NCBI RefSeq assembly: GCF_022458985.1
Contig: NC_061770.1
Span: 37,739,599-37,803,598, forward strand
Length of the DNA stretch: 64,000 bases
Direction: 5' to 3'
From: Mugil cephalus
Lineage: Eukaryota; Chordata; Actinopteri; Mugiliformes; Mugilidae
The notes beneath the pieces were generated by a model. That model was not told the origin of the DNA. It saw nothing but the letters and a program-made list of their open reading frames with translations, and made no database searches. Shown here one piece after another: positions 1 to 64,000 of the stretch; within the stretch, counting starts at the first letter, position 1, and every line of letters begins with the position of its first letter. The translations under genes and the position numbers were made by a program.

Positions 1-81
1 TTACCTCAGATTAATATGTTGCATGATTTATTTATTTTAATAAACAATGTGTGAGATCAGTGACTGTAATTTTATTTTCAG

Positions 82-204
82 AACGTGGGCTCTGATTCTC
101 TCAACTACGCAGCTGTGAGTTTCCGTCCCAAAGCAAAGAGCAGCAGAAGGCCTGCAGCAGAGAGAGAACTGGAACCACATGTAGTGTACGCTGCCACAAG
201 ATAG
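82..204 (+). CDS. IgV-0: last exon of an ITIM receptor (gene cut by window start)
   Basis: Only the final exon is inside the window. It follows a TTTTCAG acceptor and reads NVGSDSLNYAAVSFRPK and onward to HVVYAATR, then TAG. LNYAAV fits the ITIM pattern (L-x-Y-x-x-V) and the C-terminal VVYAAT is the second tyrosine motif shared by the array. The exon matches the last exons of IgV-1 to IgV-6 in length (123 bases) and sequence, so the missing part is probably leader, V, transmembrane and linker exons to the left. A polyadenylation signal AATAAA follows at 321. The role as an inhibitory receptor tail is inferred from the motif. Confidence 0.85.
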   Translation, partial: NVGSDSLNYAAVSFRPKAKSSRRPAAERELEPHVVYAATR

Positions 205-515
205 ACTCAACATAATTCAGCTCAACTCATGCTTTATCACAGTGAGCTGCTTGTGGGCTGTTTGTGTGGCTGGTGGACGAGAGATTACTGTGATGCCATT
301 AAAAAACAATGTAATTTTGTAATAAAGATTTTATGTTCATGCAATTTTGTGTCGTCTCTACCTTTTCAATTGTAATATTCTGAGAGCAGAATAATGTGAC
401 AGACGTTAGATGGAGGTGGAGTCAGTTAGGTCTGTGATGTCAGGACAGATCATCTTTTAGAGTGAGAGAGTGTCTGCTGTCTGTAGAGAATCAGAGAGAT
501 CACAGTCTAATGTTA

Positions 516-534
516 ACAGGAAGACTGTGGTCTG
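516..534 (+). promoter_or_regulatory. ETS/RUNX-like composite site upstream of group B locus
   Basis: GGAA (519-522) is followed after 3 bases by TGTGGT (526-531). The same block recurs at about 5381, 11171, 13806, 24201 and 29971, with a copy at 19032 whose RUNX core reads CTCTGGT. GGAA is the ETS/PU.1 core and TGTGGT the RUNX core. A regulatory role is inference from recurrence and motif only; simple co-duplication explains part of the recurrence. Confidence 0.35.
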
Positions 535-860
535 ACTACAACTCAAAGCCACAAGGTCAGTCTGATAAACACACAAAAGAAGAAGACTTTGGCAAAAGTT
601 AAGAAGCGTCTGCATTTGTACCAAATACAACAATGCAGTTCTGTGCATAAATTTGAACATATCAACACTCGTGTTGGTAACAAAGGTGAGGTCAGGAGGA
701 ATATCTTCAAACAGCACCCCCACCCCTCTTCATCACAAACACATGATGACAGTAGCAGTAGTAGAATATCTGAATATAAATTATGTTCGAGTTGGGTCGT
801 GGGTGATTTTTCTTTGACTCCGCCTCTTCAAAGTCCTTCATGGGCAACGCTCTGTTGTCA

Positions 861-1319
861 GTGAGGAACTTTATCTTGGTGACACTTTTACTTCTCAGCC
901 TCAGTGAGTAATAAACTGCTGCACAGAACCAAGTGCATTGCTGACTCTATTGATGCGAAAGCGTAACTCAGGATTTTGTCGTTTATCAACCAAAGGATGA
1001 TCAGGAGTGTAATGTTTGTTTCAGGTTCGATCTCTGTCTCATTTTCTGAGGAGGCTCAGTCTGGTGAAGAAGTCACACTGCTGTGCTCCAACTTCAGTAC
1101 TGTTCCCTCACAGGTTTACTGGTTCAGAGTCGCCAAGAGATCCGAGCTCTGCTGTGTCACCTTTATATTTGACTCTGTTTACTCCGCTTCATACAGCGAT
1201 GGATTTAAAAATCCAACGTGTCCACTGTCGTTCGCGAAATCTAATCACTGAATTCATCTGACTCTGGACTGTATTTCTGTGGCTCTTACATATTCAGCAT
1301 GAATCCTGTTAATATGTAA
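861..1319 (+). pseudogene. Group B pseudogene B1 (leader + V exon)
   Basis: The leader exon (861-903) matches the MRNFILMTLLLLSLS leader of B3, but its ATG reads GTG. After a short intron the V exon starts at 1025 and reads ISVSFSEEAQSGEEVTLLCSNFS onward, with the first Ig cysteine and the YWFRV tryptophan. A deletion of about 20 bases after DGFKN shifts the frame, so the DSGLYFCG segment lies in another frame. The exon then runs into TAA with no splice donor, and no transmembrane exon follows. The V sequence is closest to IgV-8 and IgV-9, while the leader resembles IgV-10 to IgV-12. A CCGCCTCTT box lies at 820. Confidence 0.8.
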
Positions 1320-1709
1320 CTGTCTGTCAGTCTTCTATAGAGAGACTTAGATGTGGTCAGTCTCTCCGTCTCTAACAGGTGACGTCGCACTCGCAACGCC
1401 AGAGTGCGTTTTTGATCATTAGCACCATTTTGATGGGTAAACAACTGGTAAACAACAACTATTATCTGCTAAATAGCTGAAAAATAGTTCACAAACCAGT
1501 GCCCAGTGCAGAATAGTAGTGCATGCATGTAACATGTATACGCACGTGTACACCCACAAAACAAGCAGAAACTAACAAGAGTGGACGGGAAGGACAGCGT
1601 GTTACATGTTCATAATGGTGCACGCTGTAATGCGCTTAGACCACGGATCTGACGTCAGAGTGGCTAAGCACTTATGCCATATATCTGATAGTTTGTGATG
1701 TCCAGGGAA

Positions 1710-2169
1710 TGTCAGGGTGAAGGGTTTTGAGGTAAGACCTAAATACAGGACAAAAGATAAGGCAGGGGTACAAACCAAAAAAGAATAACTAATAAACACA
1801 AAACGTAAGGTACTGCAGATGAGATGTATTTCAAAACAAAAGAATCAAATGGAATCATTACCTTGACAAAGGACAAAGGACAAAGAAATGTGGCAAGACA
1901 ACTATAATAAGATGTGAGGACTTCAGCAGAAATGACACAACATGGAACAGAGGGAAGACAGGGCTCTATATGCACACATGGGCAGAGGGATAACAAGAAA
2001 CAGGTGAAACTAATGAGGGTGGAGCACACGAGGAGAAACCAAGGAACAGTCAAGGAAAACACAGGAAGAAACAACAAACAGGAAACCAAGAACTCACCAA
2101 AATAAAATAGATAAATCAGAACATGAACATGAAAAAACAAAACAAAAAAATAAAATCAGAATTGTGACA
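1710..2169 (+). mobile_element. Solo LTR fossil
   Basis: An element of about 460 bases begins TGTCAGGG and ends TGTGACA, with TG...CA ends and a 5-base target duplication gggaa at 1705-1709 and 2170-2174. It has no internal coding part. Copies at the same place in sister units (7541-7967, 15129-15582) show it was inserted once and then duplicated with the unit. The related unit before IgV-5 has an empty site near 20880. It is an LTR retrotransposon relic of undetermined superfamily, older than the last unit duplications. Confidence 0.7.
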
Positions 2170-2948
2170 GGGAAGAAGAGGCAGCAGTTCTGTATCAGAG
2201 CTCCAGCTGTTTGCCCTCAGATCCAACGGATCACTATTATTTATAGTCACCAACTTGGCCAAGTTTCTGTCCCTGGTGTCTTTGCTGATTTTTCTCATTT
2301 TCTTCAGTTTTTCCATTTTCCATCTTCAGTTAAACCTCTGTCGTCTACTCACGTTTTGTTTATCCTCTGGTAACCATCAAAAATGGTGACAGGGGGAATG
2401 TCATTCATGTGACTGACAAAGACTGATACCTAGTTCATGAAAAATCAAAAGCAAGTTCTGTAGGAGAACTAAATGAAGTTCCCACCCATTTCTGACAGGG
2501 ACATACAGCATCTTCATGTTTCCTCAATAAATGTTCCTTCTTCTCCATTTCTCATTTACTATAGTGTCAGTCACACATTCTTCCTTTTGGGTTGCTTACC
2601 TCTTTTTGACCAATGTGTATATATCCTACTTTCTCTGTTAGATCAGTTTTTAAACAACAAACAATACATTCCCGCTTGTTTTACATTGCACTTCTAACCA
2701 TTTAAAGTTTTACTAACGTGCAGAGCAACACAGTGCATCCGACTGCACTTGATGTGACTTCCTGTAATGCACTGCAATACCACAGATGACCACACACGTA
2801 GATAAACTACACAGTCATGAAGGGGGGCGCTGTTTCACTACTTTGAAGAAACTGGGATGGGGAGGAGTTATAAAACTCAGACCCAACTAACAAAATAATG
2901 ATTAGTTAGTTAATGGGACATCTGCTAAATTTCCACTCACTGGATGTT

Positions 2949-3021
2949 TTTTTTTTTGTTGTTGTTGTTGTTGTTTTGTTTTGTTTTGTTTTGTTTTGTT
3001 TGTTTTGTTTTGTTTTGTTTC
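2949..3021 (+). repeat. GTT / TTTGT microsatellite
   Basis: A T-run is followed by (GTT)n and then (TTTTG)n with one interruption. The same locus in copy 2 (8747-8821) has different repeat numbers. The open frames here, rich in F/V or K/Q/N, are products of the repeat. Confidence 0.95.
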
Positions 3022-3996
3022 ACACAATTCTGAAAAAACGCTCAAGGCTGCTTTGGGAAAGTCCCATGCTAAGAGAAGTTTCAGAATTAAAAAACAAAAT
3101 GCAACAAAGTTGAGGAAATCAATTTCAACCTCTTTTCTGATTTTTATGCACATTTCCTGACATGCACTACACCATCATAACTGTCTGTTGTTACAGATTT
3201 TAATTTTGAAAGAGCTGTTTGTACTTTTGCCGAACACCTGTACATCAGTTTACACTCCAGAGTAACATGTGTCACTGTGATAGGTAGGTATGAGTACGTG
3301 TGATAACAAGTCACGTCTATCAGACACATACAAAGTGAACTCACTCTCTCTGTTGCCTGTAGCAAAGTGACACTTGCACACAGCCTCATATCAAAGCATG
3401 TTCTCTGGTGGCTGCACATTTTAAGACATGACAGAGTATGTCAAAACCACCGCAGGTGAACATCACATTGTTCTTTATCGTGTACATTTGAAGCTACTAA
3501 GCCCTGCAAACAAGACGTTGCAAAGGGTATTCCAATATTATCTATTAATAAAGATTAACAATGGTTACGTTGAAAAGGAATTCATTTCTCCTGAATGATT
3601 AACTTAATTTGACAAGCAACGAAAATATTCAAGTGATGTGTGTGGAAATAGTATCCATTTTTATGAAACCTCAACTGTTAGATATCTGATTTGACATTTG
3701 AATAGGCAGGTCCTCGCAGACTACACTTCCTTATTCTGCAATGTTTTATAGAGACTGATACATCAGTTCTCGTCATTTAAGTTTTGTTTAAAAATCATCT
3801 CAAGTTATTTTTAACTGGACCACGTAGTCTTGTTCTCCTTTCAGATGTTAATTCTCACCCATTTAAAAGAAGTTAGACAGTGTCAGTCTGAGCGGACGTA
3901 GAAATGAAGAACCACCCCACCTCTTTATGTTGAGGTCAGTCTTAACTGGAGCACAGTTCAGTTACAATCAGTGTAGTGGTGGAGTCTTCACGCACA

Positions 3997-5073
3997 ATGG
4001 TGAACATTACCTTGATACCAGTGTTACTCTGCACCTTCAGTAAGTACATATATTACATTTATCACTGTAATTGCAATGTGATGTTCTAAACTTTAATTTA
4101 CCAGAATTGATATTTAGAAACATTTCATGAATAAACTTTTGTTTCAGGTTGGATCTCTGTCTCAGTCTCTGAGTTTTACACAGTGGAGGTTCAGCCTGGT
4201 GAAGAAGTCATACTGCTCTGCTCCAACTTTAGCAGTTTACCCACAAATATATTCTGGTTCAAACTGGTCAATGGAGTCGATATCACCCGCATCTCATCTA
4301 TGCCCAGCTATGATAAAAATGCTTTGTTTTATGATGGATTTGACACTGGCAGATTTAATATGACATCCAACACCACTACTCTCTTTCTGAACATCAAACC
4401 TGTGGATTCATCTGACTCTGGGTTGTACCTCTGTGGATTTAACCATGGAAACGACTCAATAACTGTCTCAATAATGGCTACAAATTTAAAGGTTCAAGGT
4501 AAGATTACTATGAAGTACTTCTGTATCAATAATGGCCCTTTTTCACACATGATGCATATAAGTACTGACTTCAGCACACAAGAGGTTGTATATTTTATGC
4601 ACAATTTAATCGTTTCTCTTTCTAGAAGTCCTAGCTGATGAGTTTATTAATATGATGACTGTGATCCTGGCCGGTGTAACAGTTTTCCTTCTTATTGGCA
4701 TCATATGTCTGGTCGTCAAAATCTGGACACTTTATACAGGTATTTATGTGTTTTTATGTTAAATCTACATGCAAATGTTTTAGTTATTAACCGATGGATT
4801 TTCTGTTTCGGTCATTTAGCTCAACATGAGGAAGTGAATCCACAACACACTGAGGTAGTGACATTTTTACCTCAGATTAATATCTTGCATGATTTATTTA
4901 TTTTAATAAATGTCGTGTGAGATCAGTGACTGTAATTATTTTATTTTCAGAATGTGGGCTCTGATTCTCTCAACTACACAGCTCTGAGTTTCCGTCCCAA
5001 AGCAAAGAGCAGCAGAAGGCCTGCAGCAGAGACAGAATTGGAACCACATGTAGCGTACGCTGCCACAAGATAG
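3997..5073 (+). CDS. IgV-1: ITIM-bearing single Ig-V membrane receptor
   Basis: Five exons: 3997-4039, 4148-4498, 4626-4739, 4820-4854, 4951-5073, all with GT-AG sites and matching phases, giving 221 residues. The leader is MVNITLIPVLLCTFS. The V domain covers about 18-131, with canonical cysteines 39 (LLCSNF) and 110 (DSGLYLCG) and W51. The transmembrane segment is about 143-162 (VILAGVTVFLLIGIICLVV), followed by KIW. The tail has an ITIM, LNYTAL (Y190), and a terminal VAYAATR (Y217). ITIMs recruit SHP phosphatases in leukocyte receptors, so an inhibitory role at the immune-cell surface is likely by analogy. AATAAA lies at 5186. Family assignment among fish Ig receptors is uncertain; no frame breaks are seen. 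Confidence 0.85.
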
Positions 5074-5913
5074 ACTCAAAATAACTCAACTCATGCTTTA
5101 TCACAGTGAGCTGCTTGTGGGTCGTTTGTGTGGCTGGTGGACGAGAGACTACTGTGATGCCACTCAGACAAGAATGTAGATTTGTAATAAAGATTTCATG
5201 TTCATGCAATTTTGTGTCGTCTCTACCTTTTTAATTGTAATATTCTGAGACCAGAATAATATGACAGACATTAGATGGAGGTGGAGTCCGTTAGGTCTGT
5301 GATGTCAGGACGGATCATCTTTTAGTGTGAGAAAGTGTCTGCTGTCTGTGGAGAATCAGAGAGATCACAGTCTAATGTTAACAGGAAGACTGTGGTCTGA
5401 CTACCACTCAAAGCCACAAGGCCACTCTGACAAACACAGAAATACATCAGTTTTAAATAGATTAATTGACACACGTAAAGAACAAAACAATCATTTCATC
5501 AACAATCTTCATTGTTGCAAAGCTGAGGTCAGAAGTAATATGTTCAACCACAGGTGATCTTGCAACAAGAAGAAGCTGGAGGCTTCTGACAAGCACAAAA
5601 AACAAGAAGATTCTGCCAAAAGTTAAGAAGTGTCTTCATTTGTATGTTAAATACGCACCAAATACAACAATGCAGTTCTGTGCATAAATTTGAACATATC
5701 AACACTAGTGTTCGTAACAAAGTTGAGGTCAGAAGGAATATCTTCAACCACAGGAAGCCTAACACCCCTACCCCCTCCCTCTTCATCACAAACACATGAT
5801 GACAGTAGCAGTAGTAGAATATCTGAACGTAAATTATGTTCGAGTTCGGTTGTGGGTGATTTTTCTTTGACTCCGCCTCTTCAAAGCCCCTCATGGGCAA
5901 CGCTCTGTTGTCA

Positions 5914-6607
5914 GTCAGGAACTTTATCTTGATGACACCTCTACTTCTCAGCCTCAGTGAGTAATAAACTGCTGCACAGAACCAAGTGCATTGCTGACTC
6001 CATTGATGCGAAAGCATTACTCAGGATTTTGTCGTTTTATCAACCAATGGATCATCAGGCATGTGATGTTTGTTTTAGGTTGGATCTCTGTCTCATTTTC
6101 TGAGGAGGTTCAGTCTGGTGAAGAAGTCACACTGCTGTGCTACAACTTCAGTACTGTTCCCTCACAGGTTTACTGGTTCAGAGTCATCAAGAGATCTGAG
6201 CTCTGCTGTGTCGCCTTCATGTTTGACTCTGTTCACTCCGCTTCCTACAGTGATGGATTCATCTCATCTCATCTTCCATATCACTTAATCCTCGCTAGGG
6301 TCGTGGGGGTTGCTTAACCCCATCCCAGCTGTCATCGCTCGAAGGCAGGTTACACCCTGGACAGGTCTCTGATCTAACGCAGGGCTAACACATAGACAAA
6401 CAACCATTACCACTTACACGCACATCTAGGATCAATTTAGAGTCACCAATTAGCCTAACGAGCATGTCTTCGGAGGTGGGACGAAGTCATGGATTTAAAA
6501 ATGGAAAATTTGACATTAGTTCTAACATGTCCACTGTCTTTCTCAAAATCAAATCGTTGAATTCATCTGACTCTGGACTGTAATTCTGTGGCTTTTACAT
6601 ATTCAAC
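5914..6607 (+). pseudogene. Group B pseudogene B2, split by a repeat insertion
   Basis: The leader exon (5914-5956) has lost its ATG (now GTC). The V exon starts at 6079 and reads WISVSFSEEVQSGEEVTLLCYNFS to SYSDGF. A 229-base dispersed repeat (6260-6488) then interrupts it. The rest (GKFDIS to DSGL-CG) resumes at 6489, where the tyrosine codon of DSGLYFCG is TAA. No transmembrane or tail exon follows before the next flank. The interrupting repeat has a 7-base target duplication, so the insertion is directly readable. Confidence 0.85.
6260..6488. mobile_element. Dispersed teleost repeat inserted in B2
   Basis: The segment has the wording of a common fish dispersed repeat (CAATTTAGAGTCACCAATTA, ACACCCTGGACAGGTC). 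It is flanked by the 7-base duplication ATGGATT at 6253-6259 and 6489-6495, and pseudogene B4 shows the uninterrupted sequence. The family name is not certain; target duplication and short length suggest retroposition. Confidence 0.75.
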
Positions 6608-7540
6608 AAACAAATTCAAAACAGTTTAAAGATCTTTCAAGAGCCATTAAATAATTTTAGTTCAATGTGTCAGATTTGTATCTATATATTCTTTGAATCA
6701 ATGTGTCCTGTACTCTCTCTATGACAGCTGTTGATGGACAGAAATTCCTCCAATTATTATTTATTTATTATTATTTACTATTATCTGTTACATTACTCAC
6801 AAGCTACTAAAATCTTCTCAGTGCAACATCTGTGAATGTGTGTCTGTGTTCTCGTTTGGAGAATCTGGACTCTGAGTTTGTACTTTGCAACAATAAAAAG
6901 CAGGAGGCTTTTATCAGAGAGAGAAGTGAACTACAATGTTCTTTATAGTGTAGACTGAACTTAATTAAAAGTCGTATTAGAAAAGGTGCTCTTTGTGTTT
7001 TGTTGATGAGTGGCAATTTATCTTCTTGTTGACCTTCTGGATCATTAAATTAAGTCTTTGTTCTTAAGTCTGTCTGTCCAGTGTTTTCTAAAGAACATAA
7101 GGTATGTAGTTGAAGGAAGATGAAATTCCAATGACACAAAGGACTGTCCAGAGTCTTCTATGGAGAGACTTTGATGTGGTCAGTCTCTCCATTTCTAACA
7201 GGTGGCATCACACTTGCAACGGCGGAGTGCGTTTTGGGTGATTAGCACCCTTTTGATGGGTAAACAACTGGTAAACAACAACTATTATCTGCTAAATATC
7301 TGACAAATAGGTCACAAACCAGTGCCCAGTGCAGAATAGTAGTGCATGCATGTAACGTATATACGCACGTGTACACCTACAAAACAAGCAGAAACTAACA
7401 AGAGTGGACAGGAAGTATAGTGTGTTACATGTTCATAATGGTGTACGCTATGATGCGTTTAGACCATCTGTAGTGCACGGATCTGATGTCAGAGTGGCTA
7501 AGCACTTATTCCATATATCTGATAGTTTGTGATGTCCTGG

Positions 7541-7967
7541 GACCTAAATGCAGGACAAAAGATAAGGCAGGGCTACAAACCAAAAAGGAATAACTAATAA
7601 ACACAAAACGTAAGGTACTGCAGATGAGATGTATTTCAAAACACGAGAATCAAAAGGAATCATTAACGTGACAAAGGACAAAGAAATGTGGCAAGACAAC
7701 TATAATAAGATGTGAGGACTTAAGCAGAAATGAAACAAAATGGAACAGAGGAAAGACAGGGCTCTATATGCACACATGGGCAGAGGGATAAAGAGACACA
7801 GGTGAAACTAATGAGGATGGAGCACACGAGGAGAAACCAAGGAACAGTCAAGGAAAACACAGGAAGAAACAACAAACAGGAAACCAAGAACTCACCAAAA
7901 TAAAATAGATAAATCAGAACATGAACATGAAAAAACAAAACAAAAAAATAAAATCAGAATTGTGACA
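7541..7967 (+). mobile_element. Solo LTR fossil, partial copy
   Basis: This is the unit-2 counterpart of the LTR at 1710-2169, keeping its right part and right end. It arrived by tandem duplication, not by a separate insertion, since flanks and site match. Confidence 0.65.
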
Positions 7968-8746
7968 GGGAAGAAGAGGCAGCAGTTCTGTATCAGAGCT
8001 CCAGTTGTTTGCCCTCAGATCCAACGGATCACTATTATTTATAGTCACCAACTTGGCCAAGTTTCTGTCCCTGGTGTCTTTGCTGATTTTTCTCATTTTC
8101 TTCAGTTTTTCCATTTTCCATCTTCAGTTAAACCTCCGTTGTCTACTCACGTTTTGTTTATCCTCTGGTAACCATCAAAAATGGTGACAGGGGGAATGTC
8201 ATTCATGTGACTGACAAAGACTGATACTTAGATCATGAAAAATCAAAAGCAAGTTCTGTAGGAGAACTAAATGAAGTTCCCACCCATTTCTGACAGGGAC
8301 ATACAGCATCTTCATGTTTCCTCAATAAATGTTCCTTCTTCTCCATTTCTCATTTACTATAGTGTCAGTCACACATTCTTCCTTTTGGGTTGCTTACCTC
8401 TTTTTGACCAATGTGTATATATCCTACTTTCTCTGTTAGATCAGTTTTTAAACAACAAACAATACATTCCCGCTTGTTTTACATTGCACTTCTAACCTTT
8501 TAAAGTTTTACTAACGTGCAGAGCAACACAGTGCATCCGACTGCACTTGATGTGACTTCCCGTAATGCACTGCAATACCACGGATGACCACACACGTAGA
8601 TAAACTACACAGTCATGAATGGGGGCGCTGTTTCACTACTTTGAAGAAACTGGGATGGGGAGGAGTTATAAAACTCAGACCCAACTAACAAAATAATGAT
8701 TAGTTAGTTAATGGGACATCTGCTAAATTTCCACTCACTGGATGTT

Positions 8747-8821
8747 TTTTGTTGTTGTTGTTGTTGTTGTTTTGTTTTGTTTTGTTTTGTTTTGTTTTGT
8801 TTGTTTTGTTTTGTTTTGTTT
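8747..8821 (+). repeat. GTT / TTTGT microsatellite, copy 2
   Basis: Counterpart of 2949-3021 in the duplicated flank, with different numbers of GTT and TTTTG units. Confidence 0.95.
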
Positions 8822-9801
8822 CACACAATTCTGAAAAAACGCTCAAGGCTGCTTTGGGAAAGTCCCATGTTAAGAGAAGTTTCAGAATTAAAAAACAAAA
8901 TGCAACAAAGTTGAGGAAATCAATTTCAACCTCTTTTCTGATTTTTATGCACATTTCCTGACATGCACTACACCATCATAACTGTCTGTTGTTACAGATT
9001 TTAATTTTGAAAGAGCTGTTTGTACTTTTGCCAAACACCTGTACATCAGTTTACACTCCAGAGTAACATGTGTCACTGTGATAGGTAGGTATGAGTACGT
9101 GTGATAACAAGTCACGTCTATCAGACACATACAAAGTGAACTCACTCTCTCTGTTGCCTGTAGCAAAGTGAAACTTGCACACAGCCTCATATCAAAGCAT
9201 GTTCTCTGGTGGCTGCACATTTTAAGACATGACAGAGTATGTCAAAACCACCGCAGGTGAACGTCACATTGTTCTTTATCGTGTACATTTGAAGCTACTA
9301 AGCCCTGCAAACAAGACGTTGCAAAGGGTAATCCAATATTATCTATTAATAAAGATTAACAATGGTTACGTTGAAAAGGAATTCATTTCTCCTGAATGAT
9401 TAACTTAACTTGACAAGCAACAAAAATATTCAAGTGATGTGTGTGGAAATAGTATCCACTTGTATGAAAACACAACTGTTAGATATCTGATATGACATTT
9501 GAATGGGCAGGTCCTCACAGACTACACTTCCTTATTCTGCAATGTTTTATAGAGACTGATACATCAGTTCTCGTCATTTAAGTTTTGTTTAAAAATCATC
9601 TCAAGTCATTTTTAACTGGACCACGTAGTCCTGGTCTCCTTTCAGATGTTAATTCTCACCCATTTAAAATAAGTTAGACAGCGTCAGTCTGAGCGGACGT
9701 AGAAATGAAGAACCACCCAACCTCTTTATGTTGAGGTCAGTCTTAACTAGAGCACAGTTGAGTTACAATCATTGTAGATGATGGTGGAGTCGGTACGCAC
9801 A

Positions 9802-10871
9802 ATGGTGAACTTTACCTTGATACCAGTGTTACTCTGCACTTTCAGTAAGTACATATATTTCGTTTATCACTGTAACTGCAATGTGATGTTCTAAACATTA
9901 ATATACCAGAACTGATATTTACAAACATTTCATGAATAAACTTTTGTTTCAGGTTGGATCTCTGTCTCAGTCTCTGAGTTTTACACAGTGGAGGTTCAGC
10001 CTGGTGAAGAAGTCACACTGCTGTGCTCCAACTTTAGCAGTATACCCACAAATATATTCTGGTTCAAACTGGTCAATGGACCCAATATCACCCGCATTTC
10101 ATCTATGACGAGCTCTGATGGAAATGCTTCGGTCAGTGAAGGATTTCAAGACGGCAGATTTAATATGACATCCAACACCACTACTCTCTTTCTGAACATC
10201 AAACCTGTGGATTTATCTGACTCTGGGCTGTACTTCTGTGGACTTAACCAAGAACAAGACTCAGTAAACGTCTCACTGATGGCAAATTTAAACATTCGAG
10301 GTAAGATTACTATGAAGTACTTTTATATATCAGCAGTACCCCTTTTTCACACGAGACGTACGCAAGTACTCAGAAGTTGAATATTTTATGCACAGTTTTA
10401 TCGTTTATCTTTCTCGTAGAAGTGCCAACTGATGGGTTTACAAATGTCACGACTGTGATCCTGGCATGTGTAACAGTTTTCCTTATAATGGTCATTATAT
10501 GTCTGGTTGTCAAAATCCGGACACTTCATACAGGTATTTATGTGTTTTTATGTCAAATCTACATGCAAATGTTTTTTTGTTATTAACTGATGGATTTTCT
10601 TTTTCGGTCATTTAGCTCAACACGAGGAAGTGAATCCACAACAGACTGAGGTAGTGACATTTTTACCTTAGATAAAGATGTTGCATTTTTTTTAATTCTT
10701 TTAATAAGCGATGTGTGAGATCAGTGACTGTAATTATTTTATTTTCAGAACATGGGCTCTGATTCTCTCAACTACGCAGCTCTGAGTTTCTGTCCCAAAG
10801 CAAAGAGCAGTAGAAGGCCTGCAGCAGAGAGAGAACTGGAACCACTTCCAGTGTACGCTGCCACAAGATAG
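9802..10871 (+). CDS. IgV-2: ITIM-bearing single Ig-V membrane receptor
   Basis: Exons 9802-9844, 9953-10300, 10420-10533, 10616-10650 and 10749-10871 give 220 residues. The leader is MVNFTLIPVLLCTF. The V domain has LLCSNF and DSGLYFCG cysteines and IFWFKLVNGPNITRISSM. The transmembrane segment is VILACVTVFLIMVIICLVV followed by KIR. The tail has ITIM LNYAAL (Y189) and a terminal PVYAATR. Tail residue FCP replaces the usual FRP. It is the closest sister of IgV-1 by its 5' flank, while its V region differs at the exposed C'-D stretch (GPNITR, SDGNASVSEG). AATAAA lies at 10976. All splice sites are standard. The inhibitory role is inferred from the motif. Confidence 0.85.
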
Positions 10872-11545
10872 ACTCAAAATAACTCAGCTCATCTCATGCT
10901 TTATCACAGTGAGCTGCTTGTGGCTGGTGGACGAGAGACTACTGTGTTGCCATTTAGAAAATAATGTAATTTTGTAATAAAGATTTTATGTTCATGCAAT
11001 TTTGTGTCGTCTCTACCTTTTCAATAATAATATTCTGAGAGCAGAATAACATGACAGACATTAGATGGAGGTGGAGTCAGTTAGGTCTGTGATGTCAGGA
11101 CAGATCATCTTTTAGTGTGAGAGAGTGTCTGCTGTCTGTAGAGAATCGGAGAGATCAGAGTCTAATGTTAACAGGAAGACTGTGGTCTGACTACCACTCA
11201 AAGCCACAAGGTCACTCTGACAAACACAAAAAACAAGATGACCTTGGCAAAAGTTAAGAAGCGTCTGCATTTGTATGTTAAATATGCACCAAATACAACA
11301 ATGCAATTCTTTGCATAAATTTGTACAACATATCAACACTAGTGTTGGTAACAAAGTTGAGGTCAGAAGGAATATCTTCAAACACAGGAAGCCTAACACC
11401 CCCACCCCCTCCCTCTTCATCAGAAACACATGATGACAGTAGCAGTAGTAGAATATCTGAATGTAAATTATGTTCAAGTTCGGTCGTGGGTGATTTTTCT
11501 TTGACTCCACCTCTTCAAAGTCCTTCATGGGCGGCGCTGTTGTCA

Positions 11546-11806
11546 ATGAGGAACTTTATCTTGATGACACTTTTACTTCTCAGCCTCAGTGAGAACTAAA
11601 CTGCTGCACAGAACCAAGTGCATTGCTGACTCCATTGAGGCGAAAGCGTAACTCAGGATTTTGTCATTTTATCAACCAAAGGATGATCAGGAGTGTGATG
11701 TTTGTTTCAGGTTGGATCTCTGTCTCATTTTCTGAGGAGGTTCAGTCTGGTGAAGAAGTCACACTGCTGTGCTCCAACTTCAGTACTGTTCCCTCACAGG
11801 TTTATA
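11546..11806 (+). pseudogene. Group B pseudogene B3, truncated at a recombination scar
   Basis: The leader (11546-11588) still has ATG and reads MRNFILMTLLLLSLS, with donor GTGAGA. The V exon begins at 11711 (WISVSFSEEVQSGEEVTLLCSNFSTVPSQV). At about 11806 it joins directly to sequence that elsewhere lies about 350 bases upstream of a group A gene (CACTTTTATAAAAACACAAC). So about two thirds of the V exon and most of the normal 2.6-kb flank are missing. This explains why IgV-3 lies only 2.4 kb from IgV-2. Confidence 0.8.
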
Positions 11807-12175
11807 CCATCCACTTTTATAAAAACACAACTGTTAGATATCTGATGGGACATTTGAATAGGCAGGTCCTCACAGACTACACCTCCTTATTCTGCAATGT
11901 TTTATAGAGACTGATACATCTCGTCCGTACTTCTCGTCATTTAAGTTTTGTTTAAAAATCATCTCAAGTTGTTTTTAACTGGACCACATAGTCTTGTTCT
12001 CCTTTCAGATGTTAATTCTCACCCATTTAAAAGAAGTTAGACAGTGTCAGTCTGAGCAGGCGTAGAAATGAAGGACCACCCCACCTCTTTAAGTTACGTA
12101 CGCTCTTAACTGGAGCACAGTTCAGTTACGATCATTGTAGTGGTGCAGTGGTTGTAGAGTCTTACTGTACGCACG

Positions 12176-13484
12176 ATGGTGAACTTTACCTTGATACCAG
12201 TGTTACTCTGCACCTTCAGTAAGTACAGCCATTACATTTATCACTGTAACTGCTAGCAGATGTTCTATACTATTCTATTCCATACTATTCTATATGAACT
12301 GTTAAACATTTTATTTCGCACTATGATACATGCCATCCTTACATCCACATTGCCGCTGCACCTCATATTGTATTTTTTATCTTTTTTCTTATCTTATTTT
12401 ATCTGTAATTGTATTGCATTGTCCTGAGCCATATGCAATGAAATTTCATTCTGTATACACCCTGTGCATACACAATGACAATAAAGTTAGTCTAAGTCTA
12501 CTTTAATATACCAGAATTGATATTTACAAACATTTCATGAATAATCTTTTGTTTCAGGTTGGATTTCTGTCTCAGTCTCTGAGTTTTACACAGTGGAGGT
12601 TCAGCCTGGTGAAGAAGTCACACTGCTGTGCTCCAACTTTAGCAACTATCCTATGAGGATATTCTGGTTCAAACTGGTCAATGGAGTCAATATCATCCCT
12701 ATCTCATCAATGACGAGCTCTGATAAAAATGCTTCGCTCAGTGAAGGATTTCAAGACGGCAGATTTAATATGACATCCAACACCACCACTCTCTTTCTGA
12801 ACATCAAACCTGTGGATTCATCTGACTCTGGGCTGTACCTCTGTGGACTTGAAGAACAAGGCTCAGTAAACGTCTCACTAATGGCTACAAATTTAAAGGT
12901 TCAAGGTAAGATTACTATGGAGTACTTCTATATCAATCAGGACCCTTTTTCACACATGATGCATATAAGTATTGACTTTAGCACACAAGAGGTTGAACAT
13001 TTTATCCACAGTTTAATCGTTTCTCTTTCTAGAAGTCCTAGCTGAAGAGTTTATTAATATGATGACTGTGATCCTGGCCGGTGTAACAGTTTTCCTTCTT
13101 ATTGGCATCATCTGTCTGGTCGTCAAAATCTGGACACTTTATACAGGTATTTATGTGTTTTTATGTCAAATCTACATGCAAATGTTTTTTGTTATTAACT
13201 GATGGATTTTCTGTTTCTGTCATTTAGCTCAACACGAGGAAGTGATTCCACAACACACTGAGGTAGCGAAAAAAAATTTTTTACCTCAGATTAAGAAGTT
13301 GCATGATTTATTTATTTTAATAAACGATGTGTGAGATCAGTGACTGTAATTTTATTTTCAGTTCGTAGGCTCTGATTCTCTCAACTACGCAGCTCTGAGT
13401 TTCCGTCCCAAAGTAAAAAGCAGCAGAAGGCCTGCAGCAGAGAGAGAACTGGAACCACATGTAGTGTACGCTGCCACAAGATAG
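12176..13484 (+). CDS. IgV-3: ITIM-bearing single Ig-V membrane receptor
   Basis: Exons 12176-12218, 12558-12905, 13033-13146, 13228-13262 and 13362-13484 give 220 residues. The leader is MVNFTLIPVLLCTF. The V domain has the two canonical cysteines (LLCSNFSNYP, DSGLYLCG) and IFWFKLVNGVNIIPISSM. The transmembrane exon is almost the same as in IgV-1 (VILAGVTVFLLIGIICLVVKIW). The tail is FVGSDSLNYAALSFRPKVKSS with ITIM Y189, ending HVVYAATR. Intron 1 is longer than in IgV-1 because of a LINE 3' tail. AATAAA lies at 13618. No frame breaks are seen. The role as an inhibitory surface receptor is inferred. Confidence 0.85.
12267..12500 (+). mobile_element. LINE 3' tail in intron 1 of IgV-3
   Basis: The segment contains CAATGAAATTTCATTCTGTA and ends ATGACAATAAAGTTAG, a typical 3' end of fish non-LTR elements; it is 5' truncated. 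The same insertion sits in intron 1 of IgV-4 and IgV-5 but not of IgV-1, IgV-2 or IgV-6. It is therefore a shared-ancestry marker. Confidence 0.7.
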
Positions 13485-14176
13485 ACTCAAATAATTCAGC
13501 TCATCTCATGCTTTATCACAGTGAGCTGCTTGTGGGTCGTTTGTGCGGCTGTTGAACGAGAGACTCTTGTGAGGCTGTTATAAAAAAAAAATAAATAAAA
13601 AAAAAATTTAATTTTGTAATAAAGATTTTATGTTCATGCAATTTTGTGTCGTCTCTACCTTTTCAATTGTAATATTCTGAGAGCAGAATAATGTGACAGA
13701 CGTTAGATGGCGGTGGAGTCACTTAGGTCTGTGATGTCAGGACAGATCATCTTTTAGTGTGAGAGAGTGTCTGTAGAGAATCAGAGAGATCAGAGTCTAA
13801 TGTTAACAGGAAGACTGTGGTCTGACTACCACTCAAAGCCACAAGGTCACTCTGACAAACACAAAAAACAGGAAGACTTTGGCAAAAGTTAAGAAGCGTC
13901 TGCATTTGCATGTTAAATACGCACCAAATACAACAATGCAGTTCTGTGCATGAATTTGAACATATCAACACTAGTGTTGGTAACAAAGTTGAGGTCAGAA
14001 GGAATATCTTCAAACACAGGAAGCCTAACACCTCCACCCCCTCCCTCTTCATCAGAAACACATGATGACAGTAGCAGTAGTAGAATATCTGAATGTAAAT
14101 TATGTTCAAGTTCGGTCATGGGTGATTTTTCTTTGACTCCGCCTCTTCAAAGTCTTTCATGGGCGCTCTGTTGTCA

Positions 14177-14655
14177 GTGAGGAACTTTATCTTGGTGACA
14201 CTTTGACTTCTCAGCCTCAGTGAGTAATAAACTGCTGTACAGAACCAAGTGCATTGCTGACTCCATTGATACGAAAGCATTACTCAGGATTTTGTCATTT
14301 TATCAACCAAAGGATCATCAGGAGTGTGATGTTTGTTTTAGGTTGTATCTCTGTTTCATTTTCTGAGGAGGCTCAGTCTGGTGAAGAAGTCACACTGCTG
14401 TTCTCCAACTTTATTACTGTTCCCTCACAGGTTTACTGGTTCAGAGTCGTCAAGAGATCCGAGCTCCGCTGTGTCGCCTTCATGTTTGACTCTGTTCACT
14501 CCACTTCATACAGTGATGGATTTAAAAATGGAAAATTTGACGTTAGTTTCAACGTATCCACTGTCTTTGGCGAAATCCAATCGCTGAATTCATCTGACTC
14601 TGGCCTGTATTTCTGTGGCTTTTACATATTCAGCATGAATCCAGTTAATATGTAA
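14177..14655 (+). pseudogene. Group B pseudogene B4 (leader dead, V exon open)
   Basis: The leader (from 14177) reads GTG instead of ATG and has an in-frame TGA. The V exon from 14342 is open: CISVSFSEEAQSGEEVTLLFSNF, YWFRVVKRSELRCVAFMFDSVHS, GFKNGKFDVSF, DSGLYFCGFYIFSMNPVNM, then TAA. The first canonical Ig cysteine is replaced by Phe (LLFSNF). There is no splice donor at the end and no transmembrane or tail exon, as in B1. It is therefore a non-functional leader-V remnant, and it is the fullest reference for the group B V exon. Confidence 0.85.
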
Positions 14656-14784
14656 CTGTCTGTCCAGTGTTTTCTAAAGAACATGAAGTCTGTAGTTGAA
14701 GGAAGATGAAATTCCAATGACACAAAAGACTGTCCAGAGTCTTCTATGGAGAGACTTTGATGTGGTCAGTCTCTCCATTTCTAA

Positions 14785-17414
14785 CAGGTGGCATCTCACT
14801 CGCAACGCCAGAGTGCGTTTTGGGTCATTAGAACCATTTTGATGGGTAAACAACTGGTAAACAACAACTATTATCTGCTAAATAGCTGAAAAATAGCTCA
14901 CAAACCAGTGCCCAGTGCAGAATAGTAGTGTATGCATGTAACGTGTATACGCACGTTTCAGCTACAAAACAAGCAGAAACTAACAAGAGTGGACAGGAAG
15001 TATAGTGTGTTACATGTTCATAATGGTGTACGCTATGATGCGTTTAGACCATCTGTAGTGCACGGATCTGATGTCAGAGTGGCTAAGCACTTATTCCATA
15101 TATCTGATAGTTTGTGATGTCCAGGGAATGTCAGGGCGAAGGGTTTTGAGGTAAGACCTAAATACAGGACAAAAGATAAGGCAGGGGTACAAACCAAAAA
15201 GGAATAACTAATAAACACAAAACGTAAGGTACTGCAGATGAGATGTATTTCAAAACACGAGAATCAAAAGGAATCATTAACGTGACAAAGGACAAAGAAA
15301 TGTGGCAAGACAACTATAATAAGATGTGAGGACTTAAGCAGAAATGACACAACATGGAACAGAGGAAAGACAGGGCTCTATATGCACACATGGGCAGAGG
15401 GATAACGAGACACAGGTGAAACTAATGAGGATGGAGCACATGAGGAGAAACCAAGGAACAGTCAAGGAAAACACAGGAAGAAACAGCAAACAGGAAACCA
15501 AGAAACTCACCAAAATAAAACAGGAAAATCAGAACATGACCATGAAAAAACAAAACAAAACAATAAAATCAGAATTGTGACAGGGAAGAAGAGGCAGCTG
15601 TTCTGTATCAGAGCTCCAGCTGTTTGCCCTCAGATCCATCAGATCACTATTATTTATAGTCACCAACTTGGCCAAGTTTCTGTCCCTGGTGTCTGTTGCA
15701 GATTTTTCTCATTTTTCTTCTGTTTTTCCATTTTCCATCTTCAGTTAAACCTCTGTCGTCTACTCACGTTTTGTTTATCCTCTGGTAACCTTCGAAAATG
15801 GTGACGGGGGGAATGTCATTCATGTGACTGACAAAGATTGATACCTAGTTCATGAAAAATGAAAAGCAAGTTCTGTAGGAGAACTAAATGAAGTTCCCAC
15901 CCATTTCTGACAGGGACATACAGCATCTTCATGTTTCCTCAATAAATGTTCCTTCTTCTCCATTTCTCCTTTACTATAATGTCAGTCACACATTCTTCCT
16001 TTTGGGTTGCTTACCTCTTTTTGACCAGTGTGTATATATCCTTCTTTCTCTGTCAGATCAGTTTTTAAACAACAAACAATACATTCCTGCTTTTTTCACA
16101 TTGCACTTCTAACCTTTTAAAGTTTTACTAACGTGCAGAGCAACACAGTGCATCTGACCGCACTTGATGTGACTTCCTGTAATGCACTGCAATAACACGG
16201 ATGACAACAAACATAGAAAATCTACACTCAGTCATGAAGGGGGGCGCTGTTTCACTACTTTGAAGAAACTGGGATGGGGATTAGTTATAAAACTCAGACC
16301 CAACTAACAAAATAATGATTAGTTAGTTAATGGGACATCTGCTAAATTTCCACTCACTGGATGAGTTTTTTTGTTTTATTTTGTTTTTTCACACGATTCT
16401 GAAAGAACGCACAAGGCTGCTTTGGGAAAGTCCCACAATAAGAGCAGTTTCAGAATTAAAAAAACAAAAAAATGCAACAAAGTTGAGGAAATCAATTTCA
16501 ACCACTTTTCTGATAAGCACATTTCCTGACATGCACTACAGCATCATAACTGTCTGTTGTTTCGGTTTTTCATTTTGAAAGAGCTGTTTGTACATTTGCT
16601 GAACACCTGTACACCAGTTAACACTCCAGAGTGAAAGGTGTCACTGTGATAGGTAGGTATGAGTACGTGTGATAACAAGTCACACGCAACAGACACATAC
16701 AAACTGAACTTGCTCTCTCTGTTGCCTGTTGCAAAGTGACACTTGCACACAGCCTCATATCAAAGCATGTTCTCTGGTGGCTGCACATTTTAAGACATGA
16801 CAGAATATGTCAAAACCACACCAGGTGAAGGTCACATTGTTCTTTATCGTGTACATTTGAAGCTACTAAGCCCTGCAAACAAGACGTTGCAAAGGGTATT
16901 CCAATATTATCTATTAATAAAGATTAACAATGGTTACGTTGAAAAGGAATTCATTTCTGCTGAATGGTAAACGTAACTTGACAAGCAAAAAAAATATTCA
17001 AGTATATTGTAGTCAGTAATGTTAAACCACACACAGTGATGTGTGTGGAAGTAGTATCCACTTCTATAAAAACACAACTTTTAGATATCTGATTTGACAT
17101 TTGAATGAGCAGGTCCTCACAGACTACACTTCCTTATCCTGCAATGTTTTATAGAGACTGATACATCAGTTCTCGTCATTTAAGTTTTGTTTAAATGTAG
17201 TCTCAAGTCATTTTTAACTGGACCACATAGTCCTGTTCTCCTTTCAGATGTTAATTCTCACCCATTCAAAAGAAGTTAGACAGTGGCAGTCTGAGCAGGC
17301 GTAGAAATGAAGAACCACCCCACCTCTTTAAGTTACGTACGCTCTTAACTGGAGCACAGTTCAGTTACAATCATTGTAGTGGTGCAGTGGTTGTAGAGTC
17401 TTACTGTACGCACG
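14785..17414 (+). repeat. Duplicated intergenic flank, copy 3
   Basis: Homologous to 1380-3996 and 7190-9801, with more substitutions and without the long TTTGT tract. It holds a full-length solo LTR relic and the promoter of IgV-4. No gene is seen. Confidence 0.8.
15129..15582 (+). mobile_element. Solo LTR fossil, unit-4 copy
   Basis: Full-length counterpart of 1710-2169, with the same ends (TGTCAGGG, TTGTGACA) and the same gggaa duplications on both sides (15124-15128, 15583-15587). It is inherited by unit duplication. Confidence 0.7.
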
Positions 17415-18717
17415 ATGGTGAACTTTACCTTGATACCAGTGTTACTCTGCACCTTCAGTAAGTACATATATTACATTTATCACTGTAACTGCTAGCAGAT
17501 GTTTATACTATTCTATTCTATACTATTCTATATGCACTGTTAAACATTTTTAAACATTTGTTTTCGCACTATGATACATGGCATCCTTACATCTACATCG
17601 CTGCTGCACTTCATATTGTATTTTTATCTTATTCATCTGTAACTGTATTGCATTGTCCTGAGCCATATGCAATGAAATTTCGTTCTGTATACACCCTGTG
17701 CATACACAATGACAATACAGTTCGTCTAAGTCTACTTTAACATAACGGAATTGATATTTACAAACATTTCATGAATAATCTTTTGTTTCAGGTTGGATCT
17801 CTGTCTCAGTCTCTGAGTTTTACACAGTGGAGGTTCAGCCTGGTGAAGAAGTCACACTGCTGTGCTCCAACTTTAGCAGCTTTCCCTTGAGAATATTCTG
17901 GTTCAAACTGGTCAATGGAGCCAATATCACCCGCATCTCATCTATGTTAACATCTGATCAAAATACTTCATTTTATGATGGATTTGGCACTGGCAGATTT
18001 AATATGACATCAAACTCAACTACTCTCTTTCTGAACATCAAGCCTGTGGATTCATTTGACTCTGGGCTGTACTTCTGTGGACTTAACCAAGAACAAGGCT
18101 CAGTAACTGTCTCACTGATGGCTACACATTTAAAGGTTCGAGGTAAGATTACTATGAAGTACTTCTCTATCAATAAGGACCCTTTTTCACACATGATGCA
18201 TATAAGTACTGACTTCAGCACACAAGAGGTTGAATATTTTATGCACAGTTTTATCATTTATCTTTCTTGTAGAAGTGCCAACTGATGAGTTTACAAATGT
18301 GACGACTGTGATCCTGGCCGGTGTAACAGTTTTCCTTCTTATAATCATCATATGTCTGGTCGTCATAATCCACCCCCATAATATAGGTATTTATGTGTTT
18401 TTATTTAAAGTCTACATGCAAATGTTTTCAGTTATTAACTGATGGATTTTGTGTTTCGGTCATTTAGCTCAATATGAGGAAGTGAATCCACAACACACTG
18501 AGGTAATGACATTTTTACCTCAGATTAATATCTTGCATGATTTAATTCTTTCAATAAATGTCATGTGTGAGATCAGTGACTGTAATTGTCTTATTTCCAG
18601 AACATGGGCTCTGATTCTCTGAACTCTCTGAGTTTCCGTCCCAAAGTAAAAAGCCGCAGAAGGCCTGCAGCAGAGAGAGAACTGGAAACACATGTAGTGT
18701 ACGCTGCCACAAGATAG
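17415..18717 (+). CDS. IgV-4: single Ig-V receptor lacking the membrane-proximal ITIM
   Basis: Exons 17415-17457, 17792-18142, 18273-18386, 18468-18502 and 18601-18717 give 219 residues. The V domain is normal (LLCSNFSSFP, DSGLYFCG). The transmembrane segment is VILAGVTVFLLIIIICLVV, but the next residues are IIHPHNI where sisters have basic KIW/KIR. In the last exon a 6-base in-frame deletion turns the usual LNYAALSF into LNSLSF, removing the ITIM tyrosine. The terminal HVVYAATR is kept. All splice sites are intact, so the gene could still make a surface protein with altered or lost inhibitory signalling. AATAAA lies at 18838. Confidence 0.85.
17497..17740 (+). mobile_element. LINE 3' tail in intron 1 of IgV-4
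   Basis: Same insertion as in IgV-3 (GCAATGAAATTTCGTTCTGT, ATGACAATACAG). It is a 5' truncated non-LTR element. Confidence 0.7.
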
Positions 18718-18849
18718 ACTCAACATAATTCAGCTCACCTCATACTTTATCACAGTGAGCTGCTTGAGGGTCGTTTGTGTGGCTGGTGGACGAAAGACTC
18801 TTGTGAGGCCGTTTAAAAAGCAACAATGTAATTTTGTAATAAAGATTAT

Positions 18850-19680
18850 ATTTTCATGCAATTTTGTGTCGTCTCTACCTTTTCAATTGTAATATTCTGA
18901 GAGCAGAATAATGTGACAGACATTAGATGGAGGTGGAGTCAGTTAGGTCTGTGATGTCAGGACAGATCATCTTTTAGTGTGAGAAAGTGTCTGCTGTCTG
19001 TAGAGAATCCGAGAGATCAGAGTCTAATGTTAACAGGAAGACTCTGGTCTGACTACCACTCAAAGCCACAAGGCCACTCTGAAAAACACAGAAATACATC
19101 AGTTTTAAATAGATTAATTGACACACGTAAAGAACAAAACAATCATTTTATCAACAATCTTCATTTGTATGTTAAATACGCACCAAATACAAGAATACAG
19201 TCCTCTGTTAGCATAAAGATGTGCAACACACCAATAACAGTGTTGGTAGCAAAGCTGAGGTCAGAAGTAGTATCTTCAACCACAGGTGAGGAAGCAGGAG
19301 GCCCATATCAGGGAGAGAAGTGGACCCCCATGCTCTTTATGGTGTCAACTGAACTTAACTGACAGTCTGTTGTATTGGAGGTGCTGCTCTTTGTGTATAA
19401 TTGATGAGTTGCAGTTGATCTCGTGTACAAACTGTCAATCTTCTGGATCATTAAATGAAGTCTTTCTTCCTACGTCTGTCTGTACAGTGTTTTCTAAAGA
19501 ATATAAAATCTGTATTTGAAAGAAGATGAATCTCCAGTGTCACAAAGGACTGTTTAGAGTCTCCTATTGTGAAGAGGTGGTCTGTCCGTTAGCGCCATTT
19601 TGATGTGTAAACAGCTAGTAAACAACAACTACTACCTGCTAGAAAAATAGCTCACAAACTAGCTGATAGCTAGTGAGACA
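18850..19680 (+). other. Group B upstream-type sequence without a gene
   Basis: This stretch matches the region between IgV genes and group B leaders (for example 350-860), including the ETS/RUNX-like block at 19032, but no group B leader or V exon is found after it. It ends at the LINE fragment. Nothing else is recognised. Confidence 0.6.
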
Positions 19681-19689
19681 CAATGTGAG

Positions 19690-20790
19690 TGAAGAAGCCT
19701 GGCACTGATGGAGCTTTCCAGGGCTCTGACAGTCTCATACAGGGGATGGGAGGTGTTTTTCATGGCTGGTGACAGCTTCACCAATATCCTTCTGTCCCCC
19801 ACCACCTCCACAGGCTCAAAACTGCAGCACAGTACCAAGCGGCTTTCTTCACTAGCTTGTTCAGACTTTTCCCCTCTGCTGCTGTGATGCTGCTGCTCCA
19901 GCAGACCACACCATAAAAGATGGCCGACGCAACCACCGAGTCATAGAAGGTCCTCAGGAGGGTGCCCTGCACTCCAAGGGACGTCAGTCTCTGCAGCAGG
20001 TGGAGTCTGCTTTGACCCTTATTGTATAGTGCTTGAGTGTTGTCAATCCAGTCTAGAATCTTGTTTAGGTGAACACCCAGATGCTAGGCTGGTAGGCAAA
20101 CTGCAGTGGGTCAGCGGATAAGCTCACCAGGGAGTGCAGTTGTTAGAGGACCAACCTCTTTAGGGCCTTTGCCAGGTGGGCTGTTAGAGCCACTGGTCGG
20201 TAGTCGTTTAAGTCGCTGGGACGAAATGACATGGGCACTGGTACCATGCAGGATGACTTCCACAGCAGTGGTACCTTCTGCAACCTCAGGCTCATGTTGA
20301 AGATGTGCTTCACAATCCCACACAGTTGGCTGACGCAGGATTTGAGGAGCCTAGAGCTGATGCCATCTGGATCCGTTGCCTTCTTGACCTTTAACTTGGC
20401 CAGTTCTCTTTCTACCTGGGCTAAGGAGAGCACCATGCTGGGTGGAGGGGCAGTGGGTGTGCTGGGGTGTTGTAGAGGAGCTGTAGGGAGGGGGGCGGGG
20501 GTGGGAGGGGCAGTGGCTGCACATGGAGGTTGCGGAGGAGGGGCTGCGATGGTTGAGGATGTGGCAGCCAAGGTTCCAGTCGGGGGAACCTGCACCAGGT
20601 CTGGTTGGGTGAGGGGAGGGGTGACTGGTTGGTTGAATCTGTTGAAGAACCTGTTCAGGTCGTTCACCCACTCCTGGTCTCTGGCCAGCTCAGGTCTAGA
20701 ATTATTGTGTCCTGAGATGGTTTTCAGACTCCTCCAGACATCGTTCTACTGCAGCTGTTTCTTCCATCCTCCTCCTGCAGCTGCCTTTTC
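19690..20790 (-). mobile_element. Internally deleted LINE (Rex1/L2-like reverse transcriptase)
   Basis: On the minus strand, 20143-20667 encodes DPDGISSRLLKSCVSQLCG and LNDYRPVALTAHLAKALKRL, typical of the N-terminal reverse transcriptase domain. A downstream part (about 19850-20060) encodes LDWIDNTQALYNK and TFYDSVVASAIFYGVVCW. The stretch between DPLQFAYQP and the second part, which should hold the catalytic YxDD, is missing, so the copy is dead. A Pro/Ala-rich tract lies in the N-terminal part. It occupies the region before IgV-5 where other units have the solo LTR. Confidence 0.8.
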
Positions 20791-20861
20791 TTGCCTTTAT
20801 GACACAGACCCTGCACCCAGCCACTGGAAAATGAGCTTCAATGGACTTATACCATCTACCA

Positions 20862-22665
20862 GATAATTTGTGATTTCAAGGAACGAGGAGGCAGCGATTC
20901 TGTGTTGGAGCTCCAGCTGTCTGCCCTCAGATCGAGCGGATCAATATCATGAGTTCTCAGTATCTGCTTGTTTTTCTTCTGTTTTTCCATTTTCTATCAT
21001 CAGTTAAACCTCCCCTGTCATCTGCTACGGTTTTGATTATTCTCCGGTAACCATCGAAAATGGAGATGGTTGGCGTGCCATTCACGTACTGACAAAGACC
21101 GACACCATTGTCCTACTTTATGAAAAGCAGGTTATGTAGCAATGGAGAACTAAATGAAGCTCACATTTATTTCTGACAGGGACATACAGCATCTTCATGT
21201 TTCTTCAATAAATATTCCTTCTTAGCCAGTTCTCCTTTACTGAAGTATCGGTCACACATTCTTCCTTTTGGGTTTCTTACCTCTTTGACCAATTGGTATA
21301 TAGCAGATGTTTTTACTGTCTTTCTCTACCAGATCATCTTTATATTCTGAGTGTTAGTTATTCTTGCTTGTTTAGAAGAACTTCTTTACAACTACATTTT
21401 ATCTGACGATACATAAAGCACATTGTTTTGTCATAACCTTAGAATATGCCAGAGCAATACCACGTATGACCACATATCTAGTATAACCATGCATTGTCAT
21501 GCACGGGGGTGCTGTTTCACTACATTGAAGAAACTGTTTGGGAAGTCATGGGGAGGAGTTATAAAACTCAGACCCAACTAACAAAATAATGATTAGTTAG
21601 TAAATGGGACATTTGCTAAATTTCCACTCACTGGATGAGTTTTTTGTTTTGTTCTGTTTTGTTTTTCACACCATTCTGAAAAAAACACTTAAGGCTTTGG
21701 GAAAATCCCACAATAGGATCAGTTACAGAAACAAAATATACAACAATCAAAGTTGATGAAATCAATTTTAATGTTGACTCTGATTGTAAAGGACATTTCC
21801 TAAAGTTCGTTACATGCACTACACTGCACCAACATAACTGTCTGTTATTCATTTTGAAAGAATTGTTTGTGCATTTGCTGAACACCCGTACACCAGTTTA
21901 CACTCCAGAGTGAAAGGTGTCACTTCTGGCGTGATAACAAGTCACACCTAACAGACACATACAAACTAAACTCACTCTCTCTGTTGCCTGTAGCAAAGTG
22001 ACACTTGCACACAGCCTCATATCAAAGCATGTTCTCTGGTGGCTGCACATTTTAAGACATGACAGAGTATGTCAAAACCACAGCAGGTGAAGGTCACATT
22101 GTTCTTTATTGTGTACATTTGAAGCTACTAAGCCCTGCAAAGAAGACGTTGCAAAGGGTAATCCAATATTATCAATTAATAAAGATTAACAATGGTTACG
22201 TTGAAAAGGAATCCATTTCTGCTGAATGGTAAACGTAACTTGACGAGCAACAAAAATATTCAAGTATACTGTAGTCCGTACCGTTAAACTACACACAGTG
22301 ATGTGTGTGGAAGTACAATCCACTTTTATAAAAACACAACTTTTAGATATCTGATTTGACATTTAAATAGGCAGGTCCTCACACACTACACTTCCTTATT
22401 CTGCAATGTTTTATAGAGACTGATACATCAGTTCTCATCATTTAACTTTTGTTTAAAAATCATCTCAAATCATTTTTAACTGGACCACGTAGTCCTGTTC
22501 TCCTTTCAGATGTTAATTCTCACCCATTTAAAAGAAGTTAGACAGTGTCAGTCTGAGCTGACGTAGAAATGAAGGACCACCCCACCTCTTTAAGTTACGT
22601 ACGCTCTTAACTGGAGCACAGTTCAGTTACAATCATTGTAGTGGTGGAGTCTGACTGTTCGCACA
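20862..22665 (+). repeat. Duplicated intergenic flank, diverged copy (unit of IgV-5)
   Basis: The sequence aligns with the right part of the other flanks (GACAGGGACATACAGCATCT; TGGTGGCTGCACATTTTAAG) and ends in the IgV-5 promoter. Near 20880 it shows the LTR-free form of the site that is filled in units 1, 2 and 4. No gene is seen. Confidence 0.75.
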
Positions 22666-23898
22666 ATGGTGAACTTTACCTTGATACCAGTGTTACTCTG
22701 CACCTTCAGTAAGTACATATATTACATTATTGCAAACTGTGTGATGTCTATACTTTCTATTCTATATATTCTATTGGATGTTAACATTTTAAACATTTTT
22801 TGCACTATGATACATCCATCCTACATCTACATTGCTGCTGCACTTCATATTGTATTTTTATCTTATTATCTGTAATTGTATTGCATTTCCGAGCCATACA
22901 ATGAAATTTCTTCTGTATCACCCTGTGCATAACAATGACAATACATTAGTTAAGTCTATTTAATATACCAGAATTGATATTTACAAACATTTCATGAATA
23001 AACTTTTGTTTCAGGTTGGATTTCTGTCTCAGTCTCTGAGTTTTACACAGTGGAGGTTCAGCCTGGTGAAGAAGTCACACTGCTGTGCTCCAACTTCAGC
23101 AGTATACCCATAAATATAATCTGGTTCAAACTGGTCAATAGCACCAATAACAGCTGCATCTCATATATGACGAGCTCTGATAAAAATGCTTCGCTCTGTG
23201 ACGGATTTGGCACTGGCAAATTTAATATGACATCCAACACAACTACTCTCTTTCTGAACATCAAACCTGTGGATTTATTTGACTCTGGACTGTACTTCTG
23301 TGGATTTTACCAGCAACAACACTCAGTAATTGTCAGTGCAACATATTTAAAGGTTCAAGGTACGTCACCCTTTTTCAAATATGATGTATATCAGTACTGA
23401 GCCTTTGAGTATTTCATATACTGTTTTAACTTTTATCTTCCTTGTAGAAGTGCTAAAGGATGGTTTTGAAAATGTGACGACTGTGATCCTGGCCGGTTTA
23501 ACGTTTTTCCTTCTTATGATCATCATATGTCTGGTTGTCAAAATCCGGACACTTCATACAGGTATATATATGTTTTTATTTCAAATCTACATGCAACAGT
23601 TTTTAGTTACCAACTGATCTATTTTTTGTTTCTGTCATTTAGCTCAACATGAGGAAGTGAATCCACAACAGACTGAGGTAGTGACTTTTGTACCTGGATT
23701 AATATCTTAAATGATTTAATTCTTTTAACTAGTGATGTATAAATTTATCAGTGACTGTAATTATTTTATCTTCAGAACGTGGGCTCTGATTCTCTCAACT
23801 ACGCACCTGTGAGTTTCCGTCCCAAAGCAAAGAGCAGCAGAAGGCCTGCAGCAGAGAGAGAACTGGAACCACATGTAGTGTACGCTACCACAAGATAG
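22666..23898 (+). CDS. IgV-5: ITIM receptor with an extra cysteine pair
   Basis: Exons 22666-22708, 23015-23359, 23448-23561, 23643-23677 and 23776-23898 give 219 residues. The leader is MVNFTLIPVLLCTF. Besides the canonical V cysteines (LLCSNF, DSGLYFCG), the domain has a second pair, NNSCISYM and ASLCDGF, at the positions used in IgV-10 to IgV-12 and absent in IgV-1 to IgV-4. The transmembrane segment is VILAGLTFFLLMIIICLVV followed by KIR. The tail has ITIM LNYAPV (Y188) and a terminal VVYATTR. Intron 1 holds a decayed LINE tail. AATAAA lies at 24015. Splice sites are standard. Confidence 0.85.
22740..22958 (+). mobile_element. LINE 3' tail in intron 1 of IgV-5, decayed
   Basis: Same insertion as in IgV-3 and IgV-4 but with many small deletions, consistent with an older split of this unit. 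Confidence 0.6.
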
Positions 23899-24089
23899 AC
23901 TCAAAATAACTCATCTCATCTCATGCTTTATCACAGTGAGCTGCTTGTGGGTCGTTTGTGTGGCTGGTGGACGAGAGACTACTGTGATGCCATTAAAAAA
24001 AAATGTAATTTTGTAATAAAGATTTTATGTTCATGCAATTTTGTGACCTTTTCCATTGTAATATTCTGAGAGCAGAATAATATGACAGA

Positions 24090-24500
24090 CGTTAGATGGA
24101 GGTGGAATCACTTAGGTCTGTGATGTCAGGACAGACCATCTTTTAGAGTGAGAGAGTGTCTGCTGTCTGTAGAGAATCAGAGAGATCAGAGTCTAATGTT
24201 AACAGGAAGACTGTGGTCTGACTACAACTCAAAGCCACGAGGCCACTCTGACAAGCACATAAAAACAAGAAGATTTTGACAAAACTTTATTTAATCACCT
24301 AGTGTCTCCATTTGTATGTTAAATATGCAGCAAATACAATAACGCAGTTCTGTGCATAAATTTGTGTTGGTAACAAAGTTGAGGTCAGAAGGAACATCTT
24401 CAACCACACAAAGTCTAACATGTACTTTTGTAATAAAGATGTCATGATCATGCGATTTTGTGTTGTTTCCACCATTTTAATTGTAATATTCTGAGACAAG
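24090..24500 (+). other. Group B upstream-type sequence, no leader found
   Basis: It matches the 5' flank of group B loci (TGTCAGGACAGACCATCTTT, the ETS/RUNX-like block at 24201) but breaks off before any leader or V exon, where LINE sequence begins. Confidence 0.55.
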
Positions 24501-24559
24501 GATAATGTGACAGGTATTAGACTGAGGTGGAGTCAGAGCGGTATTTAGAGTCGGAGTGA

Positions 24560-25560
24560 TGAGCAGCTGAAGGCACAGACACCCATGTTGCTGAGACGTG
24601 AGGTAGGGATAGAGAGGAGGGGGTGAACTAAACGAGGAGGTTAGAAAGGTAAGTGGGGGCGAGATTGTGGAGGGCTTTGTAAATCAGGAGGAGGTTCTAG
24701 TTCTGGATGATTTGCAATCTGCTGATGAGTTTGGTGGGGAGGCCAGTGACAAGAGTGTTGCTGTTGTGGCCTGGGGTAGGCAGAATAAGTTAAGTTCTTT
24801 CTGCAGCCACTGGGCGTCTTGGTGTCTTTTTCCGTTGTAGCATTCTATAGGCTTCATGGTTTGCCTTGAGAAACATGTAGGCAGCCATCTTGATCTTCTG
24901 TTGACATTTACGACAGTATGCACATAGTTAAGTGAGCAGTGAAACATCTGGATTCATCTTGTTTTGAGATCGCTTATAGAAGCATCGTCTATAAGTATTA
25001 TGGAGATTTGTATATATTTTATGTGTATATTTGTGTAGATGACCAAGTTTTCACTAAGTGGTATTGACTGTTCAACATCTTGCTAATTTATTGTATTAAG
25101 ATAGGCTAGCTATGTTTGTAAGGTATGTTGGGAGATGTTACTGATATTAAGCACACTGATTGTGTACTTTATTTTCTTTCTTTATTTTAGTTTTACCCTA
25201 TTTTCATGCTGTCAGTTGGAACGGTGGTACAAAATAAATCCATCATATAATTGACCAGTGTGTGAAAGGGGTTATCTGTCTGTCTAGATGAAGAAGAGGA
25301 CTCTTTAATGAGGCCAGAACAGTTGCAGCAGTCTATGTGGAATGTGATGAATGAATGGACCAGGATTATATTGGGATTGGGACAGTGATGGGGGTGGAGG
25401 AGTTGTAGACCTGTGTGTCGTCGGCATAGCAGCGGAAGTGGATCCCACGGTGATAAAGATGGGGTAGGTGATAAAGAGGAGGAGACAGAGCCTTGACACA
25501 CTAGAACACCCAGATTTGTGGTTACCAAGTTGCATGAACTGTAAGTGCAATACCAGTGCT
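24560..25560 (-). mobile_element. Decayed L2-type LINE fragment
   Basis: The reverse complement holds fragments of the C-terminal reverse transcriptase region, for example GLPTKLISRLQIIQ near 24700-24750, and further pieces to about 25560. Frames are broken many times. The related unit before IgV-7 has the same element at 30950-31600 with the same right flank, so the insertion predates that duplication. Confidence 0.65.
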
Positions 25561-26880
25561 CCTAATGCTAGCTAGGCGGTCCAGGAGTAGTGAGTGAAAG
25601 ATGGTGTTGAATGCTGCACTGAGGTTGAGAAGGATGAGGAGTAGTCTTCCTTGTTGTCACGTGAACGTCACATGATGTGAATGACGTGCGTTGATGTGGA
25701 GACTCAGCACAAACATAATCGATAAGGGGAATTGATAAGTATGAAGGCTAATGATATCGATGAACTGAACCAGTTTGAAGTGTTCAATTTTGGCTCAGTG
25801 ATTGGGTGGCGTGATACGAGATGTGTTTGACTTGTCAGGTCGAATGCAGAGAGCTTTTGAGTAGATGAATGTGTTCAATAAAGTTACACTCATAGAGTAA
25901 AGTCAAGTCTCTGGATACCCAATCTGTGTGTCAAGTCATCTGGTCATATGAAAGTAGAATAAACATCTGAAGTGAATCATTTGGTTTTGCATTGTGCAAC
26001 TGCAATGTTTGAGTTTTTAATACATTTGAACATTATTTATGACATTTTACATAACTCTGGTGTTTTTGACTACTGTTATTATATATAAATCAAATATAAG
26101 TAAGATTTAGAGAACAACAACCCTGCAAATTGAAAACTATGTCGTGATCATTACAGCATCATTACATCACGATGATCAGCATCAACATTTGTAACCCTTG
26201 CTCACTGGTTTATTATACAGGGAAGACAGTGTACTTGTATTAGTTTTATTTTTCTAGTACTTTTGTGCTTTGTCTGTGGGTATGCTTGTTTTAACCTATG
26301 GTTGAAATGAGAACAGATCCTGCAGAACCCTTTGCTGAGTTTGTCTCGGTATCTGCTTGTTTTTCTTCTGTTTTTCCATTTACCATCATCAGTTAAACCT
26401 CCCCTGTCGCTTGCTCAGATTTTGTTTATCCTCCAGTAACCATCGAAAATGGTGACGGTCGGTGTGTCATTCACTTTACTGACAAAGACCGACACCATTG
26501 TCCTACTTTATGAAAATCAGGTTCTGCAGCAATGGAGACCTAAATAAAGCTCCCACTCATTTCTGACATACAGTATCTTCATGTTTCCTCAATAAATGTT
26601 CAATCTTCACCAGTTCTCCTTTACTCTGTCAGTCACACCTCCTTCCTTTTGGATTGCGTGCCCTTTTGACCAATGGGTATATATCCAGTATCTTTATCTT
26701 CTTTCTCTACCAGATCATTTTTATATTTTGTAACAGTGATCCAACAATTCCAAGTGTTAGTTATTCTTGCTTGTTTAGAAGAACTTGTTCACAATTACAT
26801 TTTATCTGATGACATGTAAAACATATTGTTTTGTCATAGCATGAGAATATGTTACATTTTGCATGCAGAAAAAACCCGCA
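25560..26880. other. Intergenic, diverged flank sequence
   Basis: The first part (to about 25870) matches 31620-31930 in the next unit. From about 26340 it matches the general flank (TCTGCTTGTTTTTCTTCTG; ACATACAGTATCTTCATG). No gene or RNA is recognised between. Confidence 0.6.
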
Positions 26881-27129
26881 GCCTGTACGGGAGGGTTAGG
26901 GTTAGGGCTGGGTTGTTTCCCAGCCGCGCTTTTGCACCGTGCTTTGATTTCTTTTGAATATTATCCTTCCATGTCAGCAGCACTTTTTGTTTAAATCTTA
27001 CTTTTTTTTTTTTGAACACTGGCCTCATCTGCATCATTTTATTTGAATGAACTTGTGACCTTCTTGCGCACCATTGTTATACTGCATGTTTGTCATCATT
27101 ATTATTATTATTGTTGTTGTTATTAGGGC

Positions 27130-27680
27130 CACAGGGAAGCACAGAAAAAATTCCCTCAGCCAGCTAACCCCAGAATTACCCTAGCTCCTGTCTCCGCTGC
27201 GAGGGTGACCACTGCTCTGGCTCCTGTCTCTGCCACGAGGGTGGCCAGCACTCTGGCTCCTGTCTCCACCAAGTGGGAGACCTCCGCCCTGGCTCCTGTC
27301 TCCGCCACGCGGGTGTCCTCAGCTCCAGTTCCTGCCGGAGCTGAGGCCACCGCCTATGCTCCTGTCCCTGTTGCAAGGGTGGCCTCTGCCCCTTTTGTCC
27401 CCGCCACGAGAGTAACCTCCACCACTGCTCCTGTATCTGCTTCGTGTCCACTGTCGTCTAAGCACCAGCTGCCGCTCCTCAGGGCCGTCTCAGTGCCAGT
27501 CAGCACCGTCTCCCCAGTCGGCCGTCTCCCTTGCCGGCAGTCAGTTGGTGCTACCAGTGACGTCACTGTGCCCAAGCCTGCTCCAGCCCACGTCTCTGCC
27601 CATGTCTCTCCACCGGAGCCTGCTCCAGCGTCGGCTCCTGGTTCCGGCCGTCCTCCAGAGCAGCATGTCACGTCTGCCTG
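27130..27680 (+). repeat. Ala/Pro/Val-coding minisatellite
   Basis: Imperfect tandem units of roughly 30-45 bases read as LAPVSATRVAS-like peptides in an open frame of 241 codons from 27205. Similar T-rich sequence (GTGCTTTGATTTCTTTTGA) occurs on both sides, near 26940 and 27725. I see no start context, splice structure or known domain, so I treat the open frame as repeat-driven. It may belong to a mobile element of unknown class. Confidence 0.6.
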
Positions 27681-28619
27681 GGTCATGTCTGTATGTTTTT
27701 ATTTCCCTGTCATGCTTTTGCTCCATGCTTTGATTTCTTTTGATTATCCCTCCTTGTCAGCAGTGCTTTTTGTTCAAATCTTTTTTTTTCTTAAATACCC
27801 TCCCTTTTTCCCTAACTGCAGGACACATCTCCCTGTGTCCTGCATTTGTGCATCTACCTCACCTCATGACACAATCAAAGTTGATGAAATCAATTTTAGT
27901 CTCTATTCTGAAGTTCCCTATATGCACTAAACTGCACCAACATAACTGTCTGCTGTTATAGTTGTTCATTTTGAAAGAGCTGTTTGTACATTTGCTGAAC
28001 ACCTGTACACCAATTTACACTCCAGAATAATATGTGTTACTTCTGGGGTAATAACAAGTCACAGACACATACAAACTGAACTCACTCTCTCTGTTGCCTG
28101 TAGCAAAGGGATACTTGCACACAGCCTCATATCAAAGCATGTTCTCTGGTGGCTGCACATTTTAAGACATGACAGAGTATGTCGACACCACAGCAGGTGA
28201 AGGTCACATCGTTCTTTATTGTGGACAGTTGAAGATACTAAGCCCTGGAAACAGGAACTCTGTAATTATTATTTGTCAGGTAAGATTTAAACTGCTCAGG
28301 CTGTATTGTGTGAAATAATGTGCAACATTTGAATGGGCAGGTCCTCACAGATAACACTTCCTTATTCTGCAACGTTAGAGACTGATACATCAGTTCTTAT
28401 CATTTGAGTTTTGTTGAAATATTATCTCAAGTATTTTTAACAAGACCAAATGGTCCTGTTCTCCTTTCAGATGTTAATTTTCACCCATATAAAAGAAGTT
28501 GCACGGTGTCTGTATACTGTAAATGAAGGACCACCCCACCTCTTTCCATTGCGATCACTCTTAACTGGAGCACAGTTCAGATACAATCAGTGTAGTGGTG
28601 GAGTCTTACTGTACGCACA

Positions 28620-29659
28620 ATGGTGAACTTTACCTTGATACCAGCCTTACTCTGCACCTTCAGTAAGTACAGCCATTACATTTTATCACTATAACTGCTA
28701 GCTGATGTTCTAAACTTTAATTTACCAGAACTGATATTTACAAACATTTCATGAATAATCTTTTGTTTCAGGTTGGATCTCTGTCTCAGTCTCCGAGTTT
28801 TACACAGTGGAGGTTCAGCCTGGTGAAGAAGTCACACTGTGGCTCCAACTTGCAGTTTGCCAGAGGATTTCTGGTTCAAACTGGCCAATGGACTCAATAT
28901 TACACGCATATCGTCTATGGTCACCTCTGATCAGAATACTTCATTTTATAATGGATTTGGCCCTGGCAGATTTAATATGTCATCCAACTCAACTACTCTC
29001 TTTCTGAACATTAAACCTGTGGATTTATCTGATTCTGGGCTGTACGTCTGTGGCTGTTACAAAGGACCGAACACAGTAACACTCTCACTAATGACTACGA
29101 ATCTAAAGGTTCAGGGTAAGATTACTATGAAGTACTGTTTTATATGATTAAGGACCATTTTTAACATATAATGCATATAAGTACTGACTCCAACACACAG
29201 TTTAAACTTTTATCTTTCTTGTAGAAGTGCTAAATGATGAGATTAAAAATGTGACGACTGTGATCCTGGTTGGTGTAACCATTTTTCTACTTATAATTAT
29301 CATCTGTCTGATCATCAAAATCCAGACACTTCATACAGGTATTTTCATATTTCAAATCTACATGCAAATGTTTTAGTTATTAACTGATGGATTTTCTGTT
29401 TCTGTCATTTAGCTCAACACGAGGAAGTGAATCCACAACACACTGAGGTAATAACATTTTTACCTCAGATTAATATCTTGCATGATTTAATTTAATAAGC
29501 GATGTGTGAGATCAGTGACTGTAATTTTATTTTCAGAACGTGGGCTCTGATTCCCTCAACTATGCAGCTCTGAGTTTCCATTCCAAAGCAAAGAGCAGCA
29601 GAAGGCCTGCAGCAGAGAGAGAACTGGAACCCCATGTAGTGTACGCTGCCACAAGATAG
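28620..29659 (+). pseudogene. IgV-6: group A receptor with frameshifted V exon
   Basis: Leader (28620-28662, MVNFTLIPALLCTF), transmembrane (29225-29338), linker (29413-29447) and tail (29537-29659, LNYAALSFHSK to HVVYAATR) exons are intact. The V exon (28772-29115) has several small deletions between GEEVTL and FWFKL, net 7 bases against IgV-4. They remove the first Ig cysteine and shift the frame. The rest, LANGLNITRISSM to DSGLYVCGCYKG, is open in another frame. It is probably inactivated recently, as the other exons are clean. AATAAA lies at 29777. Confidence 0.85.
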
Positions 29660-29799
29660 ACTCAAAATAACTCAGCTCGACTTATGCTTTATCACAGTGA
29701 GCTGCATGAGGGCCGTTTGTGTGGCTGGTGGACGAGAGACTACTGTGATGCCATTTAAAAAATAATGTAATTATGAAATAAAGATTTTATGTTCAAGCA

Positions 29800-30370
29800 A
29801 TGTGTGTCGTTTCTGCCATTATAATTGTAATATTCTGAGAGCAGAATAATGTGAAAGAACTTAAATGGAGGTGGAGTCACTTAGGTCTGTGATGTCAGGA
29901 CAGATTATCTTTTAGTGTGAGAGAGTGTCTGCTGTCCGTGGAGAATCAGAGAGATCACAGTCTAATATTAACAGGAAGACTGTGGTCTTATTATAACTCA
30001 ACTTTTGCCAAAATCTTCTTGTTTTTGTGCTTGTCAGAGTGGCTTTAAGAAGAAAACCATCATTTAATCACCTAGTGTCTGCATTTGTATGTTAAATATG
30101 CATCAAATACAACAATGCAGTTCTGTGCATACATTTGGGCAACATATCAACACTAGTGGTGGCAACAAAGTTGAGGTCAGAAGGTGTTAACTTCTACCAC
30201 CCTCTCCACCACAAACACACGATGACGATAGCAGTGAAAAGTAGGACATTTGAACGTAAATTAGGTTTAAGGTCGTGGGCGATTTGTCTTTGACTCTGCC
30301 TCTTCAAACCCCTTCATAGGCAGCGCCCTGTTGTCAAGTTGCATTACAGAGAGACAGAGTCATACACACA
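29800..30370 (+). other. Group B upstream-type flank
   Basis: It matches the sequence between other group A gene ends and group B leaders, including the ETS/RUNX-like block at 29971. No coding sequence is seen up to the orphan leader. Confidence 0.6.
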
Positions 30371-30413
30371 ATGAGGAACGTTATCTTGATGACCCCTTTA
30401 CTTCTCAGCCTCA
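30371..30413 (+). pseudogene. B5: orphan group B leader exon
   Basis: ATG is present and the exon reads MRNVILMTPLLLSL. The donor reads ATGAGT instead of GTGAGT, and no V exon follows. It is a decayed remnant of a group B locus. Confidence 0.7.
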
Positions 30414-30949
30414 ATGAGTAATAAACTGCTGCACAGAACCAAATGCATTGCGGACTACATTGATATGAAAGCATTACTCAAGATTTGGTCAACCAAAGGA
30501 TTCTCGGGTGTCTTACATGTTCTTTGAATCAATGTCAGACTGGTGGGAAAGTATCAATGTGATCTGACGTACTCTCTCTGTGACAGCTGCTGATGGACAG
30601 AAATCCCACCAAAGATAGGTGAATACAATTACAATATAGTTGTACTCTGCAACAATAAGAAGCTTAAGGCCTGTATCGGAGAAAGAAGTGCACATCATGC
30701 TTGTCTTCTTGATCATTAAATGAAGTCTTTCTTCCTATGTCTGTCTGTCCAGTGTTTTCTGAAGAATAAATATAAAAATCTATGTGAAGGAAGATGAACC
30801 TCCAGTGACATAAAGGAAAGCCCAAAGTACGTCTCATACTATGGAGACTTAGATGTGGTCTGTCTATTGGTCTTAGAGTGCATCTTTGGTCATTAGTGCC
30901 ATTTTGATGGGTAAACAACTGGTAAACAACAACTACTATACAAGAAGGA

Positions 30950-31690
30950 GGTGATAGATGATTTGGTGTGGATGATGATCTGGGCGGCAGAGTTCTGGAA
31001 GATTTGTAATCTGTTAATGAGTTTGGTGGGGAGGCCAGGGAGGAGATTGTTGCAGTATTCTGTGTTGAATGTAATAAATGGATGGACCAGGATTTCAGCG
31101 GTGGATTGGGACAGTGATGGGGGTAGTGTGGAGATGTTTCGGGGGTGGAAGACTGCAGTGAGGGTTAAGCTTTTAATATGAGGAGCAAGCTTTTAATAGG
31201 GTGCTGTCCAGACTGGGGTGAATGGTGTACTGGGAATCAGTCAATGAAAATGGGTGTGGCTGAGGTGAAGTGTGGTTTGGTGAGGGTGGATTTGGAGCTG
31301 ATGAGCAGGGCCTCAGTTTTGCTGCCATTGAGTTTGAGAAAGTTCCCACATATCCAGCTCCTGATGTCCTCCATGCAGGTTGTGAGGGGAGATGGGAGGG
31401 AGTGTGGTGGTTGGTATGGAGGAGATTCAGGCCTGTGTGTTGTTAGCATAGCAGTGGAAGTGGATCCCATGGTGACAGAGGATTTTGACCAGGGGGAGGA
31501 GATAGGTGATGAAGAGGAGGGGACCCAAAACAGAGCCTTGGGGGACACCCAGAACACCCACATTTGTGTTTACCAAGTTTTATGAACCGTTGTCTGTCTG
31601 TGAGGTAGGAAGTAAACTATTAAAATTGTAATACCAGTGATATACAGTATGGATGAGAGATGCTGCACTGAGGTTGAAGAGGATGATGAT
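30950..31690 (-). mobile_element. L2-type LINE fragment
   Basis: The reverse complement encodes [20 protein letters not shown], then HCYANNTQ where active enzymes have YADD, then WICGNFLKLNGSKTEALLIS. These are reverse transcriptase core motifs of L2-like LINEs. Position and flanks match the fragment at 24560-25560. The catalytic aspartates are lost. Confidence 0.8.
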
Positions 31691-31969
31691 GGTAAGTAGT
31701 CTTCCTTGTTGTGAGCGTAATATGATGTGAATGACGTGCTTTGACGTAGAGACTCATCACAAAAATAACTGATTATGGGAATCGATAAGCATGAAAGCTA
31801 ATGATATCAATTAACTGAACCAGTTGGGACCCATCCCTATGTTCCCTATGTTAGCAAGGAGTAGGTGGTGTGATACGAGACATGTGTGTGATTTCCTGGG
31901 TTGAATACAGAGTGCTTGTGAGTAGATGAATGTGTTCAATCAAGTTACACTTGCAGAGTTAAAGTCAAG

Positions 31970-33430
31970 TCTCTGGATACCCAATCTGCGTGGATTGATA
32001 TTATTTATAGTGACCAACTTAGCCAAGTACCTGTCCCTGGCATCTTTACTGAATTTGTCTTATTTTTCTTCTGTTTTCCCATTTTCCAGTTATACCTCCC
32101 CTGTCGTCTGCTCACGTTTTGTTTATCCTCCGTTAACCATTGAAAATGGCGATGGGGGGAATGTCATTCATGTGACTGACAAAGACTGATCCCCATTGAC
32201 CTCCTTTATAAAAAGCAGGTTTTGTAGCAATGGAGAACTAAATGAAGCTCCCACCCATTTCTGACAGGGACATACATCATCTTCATGTTTCCTCAATAAA
32301 TATTCCATCTTCGCTATTTCTCTTTTACTGAACTGTCAGTCACACATTCTTCCTTTTGGGTTGCTTACCTCTTTGACCAATAAGTATAAATCAGATCAGA
32401 TTGTCTTTCTCTACCAGATCATTTTCATATTCTGACCTGAGTGTTTGTTCTTGCTTATTTAGAAGAACTTAAACATACATAAAGCATATTGTTTTGTAAT
32501 AATGTGAGAATATGCCAGTGCAATACCACGTATGACCACACATGTAGAATAACTATGGATTGTCAAGCACGGGGGTGCTGTTTCACTACTTTGAAGAAAC
32601 TGTTTGTGAAGTCATGGGGAGGAGTTATAAAACTCAGACCAAACTAACAAAATGATGATTAGTAATGATTGGATAGTTAATGTGAGGGGTGGAGTTTGGG
32701 TGGAGTGTTTTTTTTTTTTTCACACCACTCTGAAAAAACACTCGAGGCTGCTTTAGGAAAGTCCCTTGATAAGAGCAGTTTTGAAAAAAAATGCAACATT
32801 CAAAGTTGATGAAATCAGTTTTAATCTCTATTCTGATTCTTAAAGTCCTCATATGCACTACACTGCACCACAACACTGTTATTATAATTATTAATTTTGA
32901 AAAGACTGTTTGTACATTTCCTGAACACCTGTACACCAGTTTACACTATAGAGTGAAATGTGTGATTTCTGGGGTAATAACAAGTCACACCTAACAGACA
33001 CATACAAACTGAACTCACTGTCTGTTGCCTGTAGCAAAGCAACACTTGCACACAGCCTCATATCAAAGCGAGTTTTCTGGAGGCTGCACATTTTAAGACA
33101 TGACAGAGTATGTCAAAACCACCGCAGGGAAAGGTCACGTCGTTCTTCATTGTGTACATTTGAAGCTACTAAGCCCTGCAAAAGACTACGACTTTTAAAA
33201 CTGTTGTCTATTCCAACAGGTAATCCGGTATTATCAATTAATAAAGATTAACAACAGTTACTTTGAAAAATAATTTATTTCTGCTAAATGGTAAACTTAG
33301 CTTGACCAGTAACAAAAATAATCCCTTCCAAAAGGTTAACAAGAGTCTCATATCTTTACAGTGACTTATAGTAAGATGTAGGCCACAAAAGTCTTTTAAA
33401 TGCTGTGTTACAAGTGTTAATAGATGTGTA
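31970..33430 (+). repeat. Duplicated intergenic flank before IgV-7
   Basis: Aligns with the group A flanks up to about 33300 (CATTTCTGACAGGGACATAC; GAGGCTGCACATTTTAAGAC), then changes to group C promoter sequence. No gene is seen. Confidence 0.65.
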
Positions 33431-33638
33431 TCACAACAATGTATTTTTAACAAGACCACGAGATCATGTTCTCCTTTTAGATGTGAACTTAAATCCACTT
33501 CCTCAAAACCAGTGACAGACAGCATCAGTCTGAGCAGACGTAGAAATTAAGAACCAACCCACCTCTTTACGTTGAGTTCACTCTTAACTGGAGCACAGAT
33601 CAGTTACAATCAGTGTAGTGGTGGAGTCTGTGCGCACA

Positions 33639-35310
33639 ATGGTGAACTTTACCTTGATACCAGTGTTAATCTGCACTTTCTGTAAGTACATCCATTACAT
33701 GTCCTCAGTGTAACTGTTATTGATTATCTATACTTTTAACTATCAGAATGATATTATCTATTGATACTCCCTTGGTAATCTTTTGTGTTAGGTTGTACTC
33801 TATCTCACCTTATAATTCACACTGTGGAGGCTCATCTGGTAAGAAGTCACATGCTGTGCCAACTTTAGCAGTGCTGCTCACAGATTGCCTGGTTCAGAGT
33901 CAAGAACTGGTCTCTGCGTATCGCCCTCGTGTTTGACTCTGTTCAACCTGCTTCGTACAGTGATGGTTTAAAAATGGAAATTTGACGTTAGTTCCAACAT
34001 GACCCGTCTTCCAAAATCCACTCGCTGAATTCATCTGAACTCTGGACTGTATTTCTGTGGCTAATTACATACACAAAAAATCATGTTACTATGGGGAACA
34101 AACTTAGTAGGTCCAAGGTAAAATTCATCTTCTTCTTTGACTTTGTTGAACGTCAGAGGACATGAATCCAAGTTTAAGGTTTTACATTCATGAGAGGATT
34201 TACATTCTTGTTTTCCTCACATTAAAATTGTTCTAGTTCAATTTAATTTTCACTCATTGTAAAAAGCAGTAAATTATATATGTTGATAATCTGCTACTGG
34301 TAATCAAAAGTATAAGAATATTCTGTAAATATTTATTTAAATTTATGTATTTTGGTGTAGGTCGAAGAGAAAAATAAAACACAACGGATCTGTAGTTTGG
34401 GATATAACGCATTGCAATGTTGGAAACTTTGTCCTCTTTGGAAAGCTTCGGTGGACCAAGGAGGGACCGTGTAACTACATGAATCATTTTCTGTATCTCA
34501 GTAAATCTCAATAAATGTTTAATAGATGGCAAGAAGCTGTTTCAATCATCCTAACAGATTCTAACAGTGCCATGGCATAAATAATACATCATGGCTTTTC
34601 AAAATAAAAGCAACACAGTCATATTGCATGCACAGCATAAACACTTGTTAATTTGCTTATGACTGACATACCGCGGGCCAAACAGGGATGCCCAAAGGGC
34701 CGTATGTGACCTGCTCTAGTGTATTTTGCCATTTTATCCATTAATTACACATAAAACTACAAGACACGTAACATTTAATTTAATCTAATTTAATAATCTG
34801 TCTTGTAGAGGTGATTCTGGAGTTAACTAATCTGATGATCTGGGTCCTCGGAGCTCTGACGGTTTTCCTTTTCGTGGTCGTCATCTGTCTGGTCGTTAAA
34901 ATCAGAAAGCTTCACAAAGGTACTTGTTGATGTGTGTTGATGATTTTGATGTTTCACATCTCTTTTTAAGCTGTTTTTGTGACGACAGGCAAATCCATAA
35001 TTTCTTAACCAAATCTATGAGCAGAAATTCTGTTAACCACTCAAACTCTGACTCTTCACAGTAGCTCATGTTGAAGAACAGAAGTCACAAGAGACACAGG
35101 TAGAATTCATTAAGTGTTTACATTTATATGTTTCAGCAGTCACTACTTCCACTTTCTTGTCTGGATATACTTTGTTTCTTTCTTCAGAGACAGAGCTCAG
35201 ACGACCTCGACTATGCAGCTGTGACTTTTCATCCAAAAACTGAAAGACACTACAGGCCTGCCTCAGAAGCAGAAATGGACCCAGATGTTATTTATTCTGC
35301 CACAAAATAG
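33639..35310 (+). pseudogene. IgV-7: group C receptor, V exon degraded
   Basis: The leader exon (33639-33681, MVNFTLIPVLICTF) is intact. The V exon (33792-34117) has many 1-2 base losses compared with IgV-8 and cannot be read through. The 3' exons are clean: transmembrane 34809-34919 (MIWVLGALTVFLFVVVICLVV), linker 35065-35099, tail 35188-35310 (RQSSDDLDYAAVTFHPK to DVIYSATK) with an ITIM-like LDYAAV. The contrast between a ruined V exon and intact tail exons suggests either recent decay or a patchwork by gene conversion with IgV-8. Confidence 0.85.
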
Positions 35311-35779
35311 TATCAGGAAGCACGTGGAGCTGCAGAACGGAGTGGAACTGCTGCAAAATGGGCATTCTGTACATCATAATCATGACAGTTTTTTAAATAT
35401 GATTGATGTTTAGTGGATAGAGTTGAACAGTGACCTGCTGTATATTCTCTTATATCGATGTGTATGCAGCGGTGCAGCAGTGTCATATTTAACTGTTGTT
35501 CAACCATACATAGTCAACTGTGGTCGAGAGTAATCTGTCATACGAAAAAAGGAGCACACTTTACAGCTGGTCTAGAAGCACCATACAGCTATAAATGCAT
35601 TGACACAATCGTCACAGGAAGAGCGGTCTCTGAAGTTATAAAAATCTTCTGTACAGTCGCTTGTGAAACTTATTAACTGAATGTTGCACGTTCATGCGCA
35701 GCAAAGCCACAGCAGAAGCACTTAACTAACTTTAACCCTACACCCCCAGTGACACATGAAACCCACGACCATCCCACTG

Positions 35780-35972
35780 TAAATGTTCCTTTTGTTGTAT
35801 GTACAGTGAATTTATTTTTGAGTACATTTAGTATATTTGAGTGTGTATATGTTTATGATTTATTTTATCTCATCTTATTTTAAATTTCTTATGCAACAAA
35901 CATTCAGGCTAACTCCTTGTATGTACAAATATTCTTGGCAATAAAGTCTTTTCTGATTCTGATTAAACCAGA
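35780..35972 (+). mobile_element. LINE 3' tail
   Basis: The segment runs from TTGTTGTATGTACAG to GGCAATAAAGTCTTTTCTGA with a TTCTGATT end, a typical Rex1/L2-type 3' terminus. The same tail, attached to coding sequence, occurs at 39140-39297. Confidence 0.65.
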
Positions 35973-36177
35973 TAATTTCTGTACTCTTGCAGTTATGACC
36001 AACATTTCGTATGGTAGATATGTAAATGTATTGGTTATGTAAGAGAGGATAGGAGGTGGAGACAATGTGAAAATTGGGGGAAAGTCACTAAGTTCTTGCT
36101 ACTGGGGAGTCTATATTAGTTATGAAACTGGATATAACAGAAAGTAAGCATGATATTTGACAAGAGATAGTTCCCTA

Positions 36178-36385
36178 ACCCTAATCCCAACCGCAACTCA
36201 AACTCTTACCCTAACCGCAACCCCTAACCCTAAGGCCAAGTCCTAACCCTAATCTCTAACACTTAACCCTGATCCAGACCACAACCTCAACCCTAACCCT
36301 TAATACTTAGCCCTAATTGTAAACCTAACCCTAAGACCTAAACCCTAACCCTAATCTCTAAAACATAACCCTTATCCTGACCCTT
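36178..36385 (+). repeat. Degenerate CCCTAA (telomere-like) repeat
   Basis: Many CCCTAA units are mixed with CCCAA, CCTAAG and similar variants. Two shorter relatives lie at 39505-39585 and 40262-40445, always about 0.6 kb upstream of a group C promoter. It is interstitial and degenerate, so it is not an active telomere. Confidence 0.85.
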
Positions 36386-36835
36386 CTTGCATCCGTCAAT
36401 CAGTTCCTTTAGTCTTTTTTATGCTGTTTTACAAGTTACAAAATCAGCAGATGAACCTCAACTGCTGCAGCTGTAGATTAAAACAATGTGTTATGTGTCA
36501 TTAATGTTGTCTGTGCCTCAGTATTGTTAAACCTCTATGCAGTCGCTTTTATAAAAACACAACTTTTAGATATCTGATGGTCAAGTCCTCCTAGATTACA
36601 CTACCTCATTCTGCAATGTCATTTAAGTTAAGTATTTTGTGTAGAAGCATTTTTAGCAAGTGCTGTTCTCCTTTTAGATGTTAACTTAAATCCACTTCCT
36701 CAAAACCAGTGACAGACAGCATCAGTCTGAGCAGGCGTAGAAATGAAGAACCAACCCACCTCTTTACGTTGAGTTTACTCTGAACTGTAGCACAGATCAG
36801 TTACAATCATTGTAGTGGTGGAGTCTGTACGCACA

Positions 36836-38032
36836 ATGGTGAACTTTACCTTGATACCAGTGTTAATCTGCACTTTCTGTAAGTACATCCTTTACATGTC
36901 CTCTGTGTAACTGTTATCTGATTATCTATACTTTAAACTACCAGAATTGATACTTATCTATTGATACTCATTGGTAATCTTTTGTTTCAGGTTGTATCTC
37001 TGTCTCACCTTATGAATTTCACACTGTGGAGGCTCAGTCTGGTGAAGAAGTCACACTGCTATGCTCCAGCTTTAGCATTTTTCACTCACAGGTTAAATGG
37101 TTCAAAGTCGTCAAGAGATCCGAGCTCCGCTGCGTCACCTTCATGTTTGACTCTGTTCATCCTGCTTCAAACAGTGATGGATTTAAAAATGGAAAATTTG
37201 ACGTTAGTTCCAACATGACCACTGTCTTTCTCAAAATCCACTCGCTGAATTCATCTGACTCTGGACTGTATTTCTGTGGCTATTACATATTCAACAATAA
37301 TCTTGTTATTACGGAGGCAACAAACTTAGAGGTCCAAGGTAAGAATTTCATCTTCTTTCTTTTGATTTTGCTGAACGTTGTGAGGACATGAATCCAAGTT
37401 TAAGGCTTTACATTCATGAGAATATTTAAATGCTTGCGTTCCTCACATTAAAAAAGTGTATTTTGCCATTTTATCCATTAATTACACATAAATCTACAAG
37501 ACAAATAACATTTAATTTAATCTAGTTTAATAATCTGTTTTGTAGAGGTGATTCTGGAGTTAACTAATCTGATGATCTGGGTCCTCGGAGCTCTGACGGT
37601 TTTCCTTTTCGTGGTCATCACCTGTCTGGTCGTTAAAATCAAAAAGCTTCACAAAGGTACTTTTGCTTTAGTTGGTGTTGATGATTTTTAAGCAGTTTTT
37701 GTGATGACAGGCAAATCCATAATTTCCTACCCAAATCTATGAGCAGAAATTCTGTTAACCACTCAAACTCTGACTCTTTACAGTAGCTCGCGTTGAGGAA
37801 CAGAAGCCGCAAGAGACACAGGTAGAATTCATTAAGTATTTACATTAATGTGTTTCAGCAGTCACTACAATCACTTTCTTGACTGGATATACTTTGTTTC
37901 TTTCCTCAGAGACAGAGCTCAGACGACCTCGACTATGCAGCTGTGACTTTTCATCCAAAAATTGAAAGACACTACAGGCCTGCCTCAAAAGCAGAAATAG
38001 AGCCAGATGTTATTTATTCAGCCATAAAATAG
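36836..38032 (+). CDS. IgV-8: group C ITIM receptor
   Basis: Exons 36836-36878, 36991-37338, 37546-37656, 37787-37821 and 37910-38032 give 219 residues. Leader MVNFTLIPVLICTF; V domain CISVSPYEFHTVEAQSGEEV, LLCSSF, VKWFKVVKRSELRCVTFMF, DSGLYFCGYY. The C of ELRC has no partner because the usual C-D-G-F is S-D-G-F, so it is unpaired within the domain unless it pairs elsewhere. Transmembrane MIWVLGALTVFLFVVITCLVV, then KIKK. Tail: ITIM LDYAAV (Y188) and a terminal VIYSAIK (Y215). All junctions are standard and in frame. It is the best intact group C member. Confidence 0.85.
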
Positions 38033-38589
38033 TATCACGAAGCACGTGGAGCTGCAGAACGGAGTGGAACTGCTGCAAAGTGGGCATTCTGTACATCATA
38101 ATCATGACAGTAAATGCAGCAGTGTCATATTCAACTGTTGTTTCAACCATAAATGGTCAACTGTGGTCGAGGGTCGTCTCTCGCACTGACGAAAAAAAGC
38201 AAACACTTTACAGCTGGTCTAGAAGCACTGTACAACTGTAAATGCATTGACAAAATCATCAGAGGAACCCTGACCTCTGAAAGTTGTAAAAAATATTCTG
38301 CACAGCCTCGTGGAAAATTATTAACTGAATGTTGCACGTTCATGCACAACAAAGGCACAGCAGATGCGCTTAGCATCCATCTCTTCTACACTGAGATGTG
38401 TTTGCAGCTATGTGGTAGATGTCTATCATACATAACTGATGTGAACGCAAATGTGAAGCTCTATTTATCTACAGCTTTATATTTATCAGAATGCTTGGCA
38501 CAATATTTGTCACGAGTCTGTCAGGCTTCTGACAGATTTGTGATGGAAACTAAACCGCGTACAGGATGGAGATCAGCCGACTGGTGAAT

Positions 38590-39297
38590 TGGTGCAGCTG
38601 AATCAACGACAGTGGAGATGATTGTGGACTACAGGACCTCCCCATCACCCTGTGCGACTCTACATTCAACACTGTAGAGTTCTTCCAGTTCCTGGGCACC
38701 ATCATCTCCCAGGACTTCAAATAGGAGCTGAACATCAGTGTCCTCATCAAGAAAGCACAACAGAGGATGGACTTCCTGCAGCAGCTGAAGAAATTCAACC
38801 TGCCAAAGACAAAGATGGTGCACTTCTACACTGCCATCATTGAGTCCATCCTCAGCAACTACATCAACACCTGGTGCTGCAGCCTCTGCTAAGGACAAGA
38901 ACAGACTTTAGCGTGTCATTGACTCTGCAGAGAAGGTGATTGGCTGCAGTCTGAAGTCCCTCGACGAGCTGTACACTTCCAGGACTCTGAGGCGTGCAGT
39001 TAAGATTGTGGCTGATCCCTCTTACACCAGACACAGACTTTTTAACAGACTCCTGCAATCCATTGAGTGCAGGACCACTTGCATGGCCAAAAGTTTCTGT
39101 CCATCCACAATGTCTCTGCTCTGCAATATCTATGCTGATGCTGTAAATGTCCCTTTTCTTGTATGTTTGAGTGTGTTTATGTTTACAATTTATTTTATCT
39201 CATCTTATTATAAATTTCTTTCTAACAAACTCCAAGGAAAATTCTTTGTATATACATATATATATTTGGCAATAAAATATTTTCTGATTCTGATTAA
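38590..39297 (+). mobile_element. Rex1/L2-type LINE 3' fragment
   Basis: The plus strand encodes VEFFQFLGTIISQDF, KKAQQRMDFLQQLKKFNLPK and FYTAIIESILSNYINTWCCS, the C-terminal reverse transcriptase region, with stops and frame changes. It continues to a 3' tail ending GGCAATAAAATATTTTCTGA. It is 5' truncated and dead. Confidence 0.85.
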
Positions 39298-39309
39298 ACC
39301 CAATATTGC

Positions 39310-40027
39310 TGTCTTCTTGCAGTTATGACCAACATTTCATATGGTAGATATGTAAGGATGTTTGTTATGTAAGAGAGTGTAGGAGGGGTAGACAATTTTA
39401 ACACTGGGGGAAAGCAAATGAGTCCTTACTACTTGGGTGTCTATATTAGTTATGGAAGAGGATATCATAGAGATTAAGCATGATATTTGACAAGAGATAG
39501 TTCCCTAACCCTAATCCCAACCACAACCCCAACCCTAACCCTAAGCCCTAACCCTAATATCTAAGACATAACCCTAATCCTGACCCTTCTTGCATCCTTC
39601 AATCAGTTCCTTTAGTCTTTTTTCGTGCTGTTTTACAAGTTACAAAATCAGCAGATAAACCTCAACTGCAACAGCTGTATATTAAAGCAATATGTTGCGT
39701 ATCATTAATGTTGTCTGTGCCTCAGTATTGTTAAACCTCTATGCAGTCGCTTTTATAAAAACACAACTTTTAGATATCTGATGGTCAAGTCCTCCTAGAT
39801 TACACTACCTCATTCTGCAATGTAATTTAAGTTTAGTATTTTGTGTAGAAGTATTTTTAGCAAGTGCTGATTTCATTGTAGATGTTAATTTGAATTCACT
39901 TCCTCAAAACCAGTGACAGACAGCATCAGTCTGAGCAGGCGTAGAAATGAAGAACCAACCCACCTCTTTACATTGAGATCACTCTTAACTGGAGCACAGA
40001 TCAGTTACAATCATTGTAGTGGTGGAA
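39310..40027 (+). repeat. Orphan copy of the group C promoter region
   Basis: It matches 35985-36825 and 40057-40890, including the CCCTAA-like repeat, the GAAGAACCAACCCACCTCTT motif and the 5' UTR up to GTAGTGGTGGA. It then breaks off before the ATG and joins the next copy. It is a promoter without a gene. Confidence 0.75.
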
Positions 40028-40261
40028 TAAGACTATTAAAGACTAAAATCAGACTATTGCTGTCCTCTGGCAGTTATGACCAACATTTCGTATGGTAGAT
40101 ACAGTATGTAAATGTATTGGTTGTGTAAGAGAGAATAGGAGGGGGAGACAATGTGAACATTGGGGGAAAGTAACTTAGTTCTTGCTACTAGGGAGTCTAC
40201 ATTAGTTATGAAATTGGATATCATAGAGATTAAGCATGACATTTGACAAGAGATAGTTCCC

Positions 40262-40445
40262 AAACCTTAATCCCAACCCCTAACCTTAAGGCATAATCCT
40301 AACCCTGATCTCTAACACTTAACCCTGATCCCGACCACAACCTCAACCCTAACCCTAAAAACTTACCCCTAATTGTAAACCTAACCCTAAGACCTAAGAC
40401 CTAAGACCTAACCCTAATATCTAAGACATAACCCTAATCCTGACC
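40262..40445 (+). repeat. Degenerate CCCTAA repeat, copy 3
   Basis: Counterpart of 36178-36385 upstream of IgV-9, with ACCTAAG variants. A short copy lies at 39505-39585. Confidence 0.8.
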
Positions 40446-40898
40446 CTTCTTGCATCCTTCAATCAGTTCCTTTAGTCTTTTTTATGCTGTTTTACAAGTT
40501 ACAAAATCAGCAGATAAACCTCAACTGCTGCAGCTGTATATTAAAACAATGTGTTGCGTATCATTAATGTTGTCTGTGCCTCAGTATTGTTAAACCTCTA
40601 TGCAGTCGCTTTTATAAAAACACAACTTTTAGATATCTGATGGTCAAGTCCTCCTAGATTACACTACGTTATTCTGCAATGTAATTTAAGTTTAATATTT
40701 TGTGTAGAAGCATTTTTAGCAAGTGCTGATCTCCTTTTAGATGTTAATTTGAATTCACTTCCTCAAAACCAGTGATAGACAGCATCAGTCTGAGCAGACG
40801 TAGAAATGAAGAACCAACCCACCTCTTTATGTTGAGTTCACTCTGAACTGTAGCACAGATCAGTTACAATCATTGTAGTGGTGGAGTCTGTGCGCACA

Positions 40899-42021
40899 AT
40901 GGTGAACTTTACCTTGATACCAGTGTTAATCTGCACTTTCTGTAAGTACATCCTTTACATGTCCTCAGTGTAACTGTTATCTGATTATCTATACTTTAAA
41001 CTACCAGAATTGATACTTATCTATTGATACTCATTGGTAATCTTTTGTTTCAGGTTGTATCTCTGTCTCACCTTATGAATTTCACACTGTGGAGGCTCAG
41101 TCTGGTGAAGAAGTCACACTGCTGTGCTCCAACTCTAGCACTTCTCCCTCACAGATTCACTGGTTCAGAGTCAAGAGATCTGGTCTCTGCCGTATCGCCC
41201 TCGTGTTTGACTCTGTTCAACCGGCTTCATACAGTGATGGATTTAAAAATGGAAAATTTGACGTTAGTTCCAACATGACCACTGTCTTTCTCAAAATCCA
41301 CTCACTGAATTCATCTGACTCTGGACTGTATTTCTGCAGCTTTTACATATTCAACAATGATCTTTTTATCATAAATGCAACAAACTTAGAGGTCCAAGGT
41401 AAGAATTTCTTTCTTTTGATTTTGTTGAACATCAGGAGAACAAGACAGTTCAAGGTTTTATATTCATCAGGGTAGTGAATTTCTTCCTTTCCTTGCAGTA
41501 AAATTGCTCAAGTGTATTGTGCCATTTTATCCATCAATTACACTTAAAACTACAAGACAAATAACATTTAATTTAATCTAGTTTAATAATCTGTCTTGTA
41601 GAGGTGAAGTTAACTAATCTGATGATCTGGGTCCTCGGAGCTCTGACGGTTTTCCTTTTCGTGGTCGTCATCTGTCTGGTCGTTAAAATCAAAAAGCTTC
41701 ACAAAGGTACTTTTGCTTTAGTTGAAGTTGATGATTTTGATGTATCACGTCTCTTTTTAAGCTGTTTTTGAGATGAAAGCTCAATCCACAATTTCCTAAT
41801 AAAATCTATGAGCAGAAGTTCTGTTAACCACTCAAACTCCGACTCTTTACAGTAGCTCATGTTGAAGAACAGAAGTCACAAGAGACACAGGTAGAATTCA
41901 TTAAGTATTTACATTAATGTGTTTCAGTAGTCACTACAATCACTTTGTCATTGTCATTGAATGTTTTTCTTTACTGAATATGCTTTTTTTTTTCTTTCTC
42001 CAGAGACAGAGATCAGACTGA
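40899..42021 (+). CDS. IgV-9: group C receptor with tail cut before the ITIM
   Basis: Exons 40899-40941, 41054-41398, 41602-41706, 41856-41890 and 42004-42021 give 181 residues. V domain: CISVSPYEFHTVEAQSGEEV, LLCSNSS, IHWFRVKRSGLCRIALVF, DSGLYFCSFY. Transmembrane MIWVLGALTVFLFVVVICLVV, then KIKK. In the last exon a 4-base loss after RQRSD gives an immediate TGA at 42019. The codon that should be the ITIM tyrosine is CGT (Arg). The remaining tail sequence (DSDVIYSPAK, to 42122) stays recognisable but out of frame. The product would be a tailless membrane receptor; the stop is in the last exon, so the mRNA need not be degraded. Confidence 0.8.
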
Positions 42022-42122
42022 ACCGTGCAGCTGTGACTTTTTATCCCAAAACTGAAAGACATGACAGATGTGTCTCAGATGGAGAAGTGGACTCAGATGT
42101 TATTTATTCACCTGCAAAGTAG

Positions 42123-42929
42123 TATCAGTGAGGACCTGGTGCAGCACAACAGAGTGGAACTTCTGCTTTATCATGAACCCACTGATTGTTGTGACCCATC
42201 GCAATTCTCAAGCCAGAAAGTCAGACATTTGACAGAGAGTCACGCAAAGTGGGCATTACCCTTTTTTATGTTCCTGCTTCTATGTTTCATTCTGTACATA
42301 CATAATCTTGGCAGTTGTTTTTTTGTACAAGATTGATGGACACTATCATAAGAGTCACCCTCACCTCTGAAACTTGCAAAAATATTTTGCACAGTGGAAA
42401 ACTTATTAACCGAATGTTGCATGTTCGTGCACAGCAAAGCCACAGCAGAAGCGTTTCGCATCAATCTCTACTGCACTGAGATGTGTTTGCACGTCTATCA
42501 TAAATAACTGGTGTGAATGGAAATGTAAAGCTGTATTTATCTGCAGCTTTATATTTGTGAGAATGCCGATAATTCAGCATGCCAACTCATGCTTTACCAT
42601 TTGTTTGCCATTTTATTTGCCGGGGTGAGGATGAGGTCTTTTTCTAAACTTAACGTAAATTCAACTAAACATAAGCAATGGAAATGTCTTAATTTTGTTC
42701 AAATAAAGGTCTGATTTCAGTCCAAATTGTTGTTGTTTATTGCACACTTGACCCAGTACCTTAATTTTATTTGTTTGTCAGTGTATTTTTAAATTGGGAT
42801 TTTGCAAGTACTAAAGCAGAAAGTGGCTTTACACAGTGATCGGTGTTTCCTATTATTGGCAGATATGCATACTTCCACAACAAGACAGGCATATTTTCTG
42901 ACCTTTAAATTGCAGAAAATAATACTTTA

Positions 42930-42930
<1 letters not shown>
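42123..42930 (+). other. 3' UTR and intergenic sequence after IgV-9
   Basis: The first part matches the 3' flanks of IgV-7 and IgV-8. AT-rich sequence follows, with AATAAA at about 42706. No gene is seen. Confidence 0.5.
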
Positions 42931-44202
<1,272 letters not shown>

Positions 44203-45220
44203 GAAAATTGTATGTAATGTTTTTAAAGCTTCCACAGCTCATGGCAGAATATTCAGCCCTGACTTTTATGCAGAAGGGGTAATATAATTCTGTAATATTC
44301 TGTAAAGTGGGGTCATGTGGTTCAAGATTGACTCTTAACCAGCAGAGATTGACACATAATGCTGTGTTATGTCAGAACTATGTTGCCATCCGTGAGGTTC
44401 CACTTTGGATGCAGACACTTCACACAGGTCCATTGAGCAAGTTGAAGATGACAGCTTACCATCACCCAAACTTGGTTCCAGTGGAAACTTTGAAATAAAT
44501 CTCCATGGCAATTCAGCACTAACTAGTTGCCTTCCACTTGTGCTAAGAGGAGGATGTATCACAGTCAGACTGTTGCACATTAAATTACTGCACAAACAGC
44601 CTAATAAGATATATCCTTGTTAATCAGGATAAGAGAAGCTATATGGAGAGTGGCAGTTCTTTGAGTTGTCTTATTAAGGTTTAAGACAGACAGAAAGCAA
44701 CCTCTAGAAGTACAGCTACATAGTTACGCAACCAGCATCTACACAACCACCAGCCCCAGCAGCATCGACCAGCTTCTGAGTGTACCTTGAAGCTGAAGGA
44801 TTTAGAACATGAGGGGTCTGAGATCAGCTTTTAAGATTATTCTTTGTAGTTGAATTGCTCGTGTGAACGTTGTAAACGAGATAGGCATCAAAGACTGCAC
44901 GTCTCTTTCAACATCTTTACAATGTGCAGTTGACGAGACGCCATGCTGTGCAAAATCTTGATCATGATCCCTCTGATAATAGCTGAACCTCTCTGCTGCC
45001 CCAGGAAGTATTTTTATCCTTCAGAGCCCACTTGAAATTACCTTTTTTTCCCCTCCAAATCATTGAGGTGTGTCTGACTGTAGGCTGTATTTCTGTTGTT
45101 ATTATGTTGTTATTATTAGGCTCAATGTAAGTTTTGTTTATGTGAAAAAATACGTGTCTTCTTTTATGATTATTGAAATAAGGCTTTTATGGAATAGCAT
45201 ATGACAATGTATCATGACTC

Positions 45221-45460
45221 AATTGAGCTGACTCCTCCTCGTGGTCTCATTTGTGTGGTTGTTAAAATTAAATAGATTCAGTCAATCAATGTATATTTTA
45301 TATTTGTATATCACCTTAAAGCTTTACAGTTTGTCATTTATTCTCACGGAGAACAGAATATACAAAGGACAGAGGTAAAGACTGTCAAAGGTCTTTGACC
45401 TGCAGTAGAGACACAAATGGAGCTAAATGTGGGTTATACTGCCACCTGACAGACTCAGGT
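45221..45460 (+). pseudogene. Relic 3' end of an IgV receptor gene
   Basis: Three decayed exons appear in order. GAGCTGACTCCTCCTCGTGG to TGTGTGGTTGTTAAAATTAA resembles the transmembrane exon of group C. Near 45340-45375, GAGAACAGAATATACAAAGG resembles the linker exon with its GGTA donor. At 45396-45452, GACCTGCAGTAGAGAC and GTGGGTTATACTGCCACCTG resemble the last exon up to VxYxAT. No leader or V exon is recognised upstream. Confidence 0.55.
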
Positions 45461-45746
45461 AGCAACTGGAATTGCAGCTCAAAATACAACATCAACCTCT
45501 TGTGTCATGTGTGGGCAGGAGTTTCCATGACTTCAAGTTTCATCTTTTATCTCTCTAATTTGTTTGTTTTCGATTATTTATGTTTTAAGTCTTCCGGATC
45601 CTTTAAGCGTTTCTGTCTTTGTCCGCGCGTGGTGTTTGATGTGGAGCGCCGTGAGTCTGAGGACTGTCCAGACTCTCGCATGGAGAGAGTTAGATTCTGG
45701 TTTTCAGCAGTGGGGCACTGAGGGGAGGCTCACGTCATGCCTTATC

Positions 45747-45780
45747 GGCAGGAAGAGACAGCACTGTGTGGTCTGAGGTG
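45747..45780 (+). promoter_or_regulatory. ETS/RUNX-like composite site upstream of IgV-10
   Basis: GGAA (45751-45754) is followed after 12 bases by TGTGGT (45767-45772) within a conserved block (GGCAGGAAGAGACAGCAC, GTGTGGTCTGAGGTGAAAAT). The same block with the same spacing lies at 48321-48360 and 53305-53335. The site is about 650 bases before the IgV-10 ATG. Confidence 0.4.
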
Positions 45781-46348
45781 AAAATGAGGGGGTGAAATGT
45801 CCCATTAGATAAATAAAGATGAAGTGCGTGACTGAGTGTAAACTGGTTGAATTCTAAACCACTGGTTTTAGCACATTATATTTACCACAAAATGCTTCTA
45901 GGCGACAGTTGGTCTTAAAATGTTGGAGAAATGTGGGGAAATTTGCACATATAGTGCTCTTTCCTTTTCTGGTGATTATTTAGAATAGTGGTCATGCTTT
46001 TTGTTTTTTCTGAAAGAATAATGCAAAAGATAATCCTTTCAGTTTTCCCATGATGGGCTACAAATCAATGTGGGCCAATGTGTTGCAGACCACCTCCGAA
46101 TGTAGTCACAGATCAAATCACTGAAATGTGTATTCAGTGCGTTCACACCTGTACTTTAGGCTGGCCACAGAATGGATGTTAATGTGAGGTCTGAACGTGG
46201 CCAAAAATGTGTTAACTTCTGACAACCCTAAACCTAGCTGGCTGTTTGGCTCATTACTGATGCATAGTTGGTGCTGCACTGTCACTTTCATAACCTTGAA
46301 CCTCTTATTTTACGATTGAACATTTCCTGTCCATAAGTCATTTACTCT

Positions 46349-46360
46349 CCGCCTCTTTCC
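46349..46360 (+). promoter_or_regulatory. CCGCCTCTTTCC core promoter box of IgV-10
   Basis: The box lies 66 bases before the leader ATG, as in IgV-11 and IgV-12, and is followed by AATAAAGCCCACTGTAAGAG. Group B leaders have the related CCGCCTCTTCAAAG and group A/C genes CCCACCTCTTT at a similar place. Confidence 0.55.
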
Positions 46361-46425
46361 AATAAAGCCCACTGTAAGAGATCAGAGAAATACAGTGTCA
46401 TTGCAGTGAGACGATCAGATACACG

Positions 46426-47610
46426 ATGAGGAGCTTCACCTTGATAATAGCTTTACTTCTCTGCATCCCCAGTAAGTGCTAATTATTCAATAACCACCGC
46501 GATTTAAAAACTAATTCATAAAGTTGTTATTAGCTTTATTAGCTGAAGGGTACGTCTATTGCTGTTTGCGTCAGGTTGGATCTCTGTCTCAGATTCAGAG
46601 TCGCAGTCTGTGACCGTCCATCCTGGGGAGGAAGTCAAACTGATGTGCTCCAACTTTTCCTTCGTTCCCACTGAGATAATCTGGTTCAGAGTCGTCGAGA
46701 GGTCCAAGCTCCAGTGTGTCGCCAGCATGATTAAGTCTCTTCAGCCCGCTTCATACTGTGATGCATTTCGAAGTGGAAAGTTTAAAATGACTTCCAACGT
46801 GTCCACTGTCTTTCTCAAAATCAAACCGGCAAATTCATCTGACTCCGGACTATATTTCTGTGGATTTTACATGTTTCGCAACTATTCTGTTATCGTCCAG
46901 GCAACACATTTAGAGGTCCAAGGTAAGATTTTCATCTTCATTCGTTTAATTTGTTGAACATCGGGAAGAACTGAATCAAATTTTAAGATTTTAGATTCAT
47001 CATATCAGCTCAGTTCTTCGCTCCTCACATTGAAATTACTGAGTGTACTGTGCCAAGTCATACTTAACTCATATCTAAAGATACAAGACATAAATCACTT
47101 TATTTATTTACTTTATTTATAATCTGTCTTATAGAGGTGATTCAGGAGTTAACTAATCTGACGAGTGTGGTCCTTGGAGCTCTGATGGTTTTTCTTGTTG
47201 TGGTCGTCATCCGTCTGGTCGTTAAAATCAAACAGCTCCAGAAAGGTACTTCTGTTTTAGTTGATGATGATGGCCAATCCATGACTAAATGTATAAGTAG
47301 TACAATTACTGAATATTACTGACCACTTCAACTCTCATTTACAGTAGCTCGTACTGAAGAACAGAAGCTGCAAGAGACACAGGTAGCGTTCATAAGTATT
47401 TACATTCGTGTATTTCAGCAGCCACTATAATCACCTTGTCGTGTGTCACTGAATGTCACTTTTTTTTTGACTGAAAATCTTATTTCTTTCTTTCCACAGA
47501 GACAGAACTCAGACGACCTGAACTATGTAGCTGTGGCGTTTCATCCCAAAACTGAAAGACACCAAAGGCCTGCCTCAGATGAAGAAATGGACTCAAATGT
47601 TACTTATTAA
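46426..47610 (+). CDS. IgV-10: ITIM receptor with shortened C-terminus
   Basis: Exons 46426-46471, 46575-46922, 47135-47245, 47348-47382 and 47500-47610 give 216 residues. Leader MRSFTLIIALLLCIPS; V domain WISVSDSESQSVTVHPGEEV, LMCSNF, IIWFRVVERSKLQCVASM, ASYCDAF, DSGLYFCGFY, so it has the second cysteine pair. Transmembrane TSVVLGALMVFLVVVVIRLVV, then KIKQ; an Arg replaces the Cys of sister genes near its inner end. The tail has ITIM LNYVAV (Y189), but the protein stops at NVTY, cutting the C-terminal tyrosine motif right after its Tyr. All splice sites are standard. Confidence 0.85.
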
Positions 47611-48856
47611 GTTACTTATTCAGCACCTGGAGCTGCTGTTTTATCGTGAATCCACTGGTTGGTGTGGTCCATCGCAGTTCTCAAAGCAAAAAAAAAATTT
47701 TAAAAAATTGACTTTGGACACAAAAACACAAAGTGGACATTATTCTTGTTTATTCACCTGTCCGGTTCTGTCTTTTGATTGCTTCATGTTTAAAACTGAT
47801 TTTTTTTTGTGTTTCCATGGTGGGGGATCCAGCTGACCCGTGCCCTATTGTAGATTACTGAGAGTTCACTTGAGGTTTTCAAGAGCACAGTTTCACATTT
47901 AACTGTCGTTTCAACCACTCAGCAGTCGTGCACTGTACAGTGCTGAAACACCCACAATGCAAGCACCTAAGACGGTTTTGTGTAGCTACATATTGATTTA
48001 ATCCAATCTTGTCTTTGTATTACACTGTCTTGATGTTGCACTTTGCAGTCCTGATACCAGCTCTGTGTTTTGAAATCCTCTCCTGATGGTCGTCTGATGA
48101 ACTGCAGCAAGAGATTGTCTTGGGTTGAGAGGAACTAACGTCACTTCGAGTTTATGTCATGTTACTCTTCTCCGTCTCAAATGTACTTATTTAGTTTGCT
48201 TTAGATTTCAGTCAGAGGACAAAAGGGTGTGATTCTCTCTGCCTTTTCAATGTGATTGGTGCTTGGTGGTAGAGAGCGTAATAACCCTAGGGCTCTGAGC
48301 GTTGCTCGTGTCACTTGTTGACAGGAAGAGACAGCACGTTGCGGTCTGAGGTGAAAATCAAGTGGTCAAAGCTGCCTTTAATGGAATAAACAATGAAGCG
48401 GTAAACACTGTGTGGCTTTCATCGACAATGGAAACTAAATTCTCAAGCTATGCGCGGCGCCTGCAGCCCACGGTGGAGTCGAAAAATTGATCAGCAAAAG
48501 ATACAGCTTAGGACTTTAGAGCGCGATCGAGTGTGAACATGGTGAAATCTAAACCACAGGAAGAGGTTGTGAGCTGCATGGTATTTTTTCCTGTGTATAA
48601 AGTTCACATTGCAGCAGCCACACAGGAACCTTCATCAAGTCTGCCACAGCTTGTGAACACACAGCCTCCCTGCCAGCTTGACTATTCAGATAGTTTTGGC
48701 GGACTTTATGTGTTGAACGACAAAAGAACAGCAACACACACATCATCTGAAGTTGTAGTCTGATTGGCTGTAAGAGCATCCAATGTCAGAGATGCCACCC
48801 TGACAGGTCAAAGGTTGGCTTGGTGTGTAACAGGAGGTTTATAGACCCCTCCATGG
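47611..48856 (+). other. 3' flank of IgV-10, no gene
   Basis: It contains 3' UTR-like sequence and the second ETS/RUNX-like block at 48321. An open frame at 48533-48763 shows no domain or splice context. No gene is called. Confidence 0.5.
48321..48360 (+). promoter_or_regulatory. ETS/RUNX-like composite site upstream of IgV-11
   Basis: GGAA (48324-48327) is followed after 12 bases by TGCGGT (48340-48345), which fits the RUNX consensus TGYGGT, in the same block as 45747-45780. The 1.5-kb inverted-repeat element now separates it from the IgV-11 promoter. Confidence 0.4.
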
Positions 48857-50365
48857 CCTACGTCACTGTGACATCACAATGTCAACTGGAGGCAAAACAA
48901 GTAGAAGCTGGAGGCAACACTGTCACTGTCAACCATGAAAATGTCGTCTTGCTGTATTTATGGTGCAAAACCGAAAAATCGAACACACTAACTTGAAATT
49001 GTATCACATACCAGCCACTGCCCGTCGTAGACAACTTGGCTTTGATTAAAAGAAAGGACTTCTTAGCTAGCTAACGCAAAGTAAGTTACATGTGTCCAAG
49101 CAGAAGTTGCATTTACTACGTTACCCTCCACAGTGGTTCCACTTACTTCTTGTAATATCTTTGTCGGAGAGGCCTCACTTGATAAAGACAGACCCTTTGT
49201 GTTCATATGGACAAAAGTCATCATTCAAATTCTATTGCAATTCTTGCACCATTCTTATCCTTTCAAGACATTTCCCCAGTGTCTTACGATTTGTATGCCT
49301 TCAACGTTTCTTCCATGTAGGCGCTGGATTTCTCAATTAGATTCGTGTAAATATTGGTCATTGCATGGTGGGCTGTCCTGTCAAATCCTCCATCACTCAC
49401 TGGATGAATTTGACAAATTACGTTAAGTTAATAATTATTTGGGGAAAACTTGTTACACATTAACGCTAATCACGAGCTAACACAACACAATGCTTCTGCT
49501 TGGACACCCCTCAAAGACGCAACTAACATTGCATTACCTAGCGGTTAGCATTAGCATGTAACAAGAATCCCCTAAATAAGGATTAACTTTAGGTAATTTC
49601 AGTCACAATTTAGTCCAACCCATAACGTTATCCAGGTTGAAACTGATGATGCATTACATATTAACCTGACCTAATATGTAGTATGTGCATTGTTGATTGT
49701 TTCACTCTAATTCTTTCTTTTAATCGCCAAAGCCAAACCAAAGTCGACTACGACTGGCAGTGACTGGTATGTGATAAAACCTCCAGTTAGTGTTTTTGAT
49801 TTTTCGGTTTCAGCACCAAAAACACAGCAAGACAACATTTTCATGTCAGGATTGTGGAGGTGATGAAGGAGGTGAGGACCCTAATGCAGGATGGCAAATG
49901 ATGAGGCAGGGAATCCAGGGAAAAAGGGTACTTCATGAAAATAAAAGTAAACAAAAGGCGCTGCAGAAGGCAGGATAATCCAAAACTCAAGAAACATGGC
50001 ACAGATACAACAGAACAAAAACAACAGGAACAAGGGGCATGGAAGAAACGCATGGAACACAACGACGTGACAGGAAACAAAGGGAAGGCAGGACTATAAA
50101 TACACATGAGGACTGAGGGATGACAAGACGCAGGTGAGGCGAATCAGAGCAATCACACAGGGAGAAACCAATGAGCAATCAAGGACACATGAGGAAACAG
50201 GAAATCAAGAAACTTAACAAAATAAAACAGGAAACTCAACACATTCACAAATAAAGGACAAGGACACAGAACCATGACATTTCATGGTTGAAAGTGACAG
50301 CGTTCGCCTCAAGCTTCCTTCCATTTTGCCTCCAGCTAACATTGTGACATCACAAAATTCGCTAA
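48857..50365. mobile_element. Long inverted-repeat (fold-back) DNA element
   Basis: The left arm (about 48857-49110) and right arm (about 49490-50365) are inverted copies. For example ATGTCGTCTTGCTGTATTTA near 48940 pairs with the complement of AACACAGCAAGACAACATTT near 49825, and TGTCCAAGCAGAAG near 49095 with CTTCTGCTTGGACA near 49492. The ends both hold GTGACATCACAATG-like sequence. The left arm reads MSSCCIYGAKPKNRTH and HIPATARRRQLGF, which vaguely recalls a THAP zinc finger start. No full transposase is present, so it is non-autonomous. A solo LTR sits in the right arm. Confidence 0.65.
49844..50278 (+). mobile_element. Solo LTR fossil in the fold-back element
   Basis: An element of about 435 bases begins TGTCAGGATTGTGG and ends CCATGACA, with a 5-base duplication tttca on both sides. 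A TATA-like ACTATAAATAC lies at about 50094 and AATAAA motifs further on, as expected for an LTR. It has no coding part. It resembles the LTR at 1710-2169 and is younger than the fold-back element it interrupts. Confidence 0.7.
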
Positions 50366-50789
50366 ATGCTAGTTGATAAACCAGAAGGCCAGTGACGTCG
50401 CCTTCTGGTTTTGGACTTGTTGAACTTCTTAGAGCCACAGTTGACCATATTTTGGACAAGTGGGAGGTGCTGGGGAACAATTTATTAAAGCCATCTCAGG
50501 GAAAATTTTCACTTTTGAGAGCTGGTGACTACTGCCATATTTTACATACAGTCCATGGAGCCAATATAACCACCTAAGGAGCAGCTTCTAGTCAAAATGG
50601 TGAAAAGCTCTTTTATGCTGTACAACAGCTCGGTATACAGGCTTGGCTTTGAACAGGTGAGGACCATGTTTTATTTGTAATTTTGTAAATTAATTGTAGA
50701 TCAGAGAAACATTAGATGTTCACTTACATCACAGGCTGACGTGTCCCTCAGCGCAGAGTGTGCACTGTACTTAAAACACGTACAACACT

Positions 50790-50821
50790 CCGCCTCTTTC
50801 CAACTAAGCCCCCTATATAAG
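50790..50821 (+). promoter_or_regulatory. Upstream promoter of IgV-11 with TATA box
   Basis: CCGCCTCTTTCC (50790-50801) is followed by TATATAAG (50814-50821), about 45 bases before the first leader ATG. The corresponding place in the second IgV-11 promoter and in IgV-12 reads TGTACAAG, so only this copy keeps a good TATA box. Confidence 0.6.
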
Positions 50822-50865
50822 ACCTGAGCATAAAGTGTGACTGCAGTAAGAGGATCAAACACACA

Positions 50866-50911
50866 ATGAGGAGCTTTGAAGTGATAATATCTTTACTTCT
50901 CTGCAGCCTCA
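50866..50911 (+). CDS. Alternative or orphan leader exon upstream of IgV-11
   Basis: ATG opens MRSFEVIISLLLCSL and the exon ends in a GTAAGT donor with the same phase and length (46 bases) as the IgV-10 and IgV-12 leaders. No V exon lies between it and the second leader at 51190. It could splice to the IgV-11 V exon as an alternative first exon, or be the remnant of a deleted gene. Transcript data would decide. Confidence 0.55.
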
Positions 50912-51109
50912 GTAAGTTCTGACACTTAATACTTCAATGTCCACTGCTGCTATGACAACTTCTGTCTACAGCTGTTGCTTTATAGACTGAAAACTCACTC
51001 TCCACCACTGTATTGTGCTTAAAAAAAATGAAAACAACTGACTGTTTTTTTTCTTAAGGTTTAACATTTCCTGCTCGTAGGTCATTTATTCAGAAACGCA
51101 TATAACACC

Positions 51110-51121
51110 CCGCCTCTTTCC
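51110..51121 (+). promoter_or_regulatory. CCGCCTCTTTCC box of the second IgV-11 promoter
   Basis: It lies about 70 bases before the ATG at 51190 and is followed by AAGCCCCCTGTACAAGACCT. The surrounding sequence is nearly identical to the IgV-12 promoter. Confidence 0.55.
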
Positions 51122-51189
51122 TACCAAGCCCCCTGTACAAGACCTGAGAAACGAAGTGTCATCACATTGAGACTATCAAAGACGACACG

Positions 51190-53059
51190 ATGAGGAGCTT
51201 GACAGCACCGACAGCGTTACTTCTCTGCAGCCTCAGTGAGTTCTTAGACATTATTCAACGTCCACTGCTGTGATAAAACCGTTCACTGCAGCTGTTACTC
51301 ACTCTCCTGTTGTGTGTTTTCAGGCTGGATCTCTGTCTCTGCTTCTGAGTCTGGGATTGTGAACGTCCAGCCCGGCAAAGAAGTCACACTCATGTGCTCC
51401 AACAACTCTTTACGTCCAACTCAAACATTCTGGTCCAAACTGATCAACACAACCAAGATCAGATGCATCTCTTCTATGTACGGGTTTAGTGGAGCTACTG
51501 ATTACTGTACAGGATTTGAAAATGGAAAATTTCACATGAGCTCCAACATTTCTGATGTCTTCCTCAAAATCAAACAAGTGGATTCATCTGACTCTGGACT
51601 TTACTTGTGTGGATATTACGAGAAAGGACATACATTCATGGATGTGAAACATTTAAATGTTCAAAGTAACAGTGGAGGTTTCCTGTGGTTTTTGTAGAAC
51701 ATTGTTGTGATATGTTCTTTTTGAATTTAGTCTTAGAACGGATAAACTAAAAGACAATTCATATGATTTTGATCTCATCGTATATCATTAAAGGCGATGG
51801 GGAATCCCGTGATGGTAATGAGGATTTTGCCAAGAGTGGAGGCAAGAATGTGGTTACGATCTTATTGTGCAAGCTGCTAATTTAAGATTTATATTTATAT
51901 GTTCAAGGTAAGAGTGGAGTCTTGACTAGATTCAGAATTTCTGTCTCACAATTAACTTAATGTCATATTTCTCATATAAGGAAACGAAACCAGCGATTAT
52001 GATAAAGTCCAGTGTAAAGGTAGGAATCTGTTAAATGTTTGTACGTGATTATTTAGGCTGCTCATGTAAGATTTGATGTTATTTCTAAAAGGGACTAAAT
52101 AATTAAATACATTTATCTTCCTTGAAGTAGAATCTGACTTACCAGCAAGACTGACCAGTGTGATCCTTGGTGGAGTGACTGTTCTCCTGTTAATGGTCAC
52201 CGCTGTTCTGATACTTCAAAGAGGTAGCTTTTCAGTGCTGCTGCGTCTGTCTGCACGTTTTCATACACAGACAGGTGGAGTGAATCCCCTAATCACAGCG
52301 GATGTGTTTGAAGCAGGAAAGTTGGACGAGAGGATAAGAGCGACTTTGAAAAGGGCCAAACTGTGATGGCTAGCTTAATGGCACATAGGTCTTCCATATG
52401 TGTAGCAATTAAAAGTGACCCAAGGAAGGAAAAGTGGTGGTCAGAGTCATCATAGTTTATTTCATATGGGGCTACGTAACCAAAAGAACAGTCAGAGTAC
52501 CCATGGTGACATATGTCCACTGCAAATAGAGCTTACAATGGACACCAGAACTCCCTTGCATTTCCCTTACATCGTACAGATGGCAGCAATCCTTGCTAGT
52601 GCATGGGGTTGCATCCAGTCGGCTGCAGTGTTCAGGTGGTGATTCATATCAAAGCAAAATCCACATAAACGCCAGTACCCAGGCTTCCCAGAAGCACAAT
52701 GCATCATAATGAGATCGTCTGTGTTATGTACTTCACTAGTTGGTGGTTTTAAAGTTGGGACTGATCACTGTATATGTTCTACTCATGTTTATATCTTATT
52801 ATGTTTCTTTTAGCCAAGAATGAAACACAATATCCACATAAAGATCCGGTCAGTCCATCTTTCCATTTCAGGATCATTTGTGTCCTGTACATTTAATCAT
52901 CTCAAACTGTTTGTGAATCCAACTGAGTATGAGTTGACTGACTCCTGTTCACAGGATCTGGACTCTGAGGAGCTGAGGGCTGCAGCCATAAGAAGGAGGG
53001 TGATGTCTGCCTCAAAGAGAGAGATGGAGACTCATGTTATCTACGCTGCCAGCAGATAG
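51190..53059 (+). CDS. IgV-11: stalked Ig-V receptor without the first ITIM
   Basis: Predicted exons 51190-51235, 51324-51665, 51794-51841, 51981-52019, 52131-52223, 52814-52848 and 52955-53059 give 235 residues. Leader MRSLTAPTALLLCSLS; V domain with LMCSNN, TFWSKLINTTKIRCISSM, DYCTGF and DSGLYLCGYY (two cysteine pairs). Two small exons form a stalk. Transmembrane TSVILGGVTVLLLMVTAVLIL. The tail has ELRAAAIRRRV where sisters have LNYAALSFRPK, so no ITIM tyrosine; a terminal HVIYAASR remains (Y231). The V exon donor is weak (AAA-GTAACA) and the first stalk exon uses a GC donor, so this model is less sure than the others. Confidence 0.7.
52225..52645 (+). mobile_element. Decayed Tc1-like remnant in an intron of IgV-11
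   Basis: It contains GAAGCAGGAAAG, GACTTTGAAAAGGGCCAAAC and TGTGATGGCTAG, the start region of a common fish Tc1-type transposase, then TATGGGGCTACGTAACC and further fragments. It is heavily deleted. It enlarges the intron between the transmembrane and linker exons. Confidence 0.7.
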
Positions 53060-53164
53060 ACTCAGGCAGCAGCTTCCCCAGCAAAGCTTTGTCCTATATA
53101 TCTGCTTGTATTGTCTTGTGTAACCGAGGGGAGGGGTTACAAACAAATCTGAATCTGCTATAAA

Positions 53165-54470
53165 TAAAAAACACTTTTATTCTGGAATATATGTGTTAGA
53201 GTTTTCTCTGTGTCGCAAAAAGTTATTTTGTGTAAAGAGTGTGATTGGTGCGTGATGGAGTAGGAGGTTGTGTTGAAGTGAGAGCTAGGGGTGGACGTGT
53301 GCAGACAGGAAGAGGCAGCTCAGTGTGGTCTGAGCTCAGACGGGGTGAAGATCTCGAGGCGGTGAAACTGTGAATACGTGCAAAATGAGATCAGCATGTG
53401 CAGTTATCGCCACACATTTTAATATAAAAACTGAATGAGTAGACAGAGTAGACATCACAGACCACTGACTCTTGTGGATGAGGGTATTACCTGGAGAACA
53501 GAGTGGCAAAAGTGGGAAAGATTACACATTACACCCTGATAGCACTAGATGGAACTAAACAGTTATTGAAGAATCATAAAAAATAAATATTCATCACCCT
53601 ACATTACTTATGATGCAGCCTGAATGCTGTCAACTATGTATGTGTCATGCAGCTGACATACAGTAGACTCATCCCTAAAGAGGAGCAGACTACAGGCAGC
53701 TTCTAAGACCATTTTGTTTTTCAACCCCACCCCCTCATTTTTTTTTCTTTCATTTTCAAACCTGCCATCTTCAGCCAACTCCTGCCACACTTTGCACAGC
53801 TCCCTCTAGAGCCATTAATGCATTATACAACTCTGTTGACATGTACTGGTCCCTGATGTAAACACCTCTGCTTCAGCACTTTAAAGTTAAGTGTGGTTTC
53901 CTCACTTTCATCTGCTTCGTCGTCTGCCCACACTCATGAGAGACACTATGTACAGAAAACTTTTACAGAGGAATTTTAATAAAATTGTTTTTGTACAAGA
54001 TTATGATGCTGTAAGTGAAGTTGACCTTTGACCTTTTGGATATAATTTTACCAAATTAGACATCTGTCTTTTTGTTTGCACTATACGCTCACAAATTCTT
54101 CTTTTATGAAGTCTTTGTGACCTTTGACCTGTCTGACTACCCGCGGCCATATCTGTTGCCAGTTTTGAGTCATCAGTGTGGAAAGATATTTGTTAATATG
54201 CAAGTTTTGTACATTTATGTTTGTACTTTTTTCTTTTATTTTACTAGAATTTTACTTATATTTTATTTTACCAGATTTTTGCCCATATTTTATTTTTTTT
54301 CTAGATTTTTACTTTATGTTATTTTTCTAGATTTTTATTATATCTTATTTTTATTTTACTTAAGTTTTATTTATAGACCAAGGATAAATCACTTAAATAA
54401 AATCTGCCTGATAAAGTGAAGTAGACCAAAAGATCTTCAAAATCTAAACATTTTGCCGAGATCCAAAGAA
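53165..54470 (+). other. 3' flank of IgV-11, no gene
   Basis: It contains the polyadenylation signal (AATAAA, about 53163), the third ETS/RUNX-like block (53305) and a T-rich stretch near 54230-54370. No gene is recognised. Confidence 0.5.
53304..53335 (+). promoter_or_regulatory. ETS/RUNX-like composite site upstream of IgV-12
   Basis: GGAA (53308-53311) is followed after 12 bases by TGTGGT (53324-53329), in the same block and spacing as 45747-45780 and 48321-48360. Confidence 0.4.
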
Positions 54471-55303
54471 ATTCAGGAACAAATGAGAAACAAAGTATTT
54501 ATCTGATCTATCAGTCTGGAAAAAAGGTTATAAAGCCATTTCTAAAGCGTTGGGACTCCACAGCAAACCACATTGAGAACCATTATCCACAAATAGAGAA
54601 AAGATGGAATAATGGTGAACCTTCCCAGGAGTGGCTGGCCGACCAAAATTACCCAGGAGCTCAGCGACAACTCACTCAAGAGGCCACAAAAAAGACCCCA
54701 CAACAACATCCAAAGAAGAGCAGGCCTTACTTGCCTCAGTTAAGGTCAGTGTTTATAACTCCACCATAAGAAAGAGACTGGGCAAATACTCCCCCCAGAC
54801 TCATTGCTGTTTTGCTGCTTCAGGACCTGGAGGACTTGCAGTGATAAATGGAACCATGAATTCTGCTGTTCCAAAACATCCTGAACAAAAAAGATCCGCC
54901 CGTCTGTTGGTGACCTCAAGCTGGAGCCAACTTGGGACAATGATCCAAAACACACCAGCAAGTCCATCTCTGAATGGCTGAAGAAAACCAAAATGAAGAC
55001 TTTGGAGTGTCCTAGTCAAAGTCCTGACCTGAATCCTGTTGAGATGACCTTAAATAAAAAGTGGTTCATGCTGGAAACCCCTCCAGTGTGACTGATTACA
55101 ACAATTCTGCAAAGATGAGTGAATCAAAATTCCTCCGGAGCACTGGAAAAGACTTGTTGCATTTGTCGCTGCTAAGGGTGGCCCAACCAGTTGTAGGTTT
55201 AAGGGGCAATCACTTTTTCACACAGGGTCATGTAGGTTTGGACTTTGTTTTGCAAAAACTAACCAATCAGGAAGGGGGCCACATTTTTTCACACCACTGT
55301 AGT
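54470..55303 (+). mobile_element. Decayed Tc1-like DNA transposon upstream of IgV-12
   Basis: The transposase relic includes SGRPTKITQELSDNSLKRPQ-like sequence near 54640, PRSSATTHSRGHKKDP, and [19 protein letters not shown] in another frame, with internal losses. The right end GGGGCAATCACTTTTTCACA and TTTTTTCACACCACTGTA matches the inverted repeat of a known fish Tc1 type. It ends directly at the start of the block shared by IgV-11 and IgV-12. Confidence 0.85.
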
Positions 55304-55394
55304 GGGCTTAAAAAAATGAAAACAAGAGACTGTTTTTCTTAAGGTTTAACATTTCCTGCTCGAAGGTCATTTATTCAGAAACGCATATAACACC

Positions 55395-55406
55395 CCGCCT
55401 CTTTCC
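55395..55406 (+). promoter_or_regulatory. CCGCCTCTTTCC core promoter box of IgV-12
   Basis: It lies about 70 bases before the leader ATG and is followed by AAGCCCCCTGTACAAGACCT, as in the second IgV-11 promoter. Confidence 0.55.
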
Positions 55407-55474
55407 TACCAAGCCCCCTGTACAAGACCTGAGAAACGAAGTGTCATCACATTGAGACTATCAAAGACGACACG

Positions 55475-56720
55475 ATGAGGAGCTTCACAGCACTGACAGC
55501 GTTACTTCTCTGCAGCCTCAGTGAGTTCTTAGACATTATTCAACGTCCACTGCTGTGATAAAACCATTCACTGCAGCTGTTACTCACTCTCCTGTTGTGT
55601 GTTTTCAGGCTGGATCTCTGTCTCAGCTTCTGAGTCTGGGATTGTGAACGTCCAGCCCGGTGAAGAAGTCACACTCATGTGCTCCAACAACTCTGTAGGT
55701 CCAACTTACACATTCTGGTCCAAACTGATCAACACAACCAAGGTCAGATGCATCTCTTCTATGTACGGGTTTAGTGGAGATCCTAAATACTGCACAGGAT
55801 TTGAAAATGGAAAATTTCACATGAGTTCCAACATTTCTGATGTCTTCCTCAAAATCAAACAAGTGGATTCATCTGACTCTGGACTTTACTTTTGTGGATA
55901 TTACGAGAAAGGACATACAATCATGGATGTGAAACATGTAAATGTTCAAGGTAAGAGTCGAGGCTTCCAGTGGTTTTTGTAGAACTTTGTTGTGATATGT
56001 TCTTTTTGAATTTAGTCTTCGAACTGATAAACTAAAAGACAATTCATATGATTTTGATCTCATCGTATTTCATTAAAGGCGATGGGGAATCCCGTGATGG
56101 TAATGAGGATTTTGCCAAGAGTGGAGGTAAGAATGTGGTTACTATCTTATTGTGCAAGCTGCTAATTTAAGATTTATATTTATATGTTCAAGGTACGAGT
56201 GGAGTCTTGATTAGATTCAGAATTTCTGTCTCACAATTAACTTAATGTCATATTTCTCATATAAGGCGACAAAACCCCACCCAGCGATTATGATGAAGTC
56301 CAGTATAAAGGTAGGAATCTGTTAAATGTTTCTATGTGATTGTTTTTGAGAAAGTCAAGCTGAATTCAGTTTTGTCCTCGTAGAGCCCAATGACGTAACA
56401 GAGCTTACGAGTATGATCCTGGCCGCGCTGGCTTTTATTCTCATAATAATCATCATTGGTCTCCTCGTCAAAGTCAGAAAACTTCAAAAAGGTACATCTG
56501 AAATCTGCACCTGGTTCTCTTTGGTTGTCTTCTAATCTCCTAACTGAGATTTTATTTATTTTTTTTTTCAAATCACTTACCTGTAGCTGTTGATGAAAAC
56601 CCCAATCCTGAAGAGATCCACTACGCAGCGCTCAATTTCAATAAAAAATCAAGAACAACCCATAGGTGTCCGCCGGAGAGGCAGCTGGAGCCAAACGTGG
56701 TGTACGCCGCCACCAGATAA
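55475..56720 (+). CDS. IgV-12: stalked ITIM receptor, best inhibitory candidate
   Basis: Exons 55475-55520, 55609-55950, 56079-56126, 56266-56310, 56384-56491 and 56587-56720 give 240 residues. Leader MRSFTALTALLLCSLS; V domain with LMCSNN, TFWSKLINTTKVRCISSM, KYCTGF and DSGLYFCGYY (two cysteine pairs). Two stalk exons read GDGESRDGNEDFAKSG and GDKTPPSDYDEVQYK. Transmembrane TSMILAALAFILIIIIIGLLV, then KVRK. The linker and tail are one exon here: ITIM IHYAAL (Y209), a perfect I-x-Y-x-x-L, and a terminal NVVYAATR (Y236). All donors are GTAAG/GTAGG-like. An inhibitory role through SHP phosphatases is inferred from motif knowledge. Confidence 0.85.
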
Positions 56721-57268
56721 ACTCAACTTAAAGTCAGACGTGAAATGCAGACATGCTGTTTTTGTTCAATCTGTTCTTATTTTATCTGTGGACACAACAC
56801 CGTGATTATTAAAGTGGGTGAGAACATGATAGGTTAGATGTATAAGGCGGTTAGATGTAGACACCGTGTACAGATTTCAACAGGAAGCAGAGTTGATGTA
56901 TATGTGTAAGGGTAATAATGGGCTTGTGAAAATACTCGTTTTCCACTGTGGTGACAAACACTGCGGTAAGTGAAGTTCCAACCACAGGAAGAAAGCCCTG
57001 TAGCTCACTGCTGCACGACCGCGAACAACAGAGATTTGCTGATTTCATCAAAAACAGCCGTAAATGAAAGTTTTGCCTATTTTTACCTCCTCCCCCCTAA
57101 ACCAGATCCACTTGATCTTTTACTGACGTCTGATGGAACCACGACTGAGCGCGTACAAAACCACAACTGTGTGCAAAGGCTACTTTGATGTCTCACCACA
57201 GCTGTAGATGAAGAAGTACGCATGTAGTACGTTCATGTGTCTGGGTTTTACAGGTTATTTCAATTACG

Positions 57269-57677
57269 TACACCGATCAGGTGTAACATTGTCACCACCT
57301 TCCTAACATTGTGTAGTGTGGACATGGGCCTTCTGAGGGTGTCATGTGGTGTCTGGTAACAGGATGTTGTTAGTGGGGGGGTCATATAAGTTGATGGGAG
57401 GGGCCTCTGTGGATCAACCCATAGATACTTAGTGGGTTCCAGTGATTTTGTTGTTTTTCATGTTTTTGTTTTTTTTTTAGTTGATCCTAAAGCGTTTTTG
57501 TGTCTGGCAGGCATCAAGGAGCGTCATTGCTATGAGGTGGGGGTGTCTGGTCTGGTCTGGTCTAGATAACATCCATACGAATTAATGCCAGGTCGAAATG
57601 TTTCATTGTATTGTCACAACATGGTCAACATGCTATTTACTTCTCCTGTCAGTGGTTATAATGTTATGGCTGATGTA
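57269..57677 (-). mobile_element. Short deleted Tc1-like element with terminal inverted repeats
   Basis: The ends TACACCGATCAGGTGTAACA and TATAATGTTATGGCTGATGT are imperfect inverted repeats of a common fish Tc1 type. The inside keeps fragments such as CTGAGGGTGTCATGTGGT in antisense orientation. No transposase frame remains. It is of the same family as the remnant at 52225-52645. Confidence 0.7.
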
Positions 57678-57679
57678 TG

Positions 57680-59830
57680 CAAAGCTCTGTAAGCTTTATG
57701 TTATAGATTTTGTCAAGTACTGAGTTATCTGATGTGATACAGGTAATAAGAACTTGGGGAAAAAAAGACACTGATTGTTCTAATGAGTATTTCTAACCAA
57801 AAAAAAAAAAAAAAAAAAAAAGATTTTCTATAGTTTTTTTACTATTTCTTAATGGGATTTACGGGTTAATCGTTAAAAGAAAACCACCAGTGATAAGCTA
57901 CATTATGACCATAGCTAGGTGTAAAACCACAGCCCTTTTACCAACCAAAGTGTGTTCTCTGTTGTGGAATCCTCAACTGTGACATTGAACATGAATCTTG
58001 TGGTGAAACAAAGGAGCGCAAACGTGAGAGAAAAAAACTTACTTTTATCTTTGTAAATTAAATAATTTGTCATTTTGAAATTTTTATTGTACAGTTTAGT
58101 CAACATTTGTTTCTGTATTCTTTCCATCTTGAGGCAATGATAGATAAAAATGTTAATTTCACTGTTTTTTTTGTTTTCTCCATGTTTTTATACCAGGTTT
58201 ATTAATAGCTTCCATCTATTTTCTTTTGTGAAGTCTTCTGTTTGTTAAACATATGTATTGATATACCTACACCTCTTAGAGAGTGCTCTTCACATGGCTA
58301 TAGAAAAGATGCTGCCATCATCCACCTCTGTGGTTTTCTATGGATGTGTGGGACTAATTTAGTCTGAAAGCTGAAAAAAACTTAACAACCCACCTTCTAC
58401 ATAATGAAATCCCAATGTCATATTACCAGACGTATAATCTGATAAGAAAATTAATGCAAAAGTCAGATTCATTCATTTTCCTGCAGGTTTGAACAAGTGA
58501 AATTTAAGACTTTTAAGGCCAAATTTAACCACTACACAAAATATAAGGAAAATAAATTCTTTTAATAAACCTTGTTATGTGTAACACTTCCAGGTCTCAT
58601 TTGTGGTTTTATTTCTAATAGTTATATTTCATAAAGAACTAGATGGAACAAGTAACTGTGAAAGCCACCAACGCACTGAACAAAATGCGAATGACTTAAG
58701 AATTTAAGTCTGGACTAAATGTAATTTACACTTATAATGCAAAATTTGCTTGTATTTAAGACTTTTTATGGCCTTAAATTGGGATTATAAAATATAAAAA
58801 AAATGTATAATTTTTTCTTTTTAAATCATCAGTGTACACTGAAAAAACTGAAGTTCAAAAAAGTAAAAAAAATCCTTGGATCCAAATAAATACATCTTAT
58901 ATTCTGTTCAGAGACAAAAACTTTTTTTTTTTTTAACAAAAATCTTAATACAGACACTTATTTACTTTCCTTTTTGTGGCAGAAAGTTGGTCTGGATTTG
59001 CCCTGTTGGGAACCAGTTATGATTTGGCAAAGATCTGTCAGGCCAATCAAATAAGAAGCCATGTTACCAGACTTATAATCTTGTAAGAAAAATAATACAA
59101 AAGTCAGATTCAGTGCATCTCTTCAAACAGTCATAAACACTTGTCATAAATGCTGCAGGCCCCTTACACACTGAACTGTTTGTATTAGAGCCTCGTCCAA
59201 ATTATGATGCTGCAGCACCATCTGGTGGACGGAAAAGACATGACACGTAATATCCCGGGACGCCAGTGAACTGAAGTTACAATAAATGTTAGCACAACGG
59301 ACAAATGCAAATTTTTCTTGACATGTCCGTCCTCTTGTAGAAACATTTATTGTCTACGAGTTTACCATGAGTGGAACATTAAGTAGCAGTATAATGATTT
59401 GAAAAAAAAAAAAACTTGCTAAGTATATTACTCAACACAAAGTCCATGTTATTGTTTGAAATATTTTATTCGTGCAGGTCAGAATCCAAAACTAAAAATA
59501 CAATCTGAAGTAGCGCCAACCTCTCTGTCTAAGAAAAAAACACAAACACTGTGTAATATAAATGTTTTATTGTATTTCTAACTCCCTGATTTAAAGGGTT
59601 TAAATGTATATACGGGTGTTTTCTTGTTTTCTAAAGGTCCACTCAGTCTAAAAATATCTACCCTCGTGCAACTAACCCAAAAGTAGCTACACTGAATGCA
59701 CATCTAAATTTTGAAATAAGACATTTATGAGAAATCTCTTTCATAAACACTCAAAGTCAGCCTTCATATTCTACTGATCCTAACTCTGCTACTGGCCTTC
59801 AAAAACAACAACAACAAAAAAATAGACGCC
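57680..59830. other. AT-rich intergenic DNA
   Basis: No gene, RNA or repeat unit is recognised apart from poly-A/T runs (about 57800-57822, 59401-59413). The segment 59030-59110 repeats wording of 58420-58475 (TTACCAGACTTATAATCTTG), a small local duplication. Confidence 0.5.
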
Positions 59831-59834
59831 GACA

Positions 59835-60141
59835 TACACTGATCAGCCACAACAATAAAACCACTTGTTACAATGCAATGTTCTGCTGGGAAAATTTTTG
59901 ATCTTCACCATCCTAAACGCTGTTGCTAAGCTGGTCACCATAGCAACACTTTACAATGGTAGCAGCAACCGTCCTAAACAGGACAACGCACAACTCCACC
60001 TCATGAAAACTTGAATAATGCCAAAAAATAACACCAAATACGAGTGCCAGACACCACAGGACTGTTTTACAGAAGGTTCAGAAGTTTAAATTTCAAAATA
60101 TTAAGGAATTTATAGTTGGTTTGTTGTGGCTGACCAGTGTA
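59835..60141. mobile_element. Short inverted-repeat element (MITE-like)
   Basis: The ends TACACTGATCAGCCACAACA and GTTGTGGCTGACCAGTGTA are inverted repeats flanked by TA, the target of Tc1/mariner elements. Its 307 bases have no transposase. TTCTGCTGGGAAAATTTTTG recalls an internal piece of Tc1-like elements. Confidence 0.75.
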
Positions 60142-61192
60142 TGAAGTGGTCAAAATCAATAACTAGCTAAAAAGCTGCATAGCACCAGCTCCTAATAACC
60201 TGTAACTTAACACACTTTCACAAACATCAACTAAACAGTTAAACTCGCTGTCTGATCCAGTGTGTTCTTGACTTACCTGCCACCTGTGAAGGTCTCCAGC
60301 AGCCTGTGGTGTGATCTCCCCCACCCAGACTCAAGGTAAACCAGTTCTCATGTGGTTTGCGTGCACAACGCTTATTAAAAGGGGTTTTCGACGAGCATGT
60401 CACACAAGATCAAATACGACAAACTACTTTTTTTTTTTTTTTTTTTTTTTAATCAACGAGACGATTTTAATAAGCTGCCTATACGGATGATGAGATTTTC
60501 TTTTTTTTTCGAGATCCTAGAACAGTATTTGAATCAGTCTTAAACGGTCACGATCATGTCTGTGAACATCACTGCTGCACAAATCGGTTTTATTAAAAAT
60601 GAAAGTTTGACAATGGTCATATATAAACGCTTTGTTTCCGGCTAAAAACTCTTTTAGCGTTATCCAACGCTCACGCTTACGTATTCACACCAACGCCACA
60701 TAGAGAGATTAGGTGTTTGTTTTTTGTTTTTACGATTGAAAAGTTTCACATGATGGAACCAACGTGCAGATTAGGTTCAATACTAAGAACAAAATTCAGT
60801 TCAGCTAAATCTACAGTCACAAGTAGATCGCCTAGAAACCGCTGCTGAAGTGGTTTCAGCTCCCTAAGGTCACACACAACATCCAAACGAAAGAAAGTAC
60901 AAATTAAAAAAAAAATATACGCCTAATTCATACGTCAAGCAATAAAAAAATACTACAGCACAATTACACACTAAAACAGTCAGGAGAAAAAAAGTCTGCG
61001 AGTGTTTAAAAAAAAAATAACTATCCCCCAGATTTTATAAAGGAAAAACAGACGAGGACGTCGATCGGGGAATTCGGTTTCCTCCTGTGAGCGCCGCAGG
61101 GGAACGTAACGCGCTCAGCCGCAGACAGGAAGAGGATAGTTTCACGTGGGGGGGGGGGCGGCGGCGAGCGGCGACGCAGGCGTTCGACAATC
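60142..61192 (-). other. Probable 3' UTR exon of the rbm4-like gene and intergenic DNA
   Basis: After the predicted acceptor at 61193 (minus strand TTTTTTCCAG) the sequence is AT-rich with several TTTATT (AATAAA on the minus strand), for example near 60585, and a long T run at 60429-60450. No protein is seen. Where the transcript ends cannot be told. Confidence 0.45.
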
Positions 61193-61494
61193 CTGGAAAA
61201 AAGAGCAAATGACACACATGAACGATCTGCAGCTGCCGAGACACAGCACGTTGTTCCATCTCAGTTACCGATACAGGTTTTTTTTTTTTTGAGCTGAGTG
61301 CATCTCCGGACCTGAGACAAGAACTCATATTTAGTGACTACGTTAATGCATCGACGTTATTATTTATTAAAAAACAGCAACCTGTACGCGTGGTTTTTTT
61401 TTTTTTTTTTTTTAATTTGAGCGTGCGGGACACCTGACGGGGGCGACTCTGGGAAAGACATGAACACCAGTTTTTACCTCAGACCTATCCTCAC
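61193..61494 (-). other. Likely 3' UTR intron of the rbm4-like gene
   Basis: Minus-strand donor GAAG-GTGAGG lies 22 bases after the stop codon and acceptor CTCTTTTTTCCAG at 61193. The distance from stop to donor is below the roughly 50 bases that trigger nonsense-mediated decay. Confidence 0.55.
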
Positions 61495-61516
61495 CTTCAC
61501 AATGCCGAGGCCTCGC

Positions 61517-62657
61517 TTAATAAGCGTAGCGTGTGGGCGGCGGCGGAGGCAGGCGCTCGGCGTAGGGGTCCCGTGCACGTGGGACTCCGTATGCAGGGAC
61601 CCGGGGGACCGGCGAGAGGCGGGAGCGCTCGTAGGAGTAGCCGTTACCGGCGGGGGGCATCGGCGCGCTCGGCGCCCTCCGGAGGGGGCTGCGCTCTCGG
61701 GCGTAGTATGAGGACGGGGGCGGGGGGATGGGCCGACGGTCGTACGGGTCAAGCGACGGGTTCATAAGGCGGTCTCGGACGACGGAGGCGGGGGGAGGAG
61801 GCGGGGGCGGCGGCGGGGGCGGGGCGCCGGCACGCTGCTCGTCGTAGGAGGCGATGCCGTACGGCCGGGCCCTGTACTTCTCATAGTAATCTACCACGCC
61901 GTACCTGTCCCGCTCGCCCTCGTACGGATAAACGGCTCGTCTAGGGGGAGGGGGCGGCAGTGGGGGGGCGGGGTAACCCGGGGGCATGTGGCCCATGCGG
62001 CCCCGCATGTAGCTGGGTGGGGGAGGCTCAGGCCCCTCTCCGGGATAGTGCGGGGGCCAGTAGCCGCCCCGGTCCGGAGGAGGAGGAGGGTAGTCGTCCC
62101 GCTCTTCGTGTCTGGGTCGGCTCTTGGAAATCTGGACGTGGATGCGTTTGCCTTAGGGACAAAAAAAAAAACGAGAGCGAGGGTTAAAGACAAAACAAAA
62201 GGTTTGAAACTAGACTCATCGATTGTTTTTTTTCCCCGCATCTCTCACCCTGAAACTGCGAGTTGTCCAGTCCCTTGATGGCGTCCATGGCCTCGTCGGA
62301 GTTGGACATGTGCACGAAGGCGAAGTTCTTGACCACGGCGCACTCGGAGACGGTGCCGTACTCCTCGAACAGGGCGCGGAGCTCGTCGTCGGCGCCCTTC
62401 TCCACGTTGGCCACGTGCAGCTTCACCGAGCCCTGGTTCTTGCCCCGGCTCGCCTCCACGTTGATCGGCGTGCCGTGGAGCTTGTGCAGGTGCAGGCTCT
62501 TGATGGCCTTGGTGGCGGCCTTGCGGTCGTCCATGTGGACGAAGGCGTAGTTCTTGATGATGTCGCACTCCGTGACCGTGCCGTGCTCGGTGAACAGGGC
62601 CTTGATCTCCTCCTCGTCCGCCTCCCGGGGCAGATTTCCCACGAAGATTTTGACCAT
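61517..62657 (-). CDS. rbm4: rbm4-like RNA-binding protein (two RRMs, no zinc knuckle)
   Basis: Two coding exons on the minus strand, 62657-62249 and 62151-61517, give 347 residues. RRM1 (about 2-72) has RNP2 IFVGNL and RNP1 [11 protein letters not shown]2 (about 79-148) has LHVANV and KNFAFVHM, then KRIHVQIS as in RBM4/Lark. The C-terminal part is Pro/Arg/Tyr-rich and has SLDPYDRR and [10 protein letters not shown], both RBM4 hallmarks, and [10 protein letters not shown], which recalls RBM14. RBM4 acts in splicing choice and translation control. The CCHC zinc knuckle that follows RRM2 in mammalian RBM4 is missing. The ATG at 62657 is preceded by an acceptor-like CTGAAACAG, so a 5' UTR intron is likely. 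Codon use is GC-rich, unlike the receptor array. Confidence 0.9.
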
Positions 62658-63177
62658 TGTTGCTGATCTGTTTCAGGAAGATTGAGACACAACAGGGGCA
62701 TGAACAGCTGGAAGAGGCAATGACACAATCAACAACACGAATAAGAGTATTTATTAAATGAATAAATAAGTAAATAAACAAAACAAGTCTTCTTATATAT
62801 GGTACAAAACAATATCCCATTTTTTTTTCTTTGTCAGGCCTGTTCATTGTAAAATGGCTGACGTCAATTCAATGCAAGTGCACACATTTCAACACGAATG
62901 GGTGCAAATAAAAGACGTTTTCCTTCATATTAAAGTGTATTTGTGGTGTTTTTAATGTTACACATCTACAGTGAAGGGAAATTAGCTGAACGAGTCCAGG
63001 TCACGCCTTTGATAATGAGCTTCTGCTAGCTGTTAGCTTGGTAGCTAAATCACGCTCATGCACAACGTACTGCAGCCGATGTTAGCACACACGCACACAC
63101 AGGCAAGAAACACGTTCAACAAAATCAAAATAGAGTCGATACGGCGAAATTGTGATATAAACACGCCAACGCGTACC

Positions 63178-63310
63178 TTAACGGGGTATTCCGTTTATAA
63201 TGAGCACCTATAGCCGACCTCTGTTTGCTGTTTTCTGTGTTTTCTTTCACCGCAAGCTACTACTAAGCTAGCGGTCTCTTCTTCTTCGTCTGTGCCTTTT
63301 CCTGCACGTC
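63178..63310 (-). promoter_or_regulatory. 5' UTR exon and promoter region of the rbm4-like gene
   Basis: The minus strand has a good donor CGTTAAG-GTACGCG at about 63178, matching the acceptor before the ATG. The pyrimidine-rich strand and CpG content around 63280-63330 suit a housekeeping promoter. The transcription start is not fixed by sequence. Confidence 0.5.
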
Positions 63311-63413
63311 AGCCACACCGCCACCCACCGTCCAGGAGGCGCCATGACAGGTTTATTATATTATATTGCATTAAGAATCACTCTTAGGTCAACAAGTGCA
63401 ATTTCTTTTAGTA

Positions 63414-64000
63414 CAGTCACAGACAAAATACTAAACAAATCCAAAAAATTGATCAGTTCTATAAAAATACATAAGAGATTTTGGGTATTTGGATCATTTT
63501 GTTATTAAAAGACACATTTTTCTGTTGCCGTGCTTCATGTCTATACAAAGCCAGTACATTTGAAAGCTCTTCAGAGACAAAAATGGCTAAAACAAGGAAC
63601 CTAACGCAGGAAACACACCTGAAGATTCAGATTCTCAGCTAGGAAGGGTACAGCTGCCACCAAATCACCAGGAAGTGCAGATGCTAGTCCTTCAGTTGGA
63701 TAAACTCAGCAGAAATACAGACGAACCAACAGCTTGGAGGACAAACCAAGATCTGGGCGTCCAAGAGTTTCTTCGGCAAGAAATTACCTCATCCTGACCC
63801 ACATGTGCAGAGGAAACCCCCGAATGACATCACAGGAGCTCCAACAGCAGTGGTCAAACCAAACTGGTGTCGTGTGTTAGATCATGGTGGACTTTTAGAT
63901 CATAGCTTAAGGTCCTACAAGGCTGTCAAGAAGCTCCTGATCAATGAGACAAAGGTTAGCCCAGTGTTGTTGGGCCCAAGAACACAAGAAGTGGACAGTC
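63414..64000 (+). mobile_element. Tc1-like transposon, cut by window end
   Basis: It begins after TA with CAGTCACAGACAAAATAC. The relic transposase reads MAKTRNLTQETHLKIQI, RPRVSSARNYLILTHMCRGN, RMTSQELQQQWSNQTGVVC and DHGLRSYKAVKKLLINE in changing frames. It is decayed, and its right end lies outside the window. Confidence 0.85.

Follow-up and report, generated by a model that had tools for sequence, protein, structure and literature searches.

The origin of the brake-less partners of inhibitory receptors has long been a question in innate immunity and has mostly been studied in mammalian pairs. In chicken, hybrid BG genes have separate 5' and 3' histories and are attributed to unequal crossing-over or deletion (PMC4046983). 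The ectodomains of Siglec-11/Siglec-16 and CD300A/CD300C are described as being kept alike by gene conversion while their signalling is opposite (PMC5701461, PMC12447643). Of the teleost V-domain receptors, nearly all NITRs carry a J or J-like motif at the C-terminus of the V domain (PMC2442602), and the V domains of Atlantic salmon NILTs contain CX3C, CX6C or CX7C (PMC3022915). We analyzed a stretch of 64,000 nucleotides of the Mugil cephalus genome (hereafter the window), in which IgV-11 and IgV-12 had been proposed to be chimeric twins with the same front half and different back halves. All features given here as coordinate ranges lie on the plus strand.

The model of IgV-11 was complete, with seven exons, a frame open throughout (236 aa) and consistent splice phase. 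It consists of a leader exon (51190..51235), a V exon (51324..51665; Pfam V-set, E=3.6e-10) with the weak donor AAA/GTAACA, two stalk exons (51794..51841, which has a GC donor, and 51981..52019), a transmembrane exon (52128..52223) and two cytoplasmic exons. The first of these (52814..52848) is 35 nt long, a length that recurs in ten further genes of the window, and the second (52955..53059) contains no ITIM and retains the C-terminal VIYAASR. IgV-12 is likewise a complete open model of 240 aa with consistent splice phase, comprising a leader exon (55475..55520), a V exon (55609..55950; Pfam V-set, E=3.5e-10; predicted V fold with a mean pLDDT of 84), stalk exons at 56079..56126 and 56266..56310, a transmembrane exon (56384..56491) and a single cytoplasmic exon (56587..56720) with the C-terminal VVYAATR. 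Pfam V-set scores above the curated cut-off and the V fold place these domains in the Ig V-set. As originally predicted, the strict ITIM IHYAAL is present in IgV-12 (at 56616) and no strict ITIM is present in the IgV-11 model, which has LRAAAI at the site where its relatives have L[N/D]YAA[L/V]. Scanning of 52020-55475 detected five ITIM-like codon strings. Only one of them, VLYIYV at 54204, has acceptor-like AGs, and the DNA around it is T-rich and of low complexity, so that no convincing hidden exon with an ITIM was seen behind IgV-11. Transcripts of IgV-11 may read through and be spliced into the IgV-12 tail.

Alignment within the window confirmed that the front halves of the two genes are nearly identical. 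The matching block extends from 51003..52054 in IgV-11 and from 55292..56345 in IgV-12, slightly wider than the 51010-52045 and 55305-56345 given in the original prediction, with 94.7% identity over 1058 columns. It contains the promoter, the leader, the V exon, both stalk exons and part of the stalk-transmembrane intron, and in both genes the match ends in this intron, before the transmembrane exon. When 634.8 Mb in 24 contigs were searched, the matches listed included no close copies beyond these two (100% and 95%), and the other 29 listed matches, all on the same chromosome, were at most 81% identical; these match counts are lower bounds. The V exons are 95.0% identical in nucleotides and 90.3% in amino acids, and the back halves are 56.5% identical. 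The resulting gap between front and back identity is 0.385, whereas the maximum in 44 other compared pairs was 0.119. For the relatives, the back-half bounds are approximate, and the back half at window 42.0 kb includes a frameshifted last exon. Of the 31 pairs whose V identity reaches 0.90, this one also shows the widest gap. On the right the block breaks off sharply, as 995 of 1000 shuffles of the intron remnants past the block scored at least as high as the real sequences; for the flanks on the left, the figure was 133 of 1000. With 11 of 113 residues differing, the V domains are similar rather than the same ectodomain as had been claimed. These differences were not significantly enriched in the variable columns of the V alignment (P=0.09).

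The statement that the transmembrane and tail exons are unrelated was too strong. Weak homology was detected between the transmembrane exons (3 of 1000 shuffles scored as well) and between the last exons (0 of 1000). Moreover, the last exon of IgV-11 matches eight family tails, and for each of them none of 2000 shuffles reached the real score, although its N-terminal part alone was not significant against most of the eight. Both tails end in V[V/I]YAA[T/S]R, of the form VxYAA[T/S]R. Both are thus diverged family tails.

The left edge of the block had been placed just upstream of the promoter. It proved to be the end of a transposon in IgV-12. A 5'-truncated Tc1-like element (54380..55302, the 5' limit being approximate) abuts the IgV-12 block with its 3' end. 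Although its 5' end is missing, its terminus has a TA, direct repeats of 23 nt lie at 55201 and 55272, and a trace of DDE_3 is found at E=5e-5, which does not reach the Pfam gathering score. The element belongs to a repeat family dispersed over many chromosomes. The IgV-11 block starts with the last 8 bp of this element plus TA, and CACCACTGTA occurs in the window only at 51003 and 55292. The chance of the 8-bp match is 8e-6 at a fixed place; when the wider flank was shuffled, 9 of 1000 shuffles scored as well. The ends of genomic copies support the Tc1-like terminus, but of the four copies whose terminus was seen, only one (L041) has all eight letters, and the others differ at one or more. 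No publication turned up when the literature was searched with the terminus string.

Directly in front of the IgV-11 block lie a stranded older promoter and leader exon (50774..51002), which end inside their own intron. This leader (50866-50911) is 46 nt long with the donor GTAAGT, is preceded by TATATAA at 50814, and can be spliced in phase to the V exon of IgV-11. The stretch is 73-80% identical to the leader and promoter regions of IgV-11, IgV-12 and a gene at 46.3 kb, and its intron is homologous to the leader intron of IgV-12 up to the junction (0 of 1000 shuffles scored as well). Since the IgV-11 block starts with the Tc1-like end that flanks IgV-12, the block was probably moved from the IgV-12 locus into IgV-11. 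The polarity of the V sequences was uninformative as a guide to direction, because of 17 differences four were assigned to IgV-11, three to IgV-12 and ten were ambiguous.

The chimeric structure itself is thus supported, with a breakpoint in the stalk-transmembrane intron. A block of ~1.05 kb (promoter, leader, V and two stalk exons) would have been copied from the IgV-12 locus into an older neighboring gene, carrying along the last 8 bp of the preceding transposon. Insertion between the leader intron and the stalk-transmembrane intron of the recipient would have replaced its V exon and left its old promoter and leader stranded upstream. The outcome would be one ectodomain on two family tails, that of IgV-12 with an ITIM and that of IgV-11 with the ITIM tyrosine gone. 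As the motifs suggest, IgV-12 would most likely act as an inhibitory receptor through phosphorylation of IHYAAL and SHP-type phosphatases, and IgV-11 would not be a DAP12-type activator but would bind the same or a similar ligand without the brake, as a competitor or as a weak receptor signaling through the tyrosine of its C-terminal VIYAAS. Exchange in the introns around the transmembrane exon, V-exon exchange and small ITIM lesions would have led to this result repeatedly in the cluster. Taken as a whole, this account (block copy, ITIM and non-ITIM tails, working model and recurrence) is likely to be the correct one.

Within the 294 kb examined, three more V twins cross ITIM and non-ITIM back ends (25507/35941, 43999/20478 and 73639/84023). 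Their V exons are 96.2-99.7% identical within pairs and ~80% between pairs, whereas the non-ITIM backs of these pairs share 91-94% with one another and only 69-76% with the ITIM backs. The match between 73639 and 84023 (99.1% over 3471 columns) ends 3 bp past the transmembrane exon, and one further pair in the 294 kb has only the V exon in common locally. Nine of 12 reciprocal-best V pairs in this region differ in ITIM status, against 5.5 expected (P=0.027), a modest excess that loses strength with a looser label and hinges on classing LNYAAA-type motifs as non-ITIM. Small lesions were found in two related genes with an intact V. One (17794..18717) lost the ITIM tyrosine by a 6-nt deletion (LNYAAL to LNSL), and the gene with the closest V, located outside the window, has an ITIM tail. 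In the other (41056..42130), a 4-nt deletion cuts the tail before the ITIM position (RQRSD stop).

It is conceivable, though doubtful, that IgV-11 is a decaying by-product of ordinary turnover in a tandem array, its missing ITIM and weak donors being without function. Among the 40 donors found, its V donor alone has neither a G at -1 nor a G at +5, the donor of stalk exon 1 is GC, dN/dS between the two V sequences is near 1 (0.050/0.058), and the array contains further broken members. However, IgV-11 keeps the C-terminal tyrosine motif, which is present in 38 of the 39 tails that could be assigned to a V exon, and V twins with and without ITIM recur. The fully open seven-exon frame also argues weakly against decay; in simulated neutral drift the front of IgV-11 stayed open in 46-67% of runs and the back in 12-26%, so that open frames are too weak to prove constraint. 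In-place gene conversion, which would have homogenized the front halves of two older paralogues without any foreign block or defined direction, would account for the two back halves as the expected background of diverged family members, and ectodomain conversion is documented in paired receptors (PMC5701461, PMC12447643). Simple conversion should end in homologous sequence, and therefore the left edge in non-homologous DNA (transposon against leader intron) counts against it, as does the extra leader and promoter retained upstream of IgV-11. We regard this explanation as unlikely.

A false duplication or wrongly joined haplotypes would be a concern in tandem arrays, which are hard to assemble, the more so as a second pair in this region reaches 99.1% identity over 3.5 kb. 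Nevertheless, the 5% divergence is spread across introns and exons, the flanks differ on both sides of the block, and the window contains no N and belongs to an assembly of chromosome-scale contigs, which makes such an artefact very improbable. The lack of an ITIM and the short tail could also suggest that IgV-11 serves as the canonical activating counterpart of the inhibitory IgV-12. Canonical activating receptors have a charged residue in the transmembrane core. The core of IgV-11 has none, no ITAM was seen by eye in its tail, and its C-terminal tyrosine is that of the family. Thus, an activating partner with a charged transmembrane segment was not supported, and this assignment is very unlikely.

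Compared with paired receptors in general, IgV-11 and IgV-12 show near-identical ectodomains on two genes and a cytoplasmic ITIM in one of them, IgV-12, but the ITIM-less partner has neither a charged transmembrane residue nor a visible ITAM. The proposed layout of paired inhibitory and non-inhibitory receptors is supported as a layout and recurs in the cluster, whereas the uncharged transmembrane core, the V dN/dS of ~1 and the weak donors of IgV-11 lend no support to a working pair. On sequence grounds, a pair of inhibitory and non-inhibitory receptors is plausible. We tentatively suggest that V fronts were repeatedly recombined between ITIM and ITIM-less backs, through the introns flanking the transmembrane exon or by V-exon exchange, so that a standing pairing system exists in which young V twins tend to occur with and without the brake. 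Within such a system, IgV-11/IgV-12 would represent the widest front/back contrast and the sole transposon-tagged case. This segment of one fish chromosome holds several young cases of different ages (V exons 95% to 99.7%) with mapped breakpoints, one of them tagged by a transposon that gives a probable direction. Thus, it becomes testable whether the pairing is selected or a by-product of array turnover.

Teleost NITRs resemble the present genes as clustered fish V-domain receptors with ITIM and itim tails, with the exons L, V, TM, C1 and C2; they differ from IgV-11 and IgV-12, which lack a J or J-like FGxG motif and a second Ig domain (PMC2442602). The strict pattern [FW]GxG[TS] was absent from all 42 V exons, each scanned together with the following 30 nt, and IgV-11 and IgV-12 each have one Ig exon, with only two short stalk exons between V and transmembrane exons. 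A second (I) Ig domain with conserved cysteines identifies NITRs, but one-domain NITRs are known, so that its absence alone is not decisive. NITRs are linked to men1/map4k2 on zebrafish chromosome 7 and medaka chromosome 18; here Menin lies on the same chromosome (C1:34.89 Mb), where ~2.6 Mb separate it from the first V exon detected. A PDB sequence search gave mostly antibodies among the 60 matches listed, with NITR10 among them, which was not discriminating. The predicted V structure resembled V domains of TCR beta, antibodies and others among the 50 matches listed, pointing to no single family, and the absence of NITRs there was uninformative. Five pattern matches in viral contigs included no relative. 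Teleost NILTs share the exon sizes (46, about 342, connecting, 96-120, 35-50 and last, with the ITIM in the last exon; PMC3022915). According to the exon table of that study, the layout L46-V-CP-TM-Cyt1-Cyt2 fits IgV-11 but not IgV-12, which has a single cytoplasmic exon. Both V domains have cysteines at 24, 47, 61 and 95, the extra pair being CX13C, which is absent in many relatives and unlike the CX3C, CX6C or CX7C reported for Atlantic salmon NILTs (PMC3022915).

The genomic arrangement is also reminiscent of chicken BG, in which tandem same-strand IgV receptor genes, some with ITIMs, have independent front and back histories (PMC4046983). The BG hybrids join promoter and 3'-end lineages and are discussed there for tissue expression, whereas here ITIM and non-ITIM backs are crossed, and unlike that account the transposon end gives a probable direction (PMC4046983). 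Siglec-11/Siglec-16 and CD300A/CD300C likewise have similar ectodomains, but as described there these pairs are mammalian and the partner is activating, whereas the partner here merely lacks an ITIM and several pairs occur in one fish cluster (PMC5701461, PMC12447643).

The neighbouring immune-receptor genes IgV-11 and IgV-12, both on the forward strand, share a block that extends from the promoter to the intron between the stalk and transmembrane (TM) exons. Alignment of window positions 51003-52054 with 55292-56345 showed 94.7% identity over 1058 columns and established the breakpoints, which confirms the original prediction that the front halves are nearly identical. The two copies differed at 21 of 573 aligned sites in the non-coding parts and at 18 of 342 in the V exon, where the in-frame dN and dS were 0.050 and 0.058 (NG86). 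A search of the genome (634.8 Mb, 24 contigs), in which match counts are lower bounds, gave two close copies among the matches listed, those of IgV-11 and IgV-12; the remaining matches, at least 29, were at most 81% identical, and all lay on the same chromosome within 37.52-37.79 Mb.

The gene model of IgV-11 consists of leader (L), V, stalk (S1, S2), TM, and cytoplasmic (C1, C2) exons and encodes 236 amino acids, and that of IgV-12 consists of L, V, S1, S2, TM, and C exons and encodes 240; both are fully open with consistent splice phases. IgV-12 contains an ITIM and IgV-11 does not, as had been claimed. The C1 exon of IgV-11 is 35 nt long, as in ten other window genes. The cytoplasmic region of IgV-12 is a single exon (window 56587-56720), the start of which resembles C1; it looks like a fusion of C1 and C2 through intron loss, compared with two exons in the relatives. 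The V donor of IgV-11 (AAA/GTAACA) is the only one among the 40 found for 42 V exons that misses both the G at -1 and the G at +5, and its S1 donor is GC.

When V identity was set against TM+C1+C2 identity in ten window genes with an intact V, for which the bounds of the relatives are approximate, IgV-11 and IgV-12 gave 0.950 and 0.565, respectively. The difference between the two values in the other 44 pairs averaged 0.040 (sd 0.052) and reached at most 0.119. The back halves (TM and tail) had been described as unrelated. They are nevertheless related: the last exon of IgV-11 scored above all 2000 shuffles against each of eight family tails, including that of IgV-12, and the back halves should accordingly be read as diverged members of one family. 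For the N-terminal part of this exon alone, between 23 and 306 of 2000 shuffles scored higher; the TM segments of the two genes were barely above shuffles (29/2000). The IgV-11 tail grouped with two ITIM-less tails from other parts of the cluster (support 0.82), and the IgV-12 tail with a set of ITIM tails (support 0.81).

The cluster was surveyed over the window, which spans chromosome positions 37739599-37803598, and 230 kb upstream, 293.6 kb in all; bare gene names are full cluster coordinates p, equal to 37510000+p on the chromosome. tblastn detected 56 V-like and 51 tail matches. The V matches were resolved as 42 V exons (from 44 matches), two broken copies used only as gene borders, and ten dropped fragments or remnants, one of which (window 14344) is almost full length with no tail of its own. 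A stop lies inside 3 of the 42 V exons. The strict motif-1 ITIM, with Met or Ser accepted at -2, was present in 32 of the 51 tails and absent in 5 fragments and 14 non-fragments (19 in total); 3 of these 14 keep the tyrosine, with Ala at +3. A tail precedes the next V for 39 of the 42 V exons (26 ITIM, 13 non-ITIM), and 38 of the 39 retain the C-terminal tyrosine motif; in the window gene at 42.0 kb this motif is present but out of frame with C1. Another kind of tail, [D/H]ELNYxALSF.GKAKRGRS, was seen repeatedly, at 9132, 29419, 50177, 65932, and 155064; all of these except 9132 have no assigned V, so some V exons may have been missed.

Scattered in the cluster are relatives of the window genes at 37 and 41 kb whose V copies are broken or incomplete (window 1015-1314, 6069-6609, 14332-14650, 33782-34121). 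In the window gene at 46577-47613 the ITIM reads LNYVAV, the TM segment carries an Arg at its inner end (VVVVIRLVVKIK), and the tail ends directly after the C-terminal tyrosine (VTY stop). The outer half of a TM candidate at chromosome positions 37614799-37614906 (104799-104906) contains an Arg (VALRGLTVV) at a place where the candidates at 26139, 36555, and 97897 have Asp; the ITIM tail of the gene with this Arg is frameshifted downstream of the ITIM. Past the last receptor gene seen, the reverse strand at window 61517-62672 encodes a two-RRM protein (RRM_1, E=2.8e-28), presumably resembling RBM4/RBM14.

IgV-11/IgV-12 is one of several front/back mosaic pairs in the cluster. Three pairs of twins, that is, genes with closely similar V exons, showed a criss-cross: 25507/35941, 43999/20478, and 73639/84023. 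Within these pairs the V identities were 0.994, 0.962, and 0.997, respectively, against 0.79-0.82 from one pair to another. The non-ITIM backs (25507, 43999, 73639) were 0.914-0.937 alike and the ITIM backs (35941, 20478, 84023) 0.788-0.854, whereas ITIM versus non-ITIM backs gave 0.686-0.763. The 73639/84023 match (99.1%, 3471 columns) stops 3 bp beyond the TM exon; those of 25507/35941 (94.2%) and 20478/43999 (88.7%) continue ~120 bp past it and then drop to 70% and 77%, respectively. The second V cysteine is lost in 43999, and the tyrosine is still present in the motifs of 43999 (LNYVAA) and 73639 (LNYAAA). Genes 6700 and 67452 have in common the V exon with ~12-15 bp per side (369 columns, 94.9%) and other stretches farther downstream in a different order. 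The flanks of the 6700 V exon (5000-6687, 7057-8223) had no match elsewhere in the cluster; assignment of tail 9132 to this gene bridges 2.1 kb.

Reciprocal-best V pairs were discordant for the ITIM in 9 of 12 cases (5.47 expected with shuffled tail labels, P=0.027), in 7 of 8 at V identity ≥0.94 (P=0.014), and in 6 of 7 when the doubtful tail assignment 147201 was left out of the latter (P=0.026). With tyrosine presence as the label, 7/12 (P=0.11) and 5/8 (P=0.14) were discordant. A stop-containing V occurs in two of the 12, namely the discordant pair 147201/152294 and the concordant pair 197801/204447. Since the pattern was noticed before testing on the same data and five versions were run, the excess is suggestive only. 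Among the 31 of 703 pairs with V identity ≥0.90, 147201 left out, last-exon identity averaged 0.783 in 14 discordant and 0.937 in 17 concordant pairs.

The block in IgV-12 begins at a TA adjoining a 5'-truncated Tc1-like element, which retains a DDE_3 trace (E=5e-5, under the gathering score) and two 23-nt direct repeats close to its end, and has at least 41 matches on many chromosomes (40 scored of 810 candidate places). Presumed ends were examined for ten genomic copies. Four (L035, L036, L038, L041) reach a recognisable terminus, which carries all 8 letters CACCACTG in L041 and differs at one or more in the other three; no terminus was found in the stretch retrieved for the remaining six. 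The IgV-11 block starts with the terminal 8 bp of the element plus TA, and CACCACTGTA occurs in the window at positions 51003 and 55292 only. Fused to this start is a leader intron that belongs to an older leader and promoter (50774-51002). The simplest reading is that an older gene received a copy of the block from the IgV-12 locus, transposon end included, a direction we infer from these junctions. This reading is weakened by the shortness of the tag: at just 8 bp, its chance is ~8e-6 at a fixed place, while 9 of 1000 shuffles of the wider flank do as well. Because the old leader can join the IgV-11 V exon in phase and has a TATATAA box (TGTACAA at that place in the block promoter), IgV-11 may have two promoters. 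Frames at the window end (63688-64000) resemble a further piece of Tc1-like transposase.

It is general knowledge, stated in PMC1193534, that ITIMs inhibit via SHP-type phosphatases. IgV-12 would thus inhibit through such phosphatases acting via its ITIM, and IgV-11 would be a non-inhibitory competitor. An activating role for IgV-11 is unsupported because no charged residue was found in its TM core, which distinguishes it from the activating NITRs as described in PMC2442602.

The layout of this receptor family resembles NITR and NILT. The J motif expected of NITR was found in 0 of 42 V exons, and the family failed the test for the CX3C/CX6C/CX7C motif expected of NILT. With respect to the NITR locus, the Menin gene lies on the same chromosome as the cluster, about 2.6 Mb from the first V exon found. 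A literature search, mostly outside subscription journals, gave among the matches listed no title on fish Ig clusters in which front and back ends are exchanged between ITIM and non-ITIM genes. The closest known parallel is the hybrid genes of the chicken BG cluster (PMC4046983), followed by Siglec-11/16 (PMC5701461) and CD300A/C (PMC12447643).
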